Assembly: GCA_016234485.1 (NCBI GenBank)
Contig: JACRBL010000013.1
Coordinates: 1 to 64,000, forward strand
Length of the DNA: 64,000 bases
Direction: 5' to 3'
Source: Chloroflexota bacterium
Lineage (GTDB): Bacteria; Chloroflexota; Anaerolineae; Anaerolineales; Villigracilaceae
The notes below the pieces were generated by a model. The model had not been told where the DNA came from and ran no database searches. It saw nothing but the letters and a program-made list of their open reading frames with translations. Position numbers and translations under genes: made by a program. This document shows positions 1-64,000 of the stretch, piece by piece (the first letter of the stretch is position 1; the number at the start of each line of letters is the position of its first letter).

Positions 1-56
1 AACCGTTGCTCGGGCGTTTTGGCTTCCTGCCGACTGATTTCTTGTTCGTTGCTCAT
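1..56 (-). CDS. Unknown protein, N-terminal fragment (runs off window)
   Basis: Read on the minus strand, an ATG at 56-54 follows a clear ribosome binding site (AGAGGTG, about 5 bases upstream) and opens a frame that stays open to the window edge. Only 18 residues are visible, beginning MSNEQEISRQEAKTPEQR, a charged and probably disordered start. No family can be assigned. The good ribosome binding site is the main support for a real gene. Confidence 0.55.
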   Translation of the reverse strand, partial: MSNEQEISRQEAKTPEQR

Positions 57-169
57 TTGTCACCTCTTTAGATTATAGCGGCCGCACCGCTCCTCAAAGG
101 GGACAGGTGTCACCATATATGTAATCTGTGGCTGAAGTTGGCTACCTTCCCGTTAATTACGAGAGAGCC

Positions 170-207
170 AACAAAACTGGCTTCCTTTTCAGGAAGCCAG
201 TTTTGTT
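170..207 (-). terminator. Strong hairpin terminator
   Basis: A perfect 17-bp stem (170-186 with 191-207) closes on a 4-base loop. Its A-rich left arm and T-rich right arm let it work in both directions. It lies 28 bases past the stop codon of the giant secreted protein, so it most likely ends that transcript on the minus strand. Its position also separates that transcript from the gene starting at 56. Confidence 0.8.
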
Positions 208-234
208 ATTCAGGCGCTTTATCAGCGCGAGGGG

Positions 235-3200
235 TTACGGGACATAATAGGTGATGATCAACGTCGGGCGCACTCCCACCGTGGCGTGATTGCCTGAGTA
301 GAATTGCAGGTTATCAGCCACGCCATCGGCGTCATCGCCCTTGGTAAAGCGAATGCGGAATTGGGTTGTGCCAGTGCGGTTGACGTAGGTGAAGCCTGTG
401 CTCTTCATCGTCGCGCTATACCACGGGCTGACGAAGGAGAAGGCATTGAAAATAGACGCTCGTCCTGCCGTAGCCTCGAAATCGGTCTTGGCAAGGGCTG
501 CGGTGCCGAACGAGGGTTTGTGCATGTCGGCCAGGAGGGCGCTCAGCGTGGAGATGTTTCCACTGGTGGCGGCCCGTTGCATCTTGAGGACGACCGAAGT
601 AATCACAGCGGTATCGGGCAGGTTTGACGTATCAAAGTGCAGGATGCCGCGATATTGCTTTTTGGCCGTGTCATCGCCCACGAAGAAGGTGGTGTTCGTG
701 GCGTTAAAGGTGCCGCCCTTACTGCTGGTGGCCGTGGATTCAAGCGTCCAACCGTCGTTTCCGCCAACGGAGTTATAGGTGAGCGTCTTGTTCACCGTGT
801 AGGTCTGCCCGCTGACGTACGCTCCATTTTGCGGATTTTGGGCGGCGTCTTTGATGGTGTTGTCATCCAACACGTTCAGTTTGATCGTGCCATTGCCCGA
901 ACCTGTGTTGACGGTGACCGTGTACGTTGTTCCTGAACCAGTAACAGTGGTGACGGACGCGCCGGTAACGGTGACGAGGGTGAGCGAGAAGTCGGTTGTG
1001 TTCACGCCGGTGACGGCTTCAGAGAATGTGACTGTGAACTGCACAGTGGCGCGATTGGTGGGGTTGGGATGGACGAACACGCTGGATACAACCGTTGGAC
1101 CGGTCAGGTCAATCGTCCAAGTGTAGGACGCGGGGGTGGCGTCCACATTGCCGGCCGCGTCAATGGCGCGCACCTGGAAGGTGTGCGAGCCGCCTCCCAG
1201 TGTGAAGGAAGCGGGGCTGGTGCAGGCGGTGAAAGCGCCCGCGTCCATTTTGCACTCGAAGGTGGAGGGGGCTTCGGTCGAACTGAAAGTGAACGGCGAG
1301 GAGGCGCTGTTGGTCAACAGTGACGGATTGGAAACGATGCTTGTATTCGGCGCAGTCGTGTCAATCACGATGGCTTTGTTGACCGCCAGCGAAACGCCGC
1401 TGAGGGTGAGCGTGGCGGGATTGTTGAAGAGGTCCTCGATCGTGCCGCCGTTTAAGGACAGCAGGGACGAGTCGAGATCGGCGGAGGTATCGCCAGCCGC
1501 CACGGTGTAGTTGGAGAAGGTCAGCGTGTTGGTTCCCGTGCCGCCCGAATAGGTCAGAACAGCATCGTTCGTGCCGGTTTCAAGCGTGAGTTGCGGCGTA
1601 CCGGTCACGTTCACTGCTTCGCTGAATGTGACGGTGATGCCGGAGATCACGTCCCCCGCGTTGTAGGAACCGTTGGCCGTGGTGGAGGAGACGCTCGTCA
1701 CGGTCGGTGCGACATCGTCCACTTCGCCGACGAGAAAATCAAACACGGTATTGGAAGCGACGAAGGCCGCGCCGAGGACTTGCGTACTGGTGGCGGTGCG
1801 CGTCCCAACGGTAGCCGAATGCCACGCGGAGGAATAGTAGTTTTTCACGCCGAAGTTGGCCGTGTTCGCGCCCCCGTCCACATCGCCAGGGACAAAGTTG
1901 AACGTGGCATCGTAGTTCGAGAACACGATGGTTACGGGAGTGAGAGTCCAATAGCGGTTGACGTCTTTGGTCACGTCATAGCCGGTAATCGTGCCAATGG
2001 CGGTATGCGCCGTCGTCGTTGTCTTTGCGGCGATGCCGCCGGCGGTGGTGACGTTGTTGACGCTGATGTCCACCGGGGTGTAGTTGGTGGCGTCGCCGAT
2101 CGGGTAGGTGAAAAGTTGCGGCGAGCCAGAGGTTGGGAACATCTTCCTCAGGTTACCGATGACGTAGCGCGTCGCGTCCGCCCCGACGATCGTGGCGGCG
2201 GTGCCGATGATGACGAACCTGGTGGAGGTGGTGATCTTGCCGTTCGTCAACGTCAACGAATTGTTCACCGTAATATCTTTGGAAAGCGTGACGCCCGCCG
2301 CGTTGTTGATGATCAGATTATAGAATGGCGCGGTGGCGTTGTTGTTGATGGCCTGGGATGCGCTTCCCTGCATGGTGACGGTTCCCAACTGCGGGGTGAA
2401 CGTGCCGCTACCGGTGAAGCCACCACCGACGTTCAACGGGAAGTTAGAAGCGGAGACATCCAGCGTTGTACCGGTGTTGATGGTCACGTTGCCGCCGACG
2501 GTCAACCCTGCCGCGAGAGTTGCGGTTGTGCCGCTTGTGCTGAGGGTGAGATTGCCGTTGACATTTGTCAGCCCTGCTTCCAGGGTCTTGGCCGAAAGAT
2601 TGCCTCCGCCAATCTCAAGATGATGATAGGTGATGCCTCGAACCGTCTGTGCGCCGGCAACAGCCTGCGTGTACTTGACCGTATTGCCGACAGAAGAGGC
2701 GTTAAGCGTCGTAATATCCATCGTCCCATTGAGAATGAGGATGCCCGTTGTGCCTTGCATCCACGTTCCCAGGCCGCCGAGATTACCGCTGATGGTGATG
2801 GAGCCATCGTTGGTGAGCGTTACGCCGCTTCCAACATTGATGTTAACAACCGCGATCGTTCCGTCTATGATCTGTGCGGCAGTAGTATCGAATGTGTAAG
2901 TGGCGGTCACGCCCGCGTTGCCCGAGGTGATCGTCCCATTCAAACCGCCGCGGAAGGTGAAGTCGGCATCGCCGCTGTTGCTCCAAGTTCCCGAAATGGT
3001 CACGAGGCCAACATAGGTTTTTGCGCCAATCTCGCTGTTGTGGGTCAAAATCCCTGTAACAGTGGTCGTGCCATTGACAGTGAAGTCGGCAGGGCCGACG
3101 AATAAGTTCGCGCCAACCGCGCTGATCGCCAAGTTTCCGCCAACGGTGAGGGCCGTATCGGTGGTGGCGCTGGCTGTACCACTTATGGTGAAATTGCCAT

Positions 3201-5202
3201 TTACTGTGGAAAGGCCACTAATCACTTTGGCGCTTGTGGAACTAAGCGTGAGGTGATGATAGGTGATGGGGCGGATGGTTTGCGTGGCGCCATTGTAGTT
3301 GACCGTATTGCCCGACGCGCTGGCAACGAGATTGGTCAGCGTAAAACTGCCTACGCCCATGCCCAGATTCAGCGTCGCGCTCGCGCCCTGCGTGAGCGTA
3401 CCCGCGCCCGTCAACGATGTGGTGACGGTGAGGCCGCCGGTGTTGTTGTTGGTGAGGTCAACGCCCGTATCCACAACCAGGTTGGGGATGGTAAACGCGA
3501 CGGTCCCACCGATGGACTGGGTGGGAGAAGTTTGGAAAGTGTAAGCGCCGGTTCCGCCATTAAAAGTCTTTCCGCTAAAGGAAAGGCCATTTTGGAAGGT
3601 GACCGCGGAATTGCCTGTACTGTTGTCCCAAAAGCCGTTTAAGCCGATCGTGACCGCGCCCACATGGGACTTTGCACCTGTCGCGTTGCTGTAGGAGAGT
3701 TTGCCGTTGACGGAGGTAGATGTGCCAGTGATGGAGGTGGTCCCGTCCACGTTGAAGTCAAATGCGCCGACGGTTAATGTCGCTCCGCCGGAGATGGACA
3801 AGTTGCCGTCCACATCCAAATTGGCGACGGTCGTCGCGGTGGCGGTTCCGCTCAAGCTGAGGTTGCCTGTGAGGTGGGTCAATCCCACGGGCAGGGTTTT
3901 GGCGCTACTGCCGCTAAGAGTGAGGTTGTGATATTGAATATCCTTCACATCCTGCGCGCCAGCATAACCATAGTTAATGGTATTTCCAATCGCGCTGGCA
4001 TTAAGCGCAGTGAGCGCGCAACTGCCATCGGGTAGGGAGAGATTGAGAACGCCGCTCGCGCCCTGCGTGACGGAACCGCCCGTCAACCACGTGGTGACGG
4101 TGAGACCGCCGCTACTGTTATTGGTCAGCGTTCGGCCAACTTCAATGGTGACGTTCGGAATGGTCAACGCGCTCGAACCGCCCAGGCTCTGATCGTTGGT
4201 CTCAAAGTAGTACATGCCCGTCCCCGCGTTGAAGGCCGAGCCGTTATGCATGAGGCCGCCACGGAAGTGAACATCGGCGTTGCCCGTGGAGTTGCTCCAC
4301 GTCCCGCCCGGATTGACAGTGACCAGGCCGTTAAAGGTCTTGGCACCGGTGGCGCTGCTGAGCGTCAACGTGCCGGTGAGGTAGGTATTGCCTGCCACCG
4401 TTAAGTTGAACGCGCCCACAGTAAAGTTGGAGCCAGACTCAATTCGCAAATACCCGTTGGTTGTAATATCGCCCAGGGCGGTCTTTACGCCGGCGGTTTG
4501 GAATTTTAGGTTGTGATACGTGACTGCGGCCACGTTTTGAGCCGCGCCGCCATAAGTAAATGTGCTTGTCCCCGGCGTAAACGTCCCGCCTGTGCCGCTC
4601 ACGGTCCCGTCAACGCGAATGATGCTGGAGCCGCCATCGAGGGTTCCTGCGGTGCGCGTCCATGCGCCAGTGAAACGATGGCTTCGACCCGTCCCGAGGT
4701 TGAGCGTCCCGCCCGCGCCGTTGAGCGTGAGGCCGGCTGCAATAACATTCGATGTGAAGGTGGCCGTGCCGGATGTTTTCGTCATGGACACGTTTCCAGA
4801 TGTCGTAAAGCCCGCGATGTTTTGCGTAGCCGCCGCGCCCGCGATGACGATATGGGAGCCAGCGTCGAACGTGCCGTTATTGACGAAATCTCCCTCCAGA
4901 GTCAGCGTAGAACTGCCTGTTGCCAGTTCCGAGCCCGCGTTGATGGTGAGCGATCCCTTCACGGTGGTGGCGCTACCCAAAGTGACGACGGCTCCATCCG
5001 TGGTGGCGATGACGACCGAATCGTCAATCCCATCTGGCGCGACGCCGCCGACCCAGGTGCTTCCATCGCTCCAAAGCCCGCCTGTTTCGGTGCTGGTGAT
5101 GATTTCACCGGCGGCCTTCGCAGAAGGAATCGGCATGGCGGCAAGCGCCAGGATGATAAGAATGACGCTAAACGAAATGTGTTTTAGCAAGGACCGATGC
5201 AT
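235..5202 (-). CDS. Giant secreted repeat protein with Ig-like domains and C-terminal DNRLRE domain
   Basis: A 1,655-residue exported protein. The longer frame reaches 5271, but the ATG at 5202 has an AAGGAGG box 7 bases upstream and is followed at once by a classic signal peptide (basic start, hydrophobic core, cleavage near PSAKA-A), so I use that start. Residues about 35-230 are G/T/S-rich beta-strand repeats. Four tandem units of about 195-225 residues begin near residues 230, 424, 650 and 860, each opened by a (T/Q)YH(N/H)L motif. Three Ig-like domains follow (from about 1163, 1284 and 1370; the first resembles SwmB-type domains). The end (about 1470-1655) matches the DNRLRE domain pattern, with FDTSNLPDTAVITSV and PTLIITY. 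It probably forms a surface fibre or adhesin; its ligand is unknown. No sortase motif or anchor is visible. Confidence 0.85.
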   Translation of the reverse strand: MHRSLLKHISFSVILIILALAAMPIPSAKAAGEIITSTETGGLWSDGSTWVGGVAPDGIDDSVVIATTDGAVVTLGSATTVKGSLTINAGSELATGSSTLTLEGDFVNNGTFDAGSHIVIAGAAATQNIAGFTTSGNVSMTKTSGTATFTSNVIAAGLTLNGAGGTLNLGTGRSHRFTGAWTRTAGTLDGGSSIIRVDGTVSGTGGTFTPGTSTFTYGGAAQNVAAVTYHNLKFQTAGVKTALGDITTNGYLRIESGSNFTVGAFNLTVAGNTYLTGTLTLSSATGAKTFNGLVTVNPGGTWSNSTGNADVHFRGGLMHNGSAFNAGTGMYYFETNDQSLGGSSALTIPNVTIEVGRTLTNNSSGGLTVTTWLTGGSVTQGASGVLNLSLPDGSCALTALNASAIGNTINYGYAGAQDVKDIQYHNLTLSGSSAKTLPVGLTHLTGNLSLSGTATATTVANLDVDGNLSISGGATLTVGAFDFNVDGTTSITGTSTSVNGKLSYSNATGAKSHVGAVTIGLNGFWDNSTGNSAVTFQNGLSFSGKTFNGGTGAYTFQTSPTQSIGGTVAFTIPNLVVDTGVDLTNNNTGGLTVTTSLTGAGTLTQGASATLNLGMGVGSFTLTNLVASASGNTVNYNGATQTIRPITYHHLTLSSTSAKVISGLSTVNGNFTISGTASATTDTALTVGGNLAISAVGANLFVGPADFTVNGTTTVTGILTHNSEIGAKTYVGLVTISGTWSNSGDADFTFRGGLNGTITSGNAGVTATYTFDTTAAQIIDGTIAVVNINVGSGVTLTNDGSITISGNLGGLGTWMQGTTGILILNGTMDITTLNASSVGNTVKYTQAVAGAQTVRGITYHHLEIGGGNLSAKTLEAGLTNVNGNLTLSTSGTTATLAAGLTVGGNVTINTGTTLDVSASNFPLNVGGGFTGSGTFTPQLGTVTMQGSASQAINNNATAPFYNLIINNAAGVTLSKDITVNNSLTLTNGKITTSTRFVIIGTAATIVGADATRYVIGNLRKMFPTSGSPQLFTYPIGDATNYTPVDISVNNVTTAGGIAAKTTTTAHTAIGTITGYDVTKDVNRYWTLTPVTIVFSNYDATFNFVPGDVDGGANTANFGVKNYYSSAWHSATVGTRTATSTQVLGAAFVASNTVFDFLVGEVDDVAPTVTSVSSTTANGSYNAGDVISGITVTFSEAVNVTGTPQLTLETGTNDAVLTYSGGTGTNTLTFSNYTVAAGDTSADLDSSLLSLNGGTIEDLFNNPATLTLSGVSLAVNKAIVIDTTAPNTSIVSNPSLLTNSASSPFTFSSTEAPSTFECKMDAGAFTACTSPASFTLGGGSHTFQVRAIDAAGNVDATPASYTWTIDLTGPTVVSSVFVHPNPTNRATVQFTVTFSEAVTGVNTTDFSLTLVTVTGASVTTVTGSGTTYTVTVNTGSGNGTIKLNVLDDNTIKDAAQNPQNGAYVSGQTYTVNKTLTYNSVGGNDGWTLESTATSSKGGTFNATNTTFFVGDDTAKKQYRGILHFDTSNLPDTAVITSVVLKMQRAATSGNISTLSALLADMHKPSFGTAALAKTDFEATAGRASIFNAFSFVSPWYSATMKSTGFTYVNRTGTTQFRIRFTKGDDADGVADNLQFYSGNHATVGVRPTLIITYYVP

Positions 5203-5422
5203 GGTTGCCTCCTTGTGAAAAAGACGCCTACAGGCTGGCAAGATAAAATTTTGAAAGAACGAAAGTTTCATCTACGCCTCGCTTTCTGCATACGCGCCTT
5301 CCACAAATAGTGAATATCAATAAAATTATTATACAGTAGTGAAAACAGTGAAAAGTCCACAAATTTGTTAATCTGGCCTCCTTGCATCGGAAATGCAATT
5401 TTTGGAATTTGAGAAAGGGCAA

Positions 5423-6109
5423 TCATCCGCCAAACCCCTTTGGCAGTTCCGCGTATACGCCGCGCATTTCAACGGGCAAAGCCGCGGCCAGGGTGAACAT
5501 CAATCGGTCGGTGAGCGCGAGCGGCGTCTCGCCAGGATACGGCTGAATGGGCGCGAGCAGGCTCACGGCCACGCGGGCGCGACGCGGGAGGCGCTGGAAG
5601 AATTGGTCCGAGCCCACGATCGCCATCGGCACGATGGGCGCGCCCGCCTCAATCGCCAGCCGCGCCGCGCCCGTCTTCGCCACGCCGAGGCCGCGTCCCT
5701 TCGAGCGGGTCCCCTCAGGGAACATGCCCAACGTCTGCCGGTGCGCGAGCACTTTGAGCGCGTGGTTGTAAGCCCATTCATCCTTTTTCTCGCGCGAAAC
5801 GGGAAACGCGCCCATGCGACGGAAGACCGCGTCGGCGATCGGGTTCTTGAACAATTCGGCTTTGCCCATATAAAAGATGGGACGCGGCAAAGACAACTGC
5901 ATCGGGAAGACGTCGAAATTGGTGACATGATTGCACGCCACGATCACGCCCCCATCTGACGGGAGGTGGGCGAGGCCAGCGATGCGCAAATCCATCACCG
6001 CGAGGAACGCCGCGCGCAAAATCCCCACAATGCTTTTGCGTAAAAGTGTATCGTGAAAAAAGAACGGCTTGCGGTCGCGCGGGTCGGGCGCGAAGTTTGT
6101 TTCTGTCAT
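5423..6109 (-). CDS. 1-acyl-glycerol-3-phosphate acyltransferase (PlsC family)
   Basis: A 228-residue lysophosphatidic acid acyltransferase-like enzyme, expected to put the second acyl chain on glycerolipids at the membrane. It carries the family's block I (NHVTNFD, an HX4D motif) and block III (FPEGTRS), with a hydrophobic stretch before block I. The frame extends back to 6226, but that would run into the divergent enolase gene, and family members start near MTETNF, so I place the start at 6109. There is no good ribosome binding site, and a -10 hexamer (TATAAT, minus strand, 6125-6120) lies only 10 bases upstream, suggesting a nearly leaderless message. The PlsY-like gene at 35584 could supply its substrate step. 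Confidence 0.85.
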   Translation of the reverse strand: MTETNFAPDPRDRKPFFFHDTLLRKSIVGILRAAFLAVMDLRIAGLAHLPSDGGVIVACNHVTNFDVFPMQLSLPRPIFYMGKAELFKNPIADAVFRRMGAFPVSREKKDEWAYNHALKVLAHRQTLGMFPEGTRSKGRGLGVAKTGAARLAIEAGAPIVPMAIVGSDQFFQRLPRRARVAVSLLAPIQPYPGETPLALTDRLMFTLAAALPVEMRGVYAELPKGFGG

Positions 6110-6136
6110 GGTGAATGGGATTATACTTGGCCAAGT
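6097..6136. promoter_or_regulatory. Divergent promoter region with perfect palindrome ACTTGGCCAAGT
   Basis: Between plsC-like and enolase genes. The palindrome ACTTGGCCAAGT (6125-6136) abuts a -10 usable both ways: TATAAT on the minus strand (6125-6120) and TTATAC on the plus strand (6121-6126, with a weak TTGTTT at 6097-6102, spacing 18). A similar block, GATTATACTTG(G/A)CCAA, recurs at 34751-34766 in another divergent gap. An operator role is inference. Confidence 0.45.
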
Positions 6137-6146
6137 ACATCGATAA

Positions 6147-7460
<1,314 letters not shown>

Positions 7461-7480
7461 ATCTGCATTTCCAAAATCCA

Positions 7481-7532
7481 ACGCAACGACGCGAAGGCGC
7501 AAAGTTTTTTAAGCGGCTTCGCGTCGTTGTGT
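7481..7532. repeat. Inverted repeat after enolase (possible terminator)
   Basis: Arms of 16 bases (7481-7496 and 7517-7532) pair with one G-U mismatch around a loop containing TTTTTT. It lies 20 bases past the enolase stop and may end its transcript, although the T run is in the loop. The arm words (GACGCGAAGGCGCAAAG style) resemble the inverted repeats at 15416 and 63882. The rest of the 410-base gap 7461-7870 has no convincing gene; its only other recognisable feature is the promoter at 7789-7831. Confidence 0.5.
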
Positions 7533-7788
7533 TTAATGGCGCCACTGACCCACAGGGCGCTTCGCGGAGTCGTCACTACAGGGAGTTCATCCCACGTAGT
7601 AGCGACTTCAGCCGTTGGGTACGAATTCAAAGTTTGCGAGTAGTTGAACTGCTGAAAAATACGAGCAGGTGCGGTGTAAACGGATGCAAGCCGCCAAAAC
7701 GGGAAGATCGCTGGACATTTTGAATCCACTCAAGACTTTCCTCTGTTCTGAACTCTCGTCATTCAATATTCAGTGGTTAGCACGGAGC

Positions 7789-7831
7789 ACTTTGTTAATA
7801 CACTTGACAAAGTAGAATTTAGCGCTATCAT
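7789..7831 (+). promoter_or_regulatory. Sigma-70-type promoter with operator-like palindrome (ROK gene 1)
   Basis: TTGACA (7804-7809), 16-base spacer and TATCAT (7826-7831) make a good promoter for the ROK gene. An imperfect palindrome with 10-base arms, ACTTTGTTAA and TTGACAAAGT (7789-7798 and 7804-7813, 5-base spacer, 9 of 10 paired), covers the -35 box. That is the expected place for an autorepression operator; which protein binds is inference. Confidence 0.65.
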
Positions 7832-7870
7832 TTAAGCAAGTTATTTAGCCGTCAGGAGCAAGAATAGGCC

Positions 7871-9088
7871 GTGTTAAGCGCTTACATTCGTTACCTTCCC
7901 AGCCAGAATGTAAAGTACGTTAACAAACATGCCGCCTTGGATTTAATCCGCTTCGCGCCAGGGGGCATTTCGCGAGTGGCGCTGGCCCAAAGGCTGGCGC
8001 TTACGCGCGCGGCGGTTACTTCTATCGTAAACGACCTAATCAAAACAGACCTCATTCGCGAGACAAAAACCCGCGCCCCGTCCAATGGCCGCCCGCCCAT
8101 CATTTTGGAGATCAACGAAGAACGCGGCTGCGTTGCCGGCGTGGACATGGGCGCTTCGCACCTCACCGTCATCGTCGCCAATTTCGGCGCGCAGGTTTTG
8201 GCGGAAAAAGAACAGCCCTTCAAAATCGCCGACGGCCCCGAGGAATGCATTCGCCAGGCGGACGCGGCGCTTCGCTCGCTTCTTTCCACGCTCGGGCTGG
8301 GTCTCTCCGACTTGAGCGCGATCGGCGCTGGCGTACCAGGCCCGACCATCGCCAGCGAAGGCATGGTGCTTGCGCCGCCCATCATGCCCGGCTGGGACCG
8401 CTTCCCCATCCGCGACACGCTCGAAAAACTGTGGGGATGCCCCGTCTCGCTCAACAACGACGCCGAACTGGGCGTACTGGGCGAGTGGGCTTACGGCGCG
8501 GGACGCGGCGAACAAAACCTGGCCTACATCAAAGTTGGGACGGGCATCGGCGCAGGCCTGTTCATTGATGGACAAATTTATCGCGGCGCCACCGGCTCCG
8601 CGGGCGAGATCGGTCACATGACCATAGACGAGAACGGCCCGCTGTGCGCCTGCGGCAACCGAGGTTGTCTCGAAGCGTTGGCCGGCGGGCGCGCCATCGT
8701 CAACTTGGCGCGAACCGCCATCCAGTCCGGGCGGCGAACCGAGCTGAGCGCAAACCCAGAGTCGCTCACCGCGATGGACGTCTCCAACGCGGCCGCTCGC
8801 GGCGATTTAGTCGCCCAGGAAGTTTTGGCCGAGGCAGGCAACCAACTTGGTATCGCCCTGACCAGCCTCGTGAACCTTTTTAATCCGAATATTGTCGTTG
8901 TTGGCGGCGGCGTGGCCCAAACGGGCGACCTGTTTCTGGAACCCATCCGTAAAGCCGTTCTGAAAAGAAGTTTGCCCGCCGCGGCGCACGCTGTTCGCAT
9001 TACCACCTCCCTGCTTGGAAAACGATCCACGGGCATGGGAGCGGTGGTGCAAGCCCTTTCGATTGCCCTTCATAAAATTGCCTCTTGA
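7871..9088 (+). CDS. ROK-family transcriptional repressor (sugar-responsive)
   Basis: A 405-residue ROK regulator. The N-terminus (about residues 18-65) is a winged helix-turn-helix (SRVALAQRLALTRAAVTSIVNDLIKTDLI). The rest is an actin-like sugar-kinase fold: GVDMGASHLTVIV phosphate-loop-like segment, GAGVPGP, LNNDAELGVLGE, GTGIGAG, GEIGHM, and the zinc motif CACGNRGCLEA. Such proteins usually bind a sugar and release DNA. The GTG at 7871 is used; AGGAG lies 12 bases upstream, a slightly long spacing. It is followed after 60 bases by the ABC ATPase gene and so likely controls the transport cluster 9149-15406 and itself. Confidence 0.9.
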   Translation: MLSAYIRYLPSQNVKYVNKHAALDLIRFAPGGISRVALAQRLALTRAAVTSIVNDLIKTDLIRETKTRAPSNGRPPIILEINEERGCVAGVDMGASHLTVIVANFGAQVLAEKEQPFKIADGPEECIRQADAALRSLLSTLGLGLSDLSAIGAGVPGPTIASEGMVLAPPIMPGWDRFPIRDTLEKLWGCPVSLNNDAELGVLGEWAYGAGRGEQNLAYIKVGTGIGAGLFIDGQIYRGATGSAGEIGHMTIDENGPLCACGNRGCLEALAGGRAIVNLARTAIQSGRRTELSANPESLTAMDVSNAAARGDLVAQEVLAEAGNQLGIALTSLVNLFNPNIVVVGGGVAQTGDLFLEPIRKAVLKRSLPAAAHAVRITTSLLGKRSTGMGAVVQALSIALHKIAS

Positions 9089-9148
9089 AATCAAAGCCTG
9101 CGGACGTATAATCAGGTTACTATACCCGATACGAAACGGAGGATCACA

Positions 9149-10249
9149 ATGGCAAGCGTTACCTATAAGAACGTCGTCAAAAAATTTGGCGACTCGACCG
9201 CCGTGGACAACATCAATTTCCACGTCGAAGACAAGGAATTCCTTGTGTTGGTTGGCCCCTCAGGCTGTGGCAAGACCACGGCGTTACGTCTGTTGGCTGG
9301 TTTGGAAGAAATCACCGGCGGCGAGATTCAGATCGGCGACAGGGTTGTGAACGACGTGGCGCCGAAGGATCGCGACATTGCCATGGTTTTCCAATCCTAC
9401 GCGCTCTATCCCCATCTTTCTGTTTATGACAACATGGCCTTTGGGTTGAAACTCAAGAAGACGCCCAAAGACGAGATCAAGCGCCGCGTGAGCGAGGCCG
9501 CAGAAGTGTTGGGCATCACCGACTTGCTTCAGCGCAAGCCGCGCCAACTTTCGGGCGGTCAGCGCCAGCGCGTGGCGGTGGGACGCGCCATCGTGCGCGA
9601 GCCGAAGGTCTTCCTGTTCGACGAGCCGCTCTCCAACCTGGACGCGAAACTGCGCGTGCAGATGCGCGCCGAGATCAGCAAACTACATCAGCGCCTGCAA
9701 ACCACCTTCATCTACGTGACGCACGATCAGGTGGAAGCCATGACCATGGCCACGCGTATCGCCGTCATTAACCGCGGCAAACTCCAGCAGATCGATTCGC
9801 CGCAGAATCTGTATGACCATCCGAACAACCTGTTTGTGGCAGGCTTCATCGGTTCGCCGGCCATGAACTTCTTCCCCGCCAAACTCCGCAAGGACGGCGC
9901 TAAACTGGTGGTGGACTCGGGCGATTTCGTCGTCGCCCTGCCCGCGGATGCGGCGAAGAAATACGAAAAGTACGAGGGACGCGAAGTTGTCTTTGGCATT
10001 CGCCCCGAAAATATTCATGATGTCCACTTCACGCCGCCCAACATTCACGGCGAAACGATCAGCGTGAAAGTGGACGTGACCGAGTTGATGGGGAATGAGA
10101 TCTTCCTGTACCTGGTGAACGGTAAGAACACTTTTGTGGCCCGCGTGGACCCGCGCTCAAAAATGCGCGTCGGCGAGCAGGCCCAGGTGATGTTCGATAT
10201 GGATCATGTCCATATATTCGACGCGCAGACCGAAGAAGCGCTTCATTAA
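9149..10249 (+). CDS. ABC sugar transporter ATPase (MalK/UgpC/MsmX type)
   Basis: A 366-residue ATP-binding subunit of CUT1-type carbohydrate importers. Walker A is GPSGCGKT (residues 36-43), the Q-loop is in AMVFQSYALYP, the signature LSGGQ is at 134-138, Walker B VFLFDEP at 154-160 and the switch histidine in YVTHDQ. The C-terminal part (about 240-366) is the regulatory OB/TOBE region with VFGIRPENI. Good ribosome binding site GGAGG 8 bases before the ATG. It is the only sugar ABC ATPase in the window although three permease pairs and two binding proteins follow, so it may serve all of them, as MsmX does in Bacillus. Confidence 0.95.
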   Translation: MASVTYKNVVKKFGDSTAVDNINFHVEDKEFLVLVGPSGCGKTTALRLLAGLEEITGGEIQIGDRVVNDVAPKDRDIAMVFQSYALYPHLSVYDNMAFGLKLKKTPKDEIKRRVSEAAEVLGITDLLQRKPRQLSGGQRQRVAVGRAIVREPKVFLFDEPLSNLDAKLRVQMRAEISKLHQRLQTTFIYVTHDQVEAMTMATRIAVINRGKLQQIDSPQNLYDHPNNLFVAGFIGSPAMNFFPAKLRKDGAKLVVDSGDFVVALPADAAKKYEKYEGREVVFGIRPENIHDVHFTPPNIHGETISVKVDVTELMGNEIFLYLVNGKNTFVARVDPRSKMRVGEQAQVMFDMDHVHIFDAQTEEALH

Positions 10250-10336
10250 TTCAAAAGGAGGTGATGCCCTAAACCCAATGCCCTTTGAACGCTTCATTTC
10301 GACATCAATCACTCTAAACTCTTCAAGGAGAAGAAC

Positions 10337-11506
10337 ATGAAATCCAAGATCTCGATTTTGATTAGCCTCATGGTCATTTCGACCATGATCCTCTCCGCCT
10401 GCGGTGGCGGAGGCGGAGCCACGGAAAAGAAGGAAGTTACCTTCTGGCATGCCTACGGCACCGGTTCGGCGGAAGAAGTTGCGTTGGCCAAGGTTCTCGA
10501 AGCGGCCGCCACGGACCTGCCCCAGTATAAGATCAACGTGTTGCAGGTTCCGTTCAATGACATCTACAACAAGTATCGCACCGACGTCGCCGCTGGCGCT
10601 GGCCCGGATATGTTCATCGCCCCGAACGACTCCCTCGGCGACGATGCCCGCGCTGGATTGATTGCGGACATCACCGAAATTGCCAAGGGCAAACTCGGCG
10701 ATTACACCCCGCTCTCCGTCGAAGGCATGAGCGTGGAAGGCAAACTCTACGGTATTCCTGAGTCCCTCAAGGCCGTCGTCTTCTGGTACAACAAGGACAT
10801 GATCGCCACCCCGCCCGCCACCACTGATGAGCTCAAGGCTCTGATGGAAGGCGGCACGGAGATCTCCCTGTCCTACGGTTGCTACCACCACTTCGGCTTC
10901 TTCGGCGCTTTCGGCGGCCAGGTCTTTGATGACAGCTGGAAAGTCGTTGCCGACTCGAATTCCGGCGTTTCGGATGCCATGGCTTACTTGAACGATCTGT
11001 ATCAGATCTCCAAGGCCAATAGCTGGCCGAAGAACGACGGCGATGGTTTGGCTCCCTTCTCCGAAGGCAAAGCCGCTGCCATCACCAACGGCAACTGGGC
11101 CATGGGCGATTACAAGAAAGCCCTCGGCGACAAACTGGGCGTTGCCGCCCTGCCCGCCGGCCCCGGTGGACCCTCCACCCCCTTCCTCGGCGTGGACGGC
11201 TTCTACTTCAACCCGAACTCTGCTGACCTGAGCGCGGCCCTCGAAGTGGCCCTCTACCTGACCGGCAAATCTGCCCAGCAGATCATGATGGACGAGGCTG
11301 GTCACGTGCCCGCCAACACCAAAGTCACCGTGAGCGACCCGCTCATCAAGAGCCTGCTCGCGGCCTTCGAGACCGGTTACGTCCGCCCGCAGGTCCCGCA
11401 ATTGGGCCTGTACTGGTCGAACTTCTGCGGCACCGATGAGGTGTTCGAGAAGGGTACCGCCGCGGCTGACTGGGTCAAGACCGCCACCGAGAACGCCAAC
11501 AAGTAA
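10337..11506 (+). CDS. ABC transporter sugar-binding lipoprotein (MalE-like)
   Basis: A 389-residue extracellular solute-binding protein (SBP family 1). The signal peptide ends in the lipobox LSAC with lipidation at Cys22, followed by a glycine-rich spacer, so it is tethered outside the membrane. FWHAYGTGSAEE, VPFNDIYNKYRTDVAAGAGPDMFIAP and YGIPESLKAVVFWYNKDM are typical of maltodextrin-binding relatives. AAGGAG lies 7 bases before the ATG. It delivers sugar to the permeases encoded at 11737 and 12755. A terminator directly follows the gene, which would keep its expression above that of the permeases. Confidence 0.93.
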   Translation: MKSKISILISLMVISTMILSACGGGGGATEKKEVTFWHAYGTGSAEEVALAKVLEAAATDLPQYKINVLQVPFNDIYNKYRTDVAAGAGPDMFIAPNDSLGDDARAGLIADITEIAKGKLGDYTPLSVEGMSVEGKLYGIPESLKAVVFWYNKDMIATPPATTDELKALMEGGTEISLSYGCYHHFGFFGAFGGQVFDDSWKVVADSNSGVSDAMAYLNDLYQISKANSWPKNDGDGLAPFSEGKAAAITNGNWAMGDYKKALGDKLGVAALPAGPGGPSTPFLGVDGFYFNPNSADLSAALEVALYLTGKSAQQIMMDEAGHVPANTKVTVSDPLIKSLLAAFETGYVRPQVPQLGLYWSNFCGTDEVFEKGTAAADWVKTATENANK

Positions 11507-11523
11507 GACTGTTCGATTTTGAA

Positions 11524-11556
11524 GCGGGCAGGGTGAATGGCCCTGCCCGCTTTCTT
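11524..11556 (+). terminator. Intra-operon hairpin terminator after binding protein
   Basis: Arms GCGGGCAGGG (11524-11533) and CCCTGCCCGC (11541-11550) pair perfectly around a 7-base loop, followed by TTTCTT. Placed between binding protein and permease genes, it should cut transcription partly, a common way to make excess binding protein. Confidence 0.8.
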
Positions 11557-11596
11557 GTTATACAAAAATCCTGGCTCATCCATAGAAAGTGTGGTT

Positions 11597-11688
11597 GTTG
11601 TTGCGAGGGCGGTGAACTTCCGCCCAACCCTGGCGGCCGCCCGCCAGGGCAAGTGTCGTCGGGAAGATCACCCTCCTCGCAGAGACAA
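11597..11688. repeat. Divergent copy of the 90-bp inverted repeat family (copy 1)
   Basis: Ends TTGCGAGGGCGG and GTCGGGAAGATCACCCTCCTCGC match the outer arms of the elements at 21795, 24726 and 57980, with the short arm left and the long arm right. The usual core around GAAGCAATC is replaced by a GC palindrome built on CCCTGGCGG and CCGCCAGGG. It lies just upstream of the permease gene. Confidence 0.6.
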
Positions 11689-11736
11689 GCGTCACTCTTT
11701 TTAAACATGAGCCAAAATCCTTGTGAAGGAGACTTT

Positions 11737-12753
11737 ATGGAGACCAGTAAAAAAAGCGCCAGTTTGCACAAGGCAAACCTTAAGCGCGCGGCGCTCCCCT
11801 ACTACTACCTGCTCCCCGCATTTATCCTTATGGGAGTCATCACGTTCTACCCGTTGATCTACCAGGTGATCATCTCCTTCACCGACTTCCAAACCAAGGA
11901 CCTGCTCAAGCAATTATCCTCGCCTGAGTTGAAATACGTCGGCATACAAAACTATGTCGAGATTGTCATGGGGGGATTGCCCGTTCAAAACTTTGAATTT
12001 TTCCGCATCCTCACCTACAACCTGTGGTGGGCGGTCACCAACGTGATGGTGCATGTGCCTGCGGGTATTTTGATCGCGGTGTTGCTCAATACCCAGGGCT
12101 TGTGGATGAAGCGCCTCTACCGCGCCATCTACATTCTGCCCATCGTCATCCCGCCCATCGTGGTCGCCACCGTCTGGCAAAACATCTTCGATGAGCAGTA
12201 TGGCGCGATGAACCAACTTCTCAGCGTTATTGCGGGCTGGTTCGGCTCGGCAGATCCCGTCCACATCCGCTGGTTGAATGAGTACACGCCTCCCATTCCG
12301 TGGTTGTTGCCAAACGGCCCGCTTACGCTCGCCTATTACGCCATGATGATCGCCAACTTCTGGCTGGGCTGGCCGTTTATGACCATGGTCGCCACGGGCG
12401 CGCTCCAGAGCATCCCCAAGGACTTGTACGAGGCCGCGTCCATTGACGGCGCTTCGGGTTCACAACAATTCTGGAATGTGACCGTCCCGCTCATCCGCCC
12501 GGCCATGATCCCGGCGGCGGTGTATGGTTTCACCCTATCCTTCAATCTGTTCAACTTCGTTTATTTTATGTCGAGAGGAGGTCCCGCGCGTTCGACGGAA
12601 ATCCTGGTCACTTTTGCCTACGATCTCGTGCGTAACCTCCGATTGTTTGGCGTGGCCGCGGCCTTCTCGGTCATCATCTTCTTCGTCGCGCTGATCATCT
12701 TCCTGATCACGAACCGCATCACACACGCGACCGAATCGTACTCGGAGGCATGA
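11737..12753 (+). CDS. ABC sugar permease, MalF type
   Basis: A 338-residue integral membrane permease. The open frame reaches back to 11533, but that part translates the terminator and a repeat; the ATG at 11737 has GAAGGAG 5 bases upstream. Six membrane segments can be read, with the ATPase-contact EAA motif EAASIDGASGSQQFWNVTVPLI in the second half. Its partner is the MalG-type gene one base after its stop codon. Together with the binding protein and the ATPase at 9149 it should form a CUT1 oligosaccharide importer. Confidence 0.93.
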   Translation: METSKKSASLHKANLKRAALPYYYLLPAFILMGVITFYPLIYQVIISFTDFQTKDLLKQLSSPELKYVGIQNYVEIVMGGLPVQNFEFFRILTYNLWWAVTNVMVHVPAGILIAVLLNTQGLWMKRLYRAIYILPIVIPPIVVATVWQNIFDEQYGAMNQLLSVIAGWFGSADPVHIRWLNEYTPPIPWLLPNGPLTLAYYAMMIANFWLGWPFMTMVATGALQSIPKDLYEAASIDGASGSQQFWNVTVPLIRPAMIPAAVYGFTLSFNLFNFVYFMSRGGPARSTEILVTFAYDLVRNLRLFGVAAAFSVIIFFVALIIFLITNRITHATESYSEA

Positions 12754-12754
12754 C

Positions 12755-13759
12755 ATGACCACCAATACCAAAAGTAAAAACCCCATCGTCCGCCTCCTGA
12801 CCATGAACACCTCTGGCGAGGTGGGCGGACGCGACCTGCCGCTCTGGAAACAGATCCTTCTACAATTACTGACTCTCTTCATTGCGGCCGAGGTGATGTT
12901 TCCGCTGATGTACGTGATCACCCTGTCGTTCAGTTCCAAAACCACGCGGCCATCCTCGCTGGAGATCTTCCCGAAAGAGCTTTCGTTTGTGGCCTACCAA
13001 CAGGTTTTGGATCGCCCCACCGCCAACCCTGTCACCTTCCTCGAATTGTTGCAAAATAGTTTTACGCTCTCCATCGGCGTGGGATTGATCTCCCTGCTCG
13101 TGGCGGTTACCGCGGCCTATGCCTTCTCGCGCTTCAAATTCAAGATGCGCCAGGTGTTGATGATTTTGGTCTTCGTTCCGCTTCTCATGCCGGCCATCGG
13201 TCTCGCCACGCCGCTCTACCTGCTGTTGAACAGTTTCCGCGTTGCAGATTGCGGTAACGGAGTCATTGCCCTATCGCCGTTCATGGCTTGCGATGTAGGC
13301 CTGGGAAAAGTACTTTTCAATCTACGCGACTCGCTTTGGGGCGTGGGCGTCGCCATGATCGCGGGCGCGCTGCCCTTCGCGGTCTGGAATCTTAAGGGCT
13401 ATCTCGACACCATTCCGAAAGAACTTGAAGAAGCGGCCATGATAGACGGAGCCGACGCGAACCAGATTTTCTGGCAGATCGTCATCCCGCTCGCCATCCC
13501 GCAACTGGCCGTCACCTTCTTCCTCGGCTTCATCGGTCACTGGCAGGAATTCGCCATGCCCTGGCTCTTCTTGAGTCAACCTGGCGATTACACCCTTGCC
13601 ATGACTCTCTACAACATGACAGGCCAATACGCCGGCTCCATCCCGTGGAATCGTTTCGCGGCCATGGCCATCATCGTGGCGGCGCCCGTGGCGGTCATCT
13701 ACATCGCCCTGCAAAAGCAGATCGTCGGCGGGCTGACAGCGGGCGGCGTCAAAGGCTAG
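12755..13759 (+). CDS. ABC sugar permease, MalG type
   Basis: A 334-residue permease, the second half of the channel. The ATG lies one base past the stop of the upstream permease, with GGAGG 6 bases before it, so translation is probably coupled. It has six membrane segments, the EAA motif EEAAMIDGADANQIFWQIVIPL and a C-terminus ending GGLTAGGVKG, as usual for MalG relatives. There is a small extra segment around the DCGNGVIALSPFMACD stretch, between membrane helices 3 and 4, which is longer than in many homologues. Confidence 0.93.
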   Translation: MTTNTKSKNPIVRLLTMNTSGEVGGRDLPLWKQILLQLLTLFIAAEVMFPLMYVITLSFSSKTTRPSSLEIFPKELSFVAYQQVLDRPTANPVTFLELLQNSFTLSIGVGLISLLVAVTAAYAFSRFKFKMRQVLMILVFVPLLMPAIGLATPLYLLLNSFRVADCGNGVIALSPFMACDVGLGKVLFNLRDSLWGVGVAMIAGALPFAVWNLKGYLDTIPKELEEAAMIDGADANQIFWQIVIPLAIPQLAVTFFLGFIGHWQEFAMPWLFLSQPGDYTLAMTLYNMTGQYAGSIPWNRFAAMAIIVAAPVAVIYIALQKQIVGGLTAGGVKG

Positions 13760-13774
13760 AACACATTCGACTCA

Positions 13775-13811
13775 CACAACGCGGGACGCTTCCACGCCTC
13801 CCGCGTTTTTC
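13775..13811 (+). terminator. Hairpin terminator after permease pair
   Basis: An AACGCGGG arm and a CCCGCGTT arm flank a loop of about a dozen bases and are followed by TTTTC. It ends the transport operon just before the amylase gene, whose ATG lies about 15 bases later. Exact edges are approximate. Confidence 0.7.
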
Positions 13812-13822
13812 TTCTCTCAAAC

Positions 13823-15406
13823 ATGCGCACCTCTTTCCTGACCCGAATCCTGCTCCTGACCCTCGTGCTTTCCCTGTCCGCGTGCGGAATTGCCCGCGAC
13901 GGCGCGCCCCGCCCAAACGTCGGGAAAGAGGCGTGGTGGCGCGAGGCTGTCTTCTATGAGATCTTCGTCCGCAGTTTCCGCGACACGAACGCGGATGGCG
14001 TCGGCGATTTCAATGGCATCACGCAAAATCTGGATTACATCCAGGCGTTGGGAGCGAACGCGCTCTGGCTCATGCCGATCCATCCGTCCCCCTCTTATCA
14101 CGGATATGACGTGGTGAATTATTACGCCGTGAATCACGAGTATGGGACGATGGAGGATTTCAAGCGCTTGCTCGAAGAAGCGCACAAGCGCGACATCCGC
14201 ATCGTGATTGACCTGGTCATTAATCACACGTCGAGTCAGCATCCATTTTTCAGGGACGCGCGCACCGACCCGATGTCGAAGTATCGCGACTGGTATGTTT
14301 GGTCGGAGACGAGCGGAGGCAATGGCTGGCATGCGGGCGAGAGCGGATTTTATTTCGGCTTCTTCTGCGATTGCATGCCCGACCTTAATTATAGAAACCC
14401 ACAAGTCACCGAGCAAATTTTAAACGTGACCGATTACTGGCTGAACGAAATCGGCGTGGACGGTTTTCGCGTGGACGCCGCCAAGCACCTAATTGAAGAG
14501 GGCGACGTGCGCGAAAATACGCCAGCCACGCACGAATGGTACAAGGGGTTTTACACGGTCTACAAAAAACAGAGGCGCGACGCGTACACGGTGGGCGAAG
14601 TGTTCGGCGCGGGTTCGTCGGTGGTGAAATCGTACACGGGCGATCAACTCGACCAGATTTTCAACTTTGAAATGTCGAGCGGATTTGTGAACAGCCCCAA
14701 CGGCGGCGCGAATTCGGGCATTGTCAGCGCGATCAAGTTTGCCTTGCAGGATACGCCTGATTTCAATTTCGCCACGTTTTTGACCAACCACGATCAGAAT
14801 CGAAGCATGTCGGTTTTCAACGGCAAGGTGGGAAAGGCTAAGGCCGCGGCCACTTTGCTACTCACCTCGCCAGGGACGCCGTTCATCTATTACGGCGAAG
14901 AGATTGGGATGCAGGGACGCAAACCCGACGAAGATATCCGCCTGCCGATGCAATGGAGCGCGGACGCCAACGCGGGCTTCTCGACAGTCACTCCGTGGCG
15001 CGCGCCTGCGCTTGACTATCCGCAAGTGAATGTGGCCGCGCAAGAGGCCGATCCCGACTCGTTGCTCAATCATTACCGCGCGCTGACCAAACTCCGCGCC
15101 GAGCAGGAAGCGCTCCGAAACGGCGGGATCGTTTTGCTCGATACGGGCAACACGGGCGTGTATGGCGCGATCCGCAAGTCGGGCAAAAACATTATTCTGG
15201 TACTCGTCAATCTTACCGACGCGCCCATTTCAAATTACAAGTTAACACTGAACGAAAAACTTCTCCCCAACCGATCTTTCACCCCAGCCTTGTTATTGGG
15301 AGCGGGAAATGTCAACGCCCTGTCCGTCGTAAAAGGAGGCTTTGTCGGCTACCAGCCGCTCGATGAATTGGCTCCTTATGGTTCTTATATTTTTCTGGTC
15401 AAGTAA
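13823..15406 (+). CDS. GH13 alpha-amylase-family glycosidase, lipoprotein
   Basis: A 527-residue alpha-amylase-superfamily enzyme exported as a lipoprotein: the signal peptide ends LSAC with lipidation at Cys21. The TIM barrel carries region I DLVINHTS, region II GFRVDAAKH with nucleophile Asp218, region III YTVGEVFG with acid/base Glu259 and region IV FLTNHDQNR with Asp324. A beta-sandwich domain closes the protein. It most resembles oligo-1,6-glucosidase/alpha-amylase types; exact linkage specificity cannot be told. Anchored outside the cell beside a sugar importer, it likely trims glucans for uptake. No good ribosome binding site precedes the ATG. Confidence 0.92.
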   Translation: MRTSFLTRILLLTLVLSLSACGIARDGAPRPNVGKEAWWREAVFYEIFVRSFRDTNADGVGDFNGITQNLDYIQALGANALWLMPIHPSPSYHGYDVVNYYAVNHEYGTMEDFKRLLEEAHKRDIRIVIDLVINHTSSQHPFFRDARTDPMSKYRDWYVWSETSGGNGWHAGESGFYFGFFCDCMPDLNYRNPQVTEQILNVTDYWLNEIGVDGFRVDAAKHLIEEGDVRENTPATHEWYKGFYTVYKKQRRDAYTVGEVFGAGSSVVKSYTGDQLDQIFNFEMSSGFVNSPNGGANSGIVSAIKFALQDTPDFNFATFLTNHDQNRSMSVFNGKVGKAKAAATLLLTSPGTPFIYYGEEIGMQGRKPDEDIRLPMQWSADANAGFSTVTPWRAPALDYPQVNVAAQEADPDSLLNHYRALTKLRAEQEALRNGGIVLLDTGNTGVYGAIRKSGKNIILVLVNLTDAPISNYKLTLNEKLLPNRSFTPALLLGAGNVNALSVVKGGFVGYQPLDELAPYGSYIFLVK

Positions 15407-15415
15407 AAGAATTTA

Positions 15416-15537
15416 TTTACCGCGAAGCACGCGAAGGTCGCTACACTGCCCTGGCGGGCTGTGCCAGGGAGAAAAAACCGTTGAAAACTTTGCACTCTTG
15501 GCGGTCTTCGCGGTAAATCTTTTTCGGCTTGTCCGAG
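15416..15537. repeat. Inverted repeat followed by TTCGGCTTGTCCGAG
   Basis: Arms TTTACCGCGAAG (15416-15427) and CTTCGCGGTAAA (15507-15518) enclose about 80 bases with an inner CCCTGGC/GCCAGGG hairpin. TTCGGCTTGTCCGAG follows at 15523-15537. The same 15 bases follow a similar inverted repeat at 63977-63991. The element sits between two convergent genes and covers the end of the small membrane protein. Confidence 0.6.
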
Positions 15538-15807
15538 TTAGGGTCTATTGCCGAAAGTCAGAATCACCATATAGACGACCGAGATCAACATCCCCAACAC
15601 CGAAATGCCGATGCCCGCGATGGCGGTATTACTCCGCTCGATTCTTAAACTCAAAAAGCCGAGTACCATCCCCAGCAGGCTGATCGCGCCGCCACACCAG
15701 GGAATCAACGCGCCGCACAAACTGATCAATCCAAGCGCGGCAGATGCGATGGCATACCACTTTGCCATCCGAAGTTCAGGGTCAAGACTATCAGGATCAA
15801 CATCCAT
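15538..15807 (-). CDS. Small two-helix membrane protein (DUF4190-like)
   Basis: An 89-residue protein with an acidic soluble start (MDVDPDSLDPELRMAKW) and two long hydrophobic segments separated by a short CGGAIS turn, a layout like DUF4190 proteins. The frame extends to 15930, but the ATG at 15807 has GGAGG 7 bases upstream and a TATAAT -10 (minus strand, 15837-15832) before it. Function unknown. It is divergent from the glycosyltransferase-permease fusion gene. Confidence 0.7.
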   Translation of the reverse strand: MDVDPDSLDPELRMAKWYAIASAALGLISLCGALIPWCGGAISLLGMVLGFLSLRIERSNTAIAGIGISVLGMLISVVYMVILTFGNRP

Positions 15808-15849
15808 GAAACGGCCTCCAGTTATCGCTGAATTATACACTTCCCTCCC

Positions 15850-18033
15850 ATGAACAAAACCATTCGAGCCCTCTTTCACATTCTCCCAATTGCGTTGGTC
15901 TTCGCTATCGCGTTTGGACTGCGAACCCACGCCGCCGACAAACTATCCATAGACTATGACGAGGATGACTACCTGCGCGCCGCCCAGGAATTTGCGCATC
16001 TCATTCGGACCTCGGATGGGCGCGGCTTTCTGGACGCGAACTACCGCCCCGAGCATCCCCAACTTGCGAAGATCATGTTCGGGTTGAGCATCGTGAATGT
16101 GCCAGAACAGCCACTGATCGAGGATGTACCCATCACAGCGGACCCCGCCAAATACCTTCCGCGGGAATTGCTCAAACCCGCGCGGACGATGTCCGCGTGG
16201 TGGGGCGCGTTGACAGCTGCCCTGCTGGCGCTGATCAACCCTCTCGGCGGATTGGTTCTCGCTGTTCACAGCTTCACCATCAAATACACGTCGCAGGTGA
16301 TGCTCGACGGATTCGCCGCGCTGATGAGCACGTCAACGGCGCTGGCGTATTACTTCTCCAAAAGGAAACAGGGCAAGGCAAAGAATGCCCTCCTGATTCT
16401 TTCGGCTATTTTTCTGGGTCTCAGCGCTTCATCGAAGTATCTGCATTCGGCGGTTGGGATTGCAATTCTGATTGACTGGTTTCTCGTTGCGCGAGAAGCA
16501 GGCGAAACAAAGAAATATCTGCGGAATGCATTTTTATGGGGGCTTCTTTCCATCCTAACTTTCTTTGTCTTCAATCCATTCTATTGGCCTGACCCGCTGG
16601 GACGCATCCAGGCCACCCTTGAGGCGGTCTCTGCGACGACCACCAATCCCAATGTGGTGAACTCGGCATATCCGGTCTGGCAACAATTGATTCACCTGTC
16701 CACCTCTGTGCCAGTCCGATGGAGCTCGCAGGGGTTTCTAGTTCGACTGGATGGATTAATTTTTCTTTTCGCGATCTTCGGTCTTGCCAACACGTGGAAA
16801 AAGAATCGCTTCATTACCATCTGGCTTTTCGTGGACGTGTTTCTCCTGCTGGTCTGGCAGACGCGCTGGGCGCAATACATCCTCGTGGCGACCGCGCCTC
16901 TCTCCCTCGCCGCGGCGGAGGGGATCAAGGTCGCGTGGGCGAATCTGGCCGAGTGGTGGCGCGCCCGCCCGGAGCGTCGGAAGGAGGCGGGGAAACTGTC
17001 CACGCGGGAAATGAAGCGCGCGCTCCCGTGGTTAATCCCCGGGCTGGTGGCGTTCGCATTGTTGACGATCATTCCCCTCGTCTTAGAATTTGCCATCTCA
17101 ATGACCGACTTCAGCTCGATATCCATTCGGGATGGATTCAACGGCGGTATCTGGCGCGCAATTTCACAGGGACTGACAGGTCAGGTGCCTGCCCAGGAAA
17201 TCGATATCGGGACACGCTCCACTCAGGTCAACTTCACCGGGCTGAATATCTATCCGCCCGTCTTCAGCTACGTTAGCCAGAGTCCACCGAACCTTTTATT
17301 TGGTACTGGGCCACAAAGTATCTTGTTCTTTAATGCCATGTGGACAGTACTCTCAGTAGTTCTCCAATTCGGGATTGGGCTGGCGATGGCGCTCTTACTC
17401 TGGCAGAAGGGGGTGAGGCTTGGCAAATTCTGGCAAGCGCTCTTCATTCTTCCATGGGCCATCCCCGAATTGATCGGCGCGCAGATGTGGTTCAATATTT
17501 TTAGGTTTGAATCTGGCTGGCTCTACCTGGCTGCCGAGAAATTCGGATCTGCCTCCTTCTTTGGAACCATTGTACATAGTCTACATACCAGTTCCAGTAT
17601 AAGACTAATTCCTCTCCTCCTCGCTGCCGCCTGGTACGGTTTCCCATTTATGATGCTGGCCGTTAGTGCGGGTTTAAAAATGGTTCCGCAGGATGTCCTT
17701 GATGCCGCGGCCATCGACGGGGCAAATCGCTGGCAGGCCTTCCGCACAGTAATCTGGCCGCTGATACTGCCTCTCATTGTCCCCGCCTTGATTGTGCGCG
17801 GGATATTCTCTTTCAATCAGTTCTATCTGTTCCAAACCTTTAGTCTTCAAACGGCCACATTGGCTACATTGTCATATAACCTCTTCAATCCTACTCCCGA
17901 GTACGGCGGTTTGCCAGGCGGTCAGTTCGCCATCTCGGCGGTGATCAATATTATCGCGGTGATCATCTTGATGGTATTCGTGATTCTCTTCAATCGCTGG
18001 AGCAAGGCAGGCGAAGGAGTGAGCTATGCGTAA
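15850..18033 (+). CDS. Fusion of GT-C (PMT-like) glycosyltransferase and MalF-type ABC permease
   Basis: A 727-residue protein in a single uninterrupted frame. Residues 1 to about 360 look like a GT-C glycosyltransferase of the PMT/ArnT kind: a signal-anchor helix, then an acidic loop IDYDEDDYLRAA (residues 34-45) at the usual place of the catalytic DE motif, a YRPEHPQLAK motif (66-74) and about eight further membrane segments. After a basic cytoplasmic linker (about 361-392, RARPERRKEAGKLSTREMKR) a complete MalF-type permease follows (about 393-727), with the EAA motif DAAAIDGANRWQAFRTVIWPL (618 on). The next gene, a MalG-type partner, overlaps by 8 bases. Known GT-C enzymes use polyprenyl-phosphate sugars outside the membrane; any link with transport is inference. 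No binding protein or ATPase of its own lies nearby. Confidence 0.85.
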   Translation: MNKTIRALFHILPIALVFAIAFGLRTHAADKLSIDYDEDDYLRAAQEFAHLIRTSDGRGFLDANYRPEHPQLAKIMFGLSIVNVPEQPLIEDVPITADPAKYLPRELLKPARTMSAWWGALTAALLALINPLGGLVLAVHSFTIKYTSQVMLDGFAALMSTSTALAYYFSKRKQGKAKNALLILSAIFLGLSASSKYLHSAVGIAILIDWFLVAREAGETKKYLRNAFLWGLLSILTFFVFNPFYWPDPLGRIQATLEAVSATTTNPNVVNSAYPVWQQLIHLSTSVPVRWSSQGFLVRLDGLIFLFAIFGLANTWKKNRFITIWLFVDVFLLLVWQTRWAQYILVATAPLSLAAAEGIKVAWANLAEWWRARPERRKEAGKLSTREMKRALPWLIPGLVAFALLTIIPLVLEFAISMTDFSSISIRDGFNGGIWRAISQGLTGQVPAQEIDIGTRSTQVNFTGLNIYPPVFSYVSQSPPNLLFGTGPQSILFFNAMWTVLSVVLQFGIGLAMALLLWQKGVRLGKFWQALFILPWAIPELIGAQMWFNIFRFESGWLYLAAEKFGSASFFGTIVHSLHTSSSIRLIPLLLAAAWYGFPFMMLAVSAGLKMVPQDVLDAAAIDGANRWQAFRTVIWPLILPLIVPALIVRGIFSFNQFYLFQTFSLQTATLATLSYNLFNPTPEYGGLPGGQFAISAVINIIAVIILMVFVILFNRWSKAGEGVSYA

Positions 18034-18880
18034 GATTTCCATCCCGCGTCAGATTGTCACGCAACTCGCGTTGGTCGCTATTGGCTTCTTCGTCATCCTC
18101 CCCATCTGGGGCATGGTACGCCTGGCCTTCGATGGTTCGCTGATGGGACGTCCCACCGAGTTTCGCCTGCTACCAAAAGTTTGGGCGTTCGAGCCTTTCC
18201 TGCGCGTGTTGGATCGTCCCTACCAAAGCGTGGACTTCTTGACCTTGCTGAGGAACAGCCTGGTGGTTTCCTTCGGCGCGGGTCTCATCGCCATCGCGCT
18301 CGGATTTGCGCTGGCCTACGCCTTTGCCCGCTTCCGCTTCCCCGCGCGCCAAACGGGATTGTTCGCCATCCTGCTTACCGCCGTTCTGCCTCCCGTCGCG
18401 TTTATGACGCCGCTCTATATCCTATTCAGCATTTTGCAGATTCGCACGTCGCTCCTGGCGCTGATCCTCGTCTACGCCGCGTTTGCCATGCCCTTCTGCA
18501 TCTGGAACATGCGCGCCGCGTTTCAGGCTGTGCCAAAAGAATTGGAAGAAGCCGCCTTCCTCGACGGCGCGAGCGATTTCAAAACCTTCCTCTACATTAC
18601 CCTGCCTCTGGCGCTTCCCTCCATCGCGGTGGCGGGACTCATCGCCTTCCTCATGGCCTACTCGGAATTTGCCATGGGATGGTTCTTCGTGGACAAGGCC
18701 GACAACGTCACGCTCGCCATGTCCATTTACGCCATGACGCAAAGCTGGGGCGGCGCGCAACCCTGGAGTTACCTCGGCTCACTCGCCATCATCATGTCCA
18801 TTCCCGTTGTGGTGATCTTCCTCATCTTCCAGCGCGCCCTGCTCGAACGGATGATGTTTGGCGCGGCGAGCGATTCTTGA
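18026..18880 (+). CDS. ABC sugar permease, MalG type (partner of fused permease)
   Basis: A 284-residue permease with six membrane segments and the EAA motif EEAAFLDGASDFKTFLYITLPLA. Its ATG lies inside the end of the fusion gene (ATGCGTAA), so translation is coupled. It is closest in design to the MalG-type protein at 12755 (shared WGMVRLAFDGS-like start and the EFAMxWxFxxxxDNxTLAM stretch), which suggests the two permease pairs are duplicates that may use the same binding protein and ATPase. It lacks the extra loop seen in that relative. Confidence 0.92.
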   Translation: MRKISIPRQIVTQLALVAIGFFVILPIWGMVRLAFDGSLMGRPTEFRLLPKVWAFEPFLRVLDRPYQSVDFLTLLRNSLVVSFGAGLIAIALGFALAYAFARFRFPARQTGLFAILLTAVLPPVAFMTPLYILFSILQIRTSLLALILVYAAFAMPFCIWNMRAAFQAVPKELEEAAFLDGASDFKTFLYITLPLALPSIAVAGLIAFLMAYSEFAMGWFFVDKADNVTLAMSIYAMTQSWGGAQPWSYLGSLAIIMSIPVVVIFLIFQRALLERMMFGAASDS

Positions 18881-18912
18881 TATTGGCTAATTGGGAATCA
18901 CCGCGATTAAAA

Positions 18913-19030
18913 TCTTTTGTACACGGATTTCACGGATTACGCGGATGGACACGGATTTTTCTTTAAAAAATCCGTGCAACTCCGTGAAATCCGCGTAACA
19001 CCTGCACTGCACCGAACGCAGCGCGGTGCA
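18913..19030. repeat. Inverted repeat of CACGGATTTCACGGATTACGCGG type
   Basis: A left arm made of stuttering words (ACACGGATTTCACGGAT, TACGCGG, ACACGGATTTTT; about 18920-18964) pairs with a right arm AAAAAATCCGTG, CTCCGTGAAATCCGCGTAACAC (about 18964-19002) and a distant GTGTCCGTGT (19029-19040 region). An inner palindrome based on TGCACTGCACCG/CGGTGCA also occurs. It fills the gap between a permease and the second ROK gene. No coding potential is seen. Confidence 0.55.
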
Positions 19031-19082
19031 AGTGTCCGTGTACCGAATCACGACAACTCCAAAGAGCCTATAAATTTCTGAG

Positions 19083-19140
19083 TTGACAAAAAATCAATGG
19101 GGGCTATAATGCGGTTAGTTTGTTGCCCCAACATACTAAC
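19083..19140 (+). promoter_or_regulatory. Consensus promoter plus 27-bp operator palindrome (ROK gene 2)
   Basis: TTGACA (19083-19088), 16-base spacer, TATAAT (19105-19110): a perfect sigma-70-type promoter. Four bases later begins a palindrome with arms GTTAGTTTGTTG (19114-19125) and CAACATACTAAC (19129-19140), 11 of 12 paired, spacer CCC. It covers the expected start of transcription and ends one base before the ATG, an ideal repressor site and also a hairpin that would hide the start codon. Confidence 0.75.
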
Positions 19141-19141
19141 T

Positions 19142-20374
19142 ATGCCCAAAAACACCCTTGACCAGGCTTTCCTACGCGAGACCAACCTGTCCGCCGTGTT
19201 GCGGTTGATACAGGCGCAAGCCCCCATATCCCGCGCGCAACTGGCGGTGGCGACGGGACTGAACAAATCCACCGTTTCCAGCCTGGTGGACGAATTGATC
19301 GAACGCCATCTGGTCCACGAGATCGGGTTGAACTCCGCGGGGACTGGCCGCCCCGCCACCCTGTTGGAAATTGATCCGTTTGGCGGTCACATCATCGGCC
19401 TCGAACTCGGCGTGGACTTTGTCTCGGTGGGCATCGCAGATTTCAGCGGGGACCTGGTCTGGCAACGCAAAGAGGATGCCGATCCCGCGCAGGGTCAAGA
19501 TAGTATGTTGGCGCAGGCTCTGCATCTGGTCAAGGATGCGATCGCGATTGGAAAGAAAAAAGGCTACCGCTTTTTGGGTATGGGTCTCGCCACGCCAGGC
19601 ACAGTGGACTTGAAAGAGGGCGTGCTGATCTTCGCGCCCAACCTGCATTGGAAAGACGTCCCTTTCCGAAAGATATTCTCGGAAGCCACAAAACTCAAAA
19701 CCCATATTGACAACGACGCCAACGCGGCCGCCATCGGCGAGCATTTATTTGGCAGCGCGCGCTTTACGCGTGATTTCATTTTTGTGTTCGCGGGCGTGGG
19801 CATTGGCGGCGGACTGTTCTTGAATGGCAAGTTGTATCGCGGCAAGAACGGCTACGCGGGCGAGATCGGCCACTCCCCCATCATGGCTGACCATTCGCAG
19901 ACCCCCTGTCATTGCGGAAACCGCGGCTGTTGGGAAACCCATGCCAACCAATTCTCGATCATCCAACGCGTGCGGGCGCGCCTCGAAGTAAAGCGCGATA
20001 GCATTATTCCAAAACTGATGGCGGACGCGCATGCCCCGCTCTCGATCGCGCTGATCAAACAGGCCGCGGACGCCGGGGACCAGGAGGCCGCCTCATCGTT
20101 CGCTGAAGCGGGCCGCGCCATGGGACAGGGCTTCGCGGGGCTGGTCAACATCTTCAACCCCGACAAGATCATCCTCGGAGGGCCGTTGAGCATCGCCGGA
20201 GAATACCTCCTGCCCGCCATCCATGAAGTCATTCCGCATCACACCCTTCCAGAAATTGACCAGCAGGCCGAAGTGATTCTGTCCTCGTTTGGACCGAACG
20301 CCAGCCTGATTGGAGCAATTGCAATCGTCGTGGACGATGTGTTATCTCATCCAACCCAGGTTGAAAGGAGGTGA
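19142..20374 (+). CDS. ROK-family transcriptional repressor (second copy)
   Basis: A 410-residue ROK regulator: winged helix-turn-helix at about residues 15-65 (ISRAQLAVATGLNKSTVSSLVDELIERHLV), then the sugar-kinase-like fold with GLELGVDFVSVGIAD, GLATPGTVD, IDNDANAAAIGEH, GVGIGGGLFLNGKLYRG and zinc motif CHCGNRGCWE. The frame extends to 19097, but that would lie inside the promoter, so the ATG at 19142 is taken; no ribosome binding site is visible because an operator palindrome fills that place. The gene ends in AGGAGGTGA, an unused perfect ribosome binding sequence. It likely controls the transporter genes 20456-23646. Confidence 0.9.
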   Translation: MPKNTLDQAFLRETNLSAVLRLIQAQAPISRAQLAVATGLNKSTVSSLVDELIERHLVHEIGLNSAGTGRPATLLEIDPFGGHIIGLELGVDFVSVGIADFSGDLVWQRKEDADPAQGQDSMLAQALHLVKDAIAIGKKKGYRFLGMGLATPGTVDLKEGVLIFAPNLHWKDVPFRKIFSEATKLKTHIDNDANAAAIGEHLFGSARFTRDFIFVFAGVGIGGGLFLNGKLYRGKNGYAGEIGHSPIMADHSQTPCHCGNRGCWETHANQFSIIQRVRARLEVKRDSIIPKLMADAHAPLSIALIKQAADAGDQEAASSFAEAGRAMGQGFAGLVNIFNPDKIILGGPLSIAGEYLLPAIHEVIPHHTLPEIDQQAEVILSSFGPNASLIGAIAIVVDDVLSHPTQVERR

Positions 20375-20455
20375 GGCCCTGCATAGCATAACTCCCTGAT
20401 AAAAACCACTGTCCATTTTATTCAATTCAAATCAACCCTTTCAAAGGAGAGAAGA

Positions 20456-21706
20456 ATGAACAAGAAGATTTTCGCTCTGTTGAGCGTACTGATGATCGCC
20501 TCGCTCGCGCTTGCGGCATGCGGCGGCGGCGCCAAGAAAGTGGAAGTGTTTTCGTGGTGGACGGGCGGCGGCGAAGCGGCTGGCCTCGATGCCATGATCA
20601 AGATCTTCAACGCCAAGTACCCCAGCGTTGAATTCATCAACGCCGCGGTCGCGGGTGGCGCTGGCACCAATGCGCGTGCCGTGCTGGCTACCCGCCTGCA
20701 GGCTGGCGACCCGCCTGATAGCTGGCAGGGACACGCCGGCCAGGAATTGATCGGTACCTACGTGGCCGGCAAGCAGATCCAGCCGTTGAACGATCTCTAC
20801 GAAGCTGAAGGCTGGCTCGATGTCATGCCCGAGACGCTCATCCCGCTCATCTCGCAGGATGGCAACATCTACTCGGTGCCTGTGAACATCCACCGCGCCA
20901 ACGTGATGTGGTACAACCCGAAAGTCCTCGCGGATAACGGCGTTGCCGTCCCCACCACCATGGACGAGTGGCTCGCGGCCATGGACACCCTCAAAGCGGC
21001 TGGCGTCACCCCGCTCGCCCTCGGCGAACAGTGGACGAAGTTGCACCTGATGGAAACCGTCCTGCTTGGCTCCCTCGGCGCCGACAAATACAATGGTCTG
21101 TGGGATGGCTCCACCGACTGGGGCTCCGCTGAAGTGACTGCCGCGCTGGAGAACTACGCCAAGGTGTTGACCTACACCAACAGCGACTCCACCTCCCTCT
21201 CGTGGCAGGATGCCGCCCAACTCGTCATCAACGGCGACGCGGCTTTCAACGTCATGGGCGACTGGGCCGCTGGCTACTTCATCGAGCTTGGCAAAACCGC
21301 CATGACTGACTACGGCTGGGCTCCCGTCCCTGGCACGGTCGGCGTCTTCCAGTTCCTATCCGACTCCTTCGTGTTGGCCGTTGGCGCGCCGAACGAGGAA
21401 GCCGCCATGGACTGGCTGAAGGTGGCTGGCTCGAAGGAAGGTCAGGAAGCTTTCAATCCCGTGAAGGGCTCCATCTGCGCCCGCACCGACTGCGACAAGT
21501 CGCTGTTCGGTGAGTACCTCCAGTCCGCCATGGACGATTGGTCCAGCAACGTGGTCGTCGGCTCGCTGACCCACGGCGTGGTGGCGAACGACTCCTGGAA
21601 ATCCGAGATCGACACCGCTCTCGGCTTGTTCATCCAGGATGGCGATCTGGCCAAGTTCCAGGCCGCGCTGGTTGCCGCGTGCGCCGCGTCTGGTCCCTGC
21701 AAGTAA
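20456..21706 (+). CDS. ABC transporter sugar-binding lipoprotein (glucose/mannose type)
   Basis: A 416-residue solute-binding lipoprotein; signal peptide with lipobox LAAC and lipidation at Cys22. FSWWTGGGEAAGLDAMIKIFNAKYP, ATRLQAGDPPDSWQGHAGQEL, VPVNIHRANVMWYNP and GDWAAGYF are the landmark segments of the glucose/mannose-binding group known from Thermus and Pseudomonas (GtsA-like). Two Cys near the end (CARTDCDKS) and a C-terminal CAASGPCK may form disulfides. AAAGGAG precedes the ATG. A terminator and a repeat separate it from its permeases. Confidence 0.92.
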   Translation: MNKKIFALLSVLMIASLALAACGGGAKKVEVFSWWTGGGEAAGLDAMIKIFNAKYPSVEFINAAVAGGAGTNARAVLATRLQAGDPPDSWQGHAGQELIGTYVAGKQIQPLNDLYEAEGWLDVMPETLIPLISQDGNIYSVPVNIHRANVMWYNPKVLADNGVAVPTTMDEWLAAMDTLKAAGVTPLALGEQWTKLHLMETVLLGSLGADKYNGLWDGSTDWGSAEVTAALENYAKVLTYTNSDSTSLSWQDAAQLVINGDAAFNVMGDWAAGYFIELGKTAMTDYGWAPVPGTVGVFQFLSDSFVLAVGAPNEEAAMDWLKVAGSKEGQEAFNPVKGSICARTDCDKSLFGEYLQSAMDDWSSNVVVGSLTHGVVANDSWKSEIDTALGLFIQDGDLAKFQAALVAACAASGPCK

Positions 21707-21720
21707 AAGCCTAGTACAAT

Positions 21721-21765
21721 ATGGAGGCTCCGTCGAAGCTCGGCGGAGCCTCCATTCGTTTTTTG
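21721..21765 (+). terminator. Hairpin terminator after binding protein 2
   Basis: Arms ATGGAGGCTCCG (21721-21732) and CGGAGCCTCCAT (21744-21755) pair perfectly and are followed by TCGTTTTTTG. Like the terminator at 11524 it sits between binding-protein and permease genes. Confidence 0.85.
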
Positions 21766-21794
21766 AGACTCGCTACCGTATAATACGAGTAATT

Positions 21795-21882
21795 CCGTCA
21801 CTGCGAGGAGGGCGGTTTTCCCGACGAAGCAGTCCCCGTGTCGAAAGGAGATTGCTTCGGGAAGAACGCCCTCGCAATGACG
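21795..21882. repeat. 90-bp inverted repeat element (copy 2, reversed)
   Basis: An 88-base element with ends CCGTCACTGCGAGG and CCTCGCAATGACG-like. The two arms differ in length: the long arm carries extra triplets (GAGGAGGGCG, CCGACGAAGC), the short arm has GAGGGCG and CCGAAGC. Here the long arm is on the left, so this copy is reversed relative to those at 11597, 24726 and 57980. It lies 46 bases before a permease gene. Confidence 0.75.
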
Positions 21883-21928
21883 CAATGGCGGGTGTACGGT
21901 AGAGAATTACAAAAAAAAGAGGCCAGGC

Positions 21929-22816
21929 ATGTTTAAAGACAAGGATCGCTATCTTTCGATCGTTCTCATTTCTCCATCCATCATTGCCGTTCTGATCTTC
22001 ATTTATGGATTCATCGCCTGGTCGGTGCGCGTTTCTTTGAGCGAGTGGAAGGGACTGACTCCCGATTACACCTTCGCCAAACTGAACAACTACATCAACC
22101 TGTTCTCCGATCCGCGCTTTCAGGTGGACATTCGCAACACGTTGATCTTCACGGGGGTATTCGTGGTGGGAAGCATAGTCCTTGGGTTCTTCATGGCCGT
22201 CATGCTCGATCAGGGACTGAAAGGCGAGGGCTTCTTCCGCAGTCTCTTCCTCTTCCCGATGGCAATCTCCTACATTGTGACGGGCGTGGTCTGGCGCTGG
22301 CTGATGAACCCCGCCGAGGGAGATCGCATCAGCGGCTTGAACCTGTTGTTCTCCAACCTCAACCTGGACTTTCTTATCAACAAGTGGCACACCACCGAGA
22401 CGTGGGGCATCGCGGCCATCGCGCTGGCGGCCATCTGGCAGATGTCTGGCTACACCATGGCGCTTTACCTGGCAGGCTTGCGCTCCATTCCCATCGAGTT
22501 GCGCGAGGCCGCCCAAATTGATGGCGCGACCGAACTGCAAATCTACCGCCACATCATGCTCCCCCTCCTCGCCCCCGTCACGCTCTCGGCGCTTATCATC
22601 CTTGGGCACATGTCGCTCAAAGTCTTCGACTTGATCGTGGCAGTGGCAGGCAAACAACTCCCGCTGGACGTGCCCGCCATCTACATGTGGCAGACCACCT
22701 TCGACGGTCTCTTCTATGGACGCGGCGCCGCCATCGGCATCCTCCTGCTCATCAGCGTTGCGGTTTTGATCATCCCCTACATCCGCTACACTCTCAAGAC
22801 GGAGACGCAGGCATGA
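21929..22816 (+). CDS. ABC sugar permease (glucose/mannose type, GtsB-like)
   Basis: A 295-residue permease with six membrane segments. The motif EAAQIDGATELQIYRHIMLPLL is the ATPase-contact loop. The short N-terminus with no long periplasmic loop, and the phrase SLSEWKGLTPDYTFAKLNNYI, fit the glucose/mannose-type permeases rather than MalF. AGAGG lies about 9 bases before the ATG. Its stop overlaps the next gene in ATGA. Confidence 0.92.
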   Translation: MFKDKDRYLSIVLISPSIIAVLIFIYGFIAWSVRVSLSEWKGLTPDYTFAKLNNYINLFSDPRFQVDIRNTLIFTGVFVVGSIVLGFFMAVMLDQGLKGEGFFRSLFLFPMAISYIVTGVVWRWLMNPAEGDRISGLNLLFSNLNLDFLINKWHTTETWGIAAIALAAIWQMSGYTMALYLAGLRSIPIELREAAQIDGATELQIYRHIMLPLLAPVTLSALIILGHMSLKVFDLIVAVAGKQLPLDVPAIYMWQTTFDGLFYGRGAAIGILLLISVAVLIIPYIRYTLKTETQA

Positions 22817-23646
22817 AGACCAAATTCCGCATCGGCAAAAACTGGCTCTACATCCCGTTGATCGCGCTGGCGATCTTCTACCTGCTCCCCATGTACGTAA
22901 TGTTGGTAACAGGTTTCAAGAGTTTTGAAGAGATCGACCTGCAAACCATGTGGAACCTGCCACGCGGCCTCGCCCTCGACAATTACATCGAGGCCTACGG
23001 GTCGCTGGCTCCCTCACTCTGGAACAGTTTCCTCATGGTCATTCCCGCCGCGGCCATCTCCTCCATGCTCGGCTCGCTGAATGGCTTCATCCTCGCCAAG
23101 TGGAAATTCCGGGGCGCCGATTTCATTTTCCCCTTCATCCTCTTCGGGATGTTCATCCCATATCAAAGTATCCTCATCCCGCTGGTGGTTTTCGTCAACG
23201 CCACCTTGCGGCCGCTGGGATTGGGCGGCATCCCTGCCCTCGTCATCGCCCACGTCATCTACGGCATCCCGATCACCACGCTCACCTTCCGCAACTACTA
23301 CGCCTCGCTTCCGCAGGAATTGCTCGAAGCCGCCAAAATAGACGGCGCTGACATGCTGGGCATCTACCGTTGGATCCTGCTCCCCATCTCGATCCCCAGT
23401 TTCGTGGTGGTGCTGATCTGGCAATTCACCTCCGCGTGGAATGACTTCCTCTTCGCAGTGGTACTTACGAGCAACCGCTCCTGGCCGATCACGGTGGCGC
23501 TCAACAACATGGCAGGCAGTCAGATCATCTCATGGAACGTGCAGATGGCAGGCTCGCTCCTCGCCGCGCTCCCCACCCTGTTGGTTTACATCTTCCTCGG
23601 CCGTTACTTCCTGCGCGGGCTTCTGGCAGGCTCGCTCAAGGGATAG
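22813..23646 (+). CDS. ABC sugar permease (glucose/mannose type, GtsC-like)
   Basis: A 277-residue permease, starting at the ATG that overlaps the upstream stop (ATGA), so the two are translationally coupled. The six-helix core carries EAAKIDGADMLGIYRWILLPIS, and the C-terminus ends GRYFLRGLLAGSLKG as in GtsC relatives. With the products of 20456 and 21929, and an ATPase from elsewhere (perhaps 9149), it should import a monosaccharide or small sugar. Confidence 0.93.
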   Translation: MKTKFRIGKNWLYIPLIALAIFYLLPMYVMLVTGFKSFEEIDLQTMWNLPRGLALDNYIEAYGSLAPSLWNSFLMVIPAAAISSMLGSLNGFILAKWKFRGADFIFPFILFGMFIPYQSILIPLVVFVNATLRPLGLGGIPALVIAHVIYGIPITTLTFRNYYASLPQELLEAAKIDGADMLGIYRWILLPISIPSFVVVLIWQFTSAWNDFLFAVVLTSNRSWPITVALNNMAGSQIISWNVQMAGSLLAALPTLLVYIFLGRYFLRGLLAGSLKG

Positions 23647-23665
23647 ATCGAATCTCGCTTCCTCT

Positions 23666-23703
23666 CAGACCTGGCTTCCTCACCGAACCAGGTCTGATTT
23701 TTA
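23666..23703 (+). terminator. Hairpin terminator after permease operon
   Basis: Arms CAGACCTGG (23666-23674) and CCAGGTCTG (23688-23696) with a 13-base loop, followed by ATTTTTA. It ends the glucose-type transport genes; the oxidoreductase gene begins 13 bases later with its own ribosome binding site. Confidence 0.75.
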
Positions 23704-23715
23704 TCAGGAGATCCT

Positions 23716-24696
23716 ATGACTGAACGACCGCTCAACTGGGGACTACTCTCGACCGCGCGCATCAACCGCGCGTTGATTCACCCCCTCAACGCATCCAAAC
23801 GAACCCGCCTGCTGGGCGCGGCCTCGCGGACTCAATCCTCCGCCGACGCGTACGCCCGCGAGTGGAAGATTCCCCGCGCCTACGGAAGTTACGAAGCCCT
23901 GCTCGCCGATCCCGAAATAGACGTGGTCTACAACCCGCTCCCCAATCACATCCACGCCGAGTGGACGATTAAGGCCCTGCGCGCGGGCAAGCATGTGCTG
24001 TGCGAAAAACCGTTCGCGTTGACTCTCGCCGAAGTGGACGCGATGATCGCCGCCTCGCGCGAAACAGGAAAAGTGTTGGCCGAAGCATTCATGTACCGTC
24101 ACCACCCGCAGACGCTGAAAGTGAAGGAACTCGTGGATAGCGGAGCCCTCGGCAAACTGCAACTCATCAAAGGCGCGTTCACCTTTACATTGACACGCGA
24201 GGGGAACTTCCGCAATATCAAAGAGATGGGCGGCGGAAGCATTTGGGACGTGGGCTGTTACCCCATCTCCTACGCGCGCCTGCTGGCGGGCGAACCAACC
24301 GAAGTGTTTGGCTGGCAGGTTGAAGGTCAAGGAGGAAGCGACGTGAGTTTCTTCGGCCAGATGCGCTTCGCGGACAGTGTCCACGCGCAATTCGATTCGG
24401 GCTTCCAATCCCCCTTCCGAAGTTACATCGAGATCGTCGGCTCCGAAGCGACCTTGAGCGTCCCTGTCCCATTCAAACCTGGGTTGAAAAACGACATCTT
24501 CCTCACACGCGGCGACCAGACCGAAACCATCCACATCAAGGGGGAGGAACTTTACATGGGCGAAGTGGACGACATGTGCGACGCCATCCTGCTCGGCAAG
24601 CCAACGCGCATGTCGCTCGAAGACAGCCGCGGCAACGTGGCGGCCATCCTTGCTCTTTTGCAATCCGCCGAGACGGGGATGCCAGTGAAAATGTAA
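23716..24696 (+). CDS. Gfo/Idh/MocA-family oxidoreductase
   Basis: A 326-residue NAD(P)-dependent sugar dehydrogenase-like protein. The N-terminal Rossmann domain (about 1-120) has GLLSTARINRAL, VVYNPLPNHIHAEWTIKALRAGKHVLCEKPFAL (the EKP lysine motif), and the C-terminal alpha/beta domain has GGGSIWDVGCYPISYARLL, whose Asp-x-x-x-Tyr pattern matches trans-dihydrodiol and glucose-fructose oxidoreductase relatives. The first glycine loop is atypical (GLLSTA rather than GxGxxG). AGGAG lies 5 bases before the ATG. Position after a sugar permease operon suggests it oxidises an imported sugar. Confidence 0.88.
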   Translation: MTERPLNWGLLSTARINRALIHPLNASKRTRLLGAASRTQSSADAYAREWKIPRAYGSYEALLADPEIDVVYNPLPNHIHAEWTIKALRAGKHVLCEKPFALTLAEVDAMIAASRETGKVLAEAFMYRHHPQTLKVKELVDSGALGKLQLIKGAFTFTLTREGNFRNIKEMGGGSIWDVGCYPISYARLLAGEPTEVFGWQVEGQGGSDVSFFGQMRFADSVHAQFDSGFQSPFRSYIEIVGSEATLSVPVPFKPGLKNDIFLTRGDQTETIHIKGEELYMGEVDDMCDAILLGKPTRMSLEDSRGNVAAILALLQSAETGMPVKM

Positions 24697-24725
24697 ATTT
24701 TCTAGAGTACAAACCCGAATAAATT

Positions 24726-24816
24726 CCGTCATTGCGAGGGCGATCTCCCCGAAGCAATCTCCTCTCGCCGCGCGGGGATTGCTTCGTCGGGAAGAGCGCC
24801 CTCCTCGCAATGACGG
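24726..24816. repeat. 90-bp inverted repeat element (copy 3)
   Basis: Left short arm CCGTCATTGCGAGGGCG, inner GAAGCAATCTCC / GGGGATTGCTTC and right long arm CGTCGGGAAGAGCGCCCTCC with TCGCAATGACGG. Same orientation as copies at 11597 and 57980. It lies 57 bases before the GH13 gene. Confidence 0.8.
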
Positions 24817-24872
24817 ACGAATGTACAGCAGTAAAGTTATAATTACGTCATCCCACTTCAAGGACACCCCCC

Positions 24873-26363
24873 ATGCACACCCCCGACTGGGTACAAGACG
24901 CCATCTTTTACCAAATTTTCCCCGACCGTTTCGCCAAAAGCAAACGCAATCCCGCCTCCTCGATGCAATTTGAGCCGTGGGATTCCGCCCCCACCTATCA
25001 CGGATTCAAAGGCGGCGACCTCTACGGCGTGGCCGAGAAATTAGACTACCTGCATAACCTCGGCATCAACGCCATCTATTTGAATCCCATCTTTTCTTCG
25101 GCCAGCAATCACCGCTACCACACCTACGATTTCTACAACGTGGATCCGCTTCTCGGCGGCAACGACGCGCTTAAGGTTTTGCTCGCGGAAGCCCACCAGC
25201 GCGGCATGAAAGTCGTTCTCGACGGCGTGTTCAACCACGCTTCGCGCGGCATCTGGCAATTCCATCACGTGTTGGAATCGGGCGCCGGCTCGCCTTACAA
25301 AGACTGGTTCCATTTCAACGAAGATCATCTGCTCGGCAAAAAACATTGGGGCGCGTATCCCACCAAGGAAGAAGAAAAAGCCATTCAGCGCGACGGCACA
25401 TTAAAAGCCATCGGCTACCAGGGCTGGTGGAATTTGCCCGCCCTGCCCAAGTTCAACACCAAAACGCCCGCCGTGCGCGCCTTCCTCTTCGACATCGCCG
25501 AGCATTGGATCAAGTTCGGCATTGACGGTTGGCGGTTGGACGTGCCAGGCGAAATTGACGACGACTCGTTTTGGCAGGAATTCCGCCGCCGCGTGCGCGC
25601 CCTCAACGGCGACGCGTACATCGTGGGCGAGATCTGGCACGAGTCTCAGCGCTGGTTGCAAGGCGACCAGTTCGACGCGGTGATGAATTACCTCGTCACC
25701 GCCGCTTCGCTGAGTTTCTTCGGCGCGCGCACGTTGGATTTGAAAGTGGCGCACGAAGCGGGCGGCATCAAGGAACGCGTCCACGCGATGGACGCGCTGG
25801 CCTTCGCCAACGAAGTGGATCGCATCCAGAATCTTTACCGGCCCGAAGTCACCCGCTCGCAACTTAACCTGCTCGACAGCCACGACATGCCGCGCTTCCT
25901 CTCGTGCGTGGGCGGCGACAAGTCCGCGCTCAAACTGGCCTGGCTCTTCATCCTCGCCATCCCTGGCGCGCCCTGCATCTATTACGGCGACGAGATCGGC
26001 GTGGACGGCAGGCACGACCCCGAGTGCCGCAAATCCTTCCCGTGGGACGAGGCAAAATGGGACCGCGACCTGCTCGACTATTTGAAGACCGCCATCTCGC
26101 TTCGCAAGACTCACCCCTCGCTTCGCCGCGGGACGTTCAGCCGTCTCTGGTCTGCGGACGGGGTCTACGCCTTCGGGCGCGCGCACGCGGGCGAGTCGCT
26201 CGTGGTGGCGTTCAACGCGTCAGAATCGCCGCGCCCGCTCGAAGTCTCGTATGAAGCGAAGAGGAAACCAAAGGCGTTGTTCGGCCAGCCGTCGGATATC
26301 GAATCGAAAGGCGGCAAGGTCAAGTTCACCATCCCCGCGCGCAGTGGCGTTGTGCTGGGATAG
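24873..26363 (+). CDS. GH13 neopullulanase/cyclomaltodextrinase-like glycosidase, cytoplasmic
   Basis: A 496-residue alpha-amylase-family enzyme with no signal peptide, so it acts inside the cell on imported oligosaccharides. Region I DGVFNHASRG, region II GWRLDVPGEI (nucleophile Asp223), region III VGEIWHESQ (acid/base Glu253) and region IV LLDSHDMPR (Asp338). IFYQIFPDRFAKSKRNP and the YPTKEEE loop are typical of neopullulanase and maltogenic amylase (GH13_20/21), but the N-terminal CBM34 domain used for dimer formation is absent. AAGGA lies about 9 bases before the ATG. It complements the extracellular amylase at 13823. Confidence 0.92.
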   Translation: MHTPDWVQDAIFYQIFPDRFAKSKRNPASSMQFEPWDSAPTYHGFKGGDLYGVAEKLDYLHNLGINAIYLNPIFSSASNHRYHTYDFYNVDPLLGGNDALKVLLAEAHQRGMKVVLDGVFNHASRGIWQFHHVLESGAGSPYKDWFHFNEDHLLGKKHWGAYPTKEEEKAIQRDGTLKAIGYQGWWNLPALPKFNTKTPAVRAFLFDIAEHWIKFGIDGWRLDVPGEIDDDSFWQEFRRRVRALNGDAYIVGEIWHESQRWLQGDQFDAVMNYLVTAASLSFFGARTLDLKVAHEAGGIKERVHAMDALAFANEVDRIQNLYRPEVTRSQLNLLDSHDMPRFLSCVGGDKSALKLAWLFILAIPGAPCIYYGDEIGVDGRHDPECRKSFPWDEAKWDRDLLDYLKTAISLRKTHPSLRRGTFSRLWSADGVYAFGRAHAGESLVVAFNASESPRPLEVSYEAKRKPKALFGQPSDIESKGGKVKFTIPARSGVVLG

Positions 26364-26382
26364 CGTTCTTGTGTTCTCCCAT

Positions 26383-26450
26383 GTTCACCCAGCAGTTGAA
26401 CTGCTGGGTGAACCAAAATACCGCAAGATAAATCTTGCGGTATTTAATTT
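26383..26450 (+). terminator. Two hairpins in series after GH13 gene
   Basis: The first hairpin (26383-26413) has a perfect 14-bp stem with the core GCAGT-TGA-ACTGC, one of a family seen elsewhere in the window. The second (26416-26445) has perfect arms AAATACCGCAAGAT and ATCTTGCGGTATTT with a 2-base loop, followed by AATTT. The second is a likely terminator. The rest of the 186-base gap holds only the next ribosome binding site. Confidence 0.7.
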
Positions 26451-26549
26451 AAAAGTTGGCGTTTTTTGGCAGTTCAACCATGTCATCACGTGATAAATTC
26501 ATAACCAAAGGATTTCATCCGTGTTTCCATTGATGAAAAGGAGCGCCAC

Positions 26550-29500
26550 ATGACCGAACCAATCATGCAGGATGTTTTGAACGAGTTACTGGCGAATCTT
26601 AAAAGCGGGGACGTGTCGCGCCAAATGGATGGCTTGCAAAAATTGGGGGCGATCAACTTCAGCAGTGACGCCGTGGTGAAGCAGTTGGAAAAACTCGCGC
26701 TCGGCGAAAACGAAGAAGTGCGCGCTGCCGCGTTGAACGCGCTCAAATTAAAAACCAGCAAATTGGTCGCGCAAAAAAGGGCAGTCGAAAACAAATTCAA
26801 TCGCGCGCTGATCGTGAAAGAAATCGGCGGCTGGGAAACGGACGGACTGCTCGAGCCGCACCGCGCCGAAGTGATTCGCAGGCGCTACGATTTCGATTCG
26901 GAATCCGCGCAACCCGCAGCGCGCCTCACACCCGCCAAAGCCGAAACTCCCGCGCCCGAACCCGCGCGGCCTGCCGCTTCATCTGCCCCACCACCGCCGC
27001 GTCCCACCTTCGCGCAAACATTCCTCAGCGAAGCCAGCACAAAAATCTATCTATATCTCGGCGCGTTCCTCGTCATCATTGCCGCGGCCATTTGGGCGAT
27101 CGTCCGCCCCGAAGCGCGCCTGCCCGTTTTGATCGTGGCCACGGTTGCGTTTGGCGCGGGCGCGATCTTCACGCGCAAACGCCTGCCCCTGCCTAGTTTT
27201 GTCCTTTCCATCGTTTTCTCGTTCCTGCTTCCAATAGACGCAAACGTGATTGACGATTCGCTGGCGCTCTCAACAAGCGGCAACGAAATTTACTGGACTC
27301 TCGTCTTCCTCGCGATGGCGCTCATCTGGGCGTTCGGCGCGTGGTTCTACGAATCGCGTCTCTTCACAGCGCTGGCGTATTTCTCGCTCATACTCGGCGC
27401 TCTCCGCTTTGGCGATATTTTCGACGCACGCGAAAATTGGAGCATCTTCTTCATTTCCGTCGCAAACCTGCTCGGCCTGGCGGCGATGTTCGCGCTGAAA
27501 AAATGGAAAGACGCGAAATTCATCCTGCCCGTTTTTCTGCTGGCGCAACTCGTCCAATTTATTTTGGTCTTCGTCTCGTATTTCCTGAACCTGGGCGGAA
27601 GCGTGACGGGAGCAGACTTAAGCGCGGACTGGCTCCCCGCCCTGCTGACGTGGATCCTCGCCGCGTCATTCTACGTCGCGAGCGATTCCCTCGTCCCGTT
27701 CCCGCTCTTCCCGTGGACAGCGGCCGCGTCGCTCTTCCCCCTCCCGTGGACAATTCTCTCCGCGTTCGACGCGTCCGCGTCCGCGCAGATGGTCGGTTAC
27801 GCGGTGTCGGCCGCGCTGGCAGTGGCTGGAAGCGAAGCTGTCCTGAGATTCGGATTGCAAAGTCTCCCGACTTTGCAACCGCTCCAAAATCAGGAGATTT
27901 TAGAGTCCGCGTCCGCGCCGAGATTCAAAAAATATCATTTCCCGCTGTTGGCGCTTTCCCTGCCTTTGTTTACCACCGCGATCGTCATCGGCTTTGACAG
28001 GAGTGCGCAGAATGGATTTGCCGCCTTGCTCAGCGTGGCGTTCGTCTACACGCTGGTCAACGCCGCCCGCCCGCGCTGGTACGTGTGGATGACGGCTTTG
28101 CTGGCGGCCATCGGAGCGTACTTCACCTTCTACCAATTGCCTGGCATGTGGGAATTTCGCATCCACATCTCTTATCAACTGATCGGCGCGAGCCTGGCCT
28201 TGCTCACCCCTGAGTTGTTCCTCAAAGGCGAATTTTCGTTCCGACGTTCCTGGAGTTGGCCGCCCATCCTGTTGGGGTTCATTGCCGTAGGGCTAAACAT
28301 CCTGCTCGTTATGAGCGTCGCGAATTATGACCAGACCACCATCGTCTTCGGCGTAAGCGCGGCGCTCGCGGCGGCTTACGCCCTGCGCTTCGGCGAACCG
28401 CTCCTCGGTTATTTCTCCACCACCCTGCTCGCGCTGACGGTCGTCTTCGCGCTCCAATTCTACGAACGCGATTGGTGGCTCCCCGCGTTGACCGCGCTTG
28501 CCGCGCTGTACTACGCCGCGGGCTTCGTCCTCGCCCGCCGCGCAGAGACCCAACCTTGGGGCGCGATGCTCATCGTCAGCGCGCTGGCGTTGGGCGGATT
28601 GATCTCCGCGCTGGCGGTTATCATCCTTGAGCCAAATGGCGGATGGTACGCGCTGGTCATAGCGGCCATCTTCCTCACGGAAATGTTCGTCCGCAAGAAC
28701 GGCTGGCTGGAACTGTTCGCAGAGATCATGTTGAGCGCGGCGCTGTTCCACTTTCTCACCGATCTTGAAATAGATAAAGCCGCGTATTTCCTGTTCGGCC
28801 TCAGCCTGTTATGGTTCGCCTGCGACCTGGCGTTCAAATACGCCTTCCAGGGAACGCGCAAGCTGGAATATTTCACCAAAGTCATCGCGAGTCTCCTCAC
28901 CCTGGCAGGCGCGCTTTTCGTTTCGCAAGAACTCCCATCTGGCAATGCCGCGCTCTACCTGGGTATTTACACGCTCTTCTTTGCGGCCTATGCCTGGGTC
29001 TACAAAAACGCGCTGATCGGATACGTCCCCGCGGCCTTCCTCGCATTGACGGTCTACTTCGGCCTCGACGCGGCGGGCTTGGAGATGTGGTTCTTCCCGC
29101 AGATCGCGCTGGCGGTCATCTACTACGCGGCGGGATTCATCCTGCGTCGCGGCGGTGAGACGAACGGCTGGAGCGCCACCTTCCTCTTCAGCGGCTTCAT
29201 CCTGGGGACGCTCGTCGCCATGCTCTGCCCCATGCAAGACGGCGGGTTGGAAAAGGCCATTCCCATCGCCCTCGCGGCCAGTCTCTATGCGGTGGAGGCC
29301 TTTGCCCGTAAAAACGTCTGGCTAGGATTCCCCGCCAACCTGCTGTATCTCGTCTCCTATTTCACCATCCTCATTGAATTGAATGTGGACGAGGCGCAAT
29401 TCTTCTCCGTGGGCGCGGCCGCGCTGGGCATGTTAATGCACTACCTGCTGACGCGCACGGATAACAAATCGGCGGCGTTTATCACGGGCATTCTCTCGCA

Positions 29501-29816
29501 ACTGGTCTTGCTGAGCACGTCCTACATCCAGATGGTGGGGTCGGGCGAGTTGAAATATTTCTTTGTGCTGTTCCTGCAATCGCTGGTGGTGTTGATCTAC
29601 GGCGTGGTGATCCGTTCGCGCAGTCTCGTCATCGCGCCGATTGCGTTTATCGCACTGGCGTCGGTCACTGTCCTTTATAACGCTCTCAAGGATCTGTCGG
29701 TGGTACTCATCATTGGCATCACGGGTCTCATCCTGCTGGGGCTGGGTACACTGGCCGTAGTGATGCGCGAACGGATTTCGAATCTCGCCGAACAATTCAG
29801 CGATTGGGATGCGTGA
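26550..29816 (+). CDS. Giant polytopic membrane protein with N-terminal HEAT-like segment (DUF2157-like)
   Basis: A 1,088-residue protein. Residues 1-75 are helical repeats resembling HEAT (SRQMDGLQKLG, NEEVRAAALNALKLK). Residues about 85-115 (EIGGWETDGLLEPHRAEVIRRRYDF) match the short soluble segment that opens DUF2157-type membrane proteins. A Pro/Ala-rich linker (about 125-150) follows. From about 165 to the end there are some 25-30 hydrophobic segments, with repeated IYYAAGFILRRGGETN-like units suggesting internal duplication. AAAAGGAG lies 5 bases before the ATG. Function unknown; no catalytic motif is visible. Confidence 0.75.
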   Translation: MTEPIMQDVLNELLANLKSGDVSRQMDGLQKLGAINFSSDAVVKQLEKLALGENEEVRAAALNALKLKTSKLVAQKRAVENKFNRALIVKEIGGWETDGLLEPHRAEVIRRRYDFDSESAQPAARLTPAKAETPAPEPARPAASSAPPPPRPTFAQTFLSEASTKIYLYLGAFLVIIAAAIWAIVRPEARLPVLIVATVAFGAGAIFTRKRLPLPSFVLSIVFSFLLPIDANVIDDSLALSTSGNEIYWTLVFLAMALIWAFGAWFYESRLFTALAYFSLILGALRFGDIFDARENWSIFFISVANLLGLAAMFALKKWKDAKFILPVFLLAQLVQFILVFVSYFLNLGGSVTGADLSADWLPALLTWILAASFYVASDSLVPFPLFPWTAAASLFPLPWTILSAFDASASAQMVGYAVSAALAVAGSEAVLRFGLQSLPTLQPLQNQEILESASAPRFKKYHFPLLALSLPLFTTAIVIGFDRSAQNGFAALLSVAFVYTLVNAARPRWYVWMTALLAAIGAYFTFYQLPGMWEFRIHISYQLIGASLALLTPELFLKGEFSFRRSWSWPPILLGFIAVGLNILLVMSVANYDQTTIVFGVSAALAAAYALRFGEPLLGYFSTTLLALTVVFALQFYERDWWLPALTALAALYYAAGFVLARRAETQPWGAMLIVSALALGGLISALAVIILEPNGGWYALVIAAIFLTEMFVRKNGWLELFAEIMLSAALFHFLTDLEIDKAAYFLFGLSLLWFACDLAFKYAFQGTRKLEYFTKVIASLLTLAGALFVSQELPSGNAALYLGIYTLFFAAYAWVYKNALIGYVPAAFLALTVYFGLDAAGLEMWFFPQIALAVIYYAAGFILRRGGETNGWSATFLFSGFILGTLVAMLCPMQDGGLEKAIPIALAASLYAVEAFARKNVWLGFPANLLYLVSYFTILIELNVDEAQFFSVGAAALGMLMHYLLTRTDNKSAAFITGILSQLVLLSTSYIQMVGSGELKYFFVLFLQSLVVLIYGVVIRSRSLVIAPIAFIALASVTVLYNALKDLSVVLIIGITGLILLGLGTLAVVMRERISNLAEQFSDWDA

Positions 29817-29823
29817 GTATAAT

Positions 29824-29860
29824 CAAAGTGACAGTCACTCCAATCGTGACTGTCACTTTG
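29824..29860. repeat. Hairpin between membrane protein genes
   Basis: A perfect 15-bp stem (29824-29838 with 29846-29860, arms CAAAGTGACAGTCAC / GTGACTGTCACTTTG) and 7-base loop. It directly precedes the AGAGGAG ribosome binding site of the next gene, so it may end or modulate the upstream transcript or act on translation. There is no T run. Confidence 0.6.
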
Positions 29861-29876
29861 CAAAGAGGAGCCGTCC

Positions 29877-30674
29877 ATGTTCAATGATCCCAATGACAAG
29901 CCCTTTGAAATGACATCCCAGGAACCCGCGGACGTCGGCGACAACACGCCCGTCAGCGTGGAGTCAGCGGAGATGGCGCCCGCGACGGCGAGTCCGGCTC
30001 GAGGTCCAAGAGCGGATCGAGCGTTGTGGTTCACCGTCGGGGGCATCACAATCGCCGCGTGTTGCGTCGTCTTCGTCCTCGTCTTTAATTTTCTGCGAAG
30101 CGATCCATTCGCGAATCTTTTTGCCATGGACGATTACGAAACGCCGACGCCGTTTCCCACCGTCAGCGCCCGCGACCTGACCGCCACCCAGCGGGCGTGG
30201 ACTCCGCCGAGCGCGCAACCCACCTTCGCTTCGGTGAGCGAGGCGAGAAAGGCCGCGGAGGAACGGACGATTTGGCCGCTGGCATATTTTGCCGAGCGCT
30301 ATCCCGACCAGCCCGATATCAATCAACCTGGCGATGTTTATCTGTACAATGTTTTTTTGAGCGCCGATCAAAGCGCGCTTTGGGATTACGGATGGTGCGC
30401 CACCACGCAGGAAATTCTCGAACAGAATTTCGCGCAAATGAAGGTGGAGTTTATTGTGAACGGAAAAGTTTTACGCGCCGATCTTGTGGTCAGGGATTAC
30501 GACCGCGGGAACGATAGCGGGCGTTGCCGTGACTACACCGCGCTCATCACCCACTGGCCGAGCGGGACGCATCACCTGGACGTGAACGTGACTTTCCTCA
30601 TCCCCACCGACGACGGCTGGAATATGTACCCCGCGGGAACGCATACGTTTCGGTATTTTGTAAATGTAGAGTGA
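29877..30674 (+). CDS. Hypothetical single-pass membrane protein
   Basis: A 265-residue protein with an acidic, disordered cytoplasmic start (about 1-48), one membrane segment (about 50-73, LWFTVGGITIAACCVVFVLVFNFL) and an extracytoplasmic domain of about 190 residues containing ETPTPFPT-type proline linkers and a compact C-terminal part with Trp and two Cys (WCATTQ, GRCRDY) that could form a disulfide. The proline/threonine linker is typical of Chloroflexota envelope proteins. RBS AGAGGAG 6 bases upstream. No family recognised. Confidence 0.7.
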   Translation: MFNDPNDKPFEMTSQEPADVGDNTPVSVESAEMAPATASPARGPRADRALWFTVGGITIAACCVVFVLVFNFLRSDPFANLFAMDDYETPTPFPTVSARDLTATQRAWTPPSAQPTFASVSEARKAAEERTIWPLAYFAERYPDQPDINQPGDVYLYNVFLSADQSALWDYGWCATTQEILEQNFAQMKVEFIVNGKVLRADLVVRDYDRGNDSGRCRDYTALITHWPSGTHHLDVNVTFLIPTDDGWNMYPAGTHTFRYFVNVE

Positions 30675-30686
30675 GTGTCGTCGCTC

Positions 30687-31271
30687 TTAATCTTCAGGCG
30701 TCAATCGCTCACCCGTTTTCGGATCCAAATAAATATAGCGCGTATTTTTTCCACACGTGGAACTGGTGAGTATCCATGCTAGTTGATTCTTAACCTGATA
30801 ACGTCTTATCAGTTTTAGTGAACTGCAAATCAGGTATTCTTTTGGGCGTCCATCAAAAGTGACCCGCTCTTTCGAATCAAATAATAAGTCAAACGCGTCG
30901 ATACTATCGAGAGACCAATCCTGTTCCAATATTGGAGTCTCCTGACTAATTGGGCGGGTGTGAGAGAATGTTTGTGTTTCGTACGTATCGTCAGAATAAA
31001 GGTAAACGACAAAAATGGTCCCTTCTCGGCTCGGGGCAACAAACCCAACGCTCATTCGCAATAGATCTCGAGGATGCCCTGTTGCTTCGATGGGAATATC
31101 CGCAGAAATCAGATATGAATCGGATGCCCAGGCTTTTGCATATTTATGCATGAATGGCAGGTAATATTTCAGCGACCGCACATAAACGACTGTATGCTTC
31201 TCTTGAGCGCCACCGCATGACGAAACAAATAAAACAAAGAGCAGACAGAAAACCACAAACTTTCGTTTCAT
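30687..31271 (-). CDS. Hypothetical lipoprotein
   Basis: A 194-residue protein with a lipoprotein signal peptide (MKRKFVVFCLLFVLFVSSCGG; lipobox VSSC, Cys19). The ATG at 31271 overlaps the sirtuin stop in ATGA, so the two genes are coupled; a GTG two codons earlier is possible but less likely. The mature part has YLPFMHKYAKAW, FVVYLYSDDTYETQTF and ends LDPKTGERLTPED. No family recognised. The base composition is more AT-rich than the neighbours, with rarer codons, suggesting a recently acquired gene. Confidence 0.65.
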   Translation of the reverse strand: MKRKFVVFCLLFVLFVSSCGGAQEKHTVVYVRSLKYYLPFMHKYAKAWASDSYLISADIPIEATGHPRDLLRMSVGFVAPSREGTIFVVYLYSDDTYETQTFSHTRPISQETPILEQDWSLDSIDAFDLLFDSKERVTFDGRPKEYLICSSLKLIRRYQVKNQLAWILTSSTCGKNTRYIYLDPKTGERLTPED

Positions 31272-32035
31272 AACCACACCGCCTGCATCAGCGCGGGCAA
31301 CACTTCGCCCGATTTTCCCTGCAAAAGAAAATCAGCCTTCTCTGTGAGCGGCGTCGGTTCGAGATTGATCTCGACCACGACCGCTCCTTTATTTCTGGCG
31401 GCGAATGGTAGCGCCGCCGCGGGCTGAACCATGCCCGACGTGCCAATGGACAGGAATACCTGACTCGTCCGCGCCGCCTCCACCGCCGCTTCCAACGTGG
31501 ACCTCGGGAGGGACTCGCCAAACCAGACCACGTCTGGCCTGAGCATTCCCCCACACCCCGCGCAACGCGGCACGTCCCCATTTTCTTCCCACGCATCCGC
31601 GTACATGCCACATTCCGCGCAACGGACACGTTGAATGTTGCCATGTAGTTCGAGGATGGGGTAAGAGACCTCACAGGTCTCGGAGACCTGTGAGGTCTCC
31701 TCCGCCTTGCGATGCAATCCATCCACGTTCTGCGTGATAAGAGTAAAGTGCGGGACGCGATGTCCCATCTCTGCCAGCGCGTAGTGACCCGCGTTCGGTT
31801 GGACTTCGCGTATTTTCTCGCGGCGCATGGCGTACCAATCCCAGACCAGTTTGGGGTTGCGCGCAAAGGCTTCGGGCGAGGCCAGGTCTTCGGGCTTGTA
31901 TTGCGCCCACAACCCCGTCTGCGCGTCGCGGAAGGTGCGGAGACCGCTCTCTTGCGACGCGCCCGCCCCCGTCAACGCGGCGACGCGTTCGGCTCTGCGA
32001 AGGACTTGAAGGAGGATGTCGGGAAATTCTGTCAT
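31268..32035 (-). CDS. NAD-dependent protein deacylase, sirtuin family
   Basis: A 255-residue bacterial sirtuin that removes acyl groups from lysines using NAD. GAGASQESGLRTFRD (residues 23-37) binds NAD, TQNVDGLH (101-108) is conserved, catalytic His131 is in LELHGN, and the zinc is held by Cys139, Cys142, Cys158 and Cys161. VVWFGESLP and IGTSGMVQPAA complete the fold. The frame extends to 32326, but family members start near MTEFPD, at 32035. Between LHRKA and ILELHGN the protein has about 11 extra residues (ETSQVSETCEV) encoded exactly by a 35-base palindrome. It overlaps the lipoprotein gene by 4 bases. Confidence 0.93.
   Translation of the reverse strand: MTEFPDILLQVLRRAERVAALTGAGASQESGLRTFRDAQTGLWAQYKPEDLASPEAFARNPKLVWDWYAMRREKIREVQPNAGHYALAEMGHRVPHFTLITQNVDGLHRKAEETSQVSETCEVSYPILELHGNIQRVRCAECGMYADAWEENGDVPRCAGCGGMLRPDVVWFGESLPRSTLEAAVEAARTSQVFLSIGTSGMVQPAAALPFAARNKGAVVVEINLEPTPLTEKADFLLQGKSGEVLPALMQAVWL
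31665..31699. repeat. Palindromic element inserted in frame in the sirtuin gene
   Basis: Perfect 16-base arms (31665-31680 and 31684-31699) with loop CGG; centre GTCT-CGG-AGAC. The same centre occurs in intergenic hairpins at 36711 and 45261. Inside the sirtuin it encodes an extra loop just before the catalytic HGN motif. Confidence 0.8.
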
Positions 32036-32069
32036 GGTGAAAACTCGTGGGTATAGTTTCTCGGCAGTT

Positions 32070-32118
32070 CGATTTGCTTGGCAAATCGTGCCGAACAGCC
32101 AGCAGTGCAACTGCTGGC
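32070..32118. repeat. Two adjacent hairpins between sirtuin and TolB-like genes
   Basis: CGATTTGC-TTG-GCAAATCG (32070-32088, with outer CGGCA/TGCCG extension) and GCCAGCAGT-GCA-ACTGCTGGC (32098-32118). The second belongs to the GCAGT-N3-ACTGC family. Both lie upstream of divergent genes, so a terminator role is unlikely. Confidence 0.65.
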
Positions 32119-32177
32119 AAAACATTTTAGAGACTTTTACAATAGGTTTATTGTACAATACTTGAAAGGAGAAAACT

Positions 32178-33575
32178 ATGAAACAAAAATCGCTTCTGCT
32201 CCTCGCTCTTTCCCTTGTGCTTTTGCAGTCCTGCCTTGGCGCGCCGAAAGTGACCGAGAGCGCGCCCAACGGGCAAACCGCCACGCCCCCCACCGAAGCG
32301 CTTCCCTCGTCAACGCCGCAACCCACTCCCCTGCCGAGTCACATCGTGCAGTTGCGGGTGGCGTACATTCTCGCGGGGAATGTCTGGGTTTGGGACGCGT
32401 CCACGGGCGCGCGGCAACTCACATCCGACGGTGACGCGTGGCGGGCGAAAATATCCGATGATGGGCAAGTCATTGTTTTTCAGACACTCGGAAATATTAA
32501 TTCGGAGTCGTCTTCCGAAAATGCGGGCGATACGCTTTGGGCGGTTAATGCAGATGGATCGGACTCGCGTATACTCGTAAACATACCAAGATACGCGACT
32601 TTTCTTCAGATGAACCACCAAGTCAATTATTTCTTCACTGATCTTTACCAATTCGAGATTCAACCAAACTCGCATTGGGTCTATTTCACGACAGCCTGGG
32701 ATGCCGACCAAGGTCAAATGCCTTCTGACGACCTCCATAAGGTTGATGCGGATCATCCCACGCCAGAGCCTTTGCTTTCTCGCAGCTGCGGCGAGATATC
32801 CTTTTCTCCTGACGGCACGTTAATTTCACTGGCCTCCATAGGCGACATTGATGTAGTCAATTCTGACGGCGTGGGGTTAACGCTCGTCCCAGATGGAGCA
32901 AGTTCCTGGCCTGTCGTTTCGTTTAATCTAAGATTCACCAATCAACAAACGTATCACCCTCAAGTCGTCTGGTTATCGAATGGAACGGGGATTTACGCCG
33001 TTCTCCCTTTTCGGAATGATTCCTGCTCGCAATATCTTGGAAGTGGAGATCTCGCTCCTGACGAAACAGGGAAAAGATTCTGCCTTGCTTACATAGCCTC
33101 CGACGGCTCCGCTTTTGCCCAGTTGGCCGAATTCTCCGCAGAATGGACAGAAACAGGCCAGCCCCTCATCTCCCCCGATGGGACAAAAGTCGCCTACGTC
33201 GTCAAGAACAACTCCACTTACGAATTACACGTCATTGACGCGGCGACAATAGACACGGTCATCGCCTCCTATGAAAACCCGCCGATGTTTGAACTCTACG
33301 GCTGGTCGCCCGATTCCAAGCGGGTCGTGTTCTTCATCTCGGATCGCCTATTCCCCTTCGCGGCGGGGATCGGACTCCCGCCCGCCCCGCTGACCGAATC
33401 CGCCGCGCCTTATTCTCTGCGCTGGTTAGACGCCGAACGCTTCCTCTTCTTCCGCGAGGGACGCCTGCTCGTCGGGCAGGTGGGCTCGTCCGCGACCTTC
33501 GAGATCGCGGCGGGGTTCGATAAATTGATGGATAACTTTAATTTCTACGATTTTGTGCTTTTGCCTTCCCCCTGA
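32178..33575 (+). CDS. TolB/WD40-like beta-propeller lipoprotein
   Basis: A 465-residue exported lipoprotein: signal peptide ending LLQSC (Cys19), then a Pro/Thr/Ser linker (TPPTEALPSSTPQPTPLPS). The mature part has repeated ISDDGQVIVFQT, FSPDGTLISLAS, ISPDGTKVAYVV and WSPDSKRVVFF motifs, the PD40/TolB propeller signature, about five to six blades. AAAGGAG lies 6 bases before the ATG. Such proteins often bind peptides or glycans; no function can be assigned here. Confidence 0.82.
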   Translation: MKQKSLLLLALSLVLLQSCLGAPKVTESAPNGQTATPPTEALPSSTPQPTPLPSHIVQLRVAYILAGNVWVWDASTGARQLTSDGDAWRAKISDDGQVIVFQTLGNINSESSSENAGDTLWAVNADGSDSRILVNIPRYATFLQMNHQVNYFFTDLYQFEIQPNSHWVYFTTAWDADQGQMPSDDLHKVDADHPTPEPLLSRSCGEISFSPDGTLISLASIGDIDVVNSDGVGLTLVPDGASSWPVVSFNLRFTNQQTYHPQVVWLSNGTGIYAVLPFRNDSCSQYLGSGDLAPDETGKRFCLAYIASDGSAFAQLAEFSAEWTETGQPLISPDGTKVAYVVKNNSTYELHVIDAATIDTVIASYENPPMFELYGWSPDSKRVVFFISDRLFPFAAGIGLPPAPLTESAAPYSLRWLDAERFLFFREGRLLVGQVGSSATFEIAAGFDKLMDNFNFYDFVLLPSP

Positions 33576-33582
33576 CATAAAA

Positions 33583-33611
33583 AGTAGGTCGGACTGGCAG
33601 TCCGACCTACT
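33583..33611. terminator. Bidirectional hairpin terminator with TGGCA loop
   Basis: Perfect 12-bp stem AGTAGGTCGGAC / GTCCGACCTACT around TGGCA, between the convergent genes ending at 33575 and 33615. It is one of three hairpins in the window with the same TGGCA loop and unrelated or partly related stems. Confidence 0.7.
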
Positions 33612-33614
33612 AAC

Positions 33615-34226
33615 TTACTTATCCGTTTGCTTGGTGATCTGATCAAGCAGGGTCTGGATCTCGTCCCGCTCCTCGATGGCCGCCTGTAGAGAGATCTTGA
33701 AGGATTTTTTCTCCTCCTCGAGCAACGTCGCGAGCATGGACTCGGTGCGGGCGATCTGCGAAACTTTTTGCCTCAACTTCACTTCCAGGCGTTCGCGGTA
33801 CCCTTCAAAGAATTTGCGTGCATCCAGGGGTCTGCTATCGGCCAGCGTGCCGCGCGAGATCAATTCGGCCACTGTCCGCAGAAAATCCTCGATCACGATG
33901 GGCTTTTCGAGGAAGCGCGTCACGCCAATAGCCGCCGCGAATTCCTTGTCCTCAGGGGCGACATAGGTGGCCGAAAGGAAAATGACGGGGATGCCGCGCG
34001 TATCCGGGTCAATGCGCAGGCGGTGGACGAGGCTGAACCCGTCCATCTGCGGCATCAGGATGTCGGTCACGATCAACGCGGGATGGTCTTTCTGGATAAT
34101 TTCCAGCGCTTCTTTGCCGTTGGTCGCGGTGATCACGTCATACCCCTTGAACGTCAACGTGACATTGACCAGTTCAAGCGTATCGGGAATATCTTCCACG
34201 ACGAGGATGGGGCCTTTTTCAGTCAT
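33615..34226 (-). CDS. Response regulator: receiver domain with C-terminal coiled coil
   Basis: A 203-residue two-component response regulator. The receiver domain (1-120) has the acidic pair Glu11-Asp12, phospho-acceptor Asp55 (IVTDILMPQMDG), Ser85 and Lys108 (FLEKP). In place of a DNA-binding domain there is a long, charged helix region (about 130-203) likely to form a coiled coil (RERLEVKLRQKVSQIARTESMLATLLEEE). It must act through protein contacts. No histidine kinase lies nearby. The ribosome binding site is weak. Confidence 0.88.
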   Translation of the reverse strand: MTEKGPILVVEDIPDTLELVNVTLTFKGYDVITATNGKEALEIIQKDHPALIVTDILMPQMDGFSLVHRLRIDPDTRGIPVIFLSATYVAPEDKEFAAAIGVTRFLEKPIVIEDFLRTVAELISRGTLADSRPLDARKFFEGYRERLEVKLRQKVSQIARTESMLATLLEEEKKSFKISLQAAIEERDEIQTLLDQITKQTDK

Positions 34227-34285
34227 ATCTCAATTGTAAAACTTTTCGGCGTAATGTGCAATTCAAATATTATGGGTCAAACCTA

Positions 34286-34723
34286 CTAATTTTCCGCGCC
34301 ATTGAAATCGTTCTTCACCAGTTCGATGTTTGCCGCTTTCAAAAAAGCCTGCGAGTTCTCGTCGGTGCGATAGGCATTGCCATAGACGATGCGCGTGATG
34401 CCCGCGTTGATCAGCGCCTTCGTGCAGTTGATGCAAGGCAGGTGCGTCACATAACAGGTCGAGCCCTTCGTCGAAACGCCGTGTAGAGCGGCCTGGATGA
34501 TGGCATTCGTCTCGGCATGGATGGTGCGGACGCAATGCCCCTCCACCATCAGGTGGCCGATCTCATCGCAATGCTCCTGTCCAGCGGGCGAGCCGTTGAA
34601 GCCCGTCGTCAAAATGCGCTTGTCCAATACCAGCACGCACCCCACAAACGCGCGGTCACAGGTGCTACGCTCCGACACGGCAAAAGCGATCTTCATAAAA
34701 TAGGAATCCCAATCTGGACGCAT
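34286..34723 (-). CDS. Deoxycytidylate (dCMP) deaminase, ComEB type
   Basis: A 145-residue zinc enzyme turning dCMP into dUMP for dTTP synthesis. Zinc ligands and catalytic residues are visible: His69-Ala-Glu71 (TIHAETNAI) and Cys97-x-x-Cys100 (LPCINC); [14 protein letters not shown] is the substrate loop. The open frame runs far upstream to 35392 antisense to a DUF2785 gene and is not real there. The ATG at 34723 has GAGGG 6 bases upstream; an ATG two codons earlier is possible. A TATAAT (minus strand, 34757-34752) gives a short leader. Confidence 0.93.
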
Positions 34724-34765
34724 AATCATCCCTCGCGAAAAGTTTTTGCGGATTATACTTGACCA

Positions 34766-35590
34766 ATGGACAAAACCTTCTGGCTCTCCCTGCGCGAATC
34801 TGACTTTGCGCTTCCCCCCGGACGGGACATCGGGTCGCTGACCGCTGAGCTTTTTTCCCACCTTTCGAGTCTCGACCCCGAACTGCGCGACGACATCGCC
34901 TACGTTACCTACGCCAACTGGCTCAAGCAGGGACAGTATCCCCTCGACCAGATCCGCGTCCACGTAACGCGTCTCTTCGGCAACCTGCAACACGGACTGG
35001 GTGAACGCGAGTCCGACAGCGTTTTCCTCCGTTCGTTTTCCGCCTTGTTCCTCGCGGAGATCACCCACAACAATAACAAAAAGCCGCAATTCGAGCCGCA
35101 CGAAACCGCCGAACTCCTCAATCACGCCCTCGCCTACCTCGCCGCAGAACGTGACCCGCGCGGCTTCGTCCCCGTCAAAGGTTGGGCGCACGCCCTGGCG
35201 CACACCGCCGATTGGCTGATGGTTCTCGCCAAGAATCCGCATCTCGATGCCGCCTCCCTGCTCCGCATTTTGGAGGGAATCTCCACCAAACTGAAAAACT
35301 CCACCGATTGGGTTTATCTGCACGGAGAAGATGACCGCCTCTCGAACGCGGTTCTCTCCGTCTTCAAGCGTGGACTCGTCCCCGCCGAGCAAGTCAAAGC
35401 CTGGCTGGCCGCCCTCTCCGCCGACTGGCAGGGCGCCTGGATGGATGAAGCCCGCACGCGCGCCTTTTTCAACGTCCGCAACTTTCTACGCGCCGTCCAT
35501 CTCGCCCTCGTCAGCACGGATGATTTCCCGCAGAAAAACGAATTGCAGGTCCTCCTGCTCGAAACGCTGGAAAACCTGCAACCCTATTGA
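34766..35590 (+). CDS. DUF2785 domain protein
   Basis: A 274-residue, mostly helical soluble protein. The segment [26 protein letters not shown], with RxFVxxKGWAHxxAHxAD, is the hallmark of DUF2785 family proteins; the rest ([27 protein letters not shown]) fits their helical repeat fold. Biochemical role unknown. It is divergent from the dCMP deaminase and its end overlaps the convergent PlsY-like gene by 7 bases. Confidence 0.82.
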
Positions 35591-36168
35591 GTCTTCTCCC
35601 GATCCAGCCACAACTCGCGATATTTTCTATTCCAATCAATCGTGAAGCGGATGGCGATCACGAGGCCTGCGAACGCGGCCAGCCAGAGCGCGTCGCCGCG
35701 TTGGCCGATCAGGAAAAGGACGATCGGAACCAGCGCTCCAGCGATTACGCTTGCCCGAGCCGAGTGGCGGATGACCAGTACCAAAAGAATGAGTGTGGCA
35801 AGCGCCGCAAAAAACGCCAGCGGCGAGAGGGCAAACAGTCCCCCGCCCATCGTCGCGAGACCCATCCCGCCGCGGAATTGGGCGAAGACGGGCCAGCAGT
35901 GACCGGCAACAGCGAGGGAACCCGCCAGCGCCAGCGACCAGCCCGAAAGTCCCGCGCGATGCGCCAGCCAGACAGCGAGGAAACCCTTCCCGAAGTCTAA
36001 CGCGAAGACGAGCGCGCCCGCCGCCCATCCAGCCTGTCGAATCGTGTTGGTGGTGGTCACGTGGCCCGATCCCGCGTCGCGCACGTCCACACCTTTGAAG
36101 AGGCGGGTGATCCACAATGCGGAGGGAATCGAGCCGAGCAGGTAGCCGAGGAGCCAGAAAATGATCAT
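35584..36168 (-). CDS. plsY: Glycerol-3-phosphate acyltransferase, PlsY-like
   Basis: A 194-residue membrane protein with five or so helices. The PlsY layout is clear: GYLLGSIPSALW, a GSG loop, DFGKGFLAVWLA and GHCWPVFAQFRGG. PlsY acylates glycerol-3-phosphate with acyl-phosphate. Two signature loops deviate: the usual GSGNxGATN reads GSGHVTTTN, and the usual GGKGxAT reads GGMGLAT. Loss of the conserved Asn and Lys may change activity, so this could be a diverged paralogue; a second, standard copy elsewhere would settle this. The frame start is ATG at 36168. Confidence 0.75.
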   Translation of the reverse strand: MIIFWLLGYLLGSIPSALWITRLFKGVDVRDAGSGHVTTTNTIRQAGWAAGALVFALDFGKGFLAVWLAHRAGLSGWSLALAGSLAVAGHCWPVFAQFRGGMGLATMGGGLFALSPLAFFAALATLILLVLVIRHSARASVIAGALVPIVLFLIGQRGDALWLAAFAGLVIAIRFTIDWNRKYRELWLDREKTQ

Positions 36169-36239
36169 GGTCTTATAGTCTCGTGGTCTGATAATCTGGT
36201 AGTCATATTGTCACGTGGTTTTCGTTCATTGACTATGAA

Positions 36240-36328
36240 CCCCTGATGCTTAGGATGGTTGCCAAATTATTCGACTAGGCGACCATTTGACCAAGCGACC
36301 AAGCGACTATTTGACCATCCGACCAAAT
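36240..36328. repeat. Stuttering short direct repeats (GCGACCATTTGACCAA type)
   Basis: From about 36264 the words GCGACCA, TTTGACCA, AGCGACCA, AGCGACTATTTGACCA and CCGACCA follow each other with small variations. The stretch at 36177-36225 (GTCTCGTGGTCTG, ATCTGGTAGTC, TGTCACGTGG) looks like a further degenerate series. No coding or clear structural role is visible; it lies just upstream of the rpsO promoter. Confidence 0.5.
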
Positions 36329-36334
36329 TTTCTC

Positions 36335-36405
36335 TGGTATAATCCCCGCCCGTGACTGGTCCTGCCCTACGGTTAACGCTGTGGGCATGGAGACCTGCAT
36401 ATAAT
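36335..36405 (+). promoter_or_regulatory. rpsO promoter(s) and candidate structured S15 leader
   Basis: An extended -10 TGGTATAAT (36335-36343) lies 85 bases before rpsO. The following leader can fold into a hairpin with GGTC/GACC (36358-36361, 36392-36395) and TGCCC/GGGCA (36363-36367, 36383-36387) stems and a GGTTAAC loop. S15 represses itself through leader RNA in several phyla, so this is a candidate regulatory leader. A second TATAAT at 36400-36405 could start transcripts lacking it. Confidence 0.5.
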
Positions 36406-36427
36406 CTACAGAAAGGAAGCAAACGTC

Positions 36428-36700
36428 ATGCCTCTCAATAAGGAAGTAAAAACAAAGGCTATTGCGGATTTCCACCGCCACGATACGGACACGGGTTCGC
36501 CCGAAGTTCAGATCGCGTTGCTCACGAACCGCATCACCCAACTGACCGAGCACCTGCGCGCGAACAAACACGATGAATCGTGCCGCCGCGGCCTGCTCAA
36601 ACTGGTGGGACAGCGCCGAAGATTGCTGGCCTACCTGCGCAAGACGGAATATCAGCGTTACCTGGAAGTTACAGAACGCCTGAGCCTCCGCCACAAGTAA
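36428..36700 (+). CDS. rpsO: 30S ribosomal protein S15
   Basis: A full-length 90-residue S15, which binds the central domain of 16S rRNA early in small-subunit assembly. The conserved [29 protein letters not shown] and [24 protein letters not shown] segments are present. AAAGGAAG lies 8 bases before the ATG. It precedes pnp, the usual bacterial order, but a strong terminator separates the two. Confidence 0.98.
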
Positions 36701-36710
36701 GTCGAAGTTA

Positions 36711-36748
36711 GACCCTAAAAGTCTCGGAGACTTTTAGGGTCTTGTTTA
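36711..36748 (+). terminator. Hairpin terminator between rpsO and pnp
   Basis: Perfect 14-bp stem (36711-36724 with 36728-36741), loop CGG, followed by TTGTTT. Centre GTCT-CGG-AGAC is shared with the elements at 31665 and 45261. Confidence 0.8.
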
Positions 36749-36829
36749 ACCGCCCGTCAGGAATTGAATAGCGCTGGCAAAAATTTTGTCGCCGCTCTTC
36801 AGTCCCTGACAACTGGCGGACATTGGTGG

Positions 36830-36848
36830 GGCGGAATGGCATTCCGCC
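36830..36848. repeat. Hairpin with TGGCA loop before pnp
   Basis: GGCGGAA-TGGCA-TTCCGCC, perfect 7-bp stem, 30 bases before the pnp start. Same loop as hairpins at 33583 and 57197. It may take part in pnp leader control, as PNPase usually limits its own mRNA through leader hairpins, but this is inference. Confidence 0.65.
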
Positions 36849-36878
36849 AAATAGCGCTCCACAAATACAGGAGACAAT

Positions 36879-39125
36879 ATGAAACCCGAAGTAAAACGTT
36901 ACTCAACGACCGTTGGGTCGCGCACCGTCACCTTTGAAACAGGCAAACTCGCCGCGCAAGCAGGCGGAGCCGTGACCATCGCGCTCAACGACACCATCGT
37001 CTTCGCGGCGGCCACCATGGGCGGCGTGCGCGAAGGCATTGACTTTTTCCCCCTCCAGGTGGAATACGAAGAGCGGCTCTACGCCGGCGGAAAAATCCCC
37101 GGTTCGTTCTTTCGACGGGAGGGACGCCCCGGCACCGACGCGATCCTCACCGCCCGCCTCACCGACCGCCCCCTGCGCCCGCTCTTCCAACACGGGATGC
37201 GCAACGAAGTGCAGGTGATGATGTTCTCGCTCTCGTCTGACGGGGAGAATCCGCTGGACGTGCTGGCGATCAACGCCGCCTCCGCCGCGATCATGATCTC
37301 AGACATTCCCTGGGGCGGACCCGTGGGCGCGGTGCGCGTGGCGCACGTGGACGGACAGTTCATCGCCAACCCGACCTTCAAGGAAATGGACGCGTCGGAC
37401 TTGGACCTTCGGCTGGCCGGCACCAAAGACGCCATCCTGATGGTCGAATGTGGCGCGAACGAAGTCCCCGAAGATATCATGGCCGCCGCGCTGGATTTCG
37501 GTCATCAGTCCATTCAACCGCTGATCGAAGCGCAACTCAAGATGGCCGCCGAAGTTGGCAAGCCGAAACGCACAGCCACCTTCGCCCTCGCGGCCAATGA
37601 ACTAAACGACAAGATTTTCGAGCGCGTCAAAGCGCCGATGAACGAATTGCTCGACAAGCCGTTGAGCAAAGCCGAATTTTACGGCGGCATGGACGAACTG
37701 CAAGCGACCCTCGTGGCCGAGATGTGCAAGGCCGACGATGCCAACGCCCCCTCCGAAAAAGACGTGAAATCTGCCTTCGGCGAGGCCGAGCACAAGATTG
37801 TGCGCGAGCGCATCCTCGGACAGGGCAAACGTCCCGATGGCCGCGGCCCGACGGACATCCGCCCGATCTGGTGCGAAGTGGGACTCTCCCCGCGCGCGCA
37901 CGGCTCTGGCATCTTCACCCGCGGCGAGACGCAGGTTCTTTCGCTCGCGACGCTTGGCACGCTGGGCGAGGCGCAGGAACTGGATAATCTCGGCCCCACC
38001 GACACCAAACGCTACATGCATCACTACAACTTCCCGCCGTTTAGCACGGGCGAGGTAAAACCCCTGCGAGGGCAGAGCCGTCGCGAGGTCGGGCATGGCG
38101 CGCTGGCCGAACGGGCGCTCGAACCCGTCATCCCCGCGGAAGAGTCTTTCCCGTACACGCTGCGCGTCGTCTCGGAAGTGTTGGCCTCGAACGGATCGTC
38201 CTCGATGGCCTCCGTCTGCGGCTCCACCCTGGCGTTGATGGACGCGGGCGTGCCGATCAAGGCTCCTGTGGCGGGCGTGGCGATGGGTCTCATCACCGAC
38301 GATGGCGGCCGCTACAAAATTCTGACCGACATTCAGGGCACCGAAGACCACCTCGGCGACATGGATTTCAAAGTGGCTGGCACCGCCAAGGGCATCACCG
38401 CCCTGCAAATGGACATCAAGATCACCGGGCTGAGCGCGCAGATGATGAAAGAAGCGCTCGAACAGGCGCGCGTGGCGCGCATGGCGATCATGGACAAGAT
38501 GCTGGAAGCGATTGCCCAGCCGCGCGCGGAACTCAAACCGCACGCGCCGCGCATCATCACCGTGAAAATCCCCGTGGAAAAAATCGGCGCGCTGATCGGA
38601 CCCGGCGGCAAGAACATCCGCGCCTTGCAAGAAGAGACGCACACCAAGATTGACGTGCAGGAAGACGGCACAGTTTACATCGCCACCACCAATGCGGAGG
38701 ACGGCAAGATTGCCCAGGAACGCGTGGCGGGCCTCGGCGAGAACGCGGTCATCGGCAACATCTACACGGGCAAGGTCGTTCGCATCGCGGATTTCGGCGC
38801 CTTCGTGGAAATTCTCCCTGGCGTGGACGGACTCGTTCACATTTCGCAACTCGATAGCGAGCGCGTCAACAAGGTCGAAGACGTGGTCGGCATGGGCGAA
38901 GAGATCACCGTGATGGTGACCAACATAGACGGGCAGGGCAAGATCCGCCTCTCGCGTCAGGCCGTGCTCGAAGGCTGGACGGCTGAGGAAGCCCGCGAAA
39001 AGGACAGCGGCGGCGGCTCACGCGGCCCGCGTCCTGGCGGCGGCGGACGCGGCGGTGACCGTGATCGCGGCGGACGCGGCGGAGATCGCGGCGGACGCAG
39101 TGGCGGGGCACGCGACCGTCGGTAA
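36879..39125 (+). CDS. pnp: Polyribonucleotide nucleotidyltransferase (PNPase)
   Basis: A 748-residue 3'-5' phosphorolytic exoribonuclease. Two RNase PH-like core domains (about 10-225 and 315-545; FFRREGRPGTDAILTARLTDRPLRPLF and RGETQVLSLATLGT), a helical linker between them, a KH domain (about 560-620, IGALIGPGGKNIRALQEET) and an S1 domain (about 630-700, GKVVRIADFGAFVEILPGVDGLVHISQL). An Arg/Gly-rich tail of about 38 residues (RGGDRGGRSGGARDRR) follows, longer than in many homologues and likely to add RNA binding. AGGAG lies 7 bases before the ATG. Confidence 0.98.
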   Translation: MKPEVKRYSTTVGSRTVTFETGKLAAQAGGAVTIALNDTIVFAAATMGGVREGIDFFPLQVEYEERLYAGGKIPGSFFRREGRPGTDAILTARLTDRPLRPLFQHGMRNEVQVMMFSLSSDGENPLDVLAINAASAAIMISDIPWGGPVGAVRVAHVDGQFIANPTFKEMDASDLDLRLAGTKDAILMVECGANEVPEDIMAAALDFGHQSIQPLIEAQLKMAAEVGKPKRTATFALAANELNDKIFERVKAPMNELLDKPLSKAEFYGGMDELQATLVAEMCKADDANAPSEKDVKSAFGEAEHKIVRERILGQGKRPDGRGPTDIRPIWCEVGLSPRAHGSGIFTRGETQVLSLATLGTLGEAQELDNLGPTDTKRYMHHYNFPPFSTGEVKPLRGQSRREVGHGALAERALEPVIPAEESFPYTLRVVSEVLASNGSSSMASVCGSTLALMDAGVPIKAPVAGVAMGLITDDGGRYKILTDIQGTEDHLGDMDFKVAGTAKGITALQMDIKITGLSAQMMKEALEQARVARMAIMDKMLEAIAQPRAELKPHAPRIITVKIPVEKIGALIGPGGKNIRALQEETHTKIDVQEDGTVYIATTNAEDGKIAQERVAGLGENAVIGNIYTGKVVRIADFGAFVEILPGVDGLVHISQLDSERVNKVEDVVGMGEEITVMVTNIDGQGKIRLSRQAVLEGWTAEEAREKDSGGGSRGPRPGGGGRGGDRDRGGRGGDRGGRSGGARDRR

Positions 39126-39134
39126 TTGGTAATT

Positions 39135-39168
39135 AGCGGATGAAGGAAACTTCATCCGCTTTTTTTTA
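39135..39168 (+). terminator. Hairpin terminator after pnp
   Basis: Perfect 11-bp stem AGCGGATGAAG / CTTCATCCGCT (39135-39145, 39150-39160), GAAA tetraloop and a run of eight T. A textbook intrinsic terminator. Confidence 0.92.
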
Positions 39169-39184
39169 TGCTAAACTTCCTTCA

Positions 39185-40417
39185 ATGCGTTTCAATATTT
39201 TCTTCCCATTCAAAGAATATCCACGTCAATTCTGGCTGATGATCGCGGGCCTCGTTCTCGCTACCGCAGGCGGAAGCATGATCTGGCCCTACCTTTTGAT
39301 CTACGTCAGCGGCAAATTGAACCTGCCGCTCAGCGCAGTGGCTACGCTGATCTCCATCAACGCTGGCACGGGTCTCTTCTCCTCCATCATCGCGGGGACA
39401 TTGGCCGACCGCATCGGTCGCAAAGCCGTGATGAACGCCAGCCTCGTGATGACGGGCATCGGCTACCTGCTCCTGATGCGCGCCGAAACCTTCACCCAGT
39501 TCGTCCTGCTGATGATCCTGATCGGGTTATCCAACCCGCTCTACCAAGTCGGCGCGGACGCGATGCTGGCCGACCTCATCCCCTCCGAACAACGCAACGA
39601 CGCCTACGCCATCAACCGCATCGCCAATAACGCCGCCTTCGCCATCGGCCCCGCCGTGGGCGGTTTCCTCGCCACGCGCTCCTACGATTTCGCCTTCTAC
39701 GGCGCGGCCGCAGGATTCCTCTCCTACGCGGTTCTGTTGTTCTTTTTTGCGCGCGAGACGCTGGATAAGACCGCGAATCAGCGCGTCAGCGAACCAACGA
39801 TTCAAACTCTCGACGAAGTCGCGGAACGCGGCGGCTATCAGCGAGTCTTGGCCGACAAAAAATACATGAGTTTCGTCGTCCTTATCAGCATGGGCCTCAT
39901 CGCGCCCAGCATGTTATGGATTCTGCTCTCGGTCTACACCAAAACCCAATTCGGCCTGCCCGAAGCGCAATACGGCTGGATCCCCACCACCAATGCCCTG
40001 ATGTGCGTCTTCGTGCAATACTTCGTCACCCTCGTCACGCGGCGACACCGCACCCTGCCCGTCTCCGCGGCGGGCATCCTCGTGTACGCGCTCGGCGCTG
40101 GCTCCGTGGCGCTGATGACAGGCTTCTGGGGCTTCTGGCTGAGCATGGTCATCCTCACCTTTGGCGAACTCATCCTCATCCCCACCGCCAGCAAATACGT
40201 GGCCGACATCGCCCCCGCCGACCTGCGTGGCCGCTACATGTCCGTCTATTGGATCGGCTGGGGCCTCGCCCGCATGGTCGCGCCCCTCATCGGCGGATTC
40301 CTGAACGACGCCATCGCCCCCCGCGCCATCTGGATCGGCGGACTGGTCATCGGCCTGACAAGCGCCCTCGGCCTGACCATCCTCGCCCGCCGCGAACGCG
40401 CTACGCTTCCCTCCTGA
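39185..40417 (+). CDS. Major facilitator superfamily transporter
   Basis: A 410-residue transporter with 12 membrane helices. The first-half signature loop between helices 2 and 3 reads GTLADRIGRKAVM, and VGADAMLADLIPSEQRNDAYAINRIANNAAFAIGPAVGGFLA is the helix 4-5 region of the drug-efflux-like (DHA1) branch. An upstream ATG at 39140 lies inside the pnp terminator, so the ATG at 39185 is taken; no clear ribosome binding site. Substrate unknown. Confidence 0.9.
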   Translation: MRFNIFFPFKEYPRQFWLMIAGLVLATAGGSMIWPYLLIYVSGKLNLPLSAVATLISINAGTGLFSSIIAGTLADRIGRKAVMNASLVMTGIGYLLLMRAETFTQFVLLMILIGLSNPLYQVGADAMLADLIPSEQRNDAYAINRIANNAAFAIGPAVGGFLATRSYDFAFYGAAAGFLSYAVLLFFFARETLDKTANQRVSEPTIQTLDEVAERGGYQRVLADKKYMSFVVLISMGLIAPSMLWILLSVYTKTQFGLPEAQYGWIPTTNALMCVFVQYFVTLVTRRHRTLPVSAAGILVYALGAGSVALMTGFWGFWLSMVILTFGELILIPTASKYVADIAPADLRGRYMSVYWIGWGLARMVAPLIGGFLNDAIAPRAIWIGGLVIGLTSALGLTILARRERATLPS

Positions 40418-40476
40418 CTTTTAGCGGGCCGCGCCTTCGACGGTTGTCCGCCGCCCGAAATTATTGCACTCGTTTT

Positions 40477-40516
40477 CCCAGCAGTTGCACTGCTGGGCGG
40501 CAGTCCAACTGCCGCC
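40477..40516. repeat. Two overlapping hairpins of the GCAGT-N3-ACTGC family
   Basis: CCCAGCAGT-TGC-ACTGCTGGG (40477-40497) and GGCGGCAGT-CCA-ACTGCCGCC (40496-40516), each with perfect 9-bp stems, between the MFS and GrpB genes. Either could end MFS transcription, but there is no T run. Confidence 0.7.
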
Positions 40517-40540
40517 AAAACTACGCAACGAAGGTTACAT

Positions 40541-41074
40541 ATGAAAGTCGTCATCGCCCCCTACAATCCAAACTGGCCTATGTTGTTCGAGCAGGAAAAA
40601 GCGCGCATCAAAGACGCGCTCGGCGAACATGCGATCAGCATCCAGCATATCGGCTCCACGTCCGTGCCGGGGTTGGGAGCGAAGCCCATCATAGACGTGA
40701 TGATCGCCGTCCCTTCGTTGGAGGAAGCGGACGCGTTCTGCGTCCAGCCGATGGTCGCGTTGGGATACGAGTACGTGAAAAAGTTCGAAGCGGAGATTCC
40801 CCATCGTCGCTACTTCCGCAAATCGGACGAGACGGGAGTCCGCACGCATCACGTCCACATGGTCGTCATCAACAGCGCCTGGTGGGTGGACCATCTGCTC
40901 TTCCGCGACTTCCTGCGCGCCGACGGAAACGCCCGCCGCGCCTACGAGGCCCACAAGCGCGAACTCGCCGAACGCGAGTGGAATGACAGCAACGATTACG
41001 CCGAAGCCAAGACCGATTTCATCTTGAAAACGATGGAAGAGGCGCGGGCGTGGAAAGGGCGAGTATGCGTATGA
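40541..41074 (+). CDS. GrpB family protein (UPF0157)
   Basis: A 177-residue protein of the GrpB/UPF0157 family, a nucleotidyltransferase-fold group. YNPNWPMLFEQEKARIKDALGE, IQHIGSTSVPGLGAKPIIDVMIAV (active-site-like GST and Asp) and RTHHVHMVVINSAWWVDHLLFRDFLRA are the diagnostic segments. GAAGG lies 8 bases before the ATG. Biological role is not established; it may transfer nucleotides. Confidence 0.92.
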   Translation: MKVVIAPYNPNWPMLFEQEKARIKDALGEHAISIQHIGSTSVPGLGAKPIIDVMIAVPSLEEADAFCVQPMVALGYEYVKKFEAEIPHRRYFRKSDETGVRTHHVHMVVINSAWWVDHLLFRDFLRADGNARRAYEAHKRELAEREWNDSNDYAEAKTDFILKTMEEARAWKGRVCV

Positions 41075-41247
41075 TCATCCCTTTTTGAAAGACAAGGGAT
41101 TAAGACATGCCATATTTCTGGTCAATTATTACGCGTGGCGCGAAAGGTGCGACAAGTGATCGACTCAAAAGTTGATATTGTTATTTCCCGCCAACGGTTG
41201 TATAAATTAAACGCTTCCTGATTTTCACATTTCACGGAGTCATGACC

Positions 41248-42000
41248 ATGACCCTTAACGACATTCTCAATCTTATCGTAGACAGCATTGACACCCTGCT
41301 CATCCCCTTCGTCCTCTTCTTTCTGGGACAGTGGTACATCCGCGCTAAAGAGCGCAGTGACTCCGCCGTCCGCGACGCGACGCAGTTGGAATCCTTTCTC
41401 GAGCATCTTTCCAGCGAGAATCGAGAGAGGCGCAAACTGGCCCTGCTCGCGCTGAATCACATGCGCAACGCGGGACAGTTCCCCGCCGCGTTGTTGCAGG
41501 CCATCGAAAGCATCGCCGCCCTCGACGACCCCGAAATCGCGGCCGCCGCCGACCTGGCCCTCGGACGCACCAGCGCGCAGGCGGGTCTCAGCTCCGATGA
41601 ACGCGACCTGCTCTTCGAACTTCTTCTGCCCATGAAAGTCCACTTTGAACGTTCGCACCGCGCCTTCCAGGAATGGGTGCGAAACCCGCCCGCCAAGCCA
41701 AACATCGAAATCGAAGACGCCATCAAAGCCAGCAATTCCGTCGTTCGCAACATTCTCGCCAGCAAACGGCATTTGATTCCGCCCGACCTGCAACAGGACG
41801 CGCTCGACTTAATCAAGCATTACGACGCCTGGCAGGAGGAATACGAACGGTTGAGACCTGGCGGCATCCGCAACCCCAAAGTGCCGTACGTGTTCGTCGG
41901 TCCCAAAGGCTTCCCCTTCCCCGTCGCGGCCGAGCGCAATTTCATGGCTCGTTTCGAGAAACTTTCTGGACAAAGCGGCGAAACAAAAACAGACACATAA
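41248..42000 (+). CDS. Hypothetical membrane-anchored protein
   Basis: A 250-residue protein with one membrane segment near the N-terminus (about residues 6-28, LNLIVDSIDTLLIPFVLFFLGQWYI), then a long helical, charged cytoplasmic region with HEAT-like words (ENRERRKLALLALNHM, DDPEIAAAADLALGR). The ATG at 41242 is also in frame, but CGGAG is better spaced for 41248. No family recognised. The gap 41075-41247 shows no other feature. Confidence 0.65.
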   Translation: MTLNDILNLIVDSIDTLLIPFVLFFLGQWYIRAKERSDSAVRDATQLESFLEHLSSENRERRKLALLALNHMRNAGQFPAALLQAIESIAALDDPEIAAAADLALGRTSAQAGLSSDERDLLFELLLPMKVHFERSHRAFQEWVRNPPAKPNIEIEDAIKASNSVVRNILASKRHLIPPDLQQDALDLIKHYDAWQEEYERLRPGGIRNPKVPYVFVGPKGFPFPVAAERNFMARFEKLSGQSGETKTDT

Positions 42001-42051
42001 TTCTTACGCGCTTCAGACCTGGGCGTGATATGCTGGGCATCAGGAGAAAAC

Positions 42052-43008
42052 ATGCTCAGTTGGCAGGCTCTCACCCTTCGATCGCTACTTTCAGCCCGCC
42101 GCTTCCTTGCCCCAAAATTAGGCGGACAGGATATTGAAAGCGCGCGCGCCAACCTGGACATGGCTGGCGAACTCTGGCGACCGCTCATCCCCATAGATCA
42201 CATCGAGACATTGGCAAACGGCGTCCCCAGCGAGTGGGTCATCCCCGCGGGCCTGGGAAGCGACCGCGTTATTCTCTACCTTCATGGGGGCGCGTACAAC
42301 GCAGGCTCCACCCGCTCGCACCGCGCCCTGGCGGCCAACATCGCCTACGCGGCCCGCGCCCGCGCCCTCGTCATTGACTATCGCCTCGCGCCCGAGCATC
42401 CCTACCCCGCCGCGCTCGTGGACGCGTTCTCCGCCTACCGCTGGCTGTTGGACGAAGGCTTCCGCCCCGAACAGATCGCCGTCACTGGCGATTCGGCCGG
42501 CGGCGGTTTGACCATCGCCCTGCTGACGGCCCTGCGCGAACGCGGCTATCCCATGCCCGCCGCGGCGGTCGTCCTCTCCCCGTGGACAGACCTCTCCACC
42601 AGCGGCGCTTCGTGGCAGGAAAATGCCAAAGTAGATTATTTGATTCACGGTTCAAAATTGAAGGAAGCGGCGCGTCTTTATTTGAAAGATATCAGCCCCC
42701 AAACGCCGCTCGCGTCGCCTGTCTACGCGAATCTCAAAGGATTACCCTCGTTGTTGATCCAGGTTGGCTCCGAGGAAGTTTTGCTGTCCGATTCCCAACG
42801 GCTGGCAGTCCACGCCCGCCTCGCGGGCGTGGACGCGACCCTGGAAGTCTGGGATGGGATGCAACACGTCTGGCACTTCGCGGCCAGTTTCCTACCCGAG
42901 GCGCGTCAGGCGATTGAACGAGTCGGTCAATTTATTCTTGCCCAAGTCGAGCGCCAGGTTGTGCCAGCGCTCGCACCAGCGCTCACAGGCGCTATCCATA
43001 TAAGATAG
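42052..43008 (+). CDS. Alpha/beta hydrolase, hormone-sensitive lipase-type carboxylesterase
   Basis: A 318-residue esterase. LYLHGGAYNAGSTRSHRALA is the oxyanion-hole HGG motif, VIDYRLAPEHPYPAAL is the family's second mark, and the nucleophile serine is in TGDSAGGGLTIAL. The acid is probably Asp in the EEVLLSDSQRL segment and the base His in MQHVWH. The ATG at 42052 has AGGAG 6 bases upstream; the earlier ATG at 42025 lacks one. It probably cleaves short acyl esters in the cytoplasm. The end overlaps the convergent acetyltransferase gene by 17 bases. Confidence 0.9.
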   Translation: MLSWQALTLRSLLSARRFLAPKLGGQDIESARANLDMAGELWRPLIPIDHIETLANGVPSEWVIPAGLGSDRVILYLHGGAYNAGSTRSHRALAANIAYAARARALVIDYRLAPEHPYPAALVDAFSAYRWLLDEGFRPEQIAVTGDSAGGGLTIALLTALRERGYPMPAAAVVLSPWTDLSTSGASWQENAKVDYLIHGSKLKEAARLYLKDISPQTPLASPVYANLKGLPSLLIQVGSEEVLLSDSQRLAVHARLAGVDATLEVWDGMQHVWHFAASFLPEARQAIERVGQFILAQVERQVVPALAPALTGAIHIR

Positions 43009-43570
43009 ATTCCAACCTCTCGCGAACTCCCTCCCACTCCGAATCTACAATTGAATAGAAAACTGAATGGCGGATCGTGCCATCGGGCAGGATCATGTGG
43101 TTGCGAAGGATGCCCTCCTTCACCGCGCCGATGCGCTCGATGGCTTTCTGCGAACGGACGTTGCGCGCGTCGGTTTTAAGTTGCACGCGGATCGCGCCGA
43201 GCGTCTCGAAGGCATGTTTCAGCAAAAGATACTTACATTCGGTGTTGACCGCCGTGCGCTGGAAGTCGAGTCCGTACCACGTGCCGCCGATCTCGAGGCC
43301 GCGATCTTTGAGCGACACGTTCAGGTAACGCGTCGCGCCCGCCACCCGTCCAGATGCGAGATGAACCGCTACGAAGGGCAGGTCGCCTTTGCGGGAGAGG
43401 ATGTCGGTCACCCAGTTCCGCATGTCGGCCTCGGTCTTCATCTCGCCATACAACATGAAATGCCAGAATTCCTGTCCCACGCCAATCTCGGCCAGCGCGG
43501 GGGCGTGCGCTTCGGTCATCGGCTCCAGGCGGACGAATTTTCCAGTGAGGGTGAGGGGGGTGAGATTCAT
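42992..43570 (-). CDS. GNAT acetyltransferase (RimJ/RimL type)
   Basis: A 192-residue N-acetyltransferase. The start MNLTPLTLTGKFVRLEPM, the acceptor region GGTWYGLDFQRTAVNTECKYLLLKHAFETLGAIRVQLKTDARNVRSQKAIERIGAVKEGILRNHM (the acetyl-CoA site lies around this stretch) and IRHSVFYSIVDSEW at the end are typical of the RimJ/RimL group, which acetylates protein N-termini or small amines. No ribosome binding site precedes the ATG. It is directly downstream of the MurE gene in the same direction (8 bases apart). Confidence 0.9.
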   Translation of the reverse strand: MNLTPLTLTGKFVRLEPMTEAHAPALAEIGVGQEFWHFMLYGEMKTEADMRNWVTDILSRKGDLPFVAVHLASGRVAGATRYLNVSLKDRGLEIGGTWYGLDFQRTAVNTECKYLLLKHAFETLGAIRVQLKTDARNVRSQKAIERIGAVKEGILRNHMILPDGTIRHSVFYSIVDSEWEGVRERLESILYG

Positions 43571-43578
43571 ATTGCGTA

Positions 43579-45195
43579 TTATGTATTGCGTAACCAGTCG
43601 CTTTCAGATTTATCCTGCGAGGGGAGATAGGGCATTTGAGGGCCAGGGATGCCGAGCAATTCCGAAAGCGCGGCGCGCATCGCGATTCGGTCGTCCCATA
43701 AATATTCTATTTGACCAAAACACATGGACTGCTCGTGACCCTTCCCGCAGGCGAGGACAATATCACCGGGCCGCGCCATCTTGACCGCCAGGCGGATTGC
43801 TTCGCCGCGATCGGCCACGCGCCAGAAGGTTTCGCCTTCGCGTCCACCCCTGGACCTCGCGCCATTTGCCATCTCCTCGAGGATTCCCTCCAGCGATTCG
43901 ATGCGCGGGTCTTCGGCGGTGAGGATCGTGACATCGGCCAGCTCGGCGGATGTCTCTGCCATCATGCGACGCTTTTCTTTGTCCCGCAATCCTGCCGAGC
44001 CAAACGTCACTATTACTTTGGGGCGGTCTTCGTTGTCATTAGGAGTTGGGAGATAGGAGTTAGGAAGCATGGCGCGGGCGGCTTCGAGGGCAACTTTGAG
44101 GGCATTCGGTGTATGAGCAAAATCCACGATGGCGGTGAAGGGTTGACCGAGGTCAATGCGTTCCATGCGGCCAGGGATGCCCGCGAGTGAGGCCAGTCCG
44201 CGCGCCGCGTCTTCGGGAGAGATGCCGAGCCCGTAGACCGCGGCCGTGAACGCAGCGAGACAATTCGAGACGTTGTACGCGCCCACCAGTGGACTGGTTA
44301 CATCCACGCGGAAATCTTTCGACGCGGCGGTGAAGTGAATGCCAGTGGGAGAATAGGTCACGTTCTCGGCGCGCAGATCGGCGGAATCTTGTAGGCCGTA
44401 ATTTAGTTTTTTGGTCTGGATGAAATCGTCCAGGAAGTCGAACGATTGGTCATCGCGATTGATGATCGCGAGACGCGGATTCCCCGATGTTTTGGCGCGA
44501 GTCTTTCCCAAACTCTCGAAAAGGCGGGCTTTCGCCGCGCGATAATTTTCGTAGCCCCCGTGCTGATCCATGTGTTCCCAAGTGATGTTGGTGACAATGC
44601 CAATGTCGAACTCGCAGGCGTCCACGCGATATTGCGCCCAGGCGTGGGAGGTGGTTTCGAGGACAACGTGCGTCAGACCCGCGTCCACCATTCTGGCAAG
44701 ATAAGCCTGCACATCGTGTGCGTCGGGCGTGGTGACGTGGAAGCCCGTGTCGAGGACCTCGTCGCCGATCACGGCATTGACCGTGGAGATCATGCCCGCT
44801 TTGAGTCCCGCCGTCCGCAGGATGTTGTAGAGCAGGTTCGTGGTGGTGGTCTTGCCGTCCGTGCCAGTGATGCCGATCACCGTCAGGCGCCGCGCCGGCC
44901 AATTGTTGAACGCGGCCGCCAGAAAGGTCAGGGCTTGACGCGGGTTGTCGAGTCCAATGTAGGGAGTTGGGATGCCACCCCGACCCACGTCGCCAATCAC
45001 CGCAACCGCGCCATTGGCGATGGCGTTGGGGATGAAGTCGTGCCTGTCCACTGTGCCGCCTTTCATCGCGACGAAGAGGTTGCCCGGTTTCACGGCGCGG
45101 CTGTCTATGGCAATGCCTGTGATGGGGATATCGGGGATGTCGGATGGGTGGGGAAAGGGGAAATCAATGAAAAGTTGCGCGAGGGTTTTTGTCAT
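43579..45195 (-). CDS. murE: UDP-N-acetylmuramoyl-tripeptide synthetase (MurE-type Mur ligase)
   Basis: A 538-residue Mur ligase adding the third residue of the peptidoglycan stem peptide. Three domains: N-terminal UDP-binding (DSRAVKPGNLFVAMKG), central ATPase with GITGTDGKTTTTNLLYNIL, ETTSHAWAQYRV and NITWEHMDQHG, and C-terminal ligase domain. The amino-acid-binding loop reads TAEDPR where diaminopimelate-adding MurE has DNPR, so the third residue may differ; some Chloroflexota use ornithine. The frame extends to 45258, but the ATG at 45195 fits the family. It stands outside a cell-wall cluster. Confidence 0.9.
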   Translation of the reverse strand: MTKTLAQLFIDFPFPHPSDIPDIPITGIAIDSRAVKPGNLFVAMKGGTVDRHDFIPNAIANGAVAVIGDVGRGGIPTPYIGLDNPRQALTFLAAAFNNWPARRLTVIGITGTDGKTTTTNLLYNILRTAGLKAGMISTVNAVIGDEVLDTGFHVTTPDAHDVQAYLARMVDAGLTHVVLETTSHAWAQYRVDACEFDIGIVTNITWEHMDQHGGYENYRAAKARLFESLGKTRAKTSGNPRLAIINRDDQSFDFLDDFIQTKKLNYGLQDSADLRAENVTYSPTGIHFTAASKDFRVDVTSPLVGAYNVSNCLAAFTAAVYGLGISPEDAARGLASLAGIPGRMERIDLGQPFTAIVDFAHTPNALKVALEAARAMLPNSYLPTPNDNEDRPKVIVTFGSAGLRDKEKRRMMAETSAELADVTILTAEDPRIESLEGILEEMANGARSRGGREGETFWRVADRGEAIRLAVKMARPGDIVLACGKGHEQSMCFGQIEYLWDDRIAMRAALSELLGIPGPQMPYLPSQDKSESDWLRNT

Positions 45196-45260
45196 GCGAG
45201 GCCTGTGTGTGTGTTTAAACGAAAAGAGGGCTTCGGCAATTTTACCAAAGCCCTCCAAAA

Positions 45261-45291
45261 GATTTCGGAAGTCTGCGAGACTTCCGAAATC
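45261..45291 (-). terminator. Hairpin terminator ending the ATP synthase F0 genes
   Basis: Perfect 14-bp stem (45261-45274 with 45278-45291), followed on the minus strand by TTTT. It lies 4 bases past the subunit b/delta stop. Centre GTCT-GCG-AGAC relates it to the elements at 31665 and 36711. It shows that no F1 genes are co-transcribed. Confidence 0.8.
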
Positions 45292-45295
45292 TGCA

Positions 45296-46030
45296 TTACT
45301 TCAAGCTCGTGCGAAGGCCTTCGAGTTTGCCAGCGACGGAGCCATCGAGGACTTTGTCGCCGACTTTGATGACGAGGCCGCCGAGGATGGATGGGTCGAC
45401 GCGGAAGGTAACGGCTTGCGCGCCGACCTTGGCGAGGACGTCCTTCTTGACGGTGGCTTCCTCATCCTTCGAGAGAGGCAGGGCGCTGGTCACTTCGGCA
45501 GAGTCGCCCTTGAAACTGGCATCGTCGAGAACGACGACTTTGCCGCTCTTCACGCCCGAGAAGAACTCGTTGATGAGGGCGTGCTGGCGCTTCTCGTCCA
45601 GCGCTTCGCCGACGAGTTTCTGCGCGGCGGCGATGGAGAGGGCGGCAACCTGTCCGCGCAGATCGCCAAGGATCTTGTTGCGTTCGCCTTCGACTTCGGC
45701 GAGGGCGGCATCGCGCGCTTTCGCGGCTTCGGCATCCGCGGCGGACTTCACGTCCTTGGCGGCGGCTTCGGCGCGTTCGCGGGCTTCGGCGACGGTGGCG
45801 TTGGCTTTCTTTTCAGCGTCGGCCACGATCTTTGAGGCGTCTTTTTCGGCGTTGGCGCGGGCTTCGGCGGCCACGCGGGCATCTTCGATGCCTTTGGCGA
45901 TGGTCTCGCGGCGCTTCTGCAACATACCTGTCATCGGTTTGAAGACCCAGACATTCAATGTGACCATGACGATCGCGAACGCCAGGATCTGGACGATGAT
46001 CAATCCAAGATTAATACCAAGAGCTTCCAT
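45296..46030 (-). CDS. atpF: ATP synthase subunit b fused to C-terminal part of delta
   Basis: A 244-residue stator protein. Residues 1-160 are a normal subunit b: N-terminal membrane helix (LGLIIVQILAFAIVMVTLNVWVF), then a long Ala/Lys/Glu coiled coil. The last 80 residues (from about 163, GKVVVLDDASFKGDSAEVTSALPLSKDEEATVKKDV to VKVGDKVLDGSVAGKLEGLRTSL) match the C-terminal beta-rich half of the delta subunit, including FRVDPSILGGLVIKVGDKVLDGSV. The N-terminal helical domain of delta, which binds alpha, is missing. No separate atpH is present. RBS AGGAG 7 bases before the ATG. Confidence 0.85.
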   Translation of the reverse strand: MEALGINLGLIIVQILAFAIVMVTLNVWVFKPMTGMLQKRRETIAKGIEDARVAAEARANAEKDASKIVADAEKKANATVAEARERAEAAAKDVKSAADAEAAKARDAALAEVEGERNKILGDLRGQVAALSIAAAQKLVGEALDEKRQHALINEFFSGVKSGKVVVLDDASFKGDSAEVTSALPLSKDEEATVKKDVLAKVGAQAVTFRVDPSILGGLVIKVGDKVLDGSVAGKLEGLRTSLK

Positions 46031-46046
46031 GTTGTGCTCCTAAACC

Positions 46047-46289
46047 TTACACGACCTGGAACAGCATGAGGAACGCGATGACCAGGCAGTAAATGGCGAT
46101 GGCTTCCGAGAAGGCGATGCCGAGGATCATGTTGGTCAACAGGTTGCCGTAGGCGTCGGGATTGCGAGCCATGCCGCCCAGCGCGCCCTGCACGCTCAAA
46201 CCGATACCGATACCAGCGCCCGCGGCGCCGATCATTGCCAGGCCAGCCCCGATGAAACGACCAGCGAGTACCAATGCTTCATTTTCCAT
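46047..46289 (-). CDS. atpE: ATP synthase subunit c
   Basis: An 80-residue two-helix proteolipid forming the rotor ring. The glycine-rich first helix (GAAGAGIGIGLSVQGALGG), the polar loop ARNPDA and the second helix with ion-carrying Glu62 (IAFSEAIAIYCLVI) are present. The residues that mark sodium-binding rings (Gln in helix 1, Ser/Thr after the Glu) are Ile and Ala here, so proton coupling is expected. AAGGAG precedes the ATG. Confidence 0.97.
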   Translation of the reverse strand: MENEALVLAGRFIGAGLAMIGAAGAGIGIGLSVQGALGGMARNPDAYGNLLTNMILGIAFSEAIAIYCLVIAFLMLFQVV

Positions 46290-46322
46290 GTTGAATGTCT
46301 CCTTCGAAATAATTTTTATTGT

Positions 46323-47312
46323 TTAGTGGGATTCGGCGTGCTCTTCACCGCCGTGACCGACGGTGGCTTGCGCCATAAAGACCATCGTCAACATGCCAAA
46401 CACGAAGGCCTGGATCACGCCGACGAACAACTCGAACATCATGAGCATCGAGGGAATGATGGTGATCTTGCCCAACAGGGCGGCCACCACAGCCATCAAC
46501 ACGACGCCTGCGAACATGTTACCGAAAAGACGGAAGGCAAACGAGAGGATCTTCGAGAGTTCCGAGATCAACTCCAACAGGCCGACGAGGAAGTCCATCG
46601 CGCCGAAGAACGGGACGGTGAACATGCGGCGGGTGTTGAAGAATTTGCTCAAATAACCAAAGCCCTGCGACTGGAAGCCGATGACCTGAATGAAGATCAC
46701 GGCGATGAGCGCCAGCGAGAAGGTGAAGTTCAAATCCACGGAAATGCCGCGGAAGAACGGGATCAGGCCATAGCCGTCGTGTTCCGCTTCCTGCGCGACT
46801 AGCGTGGTGATCGGACCAAGATGCTGAACCTCATAGCCATGCTCGGAATGATGAAGCACGCCGATGGTCTCGAAGCCAGGGACGATCTTGAGCAGATTGG
46901 CGAACAGCACGTAGATCATGATGGTCGCGAACCAGGGGAAGATCTTCGGCGCCCACTTGGCTCCCGCGGAACCTTCGGTGAGGTTGTAGAGCATTTCAAG
47001 CAGGGCTTCAAAAACGCCGCCGATCCCGTGGGGGACGAGGTCTTTTTCGCTCTTCTTGATAGCGCGGTTCACCGAAAAGGCGATCCAAATGATGAGGATC
47101 AGGGTCAGGGCAAGCGTCGGAAGAGTATTGACGAGGTAGAGAGGACCGAGGCCGAGGAAATTCTCGATGAACGGCTCCTCCATCAATTTCTCCGCGGCCA
47201 CCTGAATGTGCGGCTGGACAGGCGCAAAAATACCGCCAAGCAAAAAGCCAGCGATCATCAATGCCAGAACGATCCAGCGGTTTACGGGTCTGCGTTTTTC
47301 TGCGGTAGACAA
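46323..47312 (-). CDS. atpB: ATP synthase subunit a
   Basis: A 329-residue membrane subunit forming the proton half-channels. The essential arginine lies in LSKILSFAFRLFGNMFAGVVL, and the final helix region is FVGVIQAFVFGMLTMVFMAQATVG. The start is TTG at 47312, with AGGAGG 5 bases upstream, an ideal ribosome binding site for an unusual start codon. The N-terminal periplasmic part is longer than in E. coli. A His-rich end (GHGGEEHAESH) closes the protein. Confidence 0.95.
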   Translation of the reverse strand: MSTAEKRRPVNRWIVLALMIAGFLLGGIFAPVQPHIQVAAEKLMEEPFIENFLGLGPLYLVNTLPTLALTLILIIWIAFSVNRAIKKSEKDLVPHGIGGVFEALLEMLYNLTEGSAGAKWAPKIFPWFATIMIYVLFANLLKIVPGFETIGVLHHSEHGYEVQHLGPITTLVAQEAEHDGYGLIPFFRGISVDLNFTFSLALIAVIFIQVIGFQSQGFGYLSKFFNTRRMFTVPFFGAMDFLVGLLELISELSKILSFAFRLFGNMFAGVVLMAVVAALLGKITIIPSMLMMFELFVGVIQAFVFGMLTMVFMAQATVGHGGEEHAESH

Positions 47313-47321
47313 ATCCGCCTC

Positions 47322-47594
47322 CTACAAATCAGTGGTTTTGGTTTCAGATTTTGAGTCTGTAATGCGAGCGATGGATCGACGGGCGATCCGATACATGACA
47401 ACGATGGTAATCGGTATTCCTGCCATCACAAGGACAGCCGTGAATAGCGGCTTGGTGCCGAATTGGTTATCGAGCCACAATCCGCCAAATACGGAAAGCA
47501 GAACGATGAGCAACGATGCGATTCCAACCTGCATCATCACGCCCAAAATCGTATTAATTGCCTTGCTGTTGTTGCCTTTGTCCATTTGTGTCAT
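47322..47594 (-). CDS. ATP synthase accessory protein AtpI/AtpZ-like
   Basis: A 90-residue two-helix membrane protein at the head of the F0 genes, the usual place of atpI/atpZ, whose products help assemble the c-ring or carry magnesium. Helices: about 18-42 (VMMQVGIASLLIVLLSVFGGLWL) and 48-70. The GLWLDNQFGTKPLF segment matches the AtpZ/AtpI (F0F1-ATPase assembly) family. No ribosome binding site precedes the ATG, and a perfect promoter ends about 9 bases before it, so the message may be leaderless. Confidence 0.8.
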   Translation of the reverse strand: MTQMDKGNNSKAINTILGVMMQVGIASLLIVLLSVFGGLWLDNQFGTKPLFTAVLVMAGIPITIVVMYRIARRSIARITDSKSETKTTDL

Positions 47595-47602
47595 ACCGCA
47601 CG

Positions 47603-47632
47603 ATTATATCAATAGGGTTTACGATGTGTCAA
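47603..47632 (-). promoter_or_regulatory. Sigma-70-type promoter of the ATP synthase F0 operon
   Basis: Minus strand: TTGACA (47632-47627), 18-base spacer, TATAAT (47608-47603). Both boxes are perfect matches to the consensus. Transcription would begin about 47597, a few bases from the ATG at 47594. Confidence 0.75.
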
Positions 47633-47650
47633 CAAAATTACCCTCACCCT

Positions 47651-47690
47651 AGCCCCTCTCCCCTGCGGGGAGAGGGGAATGAGGGGCTAG
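47651..47690. repeat. GC-rich hairpin ending the nuo operon (CCCCTCTCCCC type)
   Basis: Perfect 11-bp inner stem CCCCTCTCCCC / GGGGAGAGGGG (47653-47663, 47667-47677) with an outer AGCCCCTC/GAGGGGCT stem. It overlaps the nuoN stop codon and probably ends that transcript. A similar hairpin lies at 56699. Confidence 0.7.
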
Positions 47691-49123
47691 AACAAGTTCA
47701 ATGCGCCTTGTGCGGCCAGGTTGAACCAGGGGGCGAACACGGTGCCGAGCAGGATCACGCCCAGCGCGAGCATGGTCAACGCGATGGCGTAGGGACGCGT
47801 AATGGGCAGGGGCGTGTTCTCGGTCGCTTCGTCGCGGTACAGGTAGATGTGCTTGATGACGATCAAGTAGTAGTATACGCCGAAGATGGAATTGATGATA
47901 CCGACGATCGCCAGCCAGACGAGCCCGACTTTGACGGCCGCGGCAAACACAAGGACCTTCGCGATGAATCCGCCGAACGGGGGCATGCCAGCCAGGGACA
48001 GGAACGCGATCAACGCGGCCAGCGCCAGCCAGGGATGCCGTCGGCTCAGGCCATTGTAGGCGGGGATGTCGTCCGAGTGGACGGCGCGGGAGTAGGCGGT
48101 GACGATGCCGAAGGCTAGCAGGTTGGTGGCGATGTAGGCGATCAGGTAGAACACCACGCTGGTCACGCCGAGATCGGAGAGGCCCGCGTCGCTGACGTAG
48201 ATGGCCGCCACGCCGATCAACGTGTAGCCCGCGTGCGCGATGGACGAGAAGGCCAGCATACGCTTGATGTTCTTCTGCCCGATGGCGAGCAAGTTGCCGA
48301 GGGTCATCGTGGCGGCAGCGAGGACGGCGAGGATGAACGACCAGGCCTGCGCGTCGAGCGGGAAGGCCACCACCAACAAGCGGACGAGGACGGCAAATCC
48401 CGCGGCCTTCGAGACCGTGGACAGGAATCCCGCCACAGGAGTGGGCGCGCCTTCGTACACATCGGGAGCCCAGAAGTGGAACGGCACAACCGAGACTTTG
48501 AAGCCGAGGCCGACGAGAAGCAGGAAGACCACGCCAAGGAAGAGTCCCTTCGGGAGTTCGGCCGCGATGGAATAGAGGTCGGCTGTGCCTGTGAAGCCGT
48601 AGAGCAGGGAGAAGCCGTAGAGCATCACGGTGGACGTCAACGCGCCGAAGAGCAGGTATTTGAAGCCCGCCTCGGTGGATTTATCGTCCGAGCGGAGGAA
48701 CCCCGCCAAAACGTAGAGCGGGATCGAGGTGGTCTCGATGGCGAGATAGAGCATGACGAGGTTGGCCGAAGCCGCCATCAGGTTCATGCCGAGGAGCGAG
48801 GCGAGCAGTAACACGTAGGCTTCGCCGCGTCGGTTGACCTTTTCCATATCCATCAGGAAGAGGGCTGTGGCCGCGCCGCCGAAGAGGAAGAGCATCTTGA
48901 AGAAGAAGCCCAGCCAGTCGAAACGCAACATGCCGCCGAGGACGGTGACGGGTTGGTCGGGGCGTCCGAATAACAGCGACACGACCAACGTCAGGAGAAG
49001 ACCGCCCGCCGTCAGCCAGCCGAGGCCGCGTCGGTCGTCCGCCTTCCAGAACGGTTCCAGGATCAGGATGGCGATCCCGATGGCGAGGAGAAGAATTTCG
49101 GGGAGAATGGAGATGAGATTCAC
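47687..49123 (-). CDS. nuoN: NADH-quinone oxidoreductase subunit N
   Basis: A 478-residue antiporter-like subunit with about 14 membrane helices, forming one proton channel of complex I. The conserved Glu/Lys helices are present (LYLAIETTSIPLYVLAG; KVSVVPFHFWAPDVYEGAPTPVAGFLSTVSKAAGF). It starts with GTG at 49123, overlapping the upstream nuoM stop (TAGTG), with GGAGG upstream. It is the last gene of the cluster. Confidence 0.95.
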   Translation of the reverse strand: MNLISILPEILLLAIGIAILILEPFWKADDRRGLGWLTAGGLLLTLVVSLLFGRPDQPVTVLGGMLRFDWLGFFFKMLFLFGGAATALFLMDMEKVNRRGEAYVLLLASLLGMNLMAASANLVMLYLAIETTSIPLYVLAGFLRSDDKSTEAGFKYLLFGALTSTVMLYGFSLLYGFTGTADLYSIAAELPKGLFLGVVFLLLVGLGFKVSVVPFHFWAPDVYEGAPTPVAGFLSTVSKAAGFAVLVRLLVVAFPLDAQAWSFILAVLAAATMTLGNLLAIGQKNIKRMLAFSSIAHAGYTLIGVAAIYVSDAGLSDLGVTSVVFYLIAYIATNLLAFGIVTAYSRAVHSDDIPAYNGLSRRHPWLALAALIAFLSLAGMPPFGGFIAKVLVFAAAVKVGLVWLAIVGIINSIFGVYYYLIVIKHIYLYRDEATENTPLPITRPYAIALTMLALGVILLGTVFAPWFNLAAQGALNLF

Positions 49124-50676
49124 TATGCGCCTCCCAACAGGTGGAGGATACTATCAACGCCCGTTTGCACCATTGGCGTCATGATCTGGGGGAAGAGACC
49201 GATGCCGACCATGAAGAGACAAAGGGTGACGATGGCGATCTTATCGAGCGCGGTGAGCGGACTGATGTGGCCGTGGAATTTCTCTGGCACATCGCCGAAG
49301 AAGACCATGCGGATATTGCGCATGATGTAGGCCGCGGTGATGACGATGGAGATGCTGGCGATAATCGCCACGCCCCATTGTTTGCCCCACACGCCCATGA
49401 AGATGGGGAATTCGGCCACGAAGCCAGAGAAACCTGGCATGCCCATCGAGACGAGGCCGCCGATGATGAAGCCGATGGAGGCGAAGGGCAGGAGTTTGCC
49501 CATGCCGCCAAGCTCGGGAATTTCGCGGGTGTGGGCTCGGTCGTAGACCATGCCTGTGACAGCAAAGAAGAGAGCCGTCATTACGCCGTGCGAGAACATT
49601 TGCACGCCCGCGCCGAGAAGACCGTCAGAATTGAGGGTGGAGATGCCGAGCATCACCAGACCCATGTGTGAGACGGAGGAGAAGCCGATCATGTATTTCA
49701 GGTCGGTCTGGACGAAGGCGATGTACGCGCCGTAGACAACCGCGATGGAGGCGAAGGCCAGGATCAACCATGACCATTCCTTCGCGCCTTCGGGCAGGAG
49801 CATGACGCCAACGCGCAGGGCGGCGAACGCGCCCAACTTCATCAGCACGCCCGCGTGGAACATGGAGACGGCTGTGGGCGCGGCCACGTGACCATCAGGC
49901 GACCAGTTGTGGAACGGCCAGATGCCGCCCAGCACTGCAAAGCCGAGGAAGACAGGCAGGAACCAGAGCGTTTCAAAGGGGATTTTCGCGCCGAAGACAT
50001 TCACCATCACGTCGAACGCGCCTGCCTGTTGCGCGGCGGAAATGGCGCGCATGTCGAAGGTCGCCTCGCCGAGATACTGCCCCGCCGTCCAATATATCGC
50101 GAGCGCGCCGACGAGGGCGACGACCGAACCGATGAACAGGTAGAGCGTCAATTTCATGGCGGCGTATTCGCGAGTCTTGACCCAGCCCCAGATGGCGATG
50201 AGCAGGTACATCGGGAAGACGGCGATCTCGTAGAAGAAGAACAGCATGAACAGGTCGAGCGAGGCGAAGACGCCGAACACCCCCGAGGCCAGCAGGAACA
50301 GGAAGGCGAAGAATTCACGCGGCCGATCCTGAATGCCTGCGGGAGCGTGAGGATCGTCAATGCCCCACGAAATGAGCACGCCCGTGAACATGACGATGCC
50401 CGTCAGCAGGACGAGCGGAGCGCTCATGCCGTCCACGCCGAAGATGAGTTTCATGCCGAGTACGGGAAGCCAGTTGTATTCTTCCACGAACTGATAGCCC
50501 GTCATGTGGTTTACAAGATATTGAATGTAAACCCATGCCGACAGGAGCAGGGCAAAGGTCGCCGCGGCGAGGGCGAGGGTGCGCGTCTCATTCCGCTTTT
50601 CGGCGGGCATGAGCAATATCAGCACCGCCGCGACCATGGGGGTAAAAACAATTACGCTGAGAACTGGAAAGTTCAT
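49123..50676 (-). CDS. nuoM: NADH-quinone oxidoreductase subunit M (first of two)
   Basis: A 517-residue antiporter-like subunit. FFFYEIAVFPMYLLIAIWG has the channel glutamate, and IWPFHNWSPDGHVAAPTAVSMFHAGVLMKLGAFAALRVG is the conserved lysine/histidine helix region. The ATG at 50676 has GAGG 5 bases upstream; the GTG at 50682 overlaps that box. The protein is only distantly like the second NuoM upstream, so the two are old paralogues rather than a recent copy. Confidence 0.93.
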   Translation of the reverse strand: MNFPVLSVIVFTPMVAAVLILLMPAEKRNETRTLALAAATFALLLSAWVYIQYLVNHMTGYQFVEEYNWLPVLGMKLIFGVDGMSAPLVLLTGIVMFTGVLISWGIDDPHAPAGIQDRPREFFAFLFLLASGVFGVFASLDLFMLFFFYEIAVFPMYLLIAIWGWVKTREYAAMKLTLYLFIGSVVALVGALAIYWTAGQYLGEATFDMRAISAAQQAGAFDVMVNVFGAKIPFETLWFLPVFLGFAVLGGIWPFHNWSPDGHVAAPTAVSMFHAGVLMKLGAFAALRVGVMLLPEGAKEWSWLILAFASIAVVYGAYIAFVQTDLKYMIGFSSVSHMGLVMLGISTLNSDGLLGAGVQMFSHGVMTALFFAVTGMVYDRAHTREIPELGGMGKLLPFASIGFIIGGLVSMGMPGFSGFVAEFPIFMGVWGKQWGVAIIASISIVITAAYIMRNIRMVFFGDVPEKFHGHISPLTALDKIAIVTLCLFMVGIGLFPQIMTPMVQTGVDSILHLLGGA

Positions 50677-50690
50677 AATCACCTCGAGGT

Positions 50691-50746
50691 AAAACGTAAT
50701 GCGTAAAACGTAAAATGTTAATTACGTTTTATGTTTTACGTTTTAG
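50691..50746. repeat. AT-rich inverted repeat between the two nuoM genes
   Basis: Stuttering words AAAACGTAAT, GCGTAAAACGTAAAATG on the left pair with ATTACGTTTTATGTTTTACGTTTT on the right. It lies inside the operon with no T run after it, so it may act as an RNA-processing or stability hairpin. Similar words flank the terminator at 60123. Confidence 0.5.
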
Positions 50747-52293
50747 AAGAGCATCACCATCGCTTTATTGATGACATCCAAAATCCACGCGGGGTAGACG
50801 CCGATGATGAGGATGAGAGCCATCAACGGAACCATGACGAAAATTTCGCGCGTGTTAATCTCGGTCAGTTTGTGCTCGCCGTGCGCCCAGTGTTCGTTCA
50901 TCGGTCCGTGCAGGACGCTCTTGATGCCCTTCAGGATATACGCGCCCGTGAAGAGCAGGCCGATCATGGCGATGGCGGTGTAGACCAGCATCACAGAGTC
51001 AGAGTTGACGCCGACGCCGTACGCGCCCCGTACCACCAGGAACTCGGAGATGAAGCCGTTGAGTCCAGGCAGGCCAAGGGAGGCCATCGAAGTGAAGATC
51101 AGGATACCGCCGTAGACGGGCACGAGCGGGAAGAGTCCGCCAAACTTGCTGAGGTCGCGGGTGTGCGTCCGCTCGTAGATGACGCCGACGAGGAAGAACA
51201 TGCCCGCCGCGGAGAGTCCGTGGTTGAACATTTGGAGCACCGCGCCATTGAGGGCGATGGTCGCGTCGATCGTCCCTGCGGCGCGAGCGGCCGCGGCGAT
51301 ACCGAGCAGGACGAAGCCCATATGGTTCACGGACGAGTACGCGACCAGTCGTTTGAAGTCCGTCTGACCGTACGAGGCGAACGCGCCGAAGACGATGGCG
51401 GCCACTGCCAGGAAGGCCAGCGAACTGGCGTAGAAATTCGCCTGCTCAGGATAGAGCGGCAGGACAAGGCGCAGGAAGCCGTACGCGCCGAGTTTCAGCA
51501 GAACGCCCGCCAGGATCATCGAACCAGCGGTCGGCGCTTCGGTGTGCGCGTCGGGGAGCCATGTGTGGAATGGCCAGACGGGGACTTTGATGGCGAAGGC
51601 CAGCACGAACGCCCAGAAGGCGACGATCTTGATCGTGGAATAGGTGATGGCTGTGCCGCCAAAGGTGGCGTCGGGAGAAATGGAATTCCACTTCTCGACG
51701 ATGCTGGCAAGGTCAAAGGTCTGGAAGAGGACGCCAAGCAACTGAATGCCGAGGAGAAGTCCGAGCGAACCTCCCATGGTGTAGATCATGAACTTGAGCG
51801 AGGCATAGTTGCGGTTGGCGCTCCCCCACTGATTGATGAGGAAGTACATCGGGACGAGGCCGATCTCCCAGAAGACGAAGAAGACCAGCAGGTCAATGGA
51901 CATGAATACGCCCAACATGCCCGTTTCGAGGAACAGGAAGAGCATCATGTAGGCCTTGACCCGGTCGCTGACGCTGAACGAGGCCAGGATGGCAAGAGGC
52001 GTCAGGAAGGTGGTCAACACGACCATCGTCAGGGAGAGACCGTCCACGCCGAAGTGGAGCGAGGAGTTGATGGCTTCGTACCAGATGTATTTGACTTCAA
52101 ACTGGTAACCCGCGAGATCGGGATTGAATCCGAGCCAGAGGTAGATCGAAAGCCCGAACGGGATGAGGCTGGCGAAGAAAGCTGTCCAGCGGATGAGTTT
52201 GTTCTCTTCGCTGGGGAAGAAGAAGATGACCAGCGCCGCGAGGGCGGGGAAGAACAGGATCAGGCTAAGGAGGTGTGTGTTGAGAAATTCCAT
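50743..52293 (-). CDS. nuoM: NADH-quinone oxidoreductase subunit M (second copy, NuoM2)
   Basis: A 516-residue antiporter-like subunit. FFVFWEIGLVPMYFLINQWGS carries the channel glutamate, and KVPVWPFHTWLPDAHTEAPTAGSMILAGVLLKLGAYGFLRL is the canonical M/ND4 segment, closer to the usual NuoM than its neighbour. It lies between nuoL and the other nuoM. Complex I with two NuoM subunits in a row is known as the 2M type and is thought to pump more protons per turnover. GGAGAG precedes the ATG. Confidence 0.93.
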   Translation of the reverse strand: MEFLNTHLLSLILFFPALAALVIFFFPSEENKLIRWTAFFASLIPFGLSIYLWLGFNPDLAGYQFEVKYIWYEAINSSLHFGVDGLSLTMVVLTTFLTPLAILASFSVSDRVKAYMMLFLFLETGMLGVFMSIDLLVFFVFWEIGLVPMYFLINQWGSANRNYASLKFMIYTMGGSLGLLLGIQLLGVLFQTFDLASIVEKWNSISPDATFGGTAITYSTIKIVAFWAFVLAFAIKVPVWPFHTWLPDAHTEAPTAGSMILAGVLLKLGAYGFLRLVLPLYPEQANFYASSLAFLAVAAIVFGAFASYGQTDFKRLVAYSSVNHMGFVLLGIAAAARAAGTIDATIALNGAVLQMFNHGLSAAGMFFLVGVIYERTHTRDLSKFGGLFPLVPVYGGILIFTSMASLGLPGLNGFISEFLVVRGAYGVGVNSDSVMLVYTAIAMIGLLFTGAYILKGIKSVLHGPMNEHWAHGEHKLTEINTREIFVMVPLMALILIIGVYPAWILDVINKAMVMLF

Positions 52294-52303
52294 GATTGCT
52301 CTC

Positions 52304-54457
52304 CTACGCCGCCGTCAGGAATATGGTCAGGATGAAGCCGACGATGATGATCGTCAACAGCGCAGCCAGCATGTACTGTTGGACGCGTCCCGTTTGCATC
52401 GGGCGGAGTCCGTGGCCGACATCTTTGGTTCCGTAGCCGACGAAATCGCCAAACCAGTTGATGCCTTTGACATCAATGTAGGTGCGGATGAAGCCGCCTA
52501 GCCATTGGGTGGCCGTTCCGAAGAAATGCAGGATGCCATCAAGGATGGTCTTGTCAAACCACGGGACGGCGACTTCGGAGAACCAGTTGAAGAAGCGGAT
52601 GACGGTGGCGTTGTAGGCTTCGTCGTGATACCACTTGTTTTTCAACACGCCGATCTGGAAGATATCTTCCTTGACCGACTTGACGTTGCGATAGTACAGC
52701 CAGCCGAGAATCAAGCCCCCGCCTGCAACGCCGATGGATGTCAACAATGGGATTGGGTCAAACTCAACCGCTTCCGGAACGTGCGCCAGCGTGTGGCCAA
52801 CGAAATCGTGGAACCAGTTCGGGACGAGTCCGCCAATGACAGGGAAATGCTCGGGAATGCCGACCCAGCCATACCCGATGGCGAAGATCGAGAGAACGAC
52901 GAGCGGGGTCGTCATCGTCCAGGGAGTCTCCTGCGCGTGTTCGGCTTCCTTCGTGCGGGGTTCGCCGAGGAAGGTCAGCGTGATCTGACGCATGGTGTAG
53001 AAGGCGGTCATGAACGCGGCGACGGCGAGGGTGATGAAAACGACCAAATGGCCGTGCGCCCACGCGTCCGCGAGAATTTCGTCCTTCGACCAGAAGCCCG
53101 CGGTGATGAGCGGGAAGCCCGAAAGCGCGAAGCCGCCGATCAGGAACGTCCAGAAGGTGATGGGCATTTTCTTGCGGAGGCCGCCCATGTTGAACATGTC
53201 TTGCGGGTCAACGTGATGGTTGCCCATGTGCAAAACGCCATGCTCCATACCGTGGATAACGGAGCCAGAGCCGAGGAAGAGCAGGGCTTTGAAGAAGGCG
53301 TGCGTGATGAGATGGAACGCGGCCGCCACGTACGCGCCGATGCCGATGGCCGCGATCATGAAGCCGAGTTGCGAAATGGTCGAGTATGCCAGCACGCGCT
53401 TGATGTCATTTTGCGCGACGGCAATCGTTGCCGCGAAGATGGCGGTAAACGTGCCGATGATGGCAACAACCGTCATTTCGGGAGTCAAGCCGTGACCATC
53501 CCAGCCAGCCGTGAGGAGCGGGAACATGCGGATGACCGCGTAGACGCCCGCCGAAACCATCGTGGCCGCATGGATCATCGCGCTGACGGGGGTCGGGCCT
53601 TCCATCGCGTCGGGGAGCCAGACGTGGAGCGGCCACTGCGCCGATTTGCCAACCGTACCGATGAAGAGCAGAATGGCGATCATGCCCGCCCAAGATAAGC
53701 CCCACAAGGCAGGCTCGGCGGCCAGGCGGTGCATGAGTTCTTCGTTGCCGAAGATCTCGCGAAAGTTCAGCGTGCCCGTCGCGGAGTAAAGGAAGGAGAT
53801 GCCCAACAGCATGAACACGTCGCCGATGCGGGTGGTCATGAAGGCCTTGATGGCCGCGTTACGGGCGGATTCTTTTCCGTACCAGAAGCCGATCAACAGG
53901 TATGAGCACAAGCCCATGATCTCCCAGCCGACGAAGAGCGTCAGCAAGTTATCGGAGACCACCAGCACGTACATGCCGAAGGCGAACAGGCCGAGGAAGG
54001 CGAAGAAGCGCGAGTACATCGGCTCAACGGAGGGGACAACGTGCTTATGTCCATGCTCCTCAATCGTCGCGCCGTGCGGGGGAAGTCCCTTGCGATCATG
54101 GTCGCCTGCAGGCTGGCCGAAATTATGATAGCCAACGCTATACAGGAAGATCATAAAGATCGTGATCGAAACGAAGAACAACACGGCCGCGCCGAGCGGG
54201 TCAATCAACACGCCGATGCGGAACCATTCTTCACCAAGCGGTAACCAATTGATCGCCGATTCAAAAGGATGCTCGCCCAAATGCTCCACGCCGAGGGCGC
54301 GCACGAAAACGATCATGCTCGCCAACCACGAGAGTGCGGCCGCGCCAACGCCAATCGTATGGCTCAGGGCTTTATTCTTGTTCGTGAACAACACGATCAA
54401 GAAAAACGCCAACACGGGCGGGAGGGGGATTAACCAAATCAATGTCTCAGTTGCCAT
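52304..54457 (-). CDS. nuoL: NADH-quinone oxidoreductase subunit L
   Basis: A 717-residue distal antiporter-like subunit with the long lateral helix at the C-terminal end. SDNLLTLFVGWEIMGLCSYLLIGFWYGK, KSAQWPLHVWLPDAMEGPTPVSAMIHAATMVSAGVY and the Lys/His helix region are conserved. It is about 100 residues longer than E. coli NuoL, partly through a His-rich loop (PPHGATIEEHGHKHVVPS, about 127-145) and partly at the C-terminus. A longer lateral helix is expected in a two-NuoM complex. GGAGG precedes the ATG. Confidence 0.94.
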   Translation of the reverse strand: MATETLIWLIPLPPVLAFFLIVLFTNKNKALSHTIGVGAAALSWLASMIVFVRALGVEHLGEHPFESAINWLPLGEEWFRIGVLIDPLGAAVLFFVSITIFMIFLYSVGYHNFGQPAGDHDRKGLPPHGATIEEHGHKHVVPSVEPMYSRFFAFLGLFAFGMYVLVVSDNLLTLFVGWEIMGLCSYLLIGFWYGKESARNAAIKAFMTTRIGDVFMLLGISFLYSATGTLNFREIFGNEELMHRLAAEPALWGLSWAGMIAILLFIGTVGKSAQWPLHVWLPDAMEGPTPVSAMIHAATMVSAGVYAVIRMFPLLTAGWDGHGLTPEMTVVAIIGTFTAIFAATIAVAQNDIKRVLAYSTISQLGFMIAAIGIGAYVAAAFHLITHAFFKALLFLGSGSVIHGMEHGVLHMGNHHVDPQDMFNMGGLRKKMPITFWTFLIGGFALSGFPLITAGFWSKDEILADAWAHGHLVVFITLAVAAFMTAFYTMRQITLTFLGEPRTKEAEHAQETPWTMTTPLVVLSIFAIGYGWVGIPEHFPVIGGLVPNWFHDFVGHTLAHVPEAVEFDPIPLLTSIGVAGGGLILGWLYYRNVKSVKEDIFQIGVLKNKWYHDEAYNATVIRFFNWFSEVAVPWFDKTILDGILHFFGTATQWLGGFIRTYIDVKGINWFGDFVGYGTKDVGHGLRPMQTGRVQQYMLAALLTIIIVGFILTIFLTAA

Positions 54458-54469
54458 GAAACCTCCGAA

Positions 54470-54545
54470 GAACGATATTCGATAATTCGTTATTCGACCA
54501 TCGATTTTCGAGTATCGAATATCGAATATCGAAATCCGAATATCG
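54470..54545. repeat. Stuttering ATCGAATATCGAATATCG repeat between nuoK and nuoL
   Basis: A series of imperfect words (TTCGATAATTCG, TTATTCGACCATCG, TATCGAATATCGAATATCGAAAT, CCGAATATCG) fills most of the 97-base gap and can form several alternative hairpins. No promoter is clear. Its role is unknown. Confidence 0.5.
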
Positions 54546-54554
54546 ATTTTCGCT

Positions 54555-54863
54555 TTACCACTTCATCAAATCAATCTCATCCGCCACAACCGTATTGCGA
54601 CGGCGATAGACGGAAATGACCAGCGCCAAACCAACCGCCACCTCCGCGGCCGCAACCGCGAAGACGATGATCGCGAACACCTGCCCGTCAATGCGGGTCG
54701 GGTCGTTATAGCGCCAGAACGAAACGAGGTTGATGTTCACCGCGTTCAACATCAACTCGATGCCAAGCAAGATTGCCACCGCGTTCTTGCGCGCCAGCGC
54801 GCCAAACAGGCCAATGCTGAACAACGCCGCGGACAAAATCAAATACCACCAGAGAGGGATCAT
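54555..54863 (-). CDS. nuoK: NADH-quinone oxidoreductase subunit K
   Basis: A 102-residue, three-helix subunit. The two conserved membrane glutamates are visible (LLGIELMLNAVNINLV and AAAEVAVGLALVISVYRR). Its ATG directly follows the nuoJ stop codon, with GGAGG just upstream, so the two are coupled. Confidence 0.96.
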   Translation of the reverse strand: MIPLWWYLILSAALFSIGLFGALARKNAVAILLGIELMLNAVNINLVSFWRYNDPTRIDGQVFAIIVFAVAAAEVAVGLALVISVYRRRNTVVADEIDLMKW

Positions 54864-55382
54864 CTATTCCTCCCCTTTCCGCTGAAAAGCGATATAAACC
54901 GCGCCGACCAATGCCGCCAAAAGCAGGACGGACGCGACTTCAAACGGCAGGACGTACGCCTCAGGCGAGACCAGCGCATTCGCCAGCGCGCCAATCGCGT
55001 CAAACTCGGACCCGAGAGCGGGCGCGACCTTCGACAGCCCGTCCCAACCTTGAAGCAACCAGACCAGCCCGCCAAAGGTGAGCGCCGACGTTACCGCCGA
55101 GAGCCACCAACCCTTGTTCAAGCCTGGACCCGTGTCGTTCATCTCGCGGCGGGTCAACATCACCGCGAAGATGAACAGGATCGCAATGGCGCCGATGTAG
55201 ACCACCACCTGCACCACCGCGATGAAGCCCGCGTTCAGCATGGCGAACAACACCGCCGCGCCGAACAGCGTCACGATCAACCACAGCGCGGCATGGACAA
55301 GGTTCCGCGTCGTCACGACCATCGCCGCCGAACCGAGTATCACTGCCGCCGTAATCAGGAAAATGATTTGTGCTACTGTCAT
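54864..55382 (-). CDS. nuoJ: NADH-quinone oxidoreductase subunit J
   Basis: A 172-residue five-helix subunit. VVTTRNLVHAALWLIVTLFGAAVLFAMLNAGFIAVVQVVVYIGAIAILFIFAVMLTRRE is the family signature, including the conserved tyrosine helix. It ends directly at the nuoK start. Its own ribosome binding site is weak. Confidence 0.95.
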   Translation of the reverse strand: MTVAQIIFLITAAVILGSAAMVVTTRNLVHAALWLIVTLFGAAVLFAMLNAGFIAVVQVVVYIGAIAILFIFAVMLTRREMNDTGPGLNKGWWLSAVTSALTFGGLVWLLQGWDGLSKVAPALGSEFDAIGALANALVSPEAYVLPFEVASVLLLAALVGAVYIAFQRKGEE

Positions 55383-55407
55383 AGTTTTCTCTACTTTATT
55401 AGTTCGC

Positions 55408-55450
55408 GAGCAGTTGCACTGCGAGCGGGATGCAGTCCAACTGCATCCCG
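55408..55450. repeat. Two hairpins of the GCAGT-N3-ACTGC family between nuoH and nuoJ
   Basis: An imperfect hairpin around GAGCAGT-TGC-ACTGCGAGC (about 55408-55425) is followed by a perfect 11-bp one, CGGGATGCAGT-CCA-ACTGCATCCCG (55426-55450). They lie inside the operon, where nuoI would normally be. No gene fits in this 77-base gap. Confidence 0.65.
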
Positions 55451-55459
55451 AACCAGCGC

Positions 55460-56662
55460 TTAGTGATGCCCCGCCTCCACTACCGCGCCTTCCACTTTCA
55501 CGCGCTCACCGTGAGCGCGTCGGCGCAGGATTTCGAGCGTGATCCAACCGAGCAAAATATTCGAGAGGAACATGCCCCATGTATAAATCCACATGGCGCC
55601 TTCGGTTGCGCGAAAACCAGCCAAAAGCGCGTTCATCAACGCCACGTACATCAACAACACGAACGAGAACGGGACAAGGAATTTCCAGTTCAAGTCCATC
55701 ATCTTGTCAATGCGGATACGCGGCATGGTGTACTTGATCCAACCGAAGAGCCAGTAACCGACAGTGGCCTTCGCGAGGAAATACAACAAACCGAGCGCGG
55801 GAATTTCACTCACCCACGGACCCTGCCAGCCGCCGAAGAAGAAGGCCGCAATGAAACCGCCGAAGGTGAAGGTGTGTAAAAGCTCGGAAGCATAGAACAA
55901 ACCGAACTTCATGCCCGAATACTCGATGTGATGACCCGCGATCAATTCCGACTCGGCCTCGGTCAGGTCGAAGGGCGCGCGTCCCAATTCCGCTGTGGCG
56001 CTGATCAGGAACAGCAAAAACGCCAGCGGCGCGAGAACGATGTACCACGACGATTCCTGCGCGGCCACGATCGAGTTGATGCCCATCGAGCCAGACAGAA
56101 TGGTCGGGATGAGTAACGCCACCACCATCGGGATTTCGTAGGAGATCATCACCGCCACCTGGCGGAACGCGCCGAGCAAGGCATACTTGTTATTGGATGA
56201 CCAGCCCGCCATGATGATCGAAAGCGTCCCGAGCGCGCCCACGCCGATGAGGTAAAGCACCCCCACGTTCAAGTCGAGACCGAGGAACTCCGTCAACGGC
56301 AGAACCGCCCACAACAACAGAACCGAGGTCATCATAATGATCGGCGCAAGGTTGTAGACGATCTTATCCACGCCGACGGGATAGATATTCTCTTTGATGA
56401 TCAGTTTGATGATGTCCGCGAACGGCTGAACCAAGCCAAACGGTCCAAGACGGTTCGGCCCGATGCGATCCTGAAAGCGCGCCACGATCTTGCGCTCGGT
56501 CCACACCAGGAAAATATCCAACACCATCACGACGCTAATGAGGACAAGAATGCCAACAAACGCGGCCAACACGTGCGCCGCGTCTGCATTCATACCCCAT
56601 CCGACGAAAATGCCCGAAAGCCATTCGCCGGCGGCTTCTACGGGATCAGTCCAAAAGTCCAT
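55460..56662 (-). CDS. nuoH: NADH-quinone oxidoreductase subunit H
   Basis: A 400-residue membrane subunit forming the quinone chamber with NuoB/D. RKIVARFQDRIGPNRLGPFGLVQPFADIIKLIIKE and AELGRAPFDLTEAESELIAGHHIEYSGMKFGLFYASEL are the conserved loops. It is about 75 residues longer than E. coli NuoH, with extra length at both ends (an N-terminal DFWTDPVEAAGEWL segment and a C-terminal basic/His tail). AGGAG precedes the ATG. Confidence 0.95.
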   Translation of the reverse strand: MDFWTDPVEAAGEWLSGIFVGWGMNADAAHVLAAFVGILVLISVVMVLDIFLVWTERKIVARFQDRIGPNRLGPFGLVQPFADIIKLIIKENIYPVGVDKIVYNLAPIIMMTSVLLLWAVLPLTEFLGLDLNVGVLYLIGVGALGTLSIIMAGWSSNNKYALLGAFRQVAVMISYEIPMVVALLIPTILSGSMGINSIVAAQESSWYIVLAPLAFLLFLISATAELGRAPFDLTEAESELIAGHHIEYSGMKFGLFYASELLHTFTFGGFIAAFFFGGWQGPWVSEIPALGLLYFLAKATVGYWLFGWIKYTMPRIRIDKMMDLNWKFLVPFSFVLLMYVALMNALLAGFRATEGAMWIYTWGMFLSNILLGWITLEILRRRAHGERVKVEGAVVEAGHH

Positions 56663-56698
56663 GCGCTACTCCTAGTTACCCACACCCGCTCCACCTCC

Positions 56699-56801
56699 CC
56701 CCTCTCCCCGCAAAGCGTTCGGGAGAGGGGACGGGGGTGAGGGCCGGTGAGGGTAGAGATTACACAAAGAGAAGGCTGAAAAGATAAACCTTTCAGCCTT
56801 C
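56699..56801. repeat. Two hairpins between nuoA and nuoH
   Basis: CCCCTCTCCC / GGGAGAGGGG (56699-56708, 56721-56730) is a relative of the hairpin at 47653. GAAGGCTGAAA / TTTCAGCCTTC (56771-56781, 56791-56801) lies just past the nuoA stop and could end or slow transcription (followed on the minus strand by TCTTTG). The 158-base gap has no gene. Confidence 0.65.
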
Positions 56802-56820
56802 CCGATTTAAAAACGCTAAC

Positions 56821-57177
56821 TTACGCCCATTCCAGCATCCCCTTGCGCCAGGTATAGGCCAGGCCAGCCAGAAGGATGCCGATGAAAATAATGCCTTCCA
56901 CAACGGCAAACAACCCCAACTGGTTCAACGTCATCGCCCAGGGGAAAAGGAACACAGTCTCCACGTCAAAGACAAGGAAGACCAGCGCAAAAATATAGTA
57001 TTGAGCCTTGAACTGCACCCAGTTACTGCCCACTGTTTCGATGCCGCATTCATACGTGCTGTCCTTGATCGGGTTCGGCTTATAAGGCGAAAGAACGGCC
57101 GCCAAAATGATCGCCGCCGCAGGGATGATGATGCCCACGATCAGGAACAAGCCAATGTAAATCCACTCGGTCTGCAT
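56821..57177 (-). CDS. nuoA: NADH-quinone oxidoreductase subunit A
   Basis: A 118-residue three-helix subunit, first gene of the cluster. KDSTYECGIETVGSNWVQFKAQYYIFALVFLVFDVETVFLFPWA is the family's central loop and second helix with the conserved acidic residues (DVE). In most operons nuoB, C and D follow directly; here the next gene is nuoH. RBS GGAGCG 6 bases before the ATG. Confidence 0.96.
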   Translation of the reverse strand: MQTEWIYIGLFLIVGIIIPAAAIILAAVLSPYKPNPIKDSTYECGIETVGSNWVQFKAQYYIFALVFLVFDVETVFLFPWAMTLNQLGLFAVVEGIIFIGILLAGLAYTWRKGMLEWA

Positions 57178-57196
57178 GGTCGCTCCGTTTAAGTAA

Positions 57197-57256
57197 GTCG
57201 GGTTGGCAACCCGACCTACAAAGATGCGTCAATTGTGAATTGACGTGCAAATTGTA
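57197..57256 (-). promoter_or_regulatory. nuo operon upstream region: hairpin, operator-like palindrome and -10 box
   Basis: A TGGCA-loop hairpin GTCGGGT-TGGCA-ACCCGAC (57197-57215) lies 20 bases before nuoA. Upstream is the perfect palindrome CGTCAATT-GTG-AATTGACG (57227-57245) and, next to it on the minus strand, an extended -10 TGGTACAAT with TACAAT at 57256-57251. The palindrome would overlap the transcription start, a good place for a repressor. No good -35 is seen. Confidence 0.5.
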
Positions 57257-57311
57257 CCACTAAGGCCAAACGCGATATATGAAAGCATGTCAATTTTTTG
57301 GGTGATAATCG

Positions 57312-57935
57312 TCATATATTTCCCGTACCATGAGATTCATCTCGCCGCCCCCTTGCAGACAGAATCCCCATCCCCACCCCGATGAAAAGACCGACGACTC
57401 CTCCCATCCGCGCCTCGCTCCCCGTCCGCCCCAACACGGACCTTGAGCGGGCCTCCACCCTTTGAGCCAATACCGGCCCGCGCGCCTCCTCACCACCCGC
57501 CTTCGGCACGAAGCGCAGATACAGCCAGACCGTCCCGCGCGCCGCGCCCGCTTCGCGTTGAGTCACCTCCCAATAAAACGTGGGAGAAGCCCCCCGCGCC
57601 AGCGCCGCGCTGACAAGGTCCGCAGGACGCGCGTCCGCCCCTTCCAACTCCAGCCGCGCCTCCACAATGACGTTGTATTCTTCATATACATTTTCGCCGT
57701 CCACATCGCCATCCGCCGAAAGATTCAACTCCACCACCTGCGAATCTCCCAGCCGAGTAACAGGCGCATACGTGACGTGGATCGTGCGCGCCTCCGGCAA
57801 GGCCGGCAGATCCGCGGGAATTAACAGCGGAGTCGAAACCGTCTCGCGGCGCGGGGGAATAAATCCCCATGCCAACATGGGCAGGGAAAAAACAATCAGA
57901 GCAAGCGAAAGCGCGAACTGAATTTTTTTCATCAT
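57312..57935 (-). CDS. Hypothetical exported protein
   Basis: A 207-residue protein with an N-terminal signal peptide or anchor (MMKKIQFALSLALIVFSLPMLAWG), a beta-rich middle part (HVTYAPVTRLGDSQVVELNLS, NVIVEARLELEG, TFYWEVTQ, VWLYLRFVPK) and a second hydrophobic segment near the C-terminus (MGGVVGLFIGVGMGILSARG). The layout, a domain held outside between two membrane helices, is seen in many Chloroflexota hypothetical proteins. Start at 57935 or 57932. It is upstream of nuoA in the same direction but 134 bases away with a promoter between. Confidence 0.65.
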   Translation of the reverse strand: MMKKIQFALSLALIVFSLPMLAWGFIPPRRETVSTPLLIPADLPALPEARTIHVTYAPVTRLGDSQVVELNLSADGDVDGENVYEEYNVIVEARLELEGADARPADLVSAALARGASPTFYWEVTQREAGAARGTVWLYLRFVPKAGGEEARGPVLAQRVEARSRSVLGRTGSEARMGGVVGLFIGVGMGILSARGRRDESHGTGNI

Positions 57936-57979
57936 AGTCAAAAGTTCAAACCTTAATCTTTCTACCATTTACCATACAT

Positions 57980-58069
57980 CCGTCATTGCGAGGGTGTTCT
58001 TCCCGAAGCAATCCCCTCCCATGACACGGAGACTGCTTCGTCGGGAAGACCGCCCTCCTCGCAGTGACA
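57980..58069. repeat. 90-bp inverted repeat element (copy 4)
   Basis: Left short arm CCGTCATTGCGAGGGTG with TCTTCCCGAAGCAATCCCC, right long arm GACTGCTTCGTCGGGAAGACC with GCCCTCCTCGCAGTGAC. Same orientation as copies at 11597 and 24726. It lies about 120 bases before the double-GGDEF gene. Confidence 0.8.
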
Positions 58070-58189
58070 GAATCTCTCGTGTTTGTACAGCAGAGAAACC
58101 TTTATCAAAAATGTAAACTTCCCTAATCCTCAACGCAAACAATTATAATGGACAGATAATTGCGTCTTCACCAAGAGCAAGGTTTGGCA

Positions 58190-59278
58190 ATGGAAAAACT
58201 CGAATCGCCCAACATCTTCTTTCGCGTTGACCTGTTAACGGGTTGCAACAACCTCGTCAGTTTCAACGAGGCATTGTCAGACAACTTTTACAATCTGGCT
58301 AACGCCCCCATTTCACTGATCGCATTGGACGTTAACGAATTCCGCGCGATCAATCGCGTCAAGGGAGCCGCCTTTGGCGATAGCCTGCTCCGCTGGTGCG
58401 GATTCGCCATCAAAGACGTGACAGACGCGGAAACCTATCGAATTTCAGGGGATGATTTTGTAGCGGTACTCATCGGCGAAAATCATCAAGCGCATGCCCA
58501 AAAAGGACAGGAACTAGCCGAGCGGCTCAACGGCGGCGCCCAACAATTTGGCCTGCAAGCACCCATCGTGCGCGTCACTGTCTTGCACTTTCCCGTTGGC
58601 CTGCCGCTGGATATGGCCGTCGTCTGGAAATACCTGAACGAAAAACACAACTACGCCGATAGCCACGATCCCTTCCGCGTTATTGAAGTAGACCCGAATC
58701 TCAGATTAACCTACGAAACGGGACAGGCCCTCGTCCTCATGGCGCAGCGCATCGCCGACCTGGGCTTTACGCTCGAAAACACCTTTGGCATGGCATACAC
58801 CGATCCCATCAGCGGCTCGCCCAACATGCTCGCCATCCAACATAAACTCGATCTCGCCCTGGCAGAAGCCTCGCAACAGAAAAAGACCCTCAGCCTCTGC
58901 CTGCTCGATGGCGACGACCTCCGCCGCTACAACAGCAACGACTACGCCGCAGGCGACGAGGCCATTCGCAAGATCAGCGCCGTCCTCTCCGCCTCCCTGC
59001 GCCCGAATGATTTTCTCGGCCGCTGGCGCATGGGCGATGAATTCATCCTCATCCTCCCCGATACCGGCATCCAGGAAGCGCGCACCGTCGGCGAGCGCCT
59101 GCGCTCTGCCGTCGAAGCGGCCTCCAAAGATTGGCTCTACCCCACCACCATCTCCATCGGCATTTCCTGCTGTCCACAACATGGCGACCAGGCCGCATCG
59201 TTATTAGACTTTGCAGAACAGGCGCTAAAAATTGCAAAACGCCAGGGCAAGAACAAAGTCGTTCTCGCCGAACCATGA
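58190..59278 (+). CDS. Protein with two GGDEF domains in tandem
   Basis: A 362-residue soluble protein. The first GGDEF-like domain (about 12-165) has DLLTGCNNLVSFNEAL, LDVNEFRAINRVKG and, at the active loop, RISGDDF instead of GG(D/E)EF. The second (about 205-362) has DPISGSPNMLAIQHKL, CLLDGDDLRRYNSNDYAAGDEAIRKIS, active loop RMGDEF and ISIGISCCPQHG. GGDEF domains make cyclic di-GMP. The second loop has lost the first Gly of GGDEF but keeps GDEF; the first is probably a sensor or inactive. The ATG at 58190 has AAGG upstream; a TTG at 58160 is in frame. It overlaps the next gene in ATGA. Confidence 0.85.
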   Translation: MEKLESPNIFFRVDLLTGCNNLVSFNEALSDNFYNLANAPISLIALDVNEFRAINRVKGAAFGDSLLRWCGFAIKDVTDAETYRISGDDFVAVLIGENHQAHAQKGQELAERLNGGAQQFGLQAPIVRVTVLHFPVGLPLDMAVVWKYLNEKHNYADSHDPFRVIEVDPNLRLTYETGQALVLMAQRIADLGFTLENTFGMAYTDPISGSPNMLAIQHKLDLALAEASQQKKTLSLCLLDGDDLRRYNSNDYAAGDEAIRKISAVLSASLRPNDFLGRWRMGDEFILILPDTGIQEARTVGERLRSAVEAASKDWLYPTTISIGISCCPQHGDQAASLLDFAEQALKIAKRQGKNKVVLAEP

Positions 59279-60126
59279 ATCTTTCCCCTCGACATTCAAA
59301 AAACGCAAACGTGACGCGCCTCTCGGACAACGGCTGGCGCATGGACATCCCCGCCGGCGACGCGTCCGCCTATCGCTTCGCGCAACTGGACGATTATTCG
59401 CGCCTACCGCGCTCGCGCTTCCCCTCGCAACCTCCCTTGACGTTGAGCCTGTGCGCGCGGACCTCGAGCGCTTCAGTCACCGGGACGTGGGGCTTCGGCC
59501 TGTGGAATGATCCATTTGGACTGAGTCTCGGCTTCGGCGGGAATCCGTTTCGCCTGCCCGCGCTGCCGAATGCCATTTGGTTTTTCCACGCGTCAGGAGA
59601 TGATGTGGTGCGGACCCCCCTTCGGGGACGATGTGGCATTCCGCAAGACTCGGCGGGATTCCATCCCGCCCCACGAGGAGAGAATTGGCTTTCGTTTTCC
59701 GATAAACCTGGCAATGGATTCCTCGCCCAGGCGTTTCGCTCGCCGAAAATCCCATCGCCGCTTCTCGCCTCGCTGGGCCTCCTCTCGCTCCCCATCGTTC
59801 TCCCCGCTCTGGCTACGCGCAGGATGCGGAAGTGGTTGAGATGGCTGGCAGGACGCTTCATCCGCGACGACTCGGTCCGCGTCAGCGTGGACCAGACTCA
59901 ATGGCACGCGTACCGCCTCGAGTGGAGTCTGACGCGGTCCGCTTTTTGGGTGGATGAGGCGCTGGTGTTTGAGTCGCCGCTAGGGCCGCGTCCACCGCTG
60001 GGAGTCGTCATCTGGATTGATAATCAGTTCGCGCGGTTCGCGCCGGAGGGAGAGATTGGTTTTGGGGTGTTGGAGGGAGAAGCGGAGTGGTTGGAGGTAG
60101 ATGAAGTCGTACTGCGTAAAATGTAA
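59275..60126 (+). CDS. Concanavalin A-like (GH16-type fold) hypothetical protein
   Basis: A 283-residue protein whose ATG overlaps the GGDEF stop (ATGA). WGFGLWNDPFGLSLG, QTQWHAYRLEWSLTRSAFWVDEALVFES and PPLGVVIWIDNQFARFAPEGEIGFG are the strands of a concanavalin A-like/GH16-type sandwich, but the catalytic ExDxxE motif of GH16 is not seen, so it may only bind carbohydrate. The stretch RTPLRGRCGIPQDSAGFHPAPRG (about 116-138) is encoded by nested hairpins including GGCGGGAT-TCC-ATCCCGCC and looks like inserted repeat DNA. No signal peptide. Confidence 0.7.
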   Translation: MNLSPRHSKNANVTRLSDNGWRMDIPAGDASAYRFAQLDDYSRLPRSRFPSQPPLTLSLCARTSSASVTGTWGFGLWNDPFGLSLGFGGNPFRLPALPNAIWFFHASGDDVVRTPLRGRCGIPQDSAGFHPAPRGENWLSFSDKPGNGFLAQAFRSPKIPSPLLASLGLLSLPIVLPALATRRMRKWLRWLAGRFIRDDSVRVSVDQTQWHAYRLEWSLTRSAFWVDEALVFESPLGPRPPLGVVIWIDNQFARFAPEGEIGFGVLEGEAEWLEVDEVVLRKM

Positions 60127-60152
60127 AAAGCCCCGAGTATTCGAGGCTTTTT
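60123..60152. terminator. Bidirectional terminator
   Basis: Arms GTAAAAAGCC (60123-60132) and GGCTTTTTAC (60143-60152) with further CGA/TCG pairing inside. A-run and T-run at the two sides suit both convergent genes ending at 60126 and 60169. Confidence 0.85.
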
Positions 60153-60168
60153 ACGTTTTACGTTTTAT

Positions 60169-61233
60169 TTACATTGGCCAGTATTTGGCCAGCAGGTCGG
60201 CAGTGAAGGGGATGACGCGCAGGGCGGAATCGAGGATGAGGCCGAGGATCAGCAAACCGCCGAACATGCGGTTGTGATAGAAAGCAAAGCCCGAGAACCA
60301 GGTGGGCCAGCCCGGCCATTCTTTGGGCGGTTCGTTGGGGCGCGGTTTGGTGAGGACGCCGATGACGAGCAGGGCGCGTTTGCCCGCGAAGAAGACGATC
60401 AGCATGAGGGGGCTGAAGTAGTGGACAACCACGAGGTAGATGATGACCGCGTAGGTGGCGATGACCGCAAACTGGTTGACGAAGCGGGCAAATTTTTCGC
60501 CGACGCGTACGGGGAAGGTGCCGACGCCTTTGGCCTTGTCATCCTGCATTTTGTCAATGTGTTTGCCAATGTTGATACTGGCAACGCTGAGGCCGAAGGG
60601 AATGCCCGCCAAAATCACGTTGACGAGGTTGGCGGGATTATGTACCCCTGCCCCAAGCGCCAGCACGAAGTAGACGCCCGCGATCATAATCGGCCCCCAG
60701 ATGAGGAAGATGGCAAACTCGCCGAGCGCCCAGTATTTGAGCGGCCAGGTATAGAAGAGCAGGACGAGCGCGCCGAACACGAACAGCCCGATGACGTATG
60801 GATTGAAGCCCGTGTAGGTGAGCGCGTAGATGCCGCCGATGGTGGCAATGATGCCGCTGGCGATGAACCACTGGATCTGCTGGGGCTTTGTCCAGAAGCC
60901 TTGCACGAGCGGATGGACGCCGTATTGCGTGCGGAAGTAGTTGTCTTTGTCCACGCCGCGCGAGAAGTCAGTGTAGTCGTTGAGCAGGTTGTTCGTGCCG
61001 TGGGCAATGAAGAGGCTGATGGTGAGGACGAGGAACGGCCCCCATGAGAAGAATCCGTCGCGCCAGGCCAACAGCCCCGCGATGATGCAGGAGTAGACAG
61101 TGACGAGAGTGACCGCGGAACGCGTGGCGATCAGCCACTTGGAAATGATATCGAGCGCGTCCCATTCTTTCTTGTTGTCCATCTTGACGAGTTGCCAGAT
61201 GGCGGTGCGCCACATGGAAAAATTGATTTTCAT
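60169..61233 (-). CDS. UbiA-family prenyltransferase (paralogue 1)
   Basis: A 354-residue membrane prenyltransferase of the UbiA/MenA superfamily, which joins an isoprenoid diphosphate to an aromatic ring. The first metal motif is in TNNLLNDYTDFSRGVDKDNY and the second in IGKHIDKMQDDKAKGVGTFPV, separated by helices as usual (about nine in all). RBS GGAGAG about 9 bases before the ATG. Quinone biosynthesis (MenA-like) is the likely role but the acceptor cannot be told. Confidence 0.85.
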   Translation of the reverse strand: MKINFSMWRTAIWQLVKMDNKKEWDALDIISKWLIATRSAVTLVTVYSCIIAGLLAWRDGFFSWGPFLVLTISLFIAHGTNNLLNDYTDFSRGVDKDNYFRTQYGVHPLVQGFWTKPQQIQWFIASGIIATIGGIYALTYTGFNPYVIGLFVFGALVLLFYTWPLKYWALGEFAIFLIWGPIMIAGVYFVLALGAGVHNPANLVNVILAGIPFGLSVASINIGKHIDKMQDDKAKGVGTFPVRVGEKFARFVNQFAVIATYAVIIYLVVVHYFSPLMLIVFFAGKRALLVIGVLTKPRPNEPPKEWPGWPTWFSGFAFYHNRMFGGLLILGLILDSALRVIPFTADLLAKYWPM

Positions 61234-61322
61234 TTACTCTCTCCTTGGTTGGTTGTGCCAGATTATACAACTGAAATGGGACGCGGATTGATGCGGAAAA
61301 ATTGAACGGCATTAAACGAAAA

Positions 61323-61393
61323 CGGGATGGAGAAAACCATCCCGTCGTTTTGCACAGATCAACATGTAGCGCATTTTAGCAAATTGCGCTACA
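61323..61393. terminator. Terminator and second hairpin between the UbiA genes
   Basis: CGGGATGG / CCATCCCG with AAAACG on one side and GTCGTTTTG on the other (61323-61350) can stop transcripts in both directions. Next to it TGTAGCGCA / TGCGCTACA (61365-61373, 61385-61393) forms a second hairpin 10 bases from the stop codon of the upstream gene. Confidence 0.65.
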
Positions 61394-61403
61394 ACGAGCG
61401 CGC

Positions 61404-62417
61404 CTATCGCCAAAAGGCAGGGACGATGACGCGCAGGAGAACGTCCACGAACAGGCCGAGCATGAAGAGCGATCCAAAGGTGCGGTTGTTATAGAAGGCG
61501 TATCCCACGAAATAGAGCGGCCAGCCTGGTTGACCTTCGGGCGCGGAGGTGGGCTTGGGCTTGAGAAACACGGGATAGTATTTCAGAAAAGTGGGGATGG
61601 CGAGAAGCACGATCAGCATCACGGGCGTGAAAAATTTCGCCGCGATCAAATAGACGGTGATGAAATACGGCAGGATCATCATTGCCAACACCGCGTAGCG
61701 CGAGGCCTTTTCGCCGATGACGACGGGCAGGGTGTGGATGCCTTTCGTTTTGTCCATATCGAGTTTGTCAATGTGCTTGCCAAAGATGACGGTTGTGACT
61801 CCCAGCACGTAGGGCAGGCTGGCGATGACCACGAACCAATTCCATTGATGCGCGATGACGTAATGCCCGCCGCCGATCATCAGCGGCCCCCAGACGATCA
61901 GTACCGCCACCTCGCCTAACGCGAGACCTTTGAGCGGCCACGTGTAAAAGAGGAGGAAGAATGCCCCGAGGCCGAGCAACACCCACGAAGTGGACGAGAA
62001 GCCCACGCTCCAGAGCAGGTAAATTCCCAGCGCGAGGGCAATCAGCGCGGTGACGGCAAAATACGTCAGGTGCTGGCGCTTGGTCATAAGCCCTTTGGCG
62101 ATGGGTTGCGCGCCGTAGATGTTGCGGTAGTAGTTGTCCTTGTCCACGCCGCGGACGAAGTCGGTGAAATCGTTGAAGATGTTGTTGGAGGCGTGGGCGA
62201 AGATGAGGCCGAGGACGAGGGCGATCCAGGGCAGGAAACTGAACGCGCCGTCGCGCCAGGCAAAAAGTCCCGCGAGCGCGGCGGAGATGAAGGTCATCAC
62301 GAGGACGGCCGCGCGAGTGGCGATCAACCATTTCGAGATGACATCCAATTGATCCCACTCCTCTTTCGAGACATCGGGGATGACGTTCAGGGCTTTTTTC
62401 CACATGGCAAAGTTCAT
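61404..62417 (-). CDS. UbiA-family prenyltransferase (paralogue 2)
   Basis: A 337-residue paralogue of the neighbour. First motif SNNIFNDFTDFVRGVDKDNYYRN, second FGKHIDKLDMDKTKGIHTLPV. Both share the unusual opening MxMW(R/K)(T/K)A and the segment (E)WDxLDIISKWLIATRxAV, so they come from one duplication, probably old because elsewhere they are well diverged. AGGAG lies 8 bases before the ATG. The two may act on different prenyl donors or acceptors, or as a pair. Confidence 0.85.
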   Translation of the reverse strand: MNFAMWKKALNVIPDVSKEEWDQLDVISKWLIATRAAVLVMTFISAALAGLFAWRDGAFSFLPWIALVLGLIFAHASNNIFNDFTDFVRGVDKDNYYRNIYGAQPIAKGLMTKRQHLTYFAVTALIALALGIYLLWSVGFSSTSWVLLGLGAFFLLFYTWPLKGLALGEVAVLIVWGPLMIGGGHYVIAHQWNWFVVIASLPYVLGVTTVIFGKHIDKLDMDKTKGIHTLPVVIGEKASRYAVLAMMILPYFITVYLIAAKFFTPVMLIVLLAIPTFLKYYPVFLKPKPTSAPEGQPGWPLYFVGYAFYNNRTFGSLFMLGLFVDVLLRVIVPAFWR

Positions 62418-62549
62418 CGGAACACTCCTAAAAAGATTTTGGCGATTATATCAACACCAACGCCGCCCAATAGGCTCAATTTACAAATATTGTCTAATCA
62501 TGCTTGCGATAACCAACTCAATTGTCTAGATGGGTTGTCAAACTTCTAT

Positions 62550-62611
62550 TGTGACATTTGTCACATATTGTGATGATTTCCCGCCCTAGTATTTTTGTGA
62601 ATTATTTCACA
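62550..62611 (+). promoter_or_regulatory. Two CRP/FNR-family sites TGTGA-N6-TCACA
   Basis: TGTGA-CATTTG-TCACA (62550-62565) and TGTGA-ATTATT-TCACA (62596-62611), centres 46 bases apart, both perfect matches to the CRP-type consensus. A -10-like TAGTAT lies between them (62587-62592), which would put the first site near -41 (activator position) and the second over the start (repressor position). No other feature is seen in the 237-base gap 62418-62654. Confidence 0.6.
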
Positions 62612-62654
62612 TAATGGAAATAGAGCCTTTCCATGCTAACCGAAGGAGTTTCCC

Positions 62655-63860
62655 GTGGAAATCACGTTATCCCCTCTCAGCCCATCCATCAGCAAAACCT
62701 TCTATTCCAGTTTGCATGAACTGAAGGACGGCGAACGAATTCGCAAGTGCCTGCAATGTGGAACGTGTTCGGGCGTGTGCCCGTTCGGGTATTTTATGAA
62801 GTACCCGCCTGGAAAGATCATCGGGACGTTGCGCGCGGGCGTGTTCGACCTGGTGACCAAAACCGACAGCATCTGGATGTGCGTTTCGTGCTCCGCCTGC
62901 TCGGCTTTCTGCCCGACTCAGATTCCCATCACCGCGGCCTTGATGACCCGCGTGAAAGAAGAGATGATATTGGAGGGGAAAGTTCCCGCTGAACTGCAAA
63001 CTGCATTCAAGAATTCACAACAATATGGAAATCCGCTGGGCGAATCGCCGCGCAAACGCGCGGATTGGGCGGCGGGACTCCGCCCCGAAGTGAACATCCT
63101 CGGCAAGACGCGCCAACCCGTGGACGTGTTGTGGTTCGTCGGCGACTACGCTTCGTACCACCCGCGCATGGTCGCGGCCACGAAGGCGTTCGCGAAAATT
63201 TTGAACGCGTTGGGAATCAAATTTGGCATTCTTGGACCCGAGGAGAACAGCGACGGCGATTCGCAGAGACTGGCGGGCGAGCGCGGCATTTTTGAAATGC
63301 TCGCGAGGAAGAACGGGCTGGCGTTCAAGAAATATCAGTTCAAGGAAATCATCACCACCGATCCCCACGCGTACAATGCGCTGAAAAACGAATATCCTGC
63401 GTTGGGCATTTCGTATCCCGTGCAGCACTTCACGGAATTTTTATGCCAGCGGCAGGAACAGATCAAGCCATTGCTCAAGAAGGAAATCAAGGCGAAAGTC
63501 GCGTATCACGACCCGTGCTATCTCGGACGCGTTAACGGCGTTTACGACGCGCCGCGCGAACTGCTGAGCGCCATCCCTGGCGTGGAATTGGTCGAGATGG
63601 CGCACACCCATTCCAACAGTCTGTGTTGCGGCGGTGGCGGCGGCGGGATGTGGCTGGACGGCTTCCAATGGGAAAAGGCGCACGTGCGACTCTCCGAGTG
63701 GCGCGTGAAGGAAGCAATGGCAACCAATGCCGAAATTCTCGCGGTTGCCTGCCCCTACGAACCGCCGCGCTTTGAGGACGCGACCAAGACCGTCCCGAAC
63801 GCGGGAGGGTTGAAGGTACGCGAGATTGCTGAGTTGTTGGCTGAGTCAATGGGCATTTAG
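62655..63860 (+). CDS. HdrD/GlpC-like iron-sulfur protein (4Fe-4S plus CCG domain)
   Basis: A 401-residue soluble redox protein. The N-terminal domain binds two 4Fe-4S clusters: Cys32, 35, 38, 42 (CLQCGTCSGVCPF) and Cys76, 79, 82, 86 (CVSCSACSAFCP). The C-terminal CCG domain (HDPCYLGR, NSLCCGGGGGGMW, ACPYEP) resembles the catalytic cluster site of heterodisulfide reductase HdrB/HdrD and GlpC. The first CCG repeat is present only as a cysteine-free fold (VLWFVGDYASYHPRM). It probably passes electrons between a thiol or carrier and the quinone pool. Start GTG with AAGGAG 6 bases upstream. Confidence 0.88.
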   Translation: MEITLSPLSPSISKTFYSSLHELKDGERIRKCLQCGTCSGVCPFGYFMKYPPGKIIGTLRAGVFDLVTKTDSIWMCVSCSACSAFCPTQIPITAALMTRVKEEMILEGKVPAELQTAFKNSQQYGNPLGESPRKRADWAAGLRPEVNILGKTRQPVDVLWFVGDYASYHPRMVAATKAFAKILNALGIKFGILGPEENSDGDSQRLAGERGIFEMLARKNGLAFKKYQFKEIITTDPHAYNALKNEYPALGISYPVQHFTEFLCQRQEQIKPLLKKEIKAKVAYHDPCYLGRVNGVYDAPRELLSAIPGVELVEMAHTHSNSLCCGGGGGGMWLDGFQWEKAHVRLSEWRVKEAMATNAEILAVACPYEPPRFEDATKTVPNAGGLKVREIAELLAESMGI

Positions 63861-63881
63861 CGCCTTACGAATGAAAACCAT

Positions 63882-63991
63882 TAACCACAAAGGACACAAA
63901 GGTCACGAAGGAAGAAAGATGACTTTGAAAATCCTTTGTGTACTTCGTGCCCTTTGTGGTTGACCTCTTTTGTTTCTTCGGCTTGTCCGAG
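63882..63991. repeat. Inverted repeat followed by TTCGGCTTGTCCGAG (second copy)
   Basis: Left arm AACCACAAAGGACACAAAGG with TCACGAAGG, right arm CCTTTGTGTACTTCGTGCCC with TTTGTGGTT. TTCGGCTTGTCCGAG follows at 63977-63991, identical to 15523-15537. It begins 20 bases after the HdrD-like gene and continues close to the window edge; no gene is seen in it. Confidence 0.6.
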
Positions 63992-64000
63992 CAAGGATGT

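Follow-up and report, generated by a model that had tools for sequence, protein, structure and literature searches.

A single open reading frame in a Chloroflexota genome of the order Anaerolineales appears to join a membrane glycosyltransferase of the GT-C type to a MalF-type subunit of an ABC sugar importer, which raises the questions of whether such a protein is real or an accident of assembly or of a lost gene boundary, and of what a glycosyltransferase would do inside an importer. The frame lies on the forward strand of a 64,000-nucleotide stretch of one contig, which was analysed as a whole and is called the window here. It is complete, has no internal stop and encodes 727 aa, in agreement with the initial annotation, whose coordinates were borne out and which had described one uninterrupted frame holding a GT-C domain, a basic cytoplasmic linker and a MalF-type permease with its EAA loop; Pfam, profile and fold matches gave the same domain assignment, and relatives have the same build. 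The parts of the protein and its partner gene are as follows.

15850..18033, + strand: GT-C glycosyltransferase / MalF-type permease fusion, 727 aa (open frame; 64 whole fused relatives)
15850..16944, + strand: GT-C (PMT-like) half, residues 1-365 (GT-C fold matches, charge count)
15952..15972, + strand: acidic motif D35-x-D37-E38-D39-D40-Y41, first outer loop, presumed catalytic (identical in 65/65)
16051..16059, + strand: E68-H69-P70 motif, first outer loop (identical in 65/65)
16867..16878, + strand: W340-x-Q342-Y343, outer end of the last GT-C helix (named residues identical in 65/65)
16945..17025, + strand: basic cytosolic linker, residues 366-392 (poorly conserved)
17026..18030, + strand: MalF-type permease half, residues 393-727 (Pfam BPD_transp_1; MalF 2r6g_F profile)
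17680..17769, + strand: EAA (ATPase-docking) loop region with invariant D623-G624 (alignment of 65 sequences)
17812..17826, + strand: F655-N-Q-F-Y659, aligned with the MalF sugar-site segment (identical in 65/65)
18026..18880, + strand: MalG2, partner permease, 8-nt overlap with the fusion (Pfam BPD_transp_1)

One genome each of 84,980 species was scanned with patterns derived from this one protein, so distant fusions could be missed, and the best 80 of 84 matches yielded 76 loci, all of which were Chloroflexota by record title and none of which lay outside that phylum. Both halves stood in one frame in 69 of these 76 loci, and this is the two-domain architecture that the initial annotation had proposed to look for in other genomes; 64 of the fusions were whole and five were cut by contig ends (L031, L036, L059, L073, L088). 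The halves lay in different frames in L075, L093 and L095 (L075 was left out of the 69 as frame-split, about 100 GT-C residues being in its permease frame), L097, L102 and L103 were cut by contig ends ahead of the permease, and L099 carried the GT-C alone. L095 may be a natural two-gene form, since its second frame offers a TTG that overlaps the stop of the first. Moreover, among the genomes of 61 relatives, the window's included, eight others had near-full-length, stop-free matches of 43-63% identity in three families. In 301 genomes sampled across the order, the fusion family was present in 43, of which five had the GT-C without the permease (G022, G033, G553, G620, G647), two were split (G567 and G642, which seem to correspond to L075 and L095) and two were cut by contig ends (G043, G594); a permease half without the GT-C was found in none of the 43, apart from the contig-end case G043. 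These three samples overlap and their counts are not independent. Of 400 genomes searched across the phylum with a GT-C-half profile, 36 held relatives, and fusions with MalG2 were present outside the window's class at L128, L130 and L131.

In a tree of the GT-C half, which includes long or gappy rows (L128, L130, L132, L141, L147), the fusion label needs seven changes, four of them forced by starred branches; nine rows were labelled as propeller proteins, of which L139 (347 aa) is too short to hold a propeller, and the label is provisional for L141 and L147. The single-frame state requires no recent event on this tree, and one single fusion event is likely on the sequence record. An assembly join, or a pair of ordinary genes that recently lost the stop codon between them, is hardly credible and was ruled out because, although three of the 76 loci have their halves in different frames and L095 is compatible with two natural genes, the same one-frame build recurs in separately assembled genomes (69 loci and the eight other genomes of three families), the tree needs no recent event, and the 64 whole fused relatives contradict the doubt first raised about a lost boundary or misassembly. 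We regard the fusion as confirmed to be real and, as far as sequence comparison indicates, as old and conserved.

No PDB chain matched the GT-C half by sequence up to E 10, so a fold search was needed to place it. The model of this half (pLDDT 95.9, pTM 0.93) matched GT-C enzymes in all 16 of the PDB hits at E<=1e-3, among them Pmt4, Pmt1-Pmt2, STT3 of oligosaccharyltransferases, ArnT and ALG9, which supports placing the first half in the GT-C superfamily by predicted fold. Pfam PMT_2 reached E 7e-4 and 20.3 bits on the isolated first half of the window protein, under the cut-off of 26.1 bits; PMT_2 was matched at E<=0.01 by 13 of 34 relatives (best 2.3e-8) and Pfam PMT by four of 34 (best 4.4e-5). 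Read from the model, the half would have ten transmembrane helices with its N and C ends both cytosolic, and the charge count agrees with this orientation, there being 20 K+R in 71 inner-loop residues versus 14 in 175 outer-loop residues. The AF2 model of the full-length fusion had a pLDDT of 91.5 and a pTM of 0.88, the linker being helical in it.

Conservation was read from an alignment (A1) of the window protein and 64 relatives, 65 sequences in all. In the GT-C half D35, D37, E38, D39, D40, Y41, E68, H69, P70, R112, Y146, M151, K196, W340, Q342 and Y343 were identical in all 65, and the acidic loop noticed earlier at residues 34-45 and the HPQL-like motif near residue 69 were borne out as the acidic motif, which we take to resemble that of PMT enzymes, and E68-H69-P70. 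By the helix order in the model, the acidic, EHP, KY-QxM, K196 and WxQY residues would lie in or beside outer loops, R112 within the second helix closer to its outer end, and the remaining conserved GT-C positions within helices or at an inner turn (e.g. P131). These motifs are presumed to be catalytic, and from motifs and fold together we infer that the half is a polyprenyl-phosphate-dependent transferase.

The permease half carries Pfam BPD_transp_1 at residues 508-717 (E 1.6e-15), is nearest MalF by profile (2r6g_F, E 6.5e-35) and has a normal MalF/SugA type of fold in structure comparison. It scored 71.5 bits against the NCBIfam MalF equivalog, whose cut-off is 392, and is therefore MalF-like rather than MalF itself. 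W595, G597, D623, G624, R650 and F655-Y659 were identical in 65/65 sequences, and at the position of MalF N440 the fusion has a Tyr, differing there both from MalF and from MalF1, the ordinary permease of the same locus; the MalF residues aligned with F655-Y659 and with this Tyr are presumably functional in MalF. Because this sugar-site-like segment is invariant and unlike MalF1 and MalF, the permease half probably still transports a defined substrate. The linker drifts, its mean top-residue frequency being 0.33 versus 0.62 and 0.63 in the two halves, with one of its 27 columns conserved at 95% or more. NG86 dN/dS was 0.02-0.21 in both halves for 10 of 11 pairs, as low in the permease as in the GT-C half, where the eleventh pair yielded no value, several dS were saturated, linker values were noisy, and the borders are approximate because the halves were split at fixed codon counts. 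A dead GT-C or a dead permease was ruled out by the invariant motifs and the low dN/dS.

MalG2 directly follows in 63 of the 64 whole fusions (the exception is L087), and its overlap of eight bases, given in the initial annotation, is exact in the window and equal in 47 of the 64 relatives. The genes around this pair in the window point to alpha-glucan uptake:

9149..10249, + strand: MalK-type ATPase, probable shared motor (Pfam ABC_tran, OB_MalK, TOBE_2)
10337..11506, + strand: sugar-binding lipoprotein SBP1 (Pfam SBP_bac_8 and SBP_bac_1)
11533..12753, + strand: MalF1, ordinary maltodextrin-type permease (Pfam)
12755..13759, + strand: MalG1 (Pfam)
13823..15406, + strand: alpha-amylase-family (GH13) protein with a lipoprotein-like start (Pfam Alpha-amylase, E 1.1e-106; signal read from sequence)
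24873..26363, + strand: second GH13 enzyme (Pfam), of a type found directly after MalG2 in several relatives

The earlier reading that the permease pair lacks its own ATPase holds for the gene pair itself and not for the genome, in which the MalK at 9149-10249 is the sole match at E<=1e-80; more distant ATPases number 88 first-look candidates. Each of ten chosen genomes had exactly one MalK match at this threshold, with 76-86% identity outside the window's own genome, and MalK lay within 5 kb of MalF1 in seven of the eight tested genomes having MalF1 (exception G025). With one close MalK per tested genome, a shared MalK probably powers both the MalF1-MalG1 and the fusion-MalG2 pairs.

Across the 64 whole fusions, SBP1, MalF1, MalG1 or amylase genes lay within 7.5 kb upstream in 32 (two of these calls, L065 and L098, rest on one neighbour near a contig end), prfA upstream or prmC downstream in 27, neither in five and both in none; at L035 Pfam named the neighbours prfA, prmC, uvrC, tsaC and tsaD. 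A view of the fusion as a plain member of a maltodextrin operon is thus incomplete, as 27 of the 64 adjoin prfA/prmC instead. In a quick GT-C tree of 57 labelled fusions the setting switches five times by the fewest changes, the fusion-MalG2 pair being kept together; next to the prfA-type copies no gene for a binding protein was seen. A close MalF1 (E<=1e-60) was present in 35 of the 43 fusion-family genomes versus 19 of the 258 others in the 301-genome sample (Fisher odds ratio 55, shared descent ignored), and in 33 of 38 when the five GT-C-only genomes were set aside; of the eight family genomes missing a match, five carry the fusion. MalF1 and the fusion lie on different contigs in the prfA-type genomes G020, G013, G025 and G298.

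The GT-C family has further architectures in the phylum. Five fusions have tandem stand-alone GT-C copies upstream, and these copies group as a single clade that falls within the fusions. In the set f36 a GT-C fused to a beta-propeller follows SBP-MalF-MalG in five of the seven loci read (L136, L143, L144, L146, L149); L142 has SBP and MalF with no MalG frame picked, and L145 has none of the three. Reg_prop was found by Pfam in L020, L022 and L136, and the propellers of L143, L144, L146 and L149 were assigned by similarity to L136. The GT-C lies beside amylase-family genes at L129, L138, L139 and L140, L138 being also beside SBP-MalF-MalG; no SBP-MalF-MalG was seen beside the stand-alone GT-Cs at L099, L124-L127, L132, L151 and L153, nor beside the GT-Cs at L141, L145 and L147. 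The maltodextrin tie therefore recurs across GT-C architectures, and since GT-C-only genomes and such loci exist, the coupling and the sugar-operon link each have exceptions. Among the GT-C-only genomes, G022 and G647 keep the GT-C at the prfA site without permease and MalG2 and look like losses, which hints that the transferase is able to work alone; the other three (G033, G553, G620) are distant, at 32-38% identity, and were perhaps never fused. The GT-C remaining in G647 may be a tandem copy.

Taken together, we lean, with somewhat better than even confidence, towards an importer core of alpha-glucan uptake that is driven by MalK and carries a tethered extracytoplasmic glycosyltransferase, as far as sequence and models suggest. 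In this mechanism GT-C-MalF2 (the fusion) and MalG2 would be the core of a second importer within alpha-glucan (maltodextrin) uptake, the shared MalK would drive it, the GT-C half would take a sugar off a polyprenyl-phosphate carrier and transfer it to an acceptor at the importer's mouth, and the permease half would import a sugar. The one-frame fusion, the invariant motifs, MalG2, the operon setting, the co-occurrence with MalF1 and the sister GT-Cs speak for it, whereas it is weakened by the 27 of 64 fusions away from a sugar operon, by the eight of 43 genomes without MalF1, by the window protein falling below the PMT_2 cut-off and by the existence of more distant ATPases. That import may be tied to a membrane-side transfer, as the initial annotation suggested, agrees with the maltodextrin setting and with the finding that both halves are conserved.

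The weakest step concerns the acceptor. The system's own lipoproteins, namely the binding protein and the amylase, would be the most likely choice by analogy, although we hold it with less than even confidence; it draws on a bacterial Pmt precedent and on the many SBP1 and amylase linkers that look A/T/P-rich by eye among 25 SBP1 and 19 amylase proteins, a set defined by a site found with a simple lipobox pattern, in which the amylase row L060 is clearly mis-read. PMT enzymes glycosylate lipoproteins in actinobacteria. In C. glutamicum, Pmt is involved in lipoprotein glycosylation; bacterial Pmt is required to glycosylate secreted proteins and one putative lipoprotein, and the sites in lipoproteins are Ser/Thr near prolines (PMC3460810). 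The window's own SBP1 and amylase linkers are short and poor in Ser/Thr, which weakens this step. An oligosaccharide that is glycosylated and then imported is the second choice and the main rival, and a doubtful one.

As an account of the whole system, this second acceptor would mean that the GT-C sugars extracellular maltodextrins or oligosaccharides and that MalF2-MalG2-MalK imports the product, denying it to competitors. The invariant F655-Y659, W595 and G597, the Tyr at the MalF N440 position that is unlike MalF1, the maltodextrin genes upstream in 32 of 64 fusions and the propeller-fused sister GT-Cs after SBP-MalF-MalG in five of seven f36 loci are consistent with it, but the GT-C occurs without the permease in five of 43 genomes, the prfA-type copies have no binding-protein gene seen beside them and we know of no precedent, so that we consider it unlikely. 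Placement alone, with a tether holding the GT-C close to the uptake machinery and the permease serving mainly as a scaffold, would explain why the linker drifts freely and why the GT-C is also fused to a different module, the beta-propeller; it is rather improbable given that D623-G624 and the substrate-site-like segment are invariant in 65/65, that dN/dS is as low in the permease as in the GT-C half and that MalG2 is kept in 63 of 64. Very unlikely, finally, is a permease pair that is not a sugar importer and instead returns spent polyprenyl phosphate, or brings charged carrier, for the GT-C. The permease may serve the GT-C, since the GT-C occurs without it (in five of 43 genomes) and the reverse was seen in none, contig-end G043 apart; the apparent permease losses at the prfA site of G022 and G647 and the prfA-type copies that stand alone agree with this. 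However, the other three GT-C-only cases are the distant ones, the permease has a normal MalF/SugA-type fold with an invariant sugar-site-like segment, and we know of no lipid transport by MalFG-type cores.

Both halves of the fusion belong to known superfamilies, and what appears to be new is a GT-C enzyme built into a MalF-like importer subunit. The fusion GT-C shares its predicted membrane fold with PMT (GT39; best match C. thermophilum Pmt4, 9i5k, TM-score 0.65 by query length) and with ArnT (GT83, 5f15; TM-score 0.59 by query length), and by analogy a polyprenyl-phosphate donor would be expected for it too. It differs from them in having 14-18% identity over the matches, ten predicted helices, an attached ABC permease and no MIR or other outer domain, the MIR domain being absent from the window fusion in the Pfam scan. 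MIR domains are a feature of eukaryotic PMTs, and bacterial PMTs are not known to carry them. With MalFGK2 (MalF, 2r6g) the fusion shares a MalF-like sequence and fold, the EAA loop and a MalG partner, whereas a whole glycosyltransferase precedes its MalF-like helices and its gene pair has neither binding protein nor ATPase. SugA of LpqY-SugABC (7cad_A) closely resembles the permease half in fold (TM-score 0.85 by target length), and this system of mycobacterial trehalose recycling offers a precedent, by analogy only, for an importer recovering the product of reactions outside the cell. The GT-C fused to a Reg_prop beta-propeller in Chloroflexota is of the same family as the fusion GT-C; it has the propeller where the fusion has the permease, which its loci encode separately. 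The transferases associated with LpqY-SugABC are separate secreted mycolyltransferases, not GT-C, and are not known to be fused. A description of a GT-C/ABC-permease fusion was not found in our literature search, most subscription journals being outside its coverage. Possibly, and we put this forward tentatively, the fusion belongs to a class of ABC importers not described before, whose permease includes a lipid-carrier-dependent glycosyltransferase that would glycosylate sugars or surface proteins where the channel opens to the outside, in time with ATP-driven import.

Research treats extracytoplasmic glycosylation and sugar import as two separate subjects, and to our knowledge the envelope glycobiology of Chloroflexota is little explored. 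Because both halves are under strong selection across many Chloroflexota genera and the sister GT-Cs repeat the link, a real functional tie between glycosylation and import is suggested, and the fusion offers a defined protein in which this tie can be probed at specific residues of either half. If the proposed mechanism is true, an enzyme activity would join the known add-ons of ABC importers, and on the more tentative reading as an importer class a machine that both glycosylates and imports would be widespread in Anaerolineae and their Chloroflexota kin.

In the window, 443 nt separate the upstream amylase gene from the gene that fuses a GT-C glycosyltransferase to a MalF-type permease. The fusion may therefore have a promoter of its own here, and the gap also holds a small divergent frame, relatives of which adjoin some other fusions (L030, L031). 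Further downstream, a cassette separates the partner permease gene MalG2 from the GH13 gene. The divergent frame and the cassette lie at:

~15538-15810, minus strand: divergent frame in the amylase-fusion gap
19097-24696: ROK regulator, second binding protein, permease pair and GFO/IDH/MocA oxidoreductase

This cassette looks like an insertion in the lineage of the window, because MalG2 and the GH13 gene are immediate neighbours, in that order, in the relative L029. The window also has two very long reading frames, one of 1678 aa (235-5271) and one of 1088 aa (26550-29816), the latter giving nothing at E<=0.01 in a Pfam scan.

In other genomes, GT-C genes were found in several further arrangements:

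L050:7969-9072, L053:8989-10125, L063:218-1312, L066:8887-10059, L096:6704-7876: stand-alone GT-C paralogue directly upstream of the fusion
L150:8544-9692, L133:8831-10162: GT-C at the prfA site, with no complete permease half and no MalG2
L095:10020-10260: fusion split over two frames; the first frame's stop shares bases with a TTG (TTGA)
L136:8902-11010, L138:10295-12466, L143:9253-11370, L146:7821-9956: GT-C of the window's family fused to a Reg_prop beta-propeller

The stand-alone paralogues have ~42% identity to the GT-C half of the window, with prfA upstream in four of the five loci and prmC downstream in L063. In L133 the end comes shortly inside the permease. The two-frame state of L095 may be a natural reversion to a coupled pair of genes.

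The Reg_prop beta-propellers are apparently extracytoplasmic, and binding protein, MalF and MalG genes adjoin all four of these fusions, which are a second fusion type near sugar-import genes, different from that of GT-C and permease.
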